Shown in pieces: positions 1-37,722 of a DNA stretch of 37,722 nt. The DNA is from Saprospiraceae bacterium. Lineage in GTDB: Bacteria; Bacteroidota; Bacteroidia; Chitinophagales; Saprospiraceae. Position numbers and translations under genes: made by a program. The DNA lies in the NCBI GenBank assembly GCA_020846655.1, contig JADLDL010000219.1, forward strand, positions 1 through 37,722, read 5' to 3'. How positions within the stretch are numbered: the first letter of the stretch is position 1; the number at the start of each line of letters is the position of its first letter. The notes under the pieces are model-generated. The model worked only from the letters and a program-made list of their open reading frames with translations. It ran no database searches and had not been told where the DNA came from.

Positions 1-540
1 CCGAGCGTGCTGTTTTTCCCTGCCGATGCCGGGAATTTGCCCAAGAAAAATCTTGCGCGGCTCGAATGGCGCCCGACGTTTACGCTGGACGGTGATTATC
101 AATTGTTGATCAATGGCCGCGACGCCAGCGGCAACGTATCCGGGGCATTGGATTATGAAGTGCGGTTTCGGGTCATTACCAAATCTTCCATTTCCAACCT
201 CTTGAATTACCCCAATCCCTTTTCCAGTTCCACCTGTTTTTTCTACACCCTCACGGGGGCCGTAGCGCCCGAACACTTCCGATTGCGCATTCTGACGGTA
301 AGCGGCCGGGTGGTTCGGGAGGTTACAGAGCAGGAGTTTGGGCCGATGCAGGCGGGTACGCACCGCAGCCAGTTTTGTTGGGACGGCCGCGACCAGTTTG
401 GCGACTTGCTGGCCAACGGCGTGTATTTGTACCAGATCGTGGCCAAAAAAGCCGACGGTAGCAGTTTTGAATTTTTTGAAAACACGCAAATCGACGGGTA
501 TTTCAAAAATGGATTTGGCAAGATGGTGCTGATGCGTTGA
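1..540 (+). CDS. C-terminal fragment of a secreted gingipain/PorU-like (C25-type) protein
   Basis: The reading frame is open from the window's first base, so the gene starts upstream and only the last 179 residues are visible. The fragment has a beta-sandwich-like stretch (around residues 20-60), then the phrase NLLNYPNPF, then a FlgD-Ig-like unit with WDGRDQFGDLLANGVYLYQI, and it ends GFGKMVLMR. The YPNPF plus FlgD-like plus K-M-V-L-x-R ending is what I know from the C-termini of large C25-peptidase-like PorU homologues in Saprospiraceae, which act at or beyond the outer membrane with the type IX secretion system. The catalytic Cys/His region is outside the window, so the peptidase assignment is inference. 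It could instead be another T9SS cargo with a FlgD-like tail. The following flippase gene lies on the same strand after a short gap but is not obviously related. Confidence 0.6.
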   Translation, partial: PSVLFFPADAGNLPKKNLARLEWRPTFTLDGDYQLLINGRDASGNVSGALDYEVRFRVITKSSISNLLNYPNPFSSSTCFFYTLTGAVAPEHFRLRILTVSGRVVREVTEQEFGPMQAGTHRSQFCWDGRDQFGDLLANGVYLYQIVAKKADGSSFEFFENTQIDGYFKNGFGKMVLMR

Positions 541-658
541 GCCGGAGAGACTATTTTGACCTGTTAAAAAAGAAAAAGCGATTCCGGATCTAAAAAGCAT
601 CTATCGAAAAAGCCTGCTGCATTCCTTTTGGGGCTCGGCGGGGGCTACGGTTTTCCAG

Positions 659-2089
659 TTGTTGCAAATGCTGGTCTTTGCACGGCTGGCCGGACCGGCA
701 GCGGCCGGCGACTTTGCCCTGGCGGCCGGCGTCATGGGTTTTTTGAGTCTTTTTGCCGAGGCCGGGCTTGGCCAGGCCCTGGTTCAGGGGCCCTTGCTCC
801 GGCAGGAAGGCCGAGCAGTGCTGGCATCGCTGGGCGTAGTCCTTGGCCTGATTTTTTGGTTGCTCCTTTACTGGTCGAGCACAGGCATTTCAGCCTGGTA
901 CGGCCGTCCCGAATTGGCCGGCGTACTGCCGCTGATGGGCCTGTCCCTTTGGGTGGCGCCTGTGGGGGCCCAACAAATGGCCTTGTTGACCCGTGATTTT
1001 CAATTTCAAAAAGTGGCCCTGATCGAAACGGTTTCTGCCGGGGCTGGCTTTGCAGTATTGGTGGTGTTGCTGAGCCTGAACTGGGGCATTTGGGCAATGG
1101 CGTATAGCTTTTTGTTGCGGCAACTGGTATCTGCCGGGCTTGGCCTGCTGTGGGGCCAGCGCTGTTCCTTTAGCCCCGGCAACCGGGCCATTTGGCGGGA
1201 GTTGTGGCCTCTCCTACGTTTCGGCGGCTATGACCTGGCCTCGCGCTGGGCGGATTTTATGGCCAATTACCTCGACAAATTGATCCTCGGCAAATGGCTG
1301 GGCGCTGAAGCCCTGGGTTATTATCAACTGGCCTTCACCCTGTGTGTGTTGCCGACGGCCCGCTTGGGGCACGTGCTGGTGCGGGTGGGTTACCCGGTAT
1401 TTGCCAAGGTGCAACACGACGCGCTGGCGCTGAACGAATGGTTTCAGCGCACGGCACAACAGTTGGTCGTGCTTTTGTTTCCCTTGTACCTGGGCATCGG
1501 CTTGTTTGCCCGGGAGATTATCACAGTGGCATTCGGTCCGGCCTGGCTGCCTGCGACGCCGCTGCTGCAGGCGTTTGCCGTGGCGGGTTTGGTGCGCACG
1601 CTCAACGGCGTGTTTCCCTACCTGTGCAAAGGCATCGGCAAGCCGGAACTCCTGCTGCGCTGGATGGTGTATTGGACCCTGGCAATCAACGTGTTTTTGA
1701 CTTTGTTTTTGACTCTCAGCCCTACCGCCAACGCCGCCGCCTGGAGCCGCGTGGCCGCTAAAATTTTGGTGGAAATCCCCTTGTTGTTCTGGTTGGCCGC
1801 GCAATGCCGGGTCGATTTCCGGCCGATTCTTATCCTGGCCGGGCGGGTACTGATTTGGATGGCGCCTTTCCTGGCGTCGGTGTGTTTGCTGAAGGTTTTC
1901 CTGGAGGATTGCCGGGCGGTAACTGTTCTGAGCGGCTTGATTTTTTCCGGCGGAATAGCCTGGCTCGGCTGGCAGGGCAAATGGCAGGAGGGGTGGAGTG
2001 GGAAAGGCGGAGGCCCGGGAAACCCTTTTCCTTACCTTTTCGTTGGGCAATGTGCCCTTGTGATCCAGGATTTGTTTTGCATAAAATAA
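659..2089 (+). CDS. Oligosaccharide flippase, Wzx/MOP family
   Basis: This is a polytopic membrane protein of about 476 residues with many hydrophobic helices, the usual size for Wzx/polysaccharide exporters of 12-14 helices. The N-terminal region contains FARLAGPAAAGDFALAAGVM and then FAEAGLGQALVQ, the pattern seen in WzxC-like lipopolysaccharide/exopolysaccharide flippases. These move lipid-linked glycan units across the inner membrane. The start is uncertain. The first ATG/GTG/TTG in frame is the TTG at 659, but the same frame is open upstream from 560 and encodes KSIYRKSLLHSFWGSAGATV, which looks like the genuine N-terminus of this family, with no canonical start codon. Position 563 is GTT followed by two AAA codons. 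The last 35 or so residues, after the final hydrophobic helix, are glycine- and proline-rich and atypical. The gene converges with the lipoprotein gene that ends 14 bp away. Confidence 0.8.
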   Translation: MLQMLVFARLAGPAAAGDFALAAGVMGFLSLFAEAGLGQALVQGPLLRQEGRAVLASLGVVLGLIFWLLLYWSSTGISAWYGRPELAGVLPLMGLSLWVAPVGAQQMALLTRDFQFQKVALIETVSAGAGFAVLVVLLSLNWGIWAMAYSFLLRQLVSAGLGLLWGQRCSFSPGNRAIWRELWPLLRFGGYDLASRWADFMANYLDKLILGKWLGAEALGYYQLAFTLCVLPTARLGHVLVRVGYPVFAKVQHDALALNEWFQRTAQQLVVLLFPLYLGIGLFAREIITVAFGPAWLPATPLLQAFAVAGLVRTLNGVFPYLCKGIGKPELLLRWMVYWTLAINVFLTLFLTLSPTANAAAWSRVAAKILVEIPLLFWLAAQCRVDFRPILILAGRVLIWMAPFLASVCLLKVFLEDCRAVTVLSGLIFSGGIAWLGWQGKWQEGWSGKGGGPGNPFPYLFVGQCALVIQDLFCIK

Positions 2090-2103
2090 CAGGCCTGCGC
2101 AGT

Positions 2104-3840
2104 CTATTGCCTGCCGCTGCCATATCGATAATCCACCGGAATGCCTGCGGCCAACAGACGCCCGTTGTGCATTGAAAAAGCACTTCCGGCCGGCACCAGC
2201 ACCAGCAAGCGGGCGGTGTCGCCGGGGATGTCAACCTGGGTTTGGCCGCTCGCGTTGCGCCGGATGATCTGCCGGCTGACGGCGTCGTACAGGTCCACCG
2301 GATTGGGACCCAGATGTACTTGCACGGTTTTGGATTCCAGGTACGGGTTGAAGAGCAGATACGTTGGGTGGGCTTTTTCGCGCTGGAACATATCCGTTGC
2401 CCGGCAATCCACTTGGAGGATTTGCGGCACATTCGTGGCTTGAATGAGGCCCCCGAAAATACCGACGTGTCCGCTGCCGTATACCGAAAACATCGTTTCC
2501 GGCGGCATGCCCGGCGCCCAAAGGGGGCCGTCGCCTTGCGCAAAGGGCGTAATGCCCTTGTGTTGCTCATAAATGGACGATTTGATCAGGCCCTCGTAGG
2601 CAATCACCTTTTGGGTGATCGCTTTCCGGTCGGGCAGGGCTTGCAGCGAATCCGGGATCTCATCGGGGTAAAACAGCCGGGCTGTGTTGGCGGCGTTGAG
2701 CATCCATTTACCTACGGCGCGGGCATAGCGCTGGTCGTAGCGGAGCATGGCGCTGAGCGGCCAGGCCAGGTCGAAGGTGTTCATGGCAAACCCGTAGCCA
2801 CCGTTGTGGACGGTGCTGCCCGACATGCCGCTGACGTCGTAGCCGCCCCAGTTGTCCACGATCACGCCCCAGCCCTCGCGGCCTACGGCATCGCCGTCGA
2901 AGGTCCAGTTCATAAATTTTTGCACATCGTATTGCGCACCGGTTTCGGCGTTCAAGCGGGCGGCCATGTACGGCGCAAAGGCCATCAGAATCTCATAGGA
3001 CCGGTTTTCTTTCTGGCTGGCCAGCACATCCAGGGCATGGCGGGCCGCGCGCAGGTATTTTTCGTCGCCAAATTTCTGATACGCCCCGTATAAAATGAAC
3101 GCATATCCGGCGGCCACATCTTCCTGGGCGGGGATGTGGTTTTTGCCGGGCGTCATGGTTTTAAAATCAAAAAACGAATAACTATAGCCGTTGGCCATCA
3201 CCGAATCCGAGCGGTAAAACTGATCGGCAATGGTGCGCATGATTTCGGGATAGCCCTCTTCGCTTGGATAATAATTGCCGACGGCATAAAACAGGACGTT
3301 GTTGTACACCTCGTACCAAAAATCGTTGCCATAGCCACCGCCGATATGAGCGCCTTTGTTGGTAAAATTCATGACCACATTCCAGCCGTTGTCTTTGCTG
3401 AAATAATTGCGCAGCATGCGCACGTAGTTCCGGCCGTCTTGTTTGCTTTTGTCGATACCCACCAGCGTAGCGCCCAGCACCGAGCCCAAAGCCCCCAATG
3501 CCTCGTGGTTTTCGCCATTGTTTACGGCAGATCCTTCGCGTACATCGCCGATTGCTGTATAGATCCCAAACGTGGGCTCTTTAAAATTCCGGCCGGCCCG
3601 GTCTTCCCAAATCAAGGGCAGCAGTGGCCCTTTTTGTTTGAAATCGTATACATACCGGTCAAAACCCAGTGCCGTTTGTTTCCAATCTTTCAGGACATAG
3701 GGCTTCGGGTGGCGCGGCATGGCCTCGATCCGGGGGACGGCCATTTGCTGCACAGCCTGGGCCGAAGGCTGAAACGGAGGAAGGGTTTTACAGGACAAGA
3801 AACCCGTGAGCAGGAACAATACAGCGATGTATCGGAGCAT
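2104..3840 (-). CDS. PUL lipoprotein of unrecognised family, candidate alpha/alpha-barrel glycan-active enzyme
   Basis: This is a protein of about 578 residues with a lipoprotein signal (MLRYIAVLFLLTGFLSC), so it is probably anchored in the outer membrane. I do not recognise a named family. The whole mature part is homologous to the N-terminal ~560 residues of the protein at 10514-13624. Shared blocks include PYVLKDWKQTALGFDRYVYD, SYE...APYMAARLNAETG, WGGYDVSGMSG and LRYDQRYARAVGKWMLN. Repeated amphipathic helices such as AAGYAFILYGAYQKFGDEKY suggest an alpha/alpha-toroid like many glycoside hydrolases and polysaccharide lyases; that is inference. The final ~80 residues look like a small beta domain. 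It is last in a row with GH130 and MFS (48-bp gap to MFS), which supports a role in the same glycan pathway. An in-frame TTG lies four codons upstream at 3852; the ATG at 3840 was chosen for its A-rich leader. Confidence 0.75.
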   Translation of the reverse strand: MLRYIAVLFLLTGFLSCKTLPPFQPSAQAVQQMAVPRIEAMPRHPKPYVLKDWKQTALGFDRYVYDFKQKGPLLPLIWEDRAGRNFKEPTFGIYTAIGDVREGSAVNNGENHEALGALGSVLGATLVGIDKSKQDGRNYVRMLRNYFSKDNGWNVVMNFTNKGAHIGGGYGNDFWYEVYNNVLFYAVGNYYPSEEGYPEIMRTIADQFYRSDSVMANGYSYSFFDFKTMTPGKNHIPAQEDVAAGYAFILYGAYQKFGDEKYLRAARHALDVLASQKENRSYEILMAFAPYMAARLNAETGAQYDVQKFMNWTFDGDAVGREGWGVIVDNWGGYDVSGMSGSTVHNGGYGFAMNTFDLAWPLSAMLRYDQRYARAVGKWMLNAANTARLFYPDEIPDSLQALPDRKAITQKVIAYEGLIKSSIYEQHKGITPFAQGDGPLWAPGMPPETMFSVYGSGHVGIFGGLIQATNVPQILQVDCRATDMFQREKAHPTYLLFNPYLESKTVQVHLGPNPVDLYDAVSRQIIRRNASGQTQVDIPGDTARLLVLVPAGSAFSMHNGRLLAAGIPVDYRYGSGRQ

Positions 3841-3888
3841 TTTTTTATTCAATTTAAAGCCCTTTCAAGCGGATAAGGGCGGACATTT

Positions 3889-5160
3889 TTAAATCGTGGT
3901 TTGTTTTTCAACAGAATTCTCCGCCCAGGCTTTGTCTTTCAAAATGGATTTGGCCATAAACAGCGACATAAAATGCACCACGGCGATGACGAGCAGCGCA
4001 TAGCGCAGCGCAACGTAATCGCTGACATAGCGCGCCAGCAGGATAAACAACCCACAGCCAAAGAGCCGGCCGACGTATAAACCCAGTTCGTGGTTGAAAA
4101 TATAACTGAACTCGTTGCGGTTTTCCTTTTCCGCTACAAAATCAATGACTTTTAGTTGGATCGGGAAATAGGCGATGTCCAGCAGCGGCCGGGCGAAAAT
4201 GAGGCAGAGCACAAACAAAATCACCCCGGTAGCCGAGTACAGTCCGGCGTTGAACACGGCGCCCAGCACAAACAACGACAAGCCAAACGTAAAAATCAGC
4301 AGGCGGTGCGCCGGCAGACTGGTGCGGCCGAGCACATACAACAAGATCGCCGACACGAGCGCCGCAGCCGACTGGATGAAGCCCAGTTCGCCTTCCTCGC
4401 CCACCAGGTGCATGATGAGCATCACGGGAGCCGTCACGATATACCCCTGGGCTACGCCTTTCAATGCGGCCAGCCGGAGCATTTTATTCCACAGGCCGTG
4501 GAACTTGAAATACAAAAAGGGCGATTTTTTAGGATTCTGAAATTGCCCCTGGTGCACGAGCACCGAAGCCAGGAAGGTGAGTAGAAATACACAAGCGGTG
4601 AGGATGTAGTATGCCATGTTCACATTACCGGCAAACCAGCCGTTTTTCTGGGTGGCGGCAATAAACGCACCGGCAGCCAGCGGCACCAAAATGCCGTTGA
4701 TGGTGTAAAAAAAGGTCTCGACGCCGTAGTAATAGTTCCGGTTGCTGTCTTTGGTGGTGTTCAGCGCCAGAAAATCGCGGTTGGCCCAAAAGAACCCATA
4801 CGACAAACCCATGATGAGACCGGCAAAAAACACCCCGGCCGTATCGAGTTGGTCCAGCATCATCATCGCCGACATCGAGACGCCACTCAGCAACATGCCC
4901 AGGGAATAGACTTTCGAAATCGGAATGCGGTTGAGCAAATAGCCGTTGATCAGAAAGGTCGTGGGGATGCCGGTGTACATGGCCAGTTGGAACACCACCA
5001 CCAGGCTGATGTCCGAGGAGTTTCGCATGATGTAGGCGCCGATAAACAACTCGATAATGGGCATCACCAGGCCGTAGATCAGGTTGGTGAGCAACAACAT
5101 CCGCATGCCTAACTGCTGCGACTGGAAAAAATGCACTTCTTGCGTCAGTTTCTTAAACAT
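3889..5160 (-). CDS. MFS transporter, probable inner-membrane sugar importer
   Basis: This 423-residue protein has about 12 hydrophobic helices arranged as two halves, matching the major facilitator superfamily. Examples are LLLTNLIYGLVMPIIELFIG near the start, GVFFAGLIMGLSYGFFWANR as helix 4 and GVILFVLCLIFARPLLDIAY in the second half. Its ATG overlaps the stop codon region of the GH130 gene by 8 bp, so the two are very likely translated together. MFS genes of this kind commonly accompany GH130 genes in Bacteroidota PULs and are thought to carry oligosaccharides from periplasm to cytoplasm, where GH130 acts. The substrate cannot be read from the sequence; a beta-mannoside is inferred from the partner. 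The next gene downstream is the PUL lipoprotein. Confidence 0.85.
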   Translation of the reverse strand: MFKKLTQEVHFFQSQQLGMRMLLLTNLIYGLVMPIIELFIGAYIMRNSSDISLVVVFQLAMYTGIPTTFLINGYLLNRIPISKVYSLGMLLSGVSMSAMMMLDQLDTAGVFFAGLIMGLSYGFFWANRDFLALNTTKDSNRNYYYGVETFFYTINGILVPLAAGAFIAATQKNGWFAGNVNMAYYILTACVFLLTFLASVLVHQGQFQNPKKSPFLYFKFHGLWNKMLRLAALKGVAQGYIVTAPVMLIMHLVGEEGELGFIQSAAALVSAILLYVLGRTSLPAHRLLIFTFGLSLFVLGAVFNAGLYSATGVILFVLCLIFARPLLDIAYFPIQLKVIDFVAEKENRNEFSYIFNHELGLYVGRLFGCGLFILLARYVSDYVALRYALLVIAVVHFMSLFMAKSILKDKAWAENSVEKQTTI

Positions 5161-6214
5161 AATTAGAACTCACTTTCAGGCCAGATAATATGCTTTCAAT
5201 CGACAGGGTTGCGCCGCAAATCACTTCGTCCGAGGCGCCATAGTACATCGTCACTTCGTCTCCCTTGACCAAATGGCCATTGGTAAACACGACGTTGCCA
5301 AAAAAGCCGACTTTTTCGTAGTCTGCCGCCGGCTCAAACAGGGGCTCCCGGGATCGAGCCAGTACTTTGGTGGGATCTTCCAGGTCTAACAAGACGGCGC
5401 CCAGGCAATACCGGTTGTCAAAATTGGCGCCGTGGTAAATTTCCAACCATCCCGCCGCAGTTTTGATAGGCGCTGCACCGGCGCCCACGCGCGCGCAGTC
5501 CCACATGCCCGGCCGGGTCTGCAAAATGCAATGGTGCCCGCCCCAGTGTACCAGGTCGTGCGATGAGGCGATCCAAATGAAATTGCCGCCCAGGTCAAGG
5601 CCGGAGGGCCGGTGCAGGCAGAAATAGCGACCTCCTATTTTTTCTTCAAACAAGGAGCAATCTTTGTTGTGGGGCGGGAGGATCATGCCTTCGCGCTGGA
5701 AAAAATTCCAGTTGCGGGTGCGCATCAGCCCTACGCCGACGCCATTTTCAGACACCTGGGTATACGTCAGGTGGTACACGCCGTCGATCAGACTCACCCG
5801 GCAATCTTCAATGCCAAATGTTTCCAAGGCGCCCTGGCCGAATATTTTAGTGGGCCGCCCTCCTTCTGGCTCATGAAAATGTATTCCATCGTCGCTGCAC
5901 ACCAGGCGCAAATGCGAAATGGTGGTCAGGTACGTGGTGTTTTTGTAGTGAATCAGGCGCGCGTCGGAGAGGTTCAGGTCCGGATCGTTTTTGTCAAATT
6001 CCAGGACTTTCAGGCTGCCGTCTTCCTGCATGACGGGAAAAGAAATCAAGCCCTCTTTTTGCACCGGCCGTTCGGCCACCCGGAGCAGCAGCCAGGTTTT
6101 GTTTTCAAAGGAAAAAACACCCGGATTGAGCACACATTCCACCACCAAACCCGGATGGCTGGGCCGAATATCCCGGGTGGTTAAAATAGGATTCTGTTCA
6201 AATCTGTTTGCCAT
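5153..6214 (-). CDS. GH130 family beta-mannoside phosphorylase or hydrolase
   Basis: This 353-residue protein without signal peptide is the size of a typical single-domain five-bladed beta-propeller GH130 enzyme. Family motifs visible are NPGVFSFENKTWLLLRVAER (from about residue 30), GIEDCRV with the expected catalytic Asp near D137, NKDCSLFEEKI (about 183-193), LHRPSG, RVGAGAAPI...EIYHGA (about 242-263) and MYYGASDEVICGA near the end. GH130 enzymes phosphorolyse, or in some subgroups hydrolyse, beta-1,2- or beta-1,4-mannosidic links in the cytoplasm. After YTQ the sequence reads NGVGVGL, where I would expect an arginine in many phosphorylases; if alignment confirms this, a hydrolase is possible. 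The gene overlaps the MFS gene by 8 bp. A hairpin/T-run terminator lies between it and the LamG gene upstream, so it may have its own promoter in 6215-6300. Confidence 0.88.
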   Translation of the reverse strand: MANRFEQNPILTTRDIRPSHPGLVVECVLNPGVFSFENKTWLLLRVAERPVQKEGLISFPVMQEDGSLKVLEFDKNDPDLNLSDARLIHYKNTTYLTTISHLRLVCSDDGIHFHEPEGGRPTKIFGQGALETFGIEDCRVSLIDGVYHLTYTQVSENGVGVGLMRTRNWNFFQREGMILPPHNKDCSLFEEKIGGRYFCLHRPSGLDLGGNFIWIASSHDLVHWGGHHCILQTRPGMWDCARVGAGAAPIKTAAGWLEIYHGANFDNRYCLGAVLLDLEDPTKVLARSREPLFEPAADYEKVGFFGNVVFTNGHLVKGDEVTMYYGASDEVICGATLSIESILSGLKVSSNYV

Positions 6215-6314
6215 AATGGTACGGGTTTGGGCGAATCAGAAGGCCTTTTTGCTCCGGACAAAGCCCTGCGCGTCCGCGCCGTTTCCGGACGCAGCGTGTT
6301 GCAAGTCTATCTTG

Positions 6315-6367
6315 AAAAAAAAGCAAAATCTTCCCCCGATTGGCCCCATACTGGGCCCAACCGGGGG
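6315..6367 (-). terminator. Rho-independent terminator after the LamG gene
   Basis: On the minus strand, just downstream of the LamG gene's stop codon, a GC-rich stem is formed by CCCCCGGTTGGGCCC (6353-6367) and GGGGCCAATCGGGGG (6333-6347). It contains small imperfections and a 5-nt loop. It is followed after about 10 nt by eight T residues (6315-6322). This separates the susCD-LamG transcript from GH130-MFS-lipoprotein, or reduces read-through. Confidence 0.65.
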
Positions 6368-6391
6368 AGATCGTTCTGGTTCCTGCCAATC

Positions 6392-9300
6392 TTACTGCTT
6401 GTCGAATTTCACGGAACCGATATTTTTTCCACCCAAAACGAAGTTCAGGAAGTACGTGCCCGTCGGGTACTGCGAAACCGGAACGGCAAACTGCCCGTCG
6501 GGGATTTGGTTTTTGTCAAAACGCAAATCGCCGACCTGGCGCCCTTCCACATCAAATACCCGGACATACAAGGCCTGATTGCCTTCGAAACGGTGCTTGA
6601 TCCACAGGCGATCGGTTGCCGGATTGGGATACACGGCTTCCAGCATGCGGAACAAGTCTGCGTTCAGGTCTTCTGTGCCGGTGGTGCCGGTGCTGTAGAG
6701 TTTGGCAATTTCAGCCGCCGTCAGCGCTTTGTTGTAAATTTTCACTTCGTCCAGCCCGCCGATAAAGAACTGGCCACCCTCTACCGGGTTGTTGCCCATG
6801 CCCAGGGGCAGCCCTGTGCTGTTGAGTTTGGTCGTCACGGGTTTGATATTGGCTTGTTCGCCATTGACATACACAATATCGTTGGCGCCATCGTGTACCA
6901 TCGTAACGTGCCACCAGAAGCCTTTGGTCATTTCATTTCCGTCGCCACTGTCCATGTCCGAAACAATGATTGGTCCCAGCAGGTTGTTGCCGTTTGTGGT
7001 CCAAACAATTTTCAAGTGTTGTGGCAAAGAAATTTTCCAACGCTCGCTCCAGTGCCCAAAGTCGAGCACATAGGCTTCTGCATCGTCAAAATTCTGGTCG
7101 TCTACCCGGATCCAGAAACTCACGGTGGTGAAGTCCGAAATCAGTTGAACGGCATTCGGCGCCAGGATAGAATCGCCCTGGCCGTCAAATTTGATGTTTT
7201 GCCCGCCGCCATTGGGGTGCGTAGCCGGTTCAAATACCGGATTTCCTCCAATCACGCCGTGGTTGGCATACGGGGTAGCATCGTTGGCATTGCCTTCAAA
7301 AGGGTAATGCGCCACCAGGCCCGGTTCGCCGGTATCGATTTCTTTGTCGGTCGAAACAGTCAGTTCAGCAATCGCCGAATTGTTGCCGGCTTTGTCAAAG
7401 GCATAGACTTCAAAGGTGTACGGCGTTTCCGGGTCGAGTCCTGTCACCAAAACCGAAGTATTGGTGACGGTATCAAACAACACGCCGTCCACCAAAATCA
7501 CATACCCTCTGACCCCGCGGTCGTCGGTGGAGGCTTGCCAGGACAACAACACCGAGTTGGCGCCCGTGGCAGCCATCAGGTTGCCGGGCACGGAGGGTGG
7601 TGTCACGTCGGGCGTGGCTTCTTCCAGCGTGGTGACGTCGAGCGTCGTAGGCAGCGACTCGTTGCCGGCAGCATCCACAGCACTCACGCCAAACGTAAAC
7701 AAGGTTTGTGCGGTGAGCCCTGGCAGGTAGGCGCTCGTATTGCCGGTGCTCAGGATTTTGGCGCCGTTCTGGTACAAGTTGTAGGCGCTGACGCCCACGT
7801 TGTCGGTCGATGCCCACCAGGACAGGCCCACATTGTTGAATTCCACCGTAGCAGCCAGATTAAGCGGCGCCGTGGGGGCTTCTGCATCCGTCACAGCCGG
7901 CGGTGTGGCTTGCGCCGCATACAGGGCGGCGATTTCGGCGTCGCTCAGTGCTTTTTTATAAATCTGCACCTCGTCGAGCGAACAGTTGAAACAGTTGCCC
8001 TGGTCAATCGGGTTGTAGCCCATGCCCAGCGGTTTGGCGCTGCTGTTGAGGGCGCCGGTCACGGCCTTTTCGGCTTTGGCTACGCCATTGATAAAGATTT
8101 TGTCCTTGGCGCCATCGTGCACCAGGGCCACGTGTGTCCAGGCGCCTACGGGCAGGGCATTGCCGTCGCCGGCATCCATATCCGAAATACCGCTGGTGTT
8201 GTTGGTGGTCCACACCACTTTGCCGTGTGCCGGCAAGGAAATTTTCCAGCGTTCCTGCCAGCCGCCGTTCGACAGCAGGAAGGCTTCGCCGCTGGCGGGC
8301 AAGGCTTTCACATTGACCCAGAAACAAACGGTGGTGAAATCGGAATTCAACTGCGGCGAGTTGGCAGCCAGGATTTCATCGCTCACACCATTGAACGCGT
8401 AGGCTTGGTTGGCCTTGGCAAAACGGTCGTTGCCCAATTGGGCGCCCGATGCCTGCGCATGGTTGTGAAACGGGGTTTCGTCGTTGGCGTCGCCGTCGAA
8501 GGTGTAATTGGCCACCAGATCGTCCGGGATGTTGGGCGCAGCATTTTGCGCAGCGAACAAAGCCGCTACTTCCGGATCGCTGAGGGCGCGGTTGTACAGT
8601 TGAATATCGTCGAGGCTGCCTTTGAAATAATTGCCGGCGTCGATGGGGTTGTTGCCGATGCCGAGGGGCTGCTTGGTGCTGTTGAGTTTGCCCACCACGT
8701 CTTTGCTGTTGGCCAGCACGCCGTTGATGAAAATTTTGTCTTTCACCCCATCGTGCACCATCACCACGTGCCGCCATTGGCCGACAGGAAGTTCATTGCC
8801 GCCGCCGCTGTCCATGTCGGAAATGCCGGTGGCGTAGTTGGTCGTAAACACGGGTTTGCCGTGTCCGGGCAGTGAAATTTTCCAGCGTTCCTGCCAGCCG
8901 CCGTTCGACAGCAGGTAGGCCTCGCCACTCACGGGCAGTTCGTCGGGTTTCACCCAAAACGAAATAGTGGTGTAGTCCGAGTTGTACTGCACCGAATTGG
9001 CGGCCAGGAGCGAGTCGGCGCCTGAAAAATGATAGGCATTGGACGCGTAGTTGAACCGATCTATAGTCGGCTGGGCGCCACCTACGGCAGCATGGTTGCC
9101 GAACTGGGTGGCATCGTCGCCGTTGCCGGCAAATGAATAGGCTGCTACCAGATCGGTTGCTGTGCCCGGGAAGGTATTCTGCGCGACATACAAACTGCCC
9201 ACTGCCGCATCATCCAGGGCAAAGTTGAACAGTTGAACATCGTCCAGCACACCGTCGAACCAGTTGCCGCCATCTACGGCGTTGTAGCCGATGCCCAGGG

Positions 9301-10501
9301 GTTTGGCGGTGCTGTTCATCGTACCGGCCACGGCTTTGCTGCTGGCCAGGGCGCCGTCGATGAAAATTTTGTCGTTGGTGCCGTCGTGTACCGCCACGAT
9401 GTGCGACCAAACGCCCGGCTTCAACTCATGGCCGCCGCCGGCGTCCATATCGGAGATGCCACTGCTGTTGTTGGTAGTCCAAACCACTTTGCCATGGCTG
9501 GGCAGCGACATTTTGAACCGCTCCTGCCAGCCGCCAAACGACAGCAGGAAGGCCTCGCCGCTGACCGGCAAGGTATTGGGTTTTACCCAAAAACTAACAG
9601 TGGTGTAGGGTGAGTTCAGTTGGGCGGAGTTGCTGGCCGTCACTTCCGAGGAGATTCCGTTGAACCGGAATGCGTTGTTGCCATAGCCAAAACGGTCGGT
9701 GGTGGCTTGCACGTCCGTCGCTTGCGCGTGGTTGTGGAAAACGGTGGCGTCGAGGGCATTGTTCCGGAAACCATAGTCGGCTACCAGTGTTTGCGAAACG
9801 GAAGGCGCCGTGTTTTGAGCGGCATAAAAGGCGGCTATTTCTGTGGCATTCAGGGCGTTGTCAAAAATAACAACTTCGTCCAGGGCGCCTTTGAAATAAT
9901 TGCCTTTGTCGATCGGGTTGTAGCCGATGCCCAGGGGCCGAGCAGTGCTGCTCATGGTGCCCGACACGTTTTTTTCGGCCACCTGAACACCGTTGATGTA
10001 GATCAGGTCCTTCGTGCCATTGTGCACAAACGCCAGGTGTTTCCAGGCGCCCGGGCTGAGGGCGTTGGCGTCGCCGGCATCCATATCCGAGATGCCAGAA
10101 CTGTTGTTGGTGGTCCAAACCAGTTTGCCGTGCGGTGGCAGCGAGATTTTCCAGCGTTCCTGCCAGCCGCCAAACGAGAGCAGGTAGGCTTCGCCCTGGA
10201 TGGGCAATTCCGTCACCTTGATCCAAAAACAGACCGTGGTGTAGTCGGAATTCAGGGCCGCGGCATTGGGCGCCTGAATAAAACTTTGGGCGCCGTCAAA
10301 CAGGAAGGCGGCATTGGCCCAGCCAAAGCGGTCTTGCGTAGGGGTGGCGCCATGCACGGTGGCGTGGTTGTTGGAGGCGGAAAAATCCTGGGCATTGCCG
10401 GTAAAGGAGTAATTGGCTACCGGGATTTGTGCCCATGCCCCTGCAGCGGCCAGGAGCCAAGCCAGGAGGAACAGAGGGATAGTGTGTAAACGCCGTTTCA
10501 T
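6392..10501 (-). CDS. T9SS-secreted protein with five LamG domains and two fibronectin type III domains
   Basis: This 1369-residue exported protein probably binds glycan at the cell surface. It has a signal peptide (about 1-25, ending GAWAQ). Four consecutive LamG/concanavalin-like domains of 212 residues each follow (about 27-238, 239-450, 451-662, 663-874). Next come two FN3 domains (about 870-965 and 965-1055), a fifth LamG (about 1060-1275) and a type A T9SS sorting domain starting VYPNPATDRLWI and ending SVKFDKQ. Each LamG repeats WQERWKISLP, VWTTNN and SDMDAG or close variants. I see no catalytic domain, so a lectin-like or SusE/F-like capture role is inferred. An in-frame TTG two codons upstream was rejected in favour of the ATG before KRRLH. 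It is 12 bp downstream of the 1036-residue gene and surely co-transcribed with it. Confidence 0.85.
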   Translation of the reverse strand: MKRRLHTIPLFLLAWLLAAAGAWAQIPVANYSFTGNAQDFSASNNHATVHGATPTQDRFGWANAAFLFDGAQSFIQAPNAAALNSDYTTVCFWIKVTELPIQGEAYLLSFGGWQERWKISLPPHGKLVWTTNNSSGISDMDAGDANALSPGAWKHLAFVHNGTKDLIYINGVQVAEKNVSGTMSSTARPLGIGYNPIDKGNYFKGALDEVVIFDNALNATEIAAFYAAQNTAPSVSQTLVADYGFRNNALDATVFHNHAQATDVQATTDRFGYGNNAFRFNGISSEVTASNSAQLNSPYTTVSFWVKPNTLPVSGEAFLLSFGGWQERFKMSLPSHGKVVWTTNNSSGISDMDAGGGHELKPGVWSHIVAVHDGTNDKIFIDGALASSKAVAGTMNSTAKPLGIGYNAVDGGNWFDGVLDDVQLFNFALDDAAVGSLYVAQNTFPGTATDLVAAYSFAGNGDDATQFGNHAAVGGAQPTIDRFNYASNAYHFSGADSLLAANSVQYNSDYTTISFWVKPDELPVSGEAYLLSNGGWQERWKISLPGHGKPVFTTNYATGISDMDSGGGNELPVGQWRHVVMVHDGVKDKIFINGVLANSKDVVGKLNSTKQPLGIGNNPIDAGNYFKGSLDDIQLYNRALSDPEVAALFAAQNAAPNIPDDLVANYTFDGDANDETPFHNHAQASGAQLGNDRFAKANQAYAFNGVSDEILAANSPQLNSDFTTVCFWVNVKALPASGEAFLLSNGGWQERWKISLPAHGKVVWTTNNTSGISDMDAGDGNALPVGAWTHVALVHDGAKDKIFINGVAKAEKAVTGALNSSAKPLGMGYNPIDQGNCFNCSLDEVQIYKKALSDAEIAALYAAQATPPAVTDAEAPTAPLNLAATVEFNNVGLSWWASTDNVGVSAYNLYQNGAKILSTGNTSAYLPGLTAQTLFTFGVSAVDAAGNESLPTTLDVTTLEEATPDVTPPSVPGNLMAATGANSVLLSWQASTDDRGVRGYVILVDGVLFDTVTNTSVLVTGLDPETPYTFEVYAFDKAGNNSAIAELTVSTDKEIDTGEPGLVAHYPFEGNANDATPYANHGVIGGNPVFEPATHPNGGGQNIKFDGQGDSILAPNAVQLISDFTTVSFWIRVDDQNFDDAEAYVLDFGHWSERWKISLPQHLKIVWTTNGNNLLGPIIVSDMDSGDGNEMTKGFWWHVTMVHDGANDIVYVNGEQANIKPVTTKLNSTGLPLGMGNNPVEGGQFFIGGLDEVKIYNKALTAAEIAKLYSTGTTGTEDLNADLFRMLEAVYPNPATDRLWIKHRFEGNQALYVRVFDVEGRQVGDLRFDKNQIPDGQFAVPVSQYPTGTYFLNFVLGGKNIGSVKFDKQ
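7890..10423 (-). repeat. Four tandem ~636-bp repeats encoding LamG domains
   Basis: The coding DNA for LamG domains 1 to 4 repeats with a period of 636 bp (212 codons). The segment beginning TTTTCCAGCGTTCCTGCCAG recurs near 8239 and 8877, with more than 35 identical bases following across both copies, and near 10147; a diverged version is near 9511. High DNA identity between copies 3 and 4 suggests recent duplication or gene conversion. Such repeats can also be mis-collapsed in assemblies. Confidence 0.8.
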
Positions 10502-10513
10502 ATTCAATTGAGT

Positions 10514-13500
10514 TTAAATTTTTTGAAAAAATGCCGTTTGGTACTGATAGGAAACGATATAAAAACCTGGTTTCCAATGTTTAATGTTTATGTCAAATAC
10601 AGCGCCCGGGCTGGCCGTCTCGCTGAACATGAGCCTGCCCAGCGGGTCTGAAACCGACAGGTTTGCCTCCGGGCCCCTGCCTTCCGGTACCTGAATGTGC
10701 AGGACCTCGGTGGCCGGATTGGGCCACATGCTGATGCGCATGTCAGGTTTCCCTGGAGCCTGTAGCCCCGTGGAGGAACTTTGGTACAAGTCGGCTACCG
10801 CATCCGGCGGCAAGGCCCGGTCAAAAATTTTCACCTCGTCGAGGGTGCCTTTGAAATTGTATTCGGTGTTGCCGGGCAACATTTGACCCATCAAAAAAGG
10901 CACAGCCGCCGGGCGAATTTTGCCGCTCAGGGGCCGGAAGGATTGCAGTTGCCCGTCCAGGTACAGGGCCATATGCGCGCCGTCGTAACTGACAGCGGTA
11001 TGGTAAATGCTGTCTTTGGACAACAACACTTCCGAATCGAGGTCGCCAACTGCCGTGAGGCTATTGAGCGTCCAGCGGAGTTTCCGTTCGGGGGTAATCG
11101 AAATTTTCCAGCGGTTTTGCCAACTTCCGTGCGAGAGCAAGAACACCTCTCGGTCGGGCAAGGCCGTCGCTTTGAACCAACAACTGACCGTAATGGCGTC
11201 CTGGAAATTGAGCAGCGGCGCATTCGGCACGCTGATGTTGTCGTTGACTCCATCCAGTTGGGCGGCACGCGCCGGCTGCCCGAAAAAATCTGTTCCGATG
11301 AGGGCGCCGCCGCTGGCCTGGCCGTGCAACTGGTTGCCACTCACATCGTTGGCGTTGCCGGTGAAGGGGTAGTGGGCGATCAGGGTAGCCGGGGTGTTGT
11401 CAAAAAGTTTCACCCAAACCGAAGTGCTCGCGCTGGCCGACAGGCCTTTGTCGTCGCTCACCAGGACTTGAATCTGGTAAATGCCCTGGCTAGCCGGAGC
11501 CGTCCAGGAGACCGTGTTGCCGCCGCCGCTGAAACTGCCGCCCGTGGCTGTCCACTGAAAACTCAGGGGGTCCAGGTTCGGATCGCCCGCCAGGCAATGC
11601 AGGTCGAGGCTTCCGCCGGGCGCTACCACGGCTGCACTTTTTTCCAGCGCGGCGATTTGTGGCGCTTTGTTGATTTCCGGAACAGCCTGAAGTACGAGCA
11701 TCGCCGTGTCACGGTTGCCCTCGGCGTCGGCTACGATCAAACTGATTTCGTAGTTGCCCGGTACGGCAGGCGCCTGCCAGATGGTGGTTGCGCCTGTGCC
11801 GCTGATGCTGCCGCCAGTGCTGCTCCAGATCCAGGTCAGGAGGGTGCCGGAGTCGGGGTCCTGTGCTTTTGCAAACAACGTGGTGTTTTGGCCAAATTCC
11901 ACCTGAGACTCGGCTGCGGCAAGGGCCTGAATGCGTGGGCCGTAGGTGTACGCTTGGGCACTTTGGTTGAAATCCACCACCACGCCGTTGATGAGCAGTT
12001 TGTTCCGGTCGTAGGATTGGATGCCCCCGGCCGGTGTGATGCTCACGAGCAAGGCCTGGTCGGCCGGGATTGTCAGGTTGACCGTTCCACTGCCATCGTT
12101 TACCAAAAAGGTTTCCGACACCGCATCATACACGTCGGCGGGTGCATTGCCCAGGTCCAGTTCCACGATTTTGGCCTGCGGATACGGGTTGTACAGCAGG
12201 TAGGTAGGGTAGGCCGCCTGCTGGAAAAAATCCGTTTTTAATACATTGATTTTTAAAATCTTATCTACGTTGGTCTTCTCCAGCAGGGCGCCCAGGTACC
12301 CAATGGAGGAGGTCCCGTACAAGGCCAAGTTGGTGGCGGCCCAACCGGCTTTCAGGGCGTCGCCGGTAGAGTAGGGCGATTGGTTTTGCCATTTTTCGCG
12401 CAAGGCCTCGTAGCCGATTACCCGATCGGGATCATTAGCGTTCGACCAGGCGCTGGCGTCCTGCAGGCTGCCGGGCAGAAAACCCGGGTAAAACAAGCGG
12501 GTGGCGTTGGCCAGGTTGAGCACCCATTTGCCGATGGCCCGGGCAAAACGTTTGTCGTAGCGCAACATCGGCACGAGCATGGCGGCCTGCTGGACACCGT
12601 TCATTTGGAAGGCATAGTCGTTGCCATTGTCGTTGGCTTCGCCGATGAGGCCGCTCACATCAAACCCGCCCCAAGAGCCCACAATGGCGCCCCAACCCCG
12701 CAACGGCCCCCTGTCGAAGGACCAGTTGACCATTTTTTCCACGTCGTAGCGGGTGCCCAGTTCGGCGTTCATACGCGCTGCGGTGTAGATGCCGTAGGGC
12801 AATTGGAGTTCGTAGGATGGGTTGGTGTCCCATTCGTTCAGAAACTCCAGGCTCCACTCGGCCCCTTGGAGGTAGGCGGGGTTGCCGCTGTGCCGGTAGG
12901 CGTTGTACAACACCCAGGCGTAGGCGCCCGCTGCTTCCGGCTCTTTGACGCCGTTGGCGTTGGGCTGCATGGTTTTGAAATTGAAGGCCCGATAGTTCAT
13001 GTTGGCTTTTTGCCAGGGGGTAGCGGAGCCGCCGAGTGCTTGTACCGAGGCTAAAAATCGGTCGGCGACCGCCAGAAATTGGAAATCGGCGGCACCGCCG
13101 GCGTCCGGATACAGGTCGTACAATTGGTAGAAATAGACATTGGGCATGAGGTCGTACCACCAATCGCCGCCGCTACCGCCGCTGCGGTTGTTCAGGTAGA
13201 TGCCTTCGCCGTTGTTGGCGTTGAAAAAATCCTGACTCATGAGCAGCCAGTTCTCGCCGAATTGGTCCGACTTGTCGGCCCCGGCCAGGGTAGCGCCCAC
13301 GAGGGAGGGCAACACGTTGATGGCTTCGTTGCCCTGTGGGGTATTGGTGCCCACGTAAGTATGCAAACCGAAACTTTTGTTTTGGGGATAGTTGAGGCCA
13401 CTGGGCTGGATATAGACCAGCGGCAGGTATTGACCGGTTTTTTGCAGGTCATACACAAAGGAATCGTAGCGCAGGGCGACCTGCCGCCAGTCACGCACGT

Positions 13501-13624
13501 TGTAGGGCGCCGGCTGATTGAGCATCAACTCCACCCGGGGGATATGGATCTGTGGTACCTGAGCGGCAAGAGAAAAGGCTGCCAATACCAGTACGACAGG
13601 TATTGTTTTTTGTAAAAAATGCAT
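10514..13624 (-). CDS. T9SS-secreted PUL protein: unrecognised N-terminal domain, two PKD-like domains, LamG, sorting domain
   Basis: This 1036-residue protein has a signal peptide (about 1-21, ending SLAAQ). Its N-terminal region (about 25-560) is homologous to the lipoprotein at 2104-3840. Two PKD/Ig-like domains follow (about 565-650 and 655-740), then a LamG (about 748-948) of the same subtype as in the next gene (SWQNRWKISI), and a type A T9SS sorting domain from MWPNPATEVLHIQV to FFQKI. Shared N-terminal blocks include YNVRDWRQVALRYDSFVYD, YTAARMNAELGTRYDVEKM, WGGFDVSGLIG and LRYDKRFARAIGKWVLN. The multi-domain build (large helical domain plus glycan-binding modules) is typical of secreted glycan-degrading enzymes, so an endo-acting glycosidase or lyase role is inferred; no known catalytic signature was recognised. 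It sits between susD and the LamG gene on the same strand. Confidence 0.8.
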   Translation of the reverse strand: MHFLQKTIPVVLVLAAFSLAAQVPQIHIPRVELMLNQPAPYNVRDWRQVALRYDSFVYDLQKTGQYLPLVYIQPSGLNYPQNKSFGLHTYVGTNTPQGNEAINVLPSLVGATLAGADKSDQFGENWLLMSQDFFNANNGEGIYLNNRSGGSGGDWWYDLMPNVYFYQLYDLYPDAGGAADFQFLAVADRFLASVQALGGSATPWQKANMNYRAFNFKTMQPNANGVKEPEAAGAYAWVLYNAYRHSGNPAYLQGAEWSLEFLNEWDTNPSYELQLPYGIYTAARMNAELGTRYDVEKMVNWSFDRGPLRGWGAIVGSWGGFDVSGLIGEANDNGNDYAFQMNGVQQAAMLVPMLRYDKRFARAIGKWVLNLANATRLFYPGFLPGSLQDASAWSNANDPDRVIGYEALREKWQNQSPYSTGDALKAGWAATNLALYGTSSIGYLGALLEKTNVDKILKINVLKTDFFQQAAYPTYLLYNPYPQAKIVELDLGNAPADVYDAVSETFLVNDGSGTVNLTIPADQALLVSITPAGGIQSYDRNKLLINGVVVDFNQSAQAYTYGPRIQALAAAESQVEFGQNTTLFAKAQDPDSGTLLTWIWSSTGGSISGTGATTIWQAPAVPGNYEISLIVADAEGNRDTAMLVLQAVPEINKAPQIAALEKSAAVVAPGGSLDLHCLAGDPNLDPLSFQWTATGGSFSGGGNTVSWTAPASQGIYQIQVLVSDDKGLSASASTSVWVKLFDNTPATLIAHYPFTGNANDVSGNQLHGQASGGALIGTDFFGQPARAAQLDGVNDNISVPNAPLLNFQDAITVSCWFKATALPDREVFLLSHGSWQNRWKISITPERKLRWTLNSLTAVGDLDSEVLLSKDSIYHTAVSYDGAHMALYLDGQLQSFRPLSGKIRPAAVPFLMGQMLPGNTEYNFKGTLDEVKIFDRALPPDAVADLYQSSSTGLQAPGKPDMRISMWPNPATEVLHIQVPEGRGPEANLSVSDPLGRLMFSETASPGAVFDINIKHWKPGFYIVSYQYQTAFFQKI

Positions 13625-13681
13625 GTAAAATATTGATTAATAATAAAATAGGCAACATTGGCAATTGCCATTATGCTTGCC

Positions 13682-13706
13682 TTCAGGCGCTAATGGAGCA
13701 CCTGAA
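13682..13706 (-). other. Stem-loop just after the susD stop codon
   Basis: TTCAGGCGC (13682-13690) pairs with GCACCTGAA (13698-13706), a 9-bp stem with one G-T pair and a 7-nt loop, 4 nt after the susD stop codon. No T-run follows, so it is not a standard terminator. It could attenuate read-through or protect the 3' end of the susCD messenger, a common way to keep SusCD levels above downstream enzymes. The rest of this 86-bp gap holds only AT-rich sequence and a short GGCAATTGCC palindrome. Confidence 0.4.
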
Positions 13707-13710
13707 CCGA

Positions 13711-15144
13711 TTAGTACCCCGGGTTTTGCAACAAGGCCGGGTTCAGGTCCAATTCCTGTTGGGGCAGGGGAAATACTTCGTGTTTGCCGACTTTGAAATC
13801 GGGCAATTTTTGCGCAGCCAGGCCCCAACGCACCAGGTCGAAATAGCGGTGCATCTCAAAGCCCAACTCTACCTGCCGCTCGTGCCGGACGGCGTCGATC
13901 ATGGCTTGCTGGTCGGCAACCACTACGGGCGGGAGTGCTGTGGCCGGGTCAGTGGCCTGTGCGCGGGCACGGGCGCGCACCAGTTCGAGTGGCGCTTGTG
14001 CTTCGGCCACGCGGTTCAGCATGGCCAGGGCTTCGGCTTCCCAGAGCAACACCTCGGCATAGCGAATGGCGGTGTAATTGATGTCGCCGTCGGCTTTCTG
14101 GGTGGCACTGCTGTCGGTTTGCAGGTACTTGCGCGGACTGAATTTGGTGGAGGAAAAAGAGTTTTTGTAAATCAAGCCAAAGTAATTCTCGTTGTTGCTG
14201 GCTACCGTAAACTGCCGGCGCGGGTCGCCGGGCTCAAAGGTGCTTACATATTCCGGGGTCACTTCGGCAAAGCCATAGCCGCCGCCAAATTTCTTGGATG
14301 CCCACCACTGGTTCAGCGAATTGCCCACACCGAGTTCGAGGTTGGCGTGCTGGATTTCCCAGACGGATTCGCTGTTGTTTTGCGTCAGTTCGCGAAAATT
14401 ATCCTCGTAGTCGGCCATCAGGGCGTACATATTTAGGGCTTTTACCTGGCTCACATAGCCCAGCACCTGTTCCCAGGTTTGTTGGTACAAACTGGTTTTG
14501 GCGGCCAGGGCCAGAGCGGCGCCCCGGGTAGCGCGGCCCACATCGGCTGCCGGGTGCTGCAACGGCAACAGGGCCGCAGCGGTTTCGCAGTCGGCGATGA
14601 CCTGCCGGAATACCTCGCTGCGGGGCGTTTTGGGCACTTTCAGTTCGTCGGGTGGCGTCAATTTTACCAAAAGCGGCACGTCGCCGAAGGTTTGCGCCAG
14701 CAAATAATAATACCAGGCCCGCAGGAAATAGGCTTCGCCCAGCAGCCGGCTTTTCAAGGTTTCATCCATGACAATGGCCGGCACTTTGTCGAGCACCGTG
14801 TTGCATTGGGTGATGCCTTTGTAGTTCAGCACCCAAAAATCATTGAACTCCTGGGTGCGGGGCGTGAAGGTGAAAAAATCAAGTTCGGTGAGCCCGGGCC
14901 TCGACCCGTCGCCGCCCACCACGGCCTCGTCGGAGCACAATTCGGCGAAGCCCCAATAAAAATTGTTGTTGCTGTTGCTGATGGGCAAGGCGCCGTACGC
15001 GGCATTTACGGCCTGCACGGCATCGCCTGCCGTTTGAAAAAAGGAACCCGCGTCGAGGGTACCGAGGGGCTCTTTGTTGAGAATGCCTTCGCAGGATACC
15101 AGCGCCAGGGCGCTGCACAAAAGAAAGTATGTTGCTTTTTTCAT
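13711..15144 (-). CDS. susD: SusD/RagB family outer-membrane glycan-binding lipoprotein
   Basis: This lipoprotein of about 477 residues has the signal MKKATYFLLCSALALVSCEG with Cys near residue 18. The SusD fold is supported by the N-terminal NKEPLGTLDAGSFFQTAGDA segment, the LGEAYFLRAWYYYLLAQTFGDVPL helix block (TPR-like), and the C-terminal motif AIRYAEVLLWEAEAL followed by RHERQVELGFEMHRYFDLVRWG and the NPGY ending, all characteristic of RagB/SusD. It forms the lid of the SusC channel and binds glycan at the cell surface. The start chosen is the ATG at 15144; a TTG at 15159 overlapping susC is in frame but would add residues before a normal lipoprotein signal. It lies 11 bp downstream of susC, in the same operon. 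Confidence 0.95.
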   Translation of the reverse strand: MKKATYFLLCSALALVSCEGILNKEPLGTLDAGSFFQTAGDAVQAVNAAYGALPISNSNNNFYWGFAELCSDEAVVGGDGSRPGLTELDFFTFTPRTQEFNDFWVLNYKGITQCNTVLDKVPAIVMDETLKSRLLGEAYFLRAWYYYLLAQTFGDVPLLVKLTPPDELKVPKTPRSEVFRQVIADCETAAALLPLQHPAADVGRATRGAALALAAKTSLYQQTWEQVLGYVSQVKALNMYALMADYEDNFRELTQNNSESVWEIQHANLELGVGNSLNQWWASKKFGGGYGFAEVTPEYVSTFEPGDPRRQFTVASNNENYFGLIYKNSFSSTKFSPRKYLQTDSSATQKADGDINYTAIRYAEVLLWEAEALAMLNRVAEAQAPLELVRARARAQATDPATALPPVVVADQQAMIDAVRHERQVELGFEMHRYFDLVRWGLAAQKLPDFKVGKHEVFPLPQQELDLNPALLQNPGY

Positions 15145-15155
15145 AGTTGTATACT

Positions 15156-18100
15156 TCAAAAGTCCAGGTTCGCGCCTAAAATGAAGGTGCGGGGCGCTGG
15201 CACGGTGCCCCAGTCGATGCCGACGGCGAGGTCGGAAGACACGTTGATACCACGGGTGTCGTTGGTGTTGGCTTGTATTTCGGGGTCGAGGCCCGGGTAG
15301 CGGGTGAAGGTGAAGGCGTTTTGCGCGGTGACGTAAACGCGCAGGTTCCGAATGCTCTCCGACCGGATGAGGCTTTTAAAAGTATAGCCGAGGGTAATGT
15401 TCCGGATGCGGAAATAGGAGCCGTCTTCGAGCCAGCGCGTGGAGATGCGCCGGTTGCCGTTGCGGTCGTCCAGGCTGACTTTCGGAATGTCGGTGCTGGT
15501 GTTGCCGGGCGTCCAGCGGTTGAGGATATCGCGGTACGAATTGAAGCCGCGCGACTGGGTTTCATAGGCAAAATTGCCGTAGAGAAAATAGACATCGTTG
15601 CCCTGCACCCCTTGTCCCAAAATGGACAAATCGAGGTTTTTCCAATTCATTCCTAGGTTGATGCCGTAGATAAAATCGGGGAACGGACTGCCGAAATGGT
15701 CCCGGTCCTTGTCGTTGATGACGTTGTCGCCGTTGAGGTCGGCAAAACGAACATCGCCGGGACGGGTATCGTCCGTTTGGTAGGGCGCGGCGTCAATTTC
15801 AGCCTGACTTTGGAAAATGCCCGCCATTTTGTACAGAAAAAATGACCCGACGGGGTAGCCCGGCTCGGTTTTGGTAATGGGCCCGTCGGACAAGCCAAAC
15901 CCGCCGAGGATGGGCTCGCTGCCGGCTACAGACAGTACCTTGTTGCGCACCGAAGAAATATTGCCGCCGATGCTGTAACTGAATTCGCCGATCCGGTTTT
16001 TGAAAATAATACCGAGTTCGAGGCCTTTGTTTTCCACTTCGCCGGCATTGACGAAAGGCGGTGAGGTGGCGCCGCCGGCTTGCGGTACCGGCACTCGCAC
16101 GAGGATGTCGTTGGTGACTTTGCGGTAATAATCGGCGATAAACGACAGGCGGTCTTCCCAGATGCTGAAATCCAGCCCAATGTCGAGTTGGGTGCTGGTC
16201 TCCCATTTGATGTTGCTGTTGCCGGTTTCCAGTACTTGGGCGCCGGTCACGATTTTGTCGCCGAACACATACACGCGCTGGCCGGTGCCCACCAGCGAAC
16301 TGTAGGGGTAAATGCCGATTTCCTGGTTGCCGAGCCGGCCCCAACTGGCGCGCAGTTTCAGCATGGAAACGAATTGGAGCGGCTCAAAAAACGCTTCGTT
16401 TGAAATGTTCCAGGCGGCCGACACGGAAGGAAATACGCCGAAACGGTTGTTGGCGCCAAAGCGGGAGGAGCCGTCGCGCCGGATGGAAGCACCCAGCACG
16501 TAGCGGTTGTCGAAGGAATAACTGGCTTGCGCAAAATAGGAGAGCAAAGCCCACTCGGTGACGATACCCGAGGCGCCGATGTTTTTGATATCGATCGGAA
16601 CGCTGTTGTTCAGGTAGCGAAACAAGGGGTCCGTGCGGGTAAAATTGTTGGCTGAAGCGCCCAGGTAGTTGGTCTGGTTTTGAATGGCCTCCATGCCCAA
16701 CAGGGCCGAAACGCGCGAACGCCCAAACGTGCGCTGCAAGTCCAGCGTGTTGTTCCACACCAGGTTTTGGTCGAACACCCGTCCTTCGTTGAGCGAAGAA
16801 GGGTCGTAAATGGCCTGCGAGAGCCGTTGTTTGAACAGTTTTTCATTTTCAAACAAAAAATCGCCGCCCAGGGTGGTGCGCAGTTTCAAGCCTTGCAGCA
16901 GGGTAAGTTCGGCAAAGAGGCTGCCAAACATGCGGTAGCGTTGGAGGGTCCAATCGGTGGCGTCGATAAAGGCGAGAGGGTTGGCGTTCCCGTCGCCGTA
17001 CAGCAAAGGGTCGCCCAATTCGGAGGATACGTTGTAGTACGAGCCGTCGGGTTTGCGCACCGGGAACACCGGCGCGGCGATGAGGGCATAGCGGATGCCG
17101 CTGAGTTCGTTGCCGGCGCCAAAACCGTCGCCCGAACTGTTGATGACCTTCCGGTCGGTGAAGGAAAAGGAAATGTTGTTGCCTACTTTGAAGCGTTTGT
17201 TGCCGAGTTCGCCGTTGAAGCGCAGGCCGTATTTTTTAAAACCCTGTCCCCGGAAGGTGCCTTGCTGGTCGAGGTACTCGGCCTGGATAAAATAGCTGCT
17301 GGTTTCGCTGCCGCCGGTGGCGCTCAGGCTGTAGCGTTGGAACGGCGCTGTGCGGAAGACCTGGTTGAGCCAGTCGACATCCGGCAGCGAGTCCAGTAAG
17401 GCGAGGTCGAAGGTATCGAGTTGCCGGGCCGGATCGCGCAGCGTGTTGGCGTTGTTGATAGCTTCGTTGCGGATGTTCAGGTATTCGGCGGCGTTGAGCA
17501 GTTCGGGCAGGCGGTAGGCTTCCGAAACGCCGGCGGCAGTGTTGAAACTGAATCGAGGCGTGCCGGCTTTGCCTCTTTTGGTCGTGATGACGATGACGCC
17601 GTTGGCGGCGCGGGCGCCGTAAATGGCTGCAGCGGCGCCGTCTTTGAGCACCTCGATGGATTCTATGTCGTTGGTTGAGAACATGTTGATGTTCCCGGTG
17701 GTGGGCACGCCGTCGATGATAAACAAGGGGTTGTTGTTGCCCAGGGTGCCGGCCCCCCGGATGCGCACGGCAATGTCGTCGCCCGGTGCGCCGGTGGTTT
17801 GGGTGACCTGCACCCCCGGGGCTTGCCCCTGCAAGGCCTGGTCGATGCCGGAAACGGCGAGTTTTTCCAAATCTTTGCCCTTGATCGAGGCAATAGCCGA
17901 GGTGACGTCGGCGCGAATTTCTTTTTTGTAACCGGTGACCACCACGCTTTGCAGCACCTGGCTGCCAGCGCCCAGCACGACATCCAGTACGGTGCGGTCT
18001 AGCAGGGGAATTTCCTGTTTGTCGAAACCGACATAACTAAACAGCAGTGTGGCGCCGGCACTCACCTGGAGGCGATAGGCGCCGGTGGCGTCGGTAGCCG

Positions 18101-18308
18101 TGCCGTTGGACGTGCCTTTTTCCTGTACGCTGACGCCGATCAGGGGCTGCTGGTCTTCGGCAGAGCGCACCGTGCCGGTTACGGCAATTTGCTGCGCCAG
18201 GCCAGGGCTATTGGCCAAGGTCCAAAAAAAGCACAGCGCCAACACCCGCACAGACACCCATTGAACAGAAAGAACACGGCCCATTGGCCCCTTTGCTACT
18301 TGTTTCAT
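15156..18308 (-). CDS. susC: SusC/RagA family TonB-linked outer-membrane transporter
   Basis: This 1050-residue protein has a signal peptide (about 1-39, ending PGLAQQ). A carboxypeptidase-regulatory-like beta domain follows (about 42-125, VTGTVRSAEDQQPLIGVSVQ), then the SusC signature VVVTGYKKEIRADVTSAIAS, and a plug domain with IRGAGTLGNNNPLFIIDGVP and NDIESIEVLKDGAAAAIYGA. A 22-strand-type barrel fills the rest, ending RTFILGANLDF. It imports oligosaccharides through the outer membrane using TonB energy, in complex with SusD encoded directly downstream. No N-terminal STN or anti-sigma-interacting domain precedes the carboxypeptidase-like domain, which agrees with control by the divergent AraC protein rather than an ECF sigma/anti-sigma pair. 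Confidence 0.95.
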   Translation of the reverse strand: MKQVAKGPMGRVLSVQWVSVRVLALCFFWTLANSPGLAQQIAVTGTVRSAEDQQPLIGVSVQEKGTSNGTATDATGAYRLQVSAGATLLFSYVGFDKQEIPLLDRTVLDVVLGAGSQVLQSVVVTGYKKEIRADVTSAIASIKGKDLEKLAVSGIDQALQGQAPGVQVTQTTGAPGDDIAVRIRGAGTLGNNNPLFIIDGVPTTGNINMFSTNDIESIEVLKDGAAAAIYGARAANGVIVITTKRGKAGTPRFSFNTAAGVSEAYRLPELLNAAEYLNIRNEAINNANTLRDPARQLDTFDLALLDSLPDVDWLNQVFRTAPFQRYSLSATGGSETSSYFIQAEYLDQQGTFRGQGFKKYGLRFNGELGNKRFKVGNNISFSFTDRKVINSSGDGFGAGNELSGIRYALIAAPVFPVRKPDGSYYNVSSELGDPLLYGDGNANPLAFIDATDWTLQRYRMFGSLFAELTLLQGLKLRTTLGGDFLFENEKLFKQRLSQAIYDPSSLNEGRVFDQNLVWNNTLDLQRTFGRSRVSALLGMEAIQNQTNYLGASANNFTRTDPLFRYLNNSVPIDIKNIGASGIVTEWALLSYFAQASYSFDNRYVLGASIRRDGSSRFGANNRFGVFPSVSAAWNISNEAFFEPLQFVSMLKLRASWGRLGNQEIGIYPYSSLVGTGQRVYVFGDKIVTGAQVLETGNSNIKWETSTQLDIGLDFSIWEDRLSFIADYYRKVTNDILVRVPVPQAGGATSPPFVNAGEVENKGLELGIIFKNRIGEFSYSIGGNISSVRNKVLSVAGSEPILGGFGLSDGPITKTEPGYPVGSFFLYKMAGIFQSQAEIDAAPYQTDDTRPGDVRFADLNGDNVINDKDRDHFGSPFPDFIYGINLGMNWKNLDLSILGQGVQGNDVYFLYGNFAYETQSRGFNSYRDILNRWTPGNTSTDIPKVSLDDRNGNRRISTRWLEDGSYFRIRNITLGYTFKSLIRSESIRNLRVYVTAQNAFTFTRYPGLDPEIQANTNDTRGINVSSDLAVGIDWGTVPAPRTFILGANLDF

Positions 18309-18382
18309 GCTTACCCAATTTGAAGACCACCGAATTCCGGAACAAATGTTCGTATCAGCAAAAGTGGACCTTTATCAAAAGG

Positions 18383-18393
18383 GTATCTGATAC
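18383..18393. promoter_or_regulatory. GTATC-T-GATAC palindrome in the susC/araC intergenic region
   Basis: A perfect 5-bp inverted repeat around one base lies in the 160-bp divergent region, and a related GTATCAG occurs at 18352-18358. TATC half-sites spaced over about 40 bp could be operator sites for the adjacent AraC-type protein. This rests on pattern and position only. Confidence 0.3.
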
Positions 18394-18411
18394 TTTAATG
18401 CAAATACATGG

Positions 18412-18419
18412 TACTTTTG
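18412..18419 (+). promoter_or_regulatory. Candidate -7 box (TACTTTTG) for the AraC-type gene
   Basis: The octamer fits the Bacteroidota sigma-ABfr -7 consensus TAnnTTTG and lies 50 bp before the regulator's ATG. I see no well-spaced -33 TTTG, so support is partial. No clear counterpart for susC was found on the minus strand. Confidence 0.35.
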
Positions 18420-18468
18420 TGAAACACTAGTTGGTGCCTGCGTTCCATTCAAAAATTAAATTTTAAAA

Positions 18469-19446
18469 ATGAATATCTACCGGGAGATTACCCCTCTGAA
18501 AGAACCGGATGTTTTTGTGATCCTGGATTCCTGCAACAACGGGTTTGATTACCCCATTCACAACCACCCGGAATTTGAACTGAACCTGGTGGCCGGCATT
18601 TCAGGCACCCGGATCGTAGGCGATTCCACAGAACGCTACAGCGAAATGGATTTGGTGTTGCTGGGGCCATACCTGTACCACAAATGGGATGGCGACGAAG
18701 AACACCAGCGGCAAGGCAGACCCTACCGCGTCATCACCATACAATTCGGCATGGACCTGTTCAGCGCCCATCTATTTCAAAAAGAGCGGTTTTATAAAAT
18801 TCGGAAACTGCTCGAAGATTCGGCGCGGGGCATCAAATTTCACGGCAAAACCTTCGAAGAAGCCATGAAAATGATGATCAGCCTTACCCAAGACAACGGC
18901 TTTGCCAGCATCATTGAATTTATGCAACTCCTGGATTTGCTCTCGCAATCCACCGAAACGACCTACCTCGTGAGTGAGGGATTTATGCCGCAGGCCCTCA
19001 AGTCCGATAGCCGCCGCATCCAACTCGTGTACAACTACATCTTAAAAAACTTTGCGGATCATTCGATCAAAATTGGCGATGTGGCCTCCTGGGTGAACAT
19101 GAGCACCTCAGCCTTCAGCCATTTTTTTCAGAAATACAACAACAAGAGTTTTACCCAATTTTTGCTGGACGTGCGGATCGGCCATGCTTGCAAACGCCTG
19201 TTGAGCACCGACGAAACCGTCAACCAGATCGGGTACAGCGCCGGCTTCAACAACATCGCCAATTTCAACCGGCTGTTCAAAAAGTACCGCTCCTGCACGC
19301 CCACAGAATACCGCCGGCGCTACAAGGAGAAAAATGAGTTCGACTGGGCCAACCAAATTACGCCCTGGCAGTTTTTGCCGCAGCAATCCGGCAACGGCGA
19401 AGTGTTGCGGCCGGCGCAGTATGCCACGCGCTTGATTCACCTGTGA
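18469..19446 (+). CDS. AraC family transcriptional regulator of the PUL
   Basis: This 325-residue protein has an N-terminal cupin-like sensing domain (HNHPEFELNL with H31 and H33, then a glycine-rich strand pattern to about 110), a helical linker, and a C-terminal pair of helix-turn-helix motifs (about 190-290). The latter include IKIGDVASWVNMSTSAFSHF and IGYSAGFNNIANFNRLFKKY, ending with the typical SCTPTEYRRRY. AraC proteins with this layout usually bind a sugar through the cupin and activate nearby operons. It is divergent from susC with a 160-bp shared regulatory region, so it most likely controls the PUL. After the HTH there is a tail of about 35 residues with no recognised domain. The gene converges with the permease gene ending 12 bp away. 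Confidence 0.93.
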   Translation: MNIYREITPLKEPDVFVILDSCNNGFDYPIHNHPEFELNLVAGISGTRIVGDSTERYSEMDLVLLGPYLYHKWDGDEEHQRQGRPYRVITIQFGMDLFSAHLFQKERFYKIRKLLEDSARGIKFHGKTFEEAMKMMISLTQDNGFASIIEFMQLLDLLSQSTETTYLVSEGFMPQALKSDSRRIQLVYNYILKNFADHSIKIGDVASWVNMSTSAFSHFFQKYNNKSFTQFLLDVRIGHACKRLLSTDETVNQIGYSAGFNNIANFNRLFKKYRSCTPTEYRRRYKEKNEFDWANQITPWQFLPQQSGNGEVLRPAQYATRLIHL

Positions 19447-19458
19447 GCCGGCGCGTTT

Positions 19459-21825
19459 TTACTCGGCCTTCAAGGCCTCGGTCAACTTCATGCGCCAGAT
19501 TTGCCAAACCTTGATGCCCAGTGTCGCCAGGATCACCACAATCAGACAAGTGGATGAAAAAAAGAGCACCGACAGCGGGATACCTGCGTGAATTTTGTAG
19601 ATGCTGTTCATCATAGCCAGCGCAAAAAAACGTCCCATCCAGGCGCCGGCCAGCAAGGAAATCAGGAGAACCAGCAGGTAGTTGCGGTTGAGTTGGAACG
19701 AAATATGGCCCGAAGTGGCGCCCAGTACCCGCCGAATAGCCAGGGCGCGAAACTGCTTGAGGGCATTGAGTGAAACGATGGCAAACAAACCGCTGATGGT
19801 CAGTAGCAAAATGACGATACTGAACACCAGCATCGAGCCGGCAATGTTATCCGACACCTCAATGGCTTCGGCCACGACCTGATTTTGATAAAATCCGTTG
19901 AAGGGTTTGTAGGGGAACAATTGTTTCCAACTGCGTTCCAGGTCGCCAAACACGGCGTGCAGGTCTTCCGGTTTGGTTTTTACGATACAGAACCGGTATT
20001 GTTCTTCGGGCACCAAATGCACCACCACAGGCGTCATAGGGTCGAAGGGCGAATCGATCATAAAATCATGGACCACCCCAACGATTCGGTACATGCCGGA
20101 GTCCAGTTGCAGCGTCTGCCCCAGCATGTCCTGGCCACCGCCGACTTCGCGCACGAAAGTTTCGTTGACCAAAATATCGGGGCTGGTGCCGGATTCGGAA
20201 GAACGGCTGAAGCCTTCGCCGGCTTTCATTTCCATCTCTACCAGGGGCAGGTATTCTTTGCCGGCTTCCAGCCAGCGGGTCTCCTGAGTGACGCCCTGGT
20301 GCTCAAATTCGACCTGCCGGAAACTGAACCCAATGTGGTGCCGGGTGCCGGCGCTCGCTTCGATCTTTGGATTTTGCCGGATCACATCCTGAAAAGCCCG
20401 GAACGACTGCATGTCGGGCAGTTCCACACCCAGCAGCGACTCCCGGTTGTAGCCGACATCAGCATGGCGTTGCACCGAGGCATTGTGGGCAAAACCAAAG
20501 CCCACCACCAGTGCCGCCACCGAAATAGCGATTTGCATGCCCAGCATAAGCCTGGAGAAAAGGCTGGCGCCGCCAAAGCGCAGGCTGCCGCGAAAAATAC
20601 TGGTGGGGTTAAATCGGCTGATGTAAAAGGCCGGATAGGCGCCCGCCAGCAGGGTAGTGCCAAAGAGGGTGACCAACAGGAAAATCAAAATGGCGGGGTT
20701 GTTGGCAAAGGCAATTTTTAGATCCAGTTGCTTCCAGGTAGCGCTATACCAGTCTGTGATGGGGTACACCAGAAATATACCCAGCAGCACGGCGGCGAGG
20801 CAAATCAGAAAGGCTTCCGCCAACAACTGCCGCATCAACTGGCCACTGGTGCCGCCCATGACCTTCCGGACGCCCATTTCGCGCAGGCGCCGGTTGCCAA
20901 TAGCGATCGTGGTGTTGGCAAAATTCAGGCAAGCCGTTAGCAGCAACATGAGCGCTACGGTGATATTGCCCCAGACGGCTGCCGGCGGAACGCCACTCCA
21001 CAAATTGTTCCAGCGCAACGAGCGCGATTCCAGGGCCATTTGCGCCAAGGCCCCCAGGCGGTAGCGCTCTACCTGCCAGGTGGCATTGGCCTGGGTTTGC
21101 GGCGCGTCGTAGGCTTGCAGGGCAGATTCCACGGCTGCCACCCCAGTACCGGGTTTTAAGCGGAGGAAGGTGGCATCTACAAACCAGCGCCAGGAGTCGT
21201 ACACCACAGGCTTGTCGCCCTGCAACTGGTTGTCCAGGTGGGTCAGGAAATCAAACCGCAGGCTCGAGTTTTTCGGACAGTTTTTTAATACCCCCGACAC
21301 GGTCATGGCCTTGGGCGCCGGTTCATCGGCATACAAGGTAATGGCCTGGCCGATCGGGTTTTCCGTTCCAAAGTACTTTTGCGCCATTTCCTCGGTGATG
21401 AGCAAGGCATTCCGGTCGGCCAGCCGGGCTTGACCGGCCAGCAGCGGGAACTCGAACAGGTCCAGAAAATTCTCGTCCACAAAATGGACCTGCTGGGCAA
21501 ATACATGTTCATCGCGTTTGACAGTCAGCCCGCGAGAATCAATCCGGGTAGCTGCCTCCACGCCGGCAATTTGCCCCGGCGCCACTTGTGCCAGGGTAGC
21601 CGGGGAGGTACCGTGCGGCTGGTGGTTGCTTTGCCGGTAGGCCTCCACCCGGTACATCCGCGCCTGATCCGGATGCCATTGGTCAAAACTGTGGGCATAC
21701 TGGTAGTTGGTGTACGACAGCAGGCAAAAGGCCAGCGCCAGTCCCAGCCCTAAAATATTGATGAGCAAATAGGCGCGGTTTTGGCGAAAATGCCGGAGCG
21801 CGATTTTTACGTAGTTTTGAAGCAT
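19459..21825 (-). CDS. ABC transporter permease, duplicated MacB-PCD/FtsX type (divergent member)
   Basis: This 788-residue inner-membrane protein has one N-terminal helix (about 18-40), a periplasmic MacB-PCD-like domain, a three-helix FtsX core (about 285-410), a further helix and second periplasmic domain (about 430-665), and a second FtsX core to the end. Central signature: NRRLREMGVRKVMGGTSGQL. The C-terminal signature has drifted to FRALAIRRVLGATSGHISFQ and the ending to LTEALKAE, where the other copies in the window have RTKEIGVRKVLGAS and a SLRSE-like end. MacB/FtsX-type permeases couple a separate ATPase to work on envelope substrates, such as export of peptides or lipoproteins; the substrate is unknown here. 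It is 28 bp after the permease gene at 21854-24259, in the likely operon with the LytTR system. Confidence 0.85.
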   Translation of the reverse strand: MLQNYVKIALRHFRQNRAYLLINILGLGLALAFCLLSYTNYQYAHSFDQWHPDQARMYRVEAYRQSNHQPHGTSPATLAQVAPGQIAGVEAATRIDSRGLTVKRDEHVFAQQVHFVDENFLDLFEFPLLAGQARLADRNALLITEEMAQKYFGTENPIGQAITLYADEPAPKAMTVSGVLKNCPKNSSLRFDFLTHLDNQLQGDKPVVYDSWRWFVDATFLRLKPGTGVAAVESALQAYDAPQTQANATWQVERYRLGALAQMALESRSLRWNNLWSGVPPAAVWGNITVALMLLLTACLNFANTTIAIGNRRLREMGVRKVMGGTSGQLMRQLLAEAFLICLAAVLLGIFLVYPITDWYSATWKQLDLKIAFANNPAILIFLLVTLFGTTLLAGAYPAFYISRFNPTSIFRGSLRFGGASLFSRLMLGMQIAISVAALVVGFGFAHNASVQRHADVGYNRESLLGVELPDMQSFRAFQDVIRQNPKIEASAGTRHHIGFSFRQVEFEHQGVTQETRWLEAGKEYLPLVEMEMKAGEGFSRSSESGTSPDILVNETFVREVGGGQDMLGQTLQLDSGMYRIVGVVHDFMIDSPFDPMTPVVVHLVPEEQYRFCIVKTKPEDLHAVFGDLERSWKQLFPYKPFNGFYQNQVVAEAIEVSDNIAGSMLVFSIVILLLTISGLFAIVSLNALKQFRALAIRRVLGATSGHISFQLNRNYLLVLLISLLAGAWMGRFFALAMMNSIYKIHAGIPLSVLFFSSTCLIVVILATLGIKVWQIWRMKLTEALKAE

Positions 21826-21853
21826 AGCACCTGGATGTTAAGCGTGCTGAATA

Positions 21854-24259
21854 TTATTCGCTGCGCAAACTTTTCACCGGATTGGCGATAGCGGCCCGCA
21901 ACGCATGGTAACTGGTGGTCAAAAACGTGAGCAGCGCCACGCCGAAAAACGCCAGGCCATATACCGAGTAGTTCATTTCGGTGTGGTAAGCGAAGGTGCC
22001 GAGCCATTTTCGCATAAAAAACCAGGCGATCAGGAAGGCCGGGACGGCCGCAATCAGTACCAGAAACACAAAATTGCGGGTCAGCAAATACACAATGTCG
22101 CCCGTAGCAGCACCCAGCACCCGGCGAACACCGATCTCCTTGGTGCGCTGTTCGGCCGTAAAGGAGGCCAGGCCCAGCAGGCCCAGACAAGCCACTACGA
22201 TCATCAGTACGCTGAAAAGGGTGAAAATTTTGGCTCGGATTTGATCGGCCTGGTACAATTCCATAAACGCAGCGTCCACAAAATCATACTCAAACGGGGT
22301 GTTGGGAAACACTTCCCGCCAGGTATTCTCCACAAATTGAACCGTGGCAGTCAGATCCTCCGCATTTTTTGGTTGTATGCGGGCATGCACGACCGGATTG
22401 TTGAAGGATGGGTAGAACAAGAGCGACGAAATGGGCTCGTACAGCGATTTCTGGTGAAAATCTTTGACCACACCAACTACTTGTACAAACGGCAGGGTAT
22501 CGTTGGTGCCAAACTGGAAACGGCGGCCAATGGGATCTTTCCAGCCCAGGCGCTTGACCATAGCCTCATTGACCAGCACCGCCTTCGTGCTGTCGGTTTT
22601 GTAATCAAAACTAAAATTCCGGCCAGTTGCCATTTTGGCGCCCAACGTCGGGAAAAAGTCATAATCCACCCCGTACAGGTCCACGCCATATTGCTCCATC
22701 CGGCCTTCCGAATTTTCGGCATTGATCAGGTTTTTTCCATAGCCTTCGCCCGGGGTCGTGGAGCTGGTTCCGATACTGGTGATTTTGGGGTTTTGCAGGA
22801 GTTTTTCGCGCAATACGGTGTATTTTTCCTGGGCTTGCGGGCTTTCCAGCGTAAACTTTATCACATTTTCCTTATCAAAACCCAAATTTTTGGTGCGCAG
22901 GTAGTTCATTTGATCGTAAATGATTCCCGTGCCGATGAGCATAAAAATGGTGATGGCAAATTGTACAATCACCAGTGTTTTGCGCAGCATAGGGTTGCCG
23001 GAGCCTTTGCCCAGCGCACCTTTCAGCACTTTGATCGGCTCAAAGGCCGAGAGGTAAAATGCCGGATAACTGCCCCCCATGACTCCTGTGAGCAAGGCCG
23101 CAAACAAGGCGCCCAACAGCACCTGGGGCGTCCAAAGCAAGTCACGGGTCAGCGTGACGTCGAAGGCCTTGTTGAACACCGGCAGCAGCAACAGCACCAG
23201 CAAAAAACTCAGCGCCAACGAAACAAGGGTGAACAGCAGCGATTCGGACAGGAACTGCCACACCAGTTGGCGCCGCTCGGAGCCCAACACCTTGCGTACG
23301 CCAACTTCCATTGCGCGGCGGGTGGCGCGGGCCGTAGCCAGGTTCATATAGTTGATGCAGGCAATAAGCAGCATAAACAAGGCCACTGCGCTAAAAATAT
23401 ACAAAAAGCCGGCTTCCCCGGAAGGCTCCGGCTCGCCTTCAAACGTAGCATTCAGGTGGATCGTTTTCAGCGGCAAGAGCTCGTACTTTACCTGTATGTT
23501 GAACTGGTCGAAAATGACGGCTACATACTTTTGAATCACGCCGGGCCATTTCGCCGCGAACGCCTGTGGGTCGGCGCCTTCGCGGAGCAGCACGTAGGAA
23601 AAAATACCGAAGCCGCCCCAGGAGTTTGAATTGGGGCGCATAAAGTCCGGATTGGAATTGGCAGAAAGCATGACCGTGGCGATCAGGTGCGAATACGCCG
23701 GCATGTCGCGGTACACGCCAGTAACTTTGTATTCCTTACCGCTGGGCGTTTTCAGCACCTCTCCGATGGGGTTTTTATTGCCGAAGATGCGTTCCGCCAC
23801 GGAGCTGCACAAGGCCATGGAAAAGGGCTCCCGAAGCGCCGTTTTGGCATCGCCTTGGAGAAAATCAAAACTGAACACGTCGCAAACCGTCGAGTCGACG
23901 AGAAACACCTTTTCCTCAAAAAAAAACTTGTCTTTGTACTCCAGCCGGGTGCGGCCATTGGGCACAAACCGAACATACTCCTCCACCTCCGGAAAATCCT
24001 GCCGCAATTGCATGGCCAGGGGATTCTGCGTGACGGCCCAGCGAAAATGGTTGTCGGGCTCAGTGATGTCGGATGAAATGCGGTAGATCCGGTCTGCCTT
24101 GGCGTGGTACGCGTCGAAGCGCGTTTCCTCGGTCAGGTACAGCAGAATGAACAGGGTGGCGGCAATGCCGATGGTCAACCCGACTACATTCAGAACGGTA
24201 TAGCCCGGGTTCAGGCGAAAGTTACGCAGGGTAATTTTCAGGTAATTGCTTAACATCAT
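21854..24259 (-). CDS. ABC transporter permease, duplicated MacB-PCD/FtsX type
   Basis: This protein of about 801 residues starts MMLSNYLKITLRNFRLNPGY. It has a first helix (about 20-42), a periplasmic MacB-PCD-like domain, an FtsX core with AMEVGVRKVLGSERRQLVWQ, then a second periplasmic domain and a second FtsX core with EQRTKEIGVRRVLGAATGDI, ending NPVKSLRSE. The frame extends upstream another 34 codons, but those residues do not look like a membrane-protein start, so the ATG at 24259 next to the conserved NYLKI region is used. There is no ATP-binding domain. A 155-bp gap separates it from the response regulator gene on the same strand, which suggests regulation by or functional coupling to that system. 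Confidence 0.88.
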   Translation of the reverse strand: MMLSNYLKITLRNFRLNPGYTVLNVVGLTIGIAATLFILLYLTEETRFDAYHAKADRIYRISSDITEPDNHFRWAVTQNPLAMQLRQDFPEVEEYVRFVPNGRTRLEYKDKFFFEEKVFLVDSTVCDVFSFDFLQGDAKTALREPFSMALCSSVAERIFGNKNPIGEVLKTPSGKEYKVTGVYRDMPAYSHLIATVMLSANSNPDFMRPNSNSWGGFGIFSYVLLREGADPQAFAAKWPGVIQKYVAVIFDQFNIQVKYELLPLKTIHLNATFEGEPEPSGEAGFLYIFSAVALFMLLIACINYMNLATARATRRAMEVGVRKVLGSERRQLVWQFLSESLLFTLVSLALSFLLVLLLLPVFNKAFDVTLTRDLLWTPQVLLGALFAALLTGVMGGSYPAFYLSAFEPIKVLKGALGKGSGNPMLRKTLVIVQFAITIFMLIGTGIIYDQMNYLRTKNLGFDKENVIKFTLESPQAQEKYTVLREKLLQNPKITSIGTSSTTPGEGYGKNLINAENSEGRMEQYGVDLYGVDYDFFPTLGAKMATGRNFSFDYKTDSTKAVLVNEAMVKRLGWKDPIGRRFQFGTNDTLPFVQVVGVVKDFHQKSLYEPISSLLFYPSFNNPVVHARIQPKNAEDLTATVQFVENTWREVFPNTPFEYDFVDAAFMELYQADQIRAKIFTLFSVLMIVVACLGLLGLASFTAEQRTKEIGVRRVLGAATGDIVYLLTRNFVFLVLIAAVPAFLIAWFFMRKWLGTFAYHTEMNYSVYGLAFFGVALLTFLTTSYHALRAAIANPVKSLRSE

Positions 24260-24414
24260 AGCTATAGTTGTTGCGGGTACACGCTTCAAGGTCTGTGCCA
24301 GTGTTGCAAGGGACTGAAAGCCAGTTAGATAAGAGCGGACAGGTGCTCCACTGGTGTTCATTTTTGAACAGCGTTTGTTTCAGAAACGAACAACGGACGG
24401 TGGTGCAAAGCCCT

Positions 24415-25101
24415 CTACTTCAGGGCTTGCAAAAAGGTTTCGCGGTACTGGCCGCCTACCGGGAGTTCTTTTTGGCCCACATCCACCAACTGCGGGGTAT
24501 AGGCCTTGATTTTGTCTATCCGGACCAAGTACGAGCGGTGTATGCGCACAAATGCCTCGGCCGGCAACTCCCTGGCCAGTTCGCCCAGTTTCTGGTACGT
24601 GACCACCGAGCCGCCATGTTGAAGAAAAATGCGGACGTAGTTGCTCAGGCTTTCGACATAGCAAATCTCGTCGAGGTACACCTGCACCATTTTTTGTGCC
24701 GACTTGAAATACAAAAAGCGCCGGGCAAGTGGGGGCACGGCATCGCCCAATGCGGGCTTGGGTGCGGCTTTTTGGATGGCTTTTAAAAAACGCTCGAAGG
24801 AAACCGGCTTCAGCAGGTAATCGACCACGTCGAACTCATACCCCTCCAGGGCATACTCGCGGTAGGCGGTCGTCAGGATCACTTTGGGGCGCTGTTGCAG
24901 GCTTTGGAGCAGGGACAAGCCGGTCATGCCGGGCATTTCGATATCGAGCAGGAGCAAATCTACCGGCAGGCGCTGCAGGGTATTGTAGGCTTCAATACCA
25001 TTCCGGCAACTGCCGGCGAGTTCCAGACCCTCGATCTGGCGGATATATTTTTCCAGAATACCAATGGCAATGGGTTCGTCGTCGACAATCAGAATCTTCA
25101 T
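24415..25101 (-). CDS. LytTR family response regulator
   Basis: This 228-residue protein has a receiver domain (about 1-115) with MKILIVDDEP, the phospho-acceptor in DIEMPGMTGL (D53), the conserved Thr in LTTAY (about 76-78) and Lys in DYLLKPVSF (K98). It is followed by a LytTR DNA-binding domain (about 125-226) with CYVESLSNYVRIFL and FVRIHRSYLVRIDKI. LytTR proteins bind direct repeats upstream of target genes, often for envelope functions. The ATG overlaps the kinase stop codon (ATGA, 4 bp), so the pair is translationally coupled. The frame is open far upstream of this ATG inside the kinase gene, but the receiver fold begins exactly here. Nearby permease genes are plausible targets. Confidence 0.95.
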   Translation of the reverse strand: MKILIVDDEPIAIGILEKYIRQIEGLELAGSCRNGIEAYNTLQRLPVDLLLLDIEMPGMTGLSLLQSLQQRPKVILTTAYREYALEGYEFDVVDYLLKPVSFERFLKAIQKAAPKPALGDAVPPLARRFLYFKSAQKMVQVYLDEICYVESLSNYVRIFLQHGGSVVTYQKLGELARELPAEAFVRIHRSYLVRIDKIKAYTPQLVDVGQKELPVGGQYRETFLQALK

Positions 25102-26195
25102 GCGCGCTTGATTTTCAAATGAATATAAAAAAAATCGGCCTGGTTGTCCACCTGTAGACTGTATTGCCCGGGAAAGAGCAGGTCGAGCCGGCGCCGCACA
25201 TTTTCCAACCCGATGCCAGAATTGGGCGCCCCCGGCCGGCCGGCATCGCGGTTGTTTTTTACCCAAAATTCCAGCTGCTCCGGCTGCGCATTCAGGTTGA
25301 TTTCCAGGTCCAGGAGCCCCTGCGCCGAGCCGCCGTGTTTGAAGGCATTTTCCACAAAAGGCACCAGCAACAAGGGCGGCATGCGCCAGTGCTCCGGCTG
25401 TCCTTGGCGCTCCATACGGATACTCAGGTGATCGCCCCAACGGAGGGATTCCAGGGCAATCAAGTCGTTCAGAATGTCCAGTTCCCGCTCCAGCGGCAAT
25501 TCCGGCGCTTTGGCTTCGTGCAGGATGTAGCTCATGATACCCGAGAGTTGGAGCAAGAGGCCCGGCATGCGGTCGGAGCGGTCCAGCGCCAATCCGTAGA
25601 GGTTGTTCTGGGTATTGAATAAAAAATGCGGGTTCAGTTGGGTTTTCAGGTATTGCAGTTCGGTTTCCACCTGGTGGCGCCGCAGCGCCTCGGAGGTGTT
25701 TTTTTCCGTAAAATAATGCCGAACCAACTGGATTGCACCGGTAAACACCACCACCGGCAGGCAACCCGCTGCGTATTGCAGCAAGCCGGAAAGCCGGATC
25801 CAGGTGCTGAAATGGTCCCTGGACAACAACAATTCCTGCGGCCGGGCCAGGTACTGGTCCAGCCAGCCGTAGTGCAATACCGAAACCAGCGCCAGCACCA
25901 GCAGCATCGCCAAGCCGTATGCCCACCACTTGCGCTGAAACAACAACCGGGGCATCAGGAGGTACAAATTCAGGTACACGGCGATCAGTTTGCCGGGCAG
26001 TTTCCACAGTTCCACGTGCAAAGCCTGGTAGAAATTTTCGGGCGAGACCACCCGCGTGATGACTTCCCGGCCGGTTTCTGGCGAAATGGTGATGTTTTCC
26101 ATTTCATAAAAATTCATAAACACCAGGCCCTGGCTGAGCAAATACAACAGCCAGAACAGCAGGTGCAACAACAGCAGTTTTACCGGAATACGCAT
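25098..26195 (-). CDS. LytS/YehU-type sensor histidine kinase
   Basis: This 365-residue inner-membrane kinase has about four hydrophobic helices in its first 170 residues (first: KLLLLHLLFWLLYLLSQGLV) and a loop of some 45 residues after helix 1 that could sense a signal outside the cytoplasm. The cytoplasmic His_kinase domain contains LKTQLNPHFLFNTQNNLYGL with the phosphorylatable His near residue 189, VPFVENAFKHG (N-box, about 282-292) and SGIGLENVRRRLDLLFPGQY (G-box). It phosphorylates the LytTR regulator whose gene overlaps its end by 4 bp. The frame is open further upstream, but the ATG at 26195 sits directly before the first membrane helix and was chosen for that reason. Confidence 0.92.
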   Translation of the reverse strand: MRIPVKLLLLHLLFWLLYLLSQGLVFMNFYEMENITISPETGREVITRVVSPENFYQALHVELWKLPGKLIAVYLNLYLLMPRLLFQRKWWAYGLAMLLVLALVSVLHYGWLDQYLARPQELLLSRDHFSTWIRLSGLLQYAAGCLPVVVFTGAIQLVRHYFTEKNTSEALRRHQVETELQYLKTQLNPHFLFNTQNNLYGLALDRSDRMPGLLLQLSGIMSYILHEAKAPELPLERELDILNDLIALESLRWGDHLSIRMERQGQPEHWRMPPLLLVPFVENAFKHGGSAQGLLDLEINLNAQPEQLEFWVKNNRDAGRPGAPNSGIGLENVRRRLDLLFPGQYSLQVDNQADFFYIHLKIKRA

Positions 26196-26377
26196 GGCTT
26201 CAAAGGTCCGGCTTTCAGCGTTTTTCCGGCAGGGAATTATCCGAAACCCCGGATTCTTCATGCCAATTGTACTTCGCATAAGGTACGGGCACTTTCGCCA
26301 CGGAAACAAGGGGCTTCACCACAAGTTCCGGCGCCGACTGCCGGCGCGGCGTTCCTTTGTTCAAAAAATTCAGGATT

Positions 26378-27790
26378 ATGAAACAGTACTTGTTGATGGT
26401 ATTTTTTGTCGGTTTGCTGGGAGCAAGCCTTGCCCAACCCGCCATACCCGAGTCGCGCTGGGCGCAAATGCGGGAGTATGTAGCGGCGCAACCGGATTTT
26501 TCCGGCGTCCTGCTGGTGGCCTCCGGCGGCCAAACGCGCATCCTCCAGGGCTATGGCCTGGCAGACCGGGCCAAGGCAACGCCCGTCACCGGCCAAACCC
26601 TGTTTGACATCGGCAGCATCACCAAATCCTTTACCGCCACGGCCATCCTCAAACTGATGGAAGCCGGCAAATTGAAGCCGGAAGACCCGTTGTCGCGCTT
26701 TTTTGCGGATGTGCCAGCCGATAAAAAGGACATTACCCTGCACCAGTTGCTCACCCATTCGGCCGGACTGCCCGATGCGATCGGCAGGGATTATGCCGAA
26801 ATCACAGCGGAGGCCTTTCTCACACAAACCTGGGCCGAGCCGCTGGCTTTTGCCCCGGGCAAAGGCTACCAGTATTCCAACGTGGGCTATTCCATCCTGG
26901 GCATTCTGCTGGAACGCCTGAGCGGGCAACGCTACGGCGATTTTTTGCGCGAGCAGGTTTTTCAGCCGGCGGGCATGCGCACTGCGGGCTACCAGGCGCC
27001 GGCGGCGAAAGACCAAACCGTGGCGCATGGCTATCGGCGTGACGGCGAGGACTGGGGCCGACCGACCGACAAAAAATGGGATGGTGCCGAACCCTACTGG
27101 CACCTGAAAGCCAATGGTGGCCTGCTGATGAGCGGGACGGATCTGTTCAACTGGTACCTGGCGCTGCGCCACCACAAGGTGTTGAAACCGGAATCGCTGC
27201 GGCTCCAAACGTCTCCGCATGTGGACGAAGGCGGCGGGCAGTCCTACTATGGCTATGGCCTGGTCAATTCGGACGAGGGCCAATGCATCCAGCACAACGG
27301 CGGCAATGGCATTTTTAAGGCGGATTTCAAATGGTTTCCCGGCCAGGATGCTGTCATTTTTGCAGCCACCGGCGATGCCAATGTGCGTTTGTTTGCCATA
27401 ACGAATGTTTTGAAACAAATCCTCCTGACCGGCAAGGTGCCGGTGCAGATCGATTGGAAGCCGGTGGATTTGCAGCGTTTTCCAGCGAACAGCCGCGAAC
27501 AAACAGCGAAAGCCCTGATGCAAACCCTGGAGCATTTTTCGACAGCGTCGGCGGATACTTTTTTGGAAAAATATTGCACGACGGGGTTCCTGACCCGAAA
27601 CGACAAGGCCCAGTTGGTTCAGTTTTTTGAAATGATGTCGAACGATGCGCACTGGGATGCGCTTGATGCTTTGATGGAAACAGAGCATCAATTGCTGCTG
27701 GTGGCAAAAGCAAAAGGCGGTGGCAAGTTGAAATTGACGATGATTTTTGAAGGTGATAAAATGGATAAAATGCAGGCGGAGTTAGAATAA
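26378..27790 (+). CDS. Serine hydrolase, class C beta-lactamase/penicillin-binding fold
   Basis: This 470-residue secreted protein has a signal peptide (MKQYLLMVFFVGLLGASLAQ). The catalytic motifs of the beta-lactamase family PF00144 are visible: SITK (S80, K83), YSN (166-168) and HNGG (306-309) in place of the KTG motif. The region from about 375 on is an extra C-terminal segment of unknown function. Members act as esterases, D-aminopeptidases or peptidoglycan-related hydrolases more often than as true beta-lactamases, so the substrate is not predicted. The ATG at 26378 was preferred to the TTG at 26357 because it starts a standard signal peptide. It is divergent from the kinase gene (182-bp gap) and followed by the symporter gene on the same strand after 97 bp. 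Confidence 0.9.
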   Translation: MKQYLLMVFFVGLLGASLAQPAIPESRWAQMREYVAAQPDFSGVLLVASGGQTRILQGYGLADRAKATPVTGQTLFDIGSITKSFTATAILKLMEAGKLKPEDPLSRFFADVPADKKDITLHQLLTHSAGLPDAIGRDYAEITAEAFLTQTWAEPLAFAPGKGYQYSNVGYSILGILLERLSGQRYGDFLREQVFQPAGMRTAGYQAPAAKDQTVAHGYRRDGEDWGRPTDKKWDGAEPYWHLKANGGLLMSGTDLFNWYLALRHHKVLKPESLRLQTSPHVDEGGGQSYYGYGLVNSDEGQCIQHNGGNGIFKADFKWFPGQDAVIFAATGDANVRLFAITNVLKQILLTGKVPVQIDWKPVDLQRFPANSREQTAKALMQTLEHFSTASADTFLEKYCTTGFLTRNDKAQLVQFFEMMSNDAHWDALDALMETEHQLLLVAKAKGGGKLKLTMIFEGDKMDKMQAELE

Positions 27791-27857
27791 GAGCCAATCC
27801 GCAGGACAGGCGTCCGGGCCGGGCATTTTTTGGGCCTGCGAGCGAAAAGGATGTTTG

Positions 27858-27865
27858 TACCTTTG
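27858..27865 (+). promoter_or_regulatory. Candidate -7 box (TACCTTTG) for the symporter gene
   Basis: It matches TAnnTTTG and lies 22 bp before the symporter's ATG, implying a leader of roughly 15 nt. A TTTG at 27829-27832 lies about 25 bp upstream, slightly farther than usual for a -33 element. Confidence 0.4.
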
Positions 27866-27887
27866 GCGCGCATCAAACCAAAAACAT

Positions 27888-29285
27888 ATGCAATCGAACG
27901 AGACCGGGCGCCTGTCTTCTGCTTCCAAGTTTATGCTCCTGACGGTTATTGTGACCGTTGTTGCGCTCTTCCTGACCTATGCCCAAACCTCCGGGCTGGT
28001 TCCAATGCCCGCCCTGGCTTCGGCTATTGGCCGCTGGCTGGCCATCGGCTTGCTGAGTTACGCGTGCTGGAAACGCAAAAGCCTGACCACCTGGATTTTG
28101 TTCAGTATGGTGATTGGGGCCGAGTTTGGTTACGATTTTCCGGGCATTGCTCAGGAAATGAAAATCGTCAGCAAGGTCTTTCTCAAACTGATCAAAACCA
28201 TCATTGCGCCGTTGATCTTCGGCACCCTGGTGGTGGGCATTGCCGGGCATTCGGATTTGAAACAAGTGGGGCGGATGGGTTGGAAATCCATCCTGTATTT
28301 TGAAGTGGCCACTACGATTGCCTTGTTCATCGGTTTGATCGCCATCAACATCAGCCAGGCCGGCGTGGGCATCAACCTGCCGCCGACGACCAGCACAGAA
28401 ACCCTGGAGGTGCCGCCGCCGATGGGCTGGCAGGAGACCGTGCTGCATATTTTCCCGGAAAACATCGCCAAGTCAATCGCCGACGGGCAGGTGCTGCAAA
28501 TCGTGGTGTTCAGCATCCTGTTTGCCATAGGCTTGGCGCTGACCAAAGAGCCCCACAAAAGCACCATGCTGGGCTTTGCCGAAGGCCTGACCGAGGTGAT
28601 GTTCAAGTTCACGGGCATCGTGATGTACTTCGCACCCTTTGCAGTAGGCGCCGCTATTGCCTACACAGTGGGGCATATGGGTTTTGGCATTTTGATCAAT
28701 TTATTCAAACTATTAGCCACGCTCTATGTGGCGCTCATAGCCTTTGTGCTGCTGGTTTTCCTGCCGGTGGCCTTGTGGATCAAACTGCCCATCCGCAAAT
28801 TCATCAATGCCGTGGCGGAACCTGCGGCTATTGCGTTCTCGACCACCAGTTCGGAAGCCGCCTTGCCCAAGGCGCTGCAAGCGATGGAAAAATTCGGCGT
28901 CCCCCGCAAAGTGGCTGCCTTTGTGTTGCCGGCTGGGTACAGTTTCAACCTCGATGGCTCCACCCTCTATCTGTCTTTGGCCACCGTTTTTGTGGCGCAA
29001 GCAGCGGGCATTCATCTCGATATTGGTCAGCAAATCCTCATTCTGCTCACTTTGATGCTCACTACCAAAGGCATTGCCGGCGTGCCCCGCGCATCGCTGG
29101 TCATTCTGATGGCCACCGCCACCTCCTTTGGCTTGCCGGTAGAACCCATTTTTATCATCCTCGGTATCGACGAATTGATGGACATGGCCCGTACCACAGT
29201 GAACCTGGTAGGCAATTGCCTGGCCTCCTGTGTTATCGCCAAATGGGAAGGCGAAGCCAATTTTGACGGCGCTGAAGGGGAGTAG
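27888..29285 (+). CDS. Dicarboxylate/amino acid:cation symporter (DAACS family)
   Basis: This 465-residue inner-membrane protein has the GltPh/DctA fold. The hairpin 1 segment STTSSEAALPKAL, the SFNLDGSTLYLS motif (NMDGT in GltPh) and the last-helix segment DMARTTVNLVGN are visible. The family imports C4-dicarboxylates, glutamate or aspartate with Na+ or H+. Signatures are mixed: TSSEAALP, NLDG and LVGN resemble DctA, while DMART keeps the Asp and Arg that GltPh uses to hold the amino acid. The Asp that ends the VTGD motif in GltPh (D405, sodium site 1) is Asn here, as in DctA. The substrate is therefore open between dicarboxylate and acidic amino acid. The gene converges with a permease gene through a shared inverted repeat. 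Confidence 0.93.
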   Translation: MQSNETGRLSSASKFMLLTVIVTVVALFLTYAQTSGLVPMPALASAIGRWLAIGLLSYACWKRKSLTTWILFSMVIGAEFGYDFPGIAQEMKIVSKVFLKLIKTIIAPLIFGTLVVGIAGHSDLKQVGRMGWKSILYFEVATTIALFIGLIAINISQAGVGINLPPTTSTETLEVPPPMGWQETVLHIFPENIAKSIADGQVLQIVVFSILFAIGLALTKEPHKSTMLGFAEGLTEVMFKFTGIVMYFAPFAVGAAIAYTVGHMGFGILINLFKLLATLYVALIAFVLLVFLPVALWIKLPIRKFINAVAEPAAIAFSTTSSEAALPKALQAMEKFGVPRKVAAFVLPAGYSFNLDGSTLYLSLATVFVAQAAGIHLDIGQQILILLTLMLTTKGIAGVPRASLVILMATATSFGLPVEPIFIILGIDELMDMARTTVNLVGNCLASCVIAKWEGEANFDGAEGE

Positions 29286-29380
29286 GGTTGGATATTGGGA
29301 TATTCGATATTCGATATTTTTCTAAATATCAACGGTTTATGAGAAATATCCCAATATCCCAATATCCAACCCTACTCCCC
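29277..29380. terminator. 28-bp perfect inverted repeat between convergent genes, probable bidirectional terminator
   Basis: The left arm is 29277-29304 (begins GGGGAGTAGGGTTGGATATT) and the right arm 29353-29380 is its exact reverse complement. Each arm contains the TAG stop and last Glu codon of the neighbouring gene. The arms contain 8-bp GGATATTG-like units, and further imperfect units extend into the 48-bp loop. RNA from either strand would form a long hairpin directly at the end of the coding region. Confidence 0.7.
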
Positions 29381-31843
29381 GCGCAGGGCGTGCACCGGGT
29401 GTGCCAGCGCTGCTTTTATGCTTTGGGCGCAGACCGACAGCACCGTAGCGCCGATAGCAGCGCTGCCAGCCAGCGCAAACACCCACCACTCGATTTGGGT
29501 ATGGTACCTAAAATGTTCCAGCCAACGGGCCATGAAATACCAGGCCACCGGTGATGCCAAGGCCAGTGCCAGCACTACAAGTTTTAGAAAATCTTTGGCC
29601 AATAAGCCCGTGATGCCCAGCACGGAAGCGCCCAGCACTTTGCGGATGCCAATTTCTTTGCTGCGCCGTTCGGCCGTGAACGCCGCCAGGGCAAACAGGC
29701 CCAGGCAGGCAATGAACAGCGACAAGCCGGTGAAAATACCGAGCACCGCGCCAGTTTTTTCCTCACTGCGGTACATGCGGGCCAGGTCCTGGTCCAAAAA
29801 GGCATAGTCAAACGGCGCGCTGGGGTTGTTTGCATTCCAGGCCGCTTCGGCTTGGCGCAGGGTTTCTTTTTCGGCGCCCGACTGCACCCGTAGTGCGAGG
29901 TAGGCCTTTGGCAATTCGTAACTTTTGGAGGACTGGTGGAACAGCGCAAATGGCTCGATGACGGTATGCAGGGAGGCGGTGTGAAAATCCTTGAGCACTC
30001 CAATAACCTTGTACCGTCGGTTGTCGCCACCGGGGTACCGTAGCCATTGACCCACCGGGTTTTGCCAGCCGATCATGCGGGCGGCGGTTTCATTGAGGAT
30101 CACGGCAGCGGAATCGGACGGAAAATCGCGGCTGAAATTTCGGCCGGCCGCCAGTTGGATATCCAGCGTCGGCACAAAATCATAATCGGTCATGTACGAA
30201 CTCAGGGTCAGGTCTTTGCTCACGGGATTGGGGTTATCGCCCTGTTCCGGCACATAAAAATCACCAAAGGCCCCGGAGGTGGGTAGGTCTGTACTGATCG
30301 TCGCATTGCGGATGCCGGGCTGTTGCAGCAGTTGCTGCCGGAAGGCTTCCTGCGCCGACCACTCGCCCAGGTGTTGGGTATTGTTGACAACCAGTACAGA
30401 TGAAGTATGTATCCCTAAGGGATAATTCCGAACGAATTGCAACTGGTTGTACACCACCAAGGTGCTGATAATGAGCGCAATCGAAATGACAAACTGAAAT
30501 ACCACCAAGCCCCCCCGCAAGGTGGCATGTCCGCTGCGGGCCGGCGTGACCCGGCCTTTGAACAAGTGCAGCGGCGAAAAGCCGGACAAGTACAGGGCCG
30601 GATACAGTCCGCCAAACAATGCAGCCACCAAGGGTAAGGTCAGCGCCAGCGCGCCGATCGGGCCGGAGAACAGGTCGGCAAAGGCAAATGCCTCACCCGT
30701 CAGTTGGTTAAACATCGGCAAGGCCACCTGCACCAGGCCCATGGCCAGCACGGCCGCCACCAAACAATACAACAGGCTCTCCGCCATAAACTGCCCAACC
30801 AGCGCCCTTCGGCCTGAACCCAGAACTTTGCGCACCCCGACTTCGCGCGAGCGCTGTAAAGAGCGGGCCGTGGACAGGTTCATAAAATTGACGCAGGCCA
30901 ACAAAAGGATAAACATACCAACTATGCCAAAGGTCCACACCTGACTCCGGTCGCCCAGGGTTTGCAGGCGCGACACCAGACCATCCGATTTCAGGTGTAC
31001 ATCCGCCAAGGGGTGCAGAAAAAAATTCCAGCGGCCGCCTTTTTGCACAAACTCCTCGTACGGCTGGCCGATTCGGGCAAAGGCCTCGGCGGCATGTTGC
31101 TGAACCATGGCCGGAAATTTATTTTTCAGGGCCAGTAAGGTCTCGGGACTTGGCGTCGATCGCAAACGCACCCAGGTATCCACCTGAAGCCACACCCAAC
31201 TCCAACTAAAGCGCTGGACCACCGGAAAATCAGCAATCGGCATCAACATATCAAACTGGATGGAGGAGTTCGCCGGTATGTTGCGCAGCACCGCCCGCAC
31301 CGTAGCGGGCCTGTCGCCGATGCGCAAGGATTTGCCAACCGGGTTGCTGTCGCCAAAATATTTCCGGGCTGTTTGTTCGGTCAGCACCACCGAGCCCGGT
31401 TGATCCAGGCAATACCGGGCGTCACCCTCGAGCAAGGCAAAGCCGAATAGTTCAAGAAAATTCGAGTCCACCGCCAGCAAGCCCGATTCGATTTGCTGCA
31501 CCGCCCCCGCTCCCGGCTGCTCCGAACGCACCACTGTTTCGCCCGGCGCAAACACGCGCGTGCTGGCTTCTATTTCCGGAAACTCCGACACCATCGTTGC
31601 GCCAACGGGCGGCGGTGTATTGGAGGTTACGCCCTCCATGCCGCCAAAATTAGCCTCCAGGTTTACCTGGCAAATGCGCGCCTGGTCCGGCAAAAACTGA
31701 TCGAAACTCGTCTCGTTTTTGACAAATAACGCGATGACCCAACAAGCCGCCAACCCCACTGCCAAGCCACTGAGATTGACCACCGAAAAGAAGGTTTGTC
31801 GCGAAAAAAAACGCCAAATCAATTTGAAATAATGGTTCGACAT
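29372..31843 (-). CDS. ABC transporter permease, duplicated MacB-PCD/FtsX type
   Basis: This 823-residue protein begins MSNHYFKLIWRFFSRQTFFS with a first helix around 22-44 (VVNLSGLAVGLAACWVIALF). A MacB-PCD-like periplasmic domain follows, then an FtsX core carrying SREVGVRKVLGSGRRALVGQ, a second periplasmic domain with the motif GVLKDFHTASL, and a second FtsX core with ERRSKEIGIRKVLGASVLGI, ending HPVHALRGE. It is the last of four same-strand permease genes and the longest of the six copies. The sequence immediately before its ATG is not an ordinary leader but an array of 8-bp repeats, with no Shine-Dalgarno-like stretch. The stop codon lies inside the inverted repeat shared with the symporter gene. 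Confidence 0.88.
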   Translation of the reverse strand: MSNHYFKLIWRFFSRQTFFSVVNLSGLAVGLAACWVIALFVKNETSFDQFLPDQARICQVNLEANFGGMEGVTSNTPPPVGATMVSEFPEIEASTRVFAPGETVVRSEQPGAGAVQQIESGLLAVDSNFLELFGFALLEGDARYCLDQPGSVVLTEQTARKYFGDSNPVGKSLRIGDRPATVRAVLRNIPANSSIQFDMLMPIADFPVVQRFSWSWVWLQVDTWVRLRSTPSPETLLALKNKFPAMVQQHAAEAFARIGQPYEEFVQKGGRWNFFLHPLADVHLKSDGLVSRLQTLGDRSQVWTFGIVGMFILLLACVNFMNLSTARSLQRSREVGVRKVLGSGRRALVGQFMAESLLYCLVAAVLAMGLVQVALPMFNQLTGEAFAFADLFSGPIGALALTLPLVAALFGGLYPALYLSGFSPLHLFKGRVTPARSGHATLRGGLVVFQFVISIALIISTLVVYNQLQFVRNYPLGIHTSSVLVVNNTQHLGEWSAQEAFRQQLLQQPGIRNATISTDLPTSGAFGDFYVPEQGDNPNPVSKDLTLSSYMTDYDFVPTLDIQLAAGRNFSRDFPSDSAAVILNETAARMIGWQNPVGQWLRYPGGDNRRYKVIGVLKDFHTASLHTVIEPFALFHQSSKSYELPKAYLALRVQSGAEKETLRQAEAAWNANNPSAPFDYAFLDQDLARMYRSEEKTGAVLGIFTGLSLFIACLGLFALAAFTAERRSKEIGIRKVLGASVLGITGLLAKDFLKLVVLALALASPVAWYFMARWLEHFRYHTQIEWWVFALAGSAAIGATVLSVCAQSIKAALAHPVHALRGE

Positions 31844-32072
31844 GGTTGGAAGGTTAGAAGGTTGGAAGGTTGGAAGGTTGGAAGGTTAGAAGGTTGGAAG
31901 GTTGGAAGGTTGGAAGGTTGGAAGGTTAGAAGGTTAGAAGGTTGGATGGTTGGATGGTTGAGATGGCTGGATGCAGTTGACTCAATCCAACCTTCTAACC
32001 TTCTAACCTTCTAACCTTCTAACCTTCTAACCTTCCAACCTTCTAACCTTCTAACCCTCCAACCTTCTAACC
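31844..32072. repeat. Inverted array of 8-bp GGTTRGAA units between two permease genes
   Basis: The left arm (31844-31955) has 12 consecutive GGTTGGAA/GGTTAGAA units and two GGTTGGAT units. The right arm (31985-32072) has 11 units of the complementary TTCYAACC type with two slightly altered units. The central 29 bp are unique. The minus-strand transcript would form one very long hairpin between the stop codon of the upstream permease gene (10 bp away) and the ATG of the next (0 bp away). This fills nearly all of the 239-bp gap; I see no separate promoter in it. Confidence 0.85.
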
Positions 32073-32082
32073 TCAAGTGGTC

Positions 32083-34488
32083 TTATTCGCTGCGCAAGGC
32101 GTTGATGGGGCTGGCCACGGCGGCTTTTACACTTTGCAGGCTGATGGTCAGGAAGGCCACGGTGACCGAGAGCGCACCGGCCAGGGCGAAGACCCACCAT
32201 TCAAGTTCGATTCGGTATTGAAAATCTGAGAGCCATTCGCGCAGCAAATACCAGGCGATGGGTGCGGCCAGCAGGAGCCCGCCCAACACCAGCAGGATGA
32301 ATTCCTTCGACAACATCCGCACGAGGCCTTCCACCGAAGCGCCCAACACTTTGCGCACACCGATCTCTTTGGTGCGCTGTACGATGGCATAGGTGGCCAG
32401 ACCAAACAGGCCCAGGCAGGCCAGAAAGATGGCCAGGCCGGAAAACGTTGAAATCAACAGGGCCGTTTGGCGCTCCGCCTGGTACAATTTGTCAAATTCC
32501 TCATCCAGAAAATGATACTGAAACGGGCGGTGTGGGGCTAGGGCAGTCCATTTGTTTTCCAAAAAACGAAGCGTTCCGGCCATGTCTTCGCCGTTCAGTT
32601 TGACCAACAGGGTATTGCCCCAGGTGTCCGGAAACACCACCAGCGGACCGATCTGCTCGTGCATGGAGGAAAAGTGAAAATCATCCATCACCCCACGGAT
32701 CACACTCACATTGCCGTTGAAATTGACGTTTTTACCGACACATTCCTCCGGAAACCAGCCAAACAAGTGGGCTTGCGCGGCGTTGATCAGCACCGGCAAA
32801 GGCGTCAGCGTGTCCAGTCCACTCTGCCGGCGGCGAGCGGTTTCCACATCCTGCCGGCTCAGGGCACTGCCGGCCAACATCCTGATTTCCATCGTTTGAA
32901 TAAAATCCTGGTCGACGGGCAAGGCCACTACATTGGTCGCTGTGTTACCCGTGACCGATTTGTCGATGCCATAGCCGCCCTGAATCTGAATCGGCGACTC
33001 ATACACCAGGCTGGCCGAGCGGATGTTGCGGTTTTGCTGAAATTCAGACTTGAAAGCGTCTATTTTTTCCACCACCTGCTGGTCAGTTGCCAGGGCCAGC
33101 ACGTGTGTTTTCTCGAATCCGAGTTTTTTGTTTTGAATAAAATGCATTTGCTGCTGCAAAACCAGGGTGCAAATGATCAAAAACGCGGAAATCGCAAATT
33201 GCAGGACAATGAGCGATTTGCGCAGCCAGGCGCCTGAACGGCTGAACTTGAACTGCCCTTTCAGGACACTTACCGGCTGAAATCCAGACAAGACCAAGGC
33301 CGGATAGGCGCCGGCCAACAGGCCGATCAGGGCGCAGAAACCCGCCACCAGCCCCAAGGCGCCCGGTTGAAACAAGGTCTGAAAACTCAGTGGCCGGTCA
33401 ATCAACTGGTTGAACAAGGGCAGGAGCGGCGCTGCCAGCGCATACCCCAAGAGCAGCGCCACGCCGGTCAAAACCCCGGCTTCGGCCATGTGTTGCCCAA
33501 ACAACTGTGCCCGCCCGGCGCCCAGCACCTTTTGCACGCCCACCTCGCGGGCGCGCTCAGTGCTCACCGCAGTGCTCAGGTTGACATACGTGATGCCGCC
33601 AATCAGCAGCACAAACAAACCCACGGCACCGAGGATGTACAAGTACCGGATATCACCGTTGGCCTCAAACTTGTTGTCGACCGTGGAATACAAGTGTACC
33701 GAACGCAGCGGTTCCAGCCGGTAACCCAGGTAATTGTCGCCCGAAATCCGGGTCTCGGCGGCTTGTTGTTGCATGTAGCCGGGAATTTTTGCCTCCACGG
33801 CAGTCCGGGACTCCGCCTGGTGCAGCAACAAATAGGCGCCGTAATTGGCGTTCCACCAGTTGGCATTTTCTGCTTTCAGGTCCCGCAAACTGATCAGCGA
33901 ACCGACAAAATCGGGCTGCAAATGGGAGTTGGAGGGCGGATCGGCCATCACACCGCTGACCAGGTATTCACCGGTGCTCCCCACCTTCAGGATTTTGCCC
34001 AGCGGATCGTTGTCGCCAAAATATTTCTTAGCCATGCGCTCGCTGAGCACCACTTGTTTGGGCGAAGCCAGGGCTGTTTTGGGGTTGCCAGCGAGCAAGG
34101 GGAAAGTGAAAATGTCAAAAAAGGTGCTGTCGGCGTAGTAGAAATTTTCTTCTTCGAAAAATTGATCGGCGTAGCGCACCACCTGCGTGAACTGGTTGAT
34201 CCGCACACCCGATTCCACTTCCGGGAAGTCGCGCCGAAATGCCGGCACCACCTTGTTGCCCGTCACACCCACCATCTGGGTTTGGCCTTCGTTGCGGAAT
34301 TCCATCGTGACGCGCATGATCCGGTCGGCTTTTTCATGAAAGCCATCGTAGGACAATTCGTGTCGGAGGTACAATCCGATGAGCAAACATGCCGCAATGC
34401 CCACGGTCAGGCCAGTCAGTTTGATGGCAGTAAAAAGCCGGTGTTTGGACAGGTTGCGCAGGCTGATTTTAAAATGGTTGCGGATCAT
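32083..34488 (-). CDS. ABC transporter permease, duplicated MacB-PCD/FtsX type
   Basis: This 801-residue protein begins MIRNHFKISLRNLSKHRLFT and has a first helix around 22-43 (KLTGLTVGIAACLLIGLYLR). A periplasmic domain with VVLSERMAKKYFGDNDPLGK follows, then an FtsX core with RAREVGVQKVLGAGRAQLFG, a second periplasmic domain with GVMDDFHFSSM, and a final FtsX core with VQRTKEIGVRKVLGASVEGL, ending SPINALRSE. The internal duplication (two PCD plus two FtsX units) is complete. It lies 13 bp after the next permease gene upstream, so they are likely one transcript. Downstream comes the octamer inverted array. No ATP-binding domain is present; ATPase partner and substrate are unknown. Confidence 0.88.
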   Translation of the reverse strand: MIRNHFKISLRNLSKHRLFTAIKLTGLTVGIAACLLIGLYLRHELSYDGFHEKADRIMRVTMEFRNEGQTQMVGVTGNKVVPAFRRDFPEVESGVRINQFTQVVRYADQFFEEENFYYADSTFFDIFTFPLLAGNPKTALASPKQVVLSERMAKKYFGDNDPLGKILKVGSTGEYLVSGVMADPPSNSHLQPDFVGSLISLRDLKAENANWWNANYGAYLLLHQAESRTAVEAKIPGYMQQQAAETRISGDNYLGYRLEPLRSVHLYSTVDNKFEANGDIRYLYILGAVGLFVLLIGGITYVNLSTAVSTERAREVGVQKVLGAGRAQLFGQHMAEAGVLTGVALLLGYALAAPLLPLFNQLIDRPLSFQTLFQPGALGLVAGFCALIGLLAGAYPALVLSGFQPVSVLKGQFKFSRSGAWLRKSLIVLQFAISAFLIICTLVLQQQMHFIQNKKLGFEKTHVLALATDQQVVEKIDAFKSEFQQNRNIRSASLVYESPIQIQGGYGIDKSVTGNTATNVVALPVDQDFIQTMEIRMLAGSALSRQDVETARRRQSGLDTLTPLPVLINAAQAHLFGWFPEECVGKNVNFNGNVSVIRGVMDDFHFSSMHEQIGPLVVFPDTWGNTLLVKLNGEDMAGTLRFLENKWTALAPHRPFQYHFLDEEFDKLYQAERQTALLISTFSGLAIFLACLGLFGLATYAIVQRTKEIGVRKVLGASVEGLVRMLSKEFILLVLGGLLLAAPIAWYLLREWLSDFQYRIELEWWVFALAGALSVTVAFLTISLQSVKAAVASPINALRSE

Positions 34489-34501
34489 GGCGTAGTTTGT
34501 T

Positions 34502-36856
34502 TTATTCGTTTCGAAGAGAGACCACCGGATTAGTCAAAGCTGCTTTCAGGCTGTGAAAACTTACGGTTAGGGTGGCAATGCCCATCGCCACCACGCCTAC
34601 TGCTGCCACCATCCAAACCTGCACCTCAATGTGGTACGCAAAATTGGCCAGCCAGCCCTGCATCAGGTACCAGGCCAGTGGCGCCGCCAACACAATAGAC
34701 AACAGGATCAATTTGATGAAATCGGCCGACAACAGTCCGGCAATAGACACACTGCTGGCCCCCAGCACTTTGCGCACCCCGATTTCCTTGGTGCGCCGAA
34801 CGGCGGCAAAAGCAGCCAGGCCAAACAAACCCAGACAAGAAATGAACAGTGTCAGTCCGGTGAACAAACCGATAATCTGGCCGGTACGCGATTCGGTGCG
34901 GTACAACTGATCGTATTGTTCGTCCACAAATTCATATTTGAAAACCTTGTTGGCAAACATCGATTGGTACATCGTCTCGGTTTCCGCAATGGCCGTTTGG
35001 GCGGCATCGCCGCTGGTTTTTATGTACACGGTATAGAAAAAATCCGGATGCTGCTCAAAAATCATCGGCTCAATGGCACTGTGCAGGGATTTAAAATGAA
35101 AATCCCTGACCACGCCCACGATCGATCCTTTGCGGCCGCCATGTTCCATCCATTTGCCTACTGGGTTGTCCAGTTGCATCATCCGCACGGCCGATTCGTT
35201 GAGCACGAACGAACTGGAATCAGCGTTCCCTTCCCGGAACCACCGGCCGGCGGCCAGTTGAAGACCAAAAAAGGCTGGGAAATCACTGTCCACGTTGATT
35301 TGCCAAAGTTCGGAAGGCTGCTCAGGCAGTTTGCCCTCCCAGGTGTCGCCGCTGCACTGACTGCCCAGGTCGACCAGAGAGTTGTCGGACAAGGTAACAG
35401 AGCGGATAGTTTTCGATTTTTGCAATTCGGTTTTGAACATCAAACCTTTGTCGTCCGGCAAGGAAAACGAAAAAATATGGTCCCGCTCGTAGCCAAGATT
35501 GGCCTCGCGCACATATTTCAATTGTTGGGCAATGACAAGCGCGCAGATCCCCAAGCCGATGGAACAAACAAACTGGGCCGTTACCAGGATTTTCCGGAGC
35601 GTCGTTTTTTCTTTGCCCAGTACCTGGCCTTTCATAGCCTCCACCGCCTGGAAACGAGTTAGTTGCAAAGCAGGCTGCACACCGCTCAACAACCAGGCCA
35701 ACAAGGCCGCAGCCCCGATCACCCGGTAACTGGTCCAGTTGCGCAGTTGCCCGACCGTGAAATCTTTGCCTGAAAATTCCTCAAAATAGGGGAGGGCCAA
35801 TTGTACTAATACCACTGCCAGCAGGGCCGCCATGCCCACCGTCAGGCCCGATTCCAGCATCGACTGCCGGAACAAATGCCAGCGCGTAGCGCCAATGGTT
35901 TTGCGGATACCGATTGCGCGGGCGCGTTGAGCGCTGCGGGCCGCTGTCAGGTTGACATAATTGATGCAGGCAATACTCAGGATCAGCAAGGCGATGATAG
36001 CGGCGATCCGTATGGTTTGAAGATTGCCAGAGCCGCCCCAGCGCAAAAACGTGGAATACAAATGAATATCCCGGATGTTTTGCAAAGCAAAAAAAATGGA
36101 TTCGTCTCCACTGCGGTGTGGGGCTGCGATGGCGGAGAACTTCGCGGCAGCACTTGCCGGGGAGGCCTCCGGGCGCAGGAGCACCCAGGCAGTAAAATTA
36201 AATTGGCTCCAACTGAAGGCATTTTCCGGTCGCCGGGCAAAGCGGACCGCATTGCCCTCCCAGGGAATCAGGCAATTGAAATTCAGGCTGCTGTTGCTGG
36301 GCAGGTCGTACAAGATGCCGCCGAGCCGAAACTCGCCTTTTTCGCCCACTCTGACTATTTCTCCGATTTCCGGCAACTCCCCGAATATCTCGCGGGCCGC
36401 CTTTTCGGTGCAAACAATATTTTTCGGGTCCGCCAACGCCGTCGCGGCATTGCCTTTTAAAAACGGAAAATCGAAGCTTCGGAAAAAGCCGTTTTCCACG
36501 ATAAGCATCTTCTCCATTTCCGTCCGGGCCGCGCCATAGAAAATGGTTTGCGAAGCCAATCGCCAAGTGCGCGCCATCTGTGCGGCTTCCGGAATGCTGG
36601 CGCGGCCTTCCTCGACCAGGGGCGCCGGCGTTTGGGCGATCCACTCGCGGTCGTCGTCAAACTGCCAATTGGTGAGTACCCGGTAGATCCGGTCACTCCG
36701 GCTGTGAAACCGGTCAAAACTCAGTTCATCCTGCACCCACAGCAACAACAAAACGGCTGCTGCCAGTCCGGCCGCCAGGCCGGAAATATTGAGCAGGGTG
36801 AAAAAACGTTCGCGCCGGAGGCTGCGAAAGGCGATGTTCAGGCTGTTCCAATGCAT
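34502..36856 (-). CDS. ABC transporter permease, duplicated MacB-PCD/FtsX type
   Basis: This 784-residue protein begins MHWNSLNIAFRSLRRERFFT, with a first helix around 22-42 (LLNISGLAAGLAAAVLLLLW). A periplasmic MacB-PCD-like domain follows, then an FtsX core with RARAIGIRKTIGATRWHLFR, a second periplasmic domain with GVVRDFHFKSL, and a second FtsX core with VRRTKEIGVRKVLGASSVSI, ending NPVVSLRNE. The central signature is the most drifted of the same-strand group (AIGIRKTIGAT for EVGVRKVLGS), while the C-terminal one is canonical. It lies 12 bp after the partial permease gene and 13 bp before the next, an operon-like spacing. Confidence 0.88.
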   Translation of the reverse strand: MHWNSLNIAFRSLRRERFFTLLNISGLAAGLAAAVLLLLWVQDELSFDRFHSRSDRIYRVLTNWQFDDDREWIAQTPAPLVEEGRASIPEAAQMARTWRLASQTIFYGAARTEMEKMLIVENGFFRSFDFPFLKGNAATALADPKNIVCTEKAAREIFGELPEIGEIVRVGEKGEFRLGGILYDLPSNSSLNFNCLIPWEGNAVRFARRPENAFSWSQFNFTAWVLLRPEASPASAAAKFSAIAAPHRSGDESIFFALQNIRDIHLYSTFLRWGGSGNLQTIRIAAIIALLILSIACINYVNLTAARSAQRARAIGIRKTIGATRWHLFRQSMLESGLTVGMAALLAVVLVQLALPYFEEFSGKDFTVGQLRNWTSYRVIGAAALLAWLLSGVQPALQLTRFQAVEAMKGQVLGKEKTTLRKILVTAQFVCSIGLGICALVIAQQLKYVREANLGYERDHIFSFSLPDDKGLMFKTELQKSKTIRSVTLSDNSLVDLGSQCSGDTWEGKLPEQPSELWQINVDSDFPAFFGLQLAAGRWFREGNADSSSFVLNESAVRMMQLDNPVGKWMEHGGRKGSIVGVVRDFHFKSLHSAIEPMIFEQHPDFFYTVYIKTSGDAAQTAIAETETMYQSMFANKVFKYEFVDEQYDQLYRTESRTGQIIGLFTGLTLFISCLGLFGLAAFAAVRRTKEIGVRKVLGASSVSIAGLLSADFIKLILLSIVLAAPLAWYLMQGWLANFAYHIEVQVWMVAAVGVVAMGIATLTVSFHSLKAALTNPVVSLRNE

Positions 36857-36868
36857 GCTCGAAGAAAT

Positions 36869-37722
36869 TTATTCGCTGCGCAAACTTTTGATCGGGTTGG
36901 CCAGGGCGGCTTTGATACTTTGATAACTGACGGTCAATACGGCAATTGCCATTGCCGCTACGCCAGCCAGCGCAAATACCCACCAACCGATCTGGATGCG
37001 GTAGGCAAAATTTTCGAGCCATTGCTGCATGAAATACCAGGCCAGGGGCATAGCCACCAGCAAGGCCACCAGCACGAGTTTCAGAAAATCGCGCGATAGC
37101 AAACCGAATATGCCGCCCACACTGGCGCCCAACACTTTCCGGATGCCGATTTCCTTGGTACGTTGCTCGGCGGTGAAGGCCGCCAGGCCAAACAACCCAA
37201 GACAGGAAATCAGCACGGCCAGCAGGGCAAAAATGCCGGCAATGGTGCCGATCCGCTGCTCGGACGCATACATTCGGGCAAAAGCATCGTCCATAAACCG
37301 GTAACTGAACGGCTGCTCCGGCGCCATCGCTTTCCATTGGCGCTCCATTTCCGCAAGCAGGGCGGGCCCTTGCTCGGCTTTGAAGCGGAGCACCATCTGT
37401 CCCTGAGAGTCGCCGAGGCGAAACGAGAGGGCGCCGATATTGTCGCGCAGGCTGGAAAAGTGAAAATTGCGCACCACGCCGATCACCGTGTATTCTTCAA
37501 AATCTTCCGGTTGGGGTTGGCCATCCACGCCGTCGCGGATATTGTACACCTTGGCGCCCACGGCCTGTTCGGCCACACCGAAGAGTTCGGCGGCACGTTC
37601 GTTCAGGACAAGGGCCATGCTATCGGAGGGGAATTTTTCAGGGTCAAAAAAACGCCCCTGCGTCATCTCCAGTCCCAGGGTACGGAGGTAATCTTTGTCG
37701 ACCCGCCAGTTTTGCATATTGA
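36869..37722 (-). CDS. ABC transporter permease, duplicated MacB-PCD/FtsX type, 3' part only
   Basis: The frame is open to the window edge, so the gene continues outside and only about 283 C-terminal residues are seen. They cover the end of the second periplasmic domain (QGRFFDPEKFPSDSMALVLN, then GVVRNFHFSSL) and the complete second FtsX core with EQRTKEIGIRKVLGASVGGI, ending NPIKSLRSE. The ATG at 37717 is internal, judging from the other copies, which have some 500 more residues before this point. It is the first visible gene of the four-permease series on this strand. An ATPase gene, if there is one, could lie beyond the edge. Confidence 0.85.
   Translation of the reverse strand, partial: NMQNWRVDKDYLRTLGLEMTQGRFFDPEKFPSDSMALVLNERAAELFGVAEQAVGAKVYNIRDGVDGQPQPEDFEEYTVIGVVRNFHFSSLRDNIGALSFRLGDSQGQMVLRFKAEQGPALLAEMERQWKAMAPEQPFSYRFMDDAFARMYASEQRIGTIAGIFALLAVLISCLGLFGLAAFTAEQRTKEIGIRKVLGASVGGIFGLLSRDFLKLVLVALLVAMPLAWYFMQQWLENFAYRIQIGWWVFALAGVAAMAIAVLTVSYQSIKAALANPIKSLRSE

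Follow-up and report, generated by a model that had tools for sequence, protein, structure and literature searches.

The locus described here raises the question of what two homologous secreted proteins, A and B, contribute to a gene cluster that also encodes a GH130 enzyme. The answer that we favor, at roughly even chances, is that A and B represent an uncharacterised family of secreted glycoside hydrolases (GHs) serving a locus for β-1,2-linked mannan or mannooligosaccharides, with B extracellular and A periplasmic. A bolder version, which we offer tentatively and with rather less assurance, is that they found a new GH family of endo-β-1,2-mannanases that would provide the missing chain-cutting step of a dedicated β-1,2-mannan pathway and whose members would occur across Saprospiraceae-like bacteria and in further classes of the phylum.

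Organization of the locus

The window, i.e. the whole stretch of 37,722 nucleotides that was analysed, contains the following genes of the locus:

2104..3840, minus strand: protein A, a lipoprotein with no parts other than the barrel domain and a C-terminal β-sandwich (lipobox, BLASTP, model)
3889..5160, minus strand: MFS transporter, presumed inner-membrane importer (Pfam MFS_1, 49 bits)
5153..6214, minus strand: GH130 mannoside phosphorylase or synthase, no evident signal peptide (Pfam Glyco_hydro_130, 153.6 bits)
6392..10507, minus strand: protein with five LamG and two fn3 domains and a T9SS tail; glycan binding is presumed (Pfam)
10514..13624, minus strand: protein B, in which the barrel domain (about residues 21–560) is followed by a pair of PKD/Big domains, one LamG domain and a T9SS sorting tail (Pfam, BLASTP, model)
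13711..15159, minus strand: SusD-like protein (Pfam SusD_RagB, 125.1 bits)
15156..18308, minus strand: SusC-like TonB-dependent receptor (named from its translation)
18469..19446, plus strand: AraC-type regulator (Pfam HTH_18, 74.5 bits)

Judged by its predicted genes, the locus is a Sus-type PUL, with a susC/susD pair, a regulator, a transporter and a glycan enzyme; the PUL setting described in the earlier note on this DNA is thus borne out, by Pfam for SusD, AraC, MFS and GH130 and by translation for SusC. The minus-strand genes follow each other in the order susC, susD, B, five-LamG protein, GH130, MFS and A, and the AraC gene is divergent. Neighboring genes overlap slightly or are separated by at most 177 bases, which makes a single transcript likely; a scan for promoters and terminators returned counts near the shuffled expectation.

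Several other genes of the window deserve mention. A polysaccharide flippase gene (659–2089, plus) converges on A. Six MacB/FtsX-type permeases are encoded on the minus strand (19459–21825, 21854–24361, 29372–31843, 32083–34488, 34502–36856 and 36869–37717, the last being cut by the window end); these paralogues, an unusual run, resemble the ADOP duplicated-permease family below the cut-off. Among them lie genes for a response regulator with a LytTR domain (24415–26007, minus), whose N-terminal ~300 residues have no Pfam match, for a serine β-lactamase-fold protein (26357–27790, plus) scoring far below the cut-offs of all the resistance families shown, and, next to the latter, for a dicarboxylate/glutamate symporter (27855–29285, plus).

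A and B share a barrel domain that has no name in Pfam or NCBIfam

A and the first ~550 residues of B are identical in 223 of 582 alignment columns (38%; BLASTP, 377 bits, E = 3e-123), far beyond chance, and the collinear sequence blocks from which the earlier note had deduced their homology are found in both. An acidic stretch before the AGYAF/GAYAW helix, where it had placed an acidic residue, is present as well, as QED in A and EPE in B, with the proviso that alignments differ on these three columns. A search of the same genome retrieved no copies of the family other than A and B.

Every Pfam and NCBIfam model scored below its cut-off on A and on the barrel region of B, and searches of PDB sequences with A or with a family profile yielded chance-level matches only, in line with the initial impression that no known family could be recognized. 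The sole recurrent Pfam signal in 36 members was the C5-epimerase C-terminus (15/36, best E 0.00095), and the NCBIfam matches, which concerned five models, were weak (E 0.0064 at best). The profile was built from 36 of 37 sequences, the A copy of locus L049 being omitted; the A fragments of L050–L052 and the B fragments were left out of the family alignments.

With A as query, the family was detected in 19 genomes out of a sample of 395 from the phylum. The 36-row profile matched 24 of the 395 at E 0.01, the match in the five extra genomes spanning 33–62 positions of one helix region (E 7e-4 to 0.006). A scan of species genomes yielded 31 loci, nearly all assigned to Saprospiraceae, Chitinophagales, Haliscomenobacter, Aureispira or Bacteroidota, and one to Thermoanaerobaculia. 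In a tree of 55 sequences, obtained after removal of domains with a match shorter than 480 residues and of two duplicates, L001 and L002, one branch (support 100/99) separates 35 A rows from 20 B rows. The B rows include L014 (the L090 gene), which was classed as B by score though it lacks the LamG tail, and which sits on a very long branch near the A/B split.

The barrel family is associated with GH130

All 19 genomes that contain the family also encode a GH130 enzyme, versus 149 of the 395 overall (hypergeometric probability 4e-9, or 1e-8 without the genome of the window, a statistic that ignores the relatedness of genomes). The association holds at the level of gene neighborhoods: GH130 is present in 21 of the 31 loci of the species-genome scan and in 16 of 18 neighborhoods from other genomes, with a weak match (44 bits) in L090. 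In eight of the ten GH130-less loci of the first set, the available sequence begins at most ~1.4 kb from A or at the MFS gene; in the other two, L022 and L027, A is present, the upstream genes are unrelated and GH130 is missing. The two exceptions of the second set are L085 and L095, the latter being a short contig. Altogether, the barrel family is real, conserved, without a name in Pfam or NCBIfam, and tied to GH130 and mannoside use. A new CAZy GH family requires at least one biochemically characterised member.

Two arrangements recur. In L079–L084, six A genes lie with MFS and GH130 genes, susC and susD being present too in five cases; there is no B in the 20 kb covered, and each of these genomes has a single family match. 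In eight loci from more distant genomes, belonging to other classes (L085, L088, L091–L096), B is accompanied by a GH2 gene resembling solved β-mannosidases (8/8), a GH94-like gene (7/8) and GH130 (6/8), the GH2 and GH94-like queries having been taken from L092.

These neighborhoods contain other genes of interest. The large protein encoded by L092:13094–15583, with kin in L085, L091 and L093–L096, has weak GH94-type matches only, lies beside B and GH130, and may be a further enzyme of these loci that has no name; L092:3543–5888 encodes 781 residues with no Pfam match. In L042, a GFO/IDH/MocA oxidoreductase gene (8826–9983), perhaps an extra sugar step, is inserted between MFS and A, and same-sized frames occur in L043–L045. 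In L086, an extracellular solute-binding protein (17294–18580) takes the place of MFS and a permease-like gene follows further on, which suggests an ABC importer instead of the MFS carrier. Finally, frames of 2,066–2,140 residues in L033, L034, L044 and L045 had the appearance of a fusion between B and the five-LamG gene; since they run into masked sequence in L033 and L044, we dropped the fusion idea for all four loci. Masked sequence is likely also the cause of the 1,753-residue GH130 frames of L037 and L049.

The neighboring GH130 enzyme points to β-1,2-mannosides

The GH130 protein of the window is closest to Uhgb_MS (219 of 347 columns identical, 63%; 523 bits), followed by Lin0857 (301 bits), a 1,2-β-oligomannan phosphorylase (191 bits), a β-1,2-mannobiose phosphorylase (151 bits) and TM1225 (139 bits), for which no specificity is named. 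The first chains named as β-1,4-type come after these, namely UHGB_MP (95 bits) and a β-1,4-mannooligosaccharide phosphorylase (92 bits). We take Lin0857 to act on β-1,2 links and UHGB_MP on β-1,4 links. The title of one Uhgb_MS entry in the PDB names a complex with a 1,2-β-mannoside, and PMC8950772 presents this protein as a mixed-linkage mannoside synthase with β-1,2-mannobiose among its products. The neighboring GH130 therefore points to β-1,2-mannosides rather than to plant β-1,4-mannan, although, because Uhgb_MS is listed as a mixed-linkage synthase, the presence of such an enzyme may not prove β-1,2 breakdown.

The GH130 enzymes described in PMC4599007 and PMC4264767 as acting on β-1,2-mannosides are exo-acting or short-chain phosphorylases, and a lysine is said, in PMC4599007, to set β-1,2 specificity in GH130. 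These phosphorylases and mannosidases presumably share a substrate with A and B, which are themselves not GH130 members and which, in contrast to the exo mode described in PMC4599007, are proposed to be endo-acting. It is about an even call whether the barrel family acts on β-1,2-mannan; that it does so in endo mode is a supposition that we hold to be somewhat more doubtful.

A and B could instead be secreted GHs that cut another mannose glycan, such as β-1,4- or mixed-linkage mannan, the side chains of a fungal mannan or an exopolysaccharide from bacteria, in which case GH130 would only finish the mannoside ends. The mixed products of Uhgb_MS fit this scenario, as do the GH2 β-mannosidase-like genes found beside B in the eight distant loci. 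The window locus, however, has no GH2 gene, and its GH130 resembles the β-1,2 enzymes far more than the β-1,4 ones; we regard another mannose glycan as a rather unlikely substrate. Of the two GH130 proteins of L092, one leans to the β-1,2 enzymes (118 versus 80 bits) and the other does not tell the two kinds apart (197 versus 159 bits). Given the GH130 comparisons and the GH2 neighbors, we favor a β-1,2-linked substrate for the window locus and are less sure of it elsewhere.

A and B probably act in different compartments

B is a T9SS cargo: it ends with a sorting tail that scores above the Pfam cut-off (Por_Secre_tail, 29.4 bits for a cut-off of 27), and the T9SS protein SprA is encoded in the same genome (2304 bits). 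It also carries PKD/Big_9 domains and a LamG domain (88.2 bits). Seven B proteins of other loci were scanned, and all of them have kept the LamG domain. Their sorting tail exceeds the cut-off in four cases (L086, L088, L096 and L050) and falls just below it in L092 and in L044, where it is cut by masking; L089 has an FlgD_ig match instead.

A bears the lipobox FLSC, and a loose lipobox pattern is found in 26 of 29 full-length A proteins (the window and L022–L049). Acidic residues after the lipidated cysteine constitute a surface-export signal of lipoproteins. The first four positions after this cysteine contain no acidic residue in 25 of the 26 proteins, L048 having two. Furthermore, A has no lipobox cysteine in four of the six loci L079–L084, where an ordinary signal peptide was recognized by eye. 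The lack of an acidic signal, the existence of loci devoid of B and these plain signal peptides suggest that A is likely periplasmic and that B is an added extracellular step. Hence, the proposed lipid anchoring of A and T9SS secretion of B agree with the sequences, whereas the proposal that both act outside the cell may hold for B and probably fails for A.

These data are consistent with the following pathway. B, exported by the T9SS, would cut the polymer outside the cell, helped by its own LamG domain and by the five-LamG protein; SusC and SusD would import the resulting fragments, which A would shorten in the periplasm; the MFS carrier would then move the oligosaccharides into the cytoplasm, where GH130, if it works in the degradative direction, would phosphorolyse them to mannose 1-phosphate. 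A search of open-access full texts, bioRxiv being outside its scope, found no publication titled as a β-1,2-mannanase, which is no proof of absence. If the proposal is right, it would complete a pathway with a chain-cutting partner, assign a role to proteins that neither Pfam nor NCBIfam names, and provide an enzyme tool for β-1,2-mannans, for example those that PMC4264767 reports from Candida and Leishmania.

The barrel domain is predicted to be an α/α barrel with invariant acidic residues

The model of A (pLDDT 91.9, pTM 0.93) displays an α/α-type barrel followed by a β-sandwich. That of B is weaker (pLDDT 83.1, pTM 0.89, 42 residues <50), with the same order of elements. Read from secondary-structure order alone, the barrel would consist of six inner and six outer helices, an order that would fit the (α/α)6 fold of clan GH-S. 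We inspected the best 50 of 863 and the best 50 of 978 Foldseek matches, one list per model. For both models, the best matches were GH127/GH146 proteins (E about 1e-6 to 1e-4, TM 0.22–0.39); further matches included GH9, 2-epimerases, unsaturated glucuronyl hydrolases, GH76, a polysaccharide lyase and others, some lower-ranked ones having a higher target-side TM (MmpH, 0.56; BT_3782, 0.61). A fold search of BFVD was uninformative (one match <1e-3, TM 0.33–0.36). This spread and the low TM values place the domain among the α/α barrels but in none of the families listed, and the barrel type anticipated from the sequence is supported by both models.

GH127/GH146 β-L-arabinofuranosidases resemble A and B in combining an α/α barrel with a β domain. 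HMM–HMM comparison nevertheless rejects membership (hhalign probability 1.8%, E 0.027; TM <0.4); as a yardstick, the GH127 and GH76 profiles score 60% with each other. GH127/GH146 enzymes use a catalytic cysteine and zinc, and one PDB title among the matches of B says cysteine-directed. In the barrel family, by contrast, 54 columns are conserved in 54 or all 55 of the A and B sequences, and none of these columns holds a Cys or His that could correspond to the catalytic cysteine or the zinc ligands. The matches of B also comprise GH76 endo-α-1,6-mannanases, which are α/α-barrel mannan enzymes (6u4z, TM 0.43/0.48), and BT_3782 (4mu9, TM 0.43/0.61), presumably a GH76 member. Membership of GH76 is likewise rejected (hhalign 0.2%, E 0.29, with a GH76 alignment of three sequences; no Pfam GH76 match). 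An analogy of role, the use of a β-1,2-linked polymer, is offered by the β-1,2-glucanases of clan GH-S (GH144, GH162 and GH192–194), recently founded families of inverting (α/α)6 enzymes defined by Glu, Phe and Tyr (PMC12102758). They are absent from the best 50 Foldseek matches of either model.

Seven acidic residues (D38, E90, D107, E260, E393, D414 and D460) are invariant in the 55 A and B sequences, and three more (D150, E276 and D312) are kept in 54 (numbering of the A model; add 23 for the A gene); many Trp and Asn residues are invariant as well. In this model, E90, D150, the QED/EPE stretch at 216–218 and E260 each immediately precede a helix; we interpret these helices as successive members of the inner set, and α/α barrels of this kind have their active site at this end.

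It is quite improbable that the barrel domain binds glycans without cutting them, as a surface or periplasmic binding protein. No activity is on record, and B does carry LamG and PKD modules; against a mere binding role stand the numerous acidic, Trp and Asn residues that never vary between A and B, as well as the B-less loci L079–L084, where GH130 is the sole glycan-cutting enzyme among the 13 query proteins (the other genes being mostly unannotated). The barrel family is likely to be an enzyme. Polysaccharide lyase or sugar epimerase activity is very improbable for it: enzymes of both kinds use α/α barrels and appear, as 2-epimerases and a lyase, among the best 50 matches per model, but the C5-epimerase match, recurrent in the family, covers ~31 residues in A and stays below the cut-off, secretion would suit an epimerase poorly, and none of the 30 neighbor proteins scanned with Pfam matches a uronate or lyase family, so that, of the glycosidase or lyase originally suggested, a hydrolase is the likelier.
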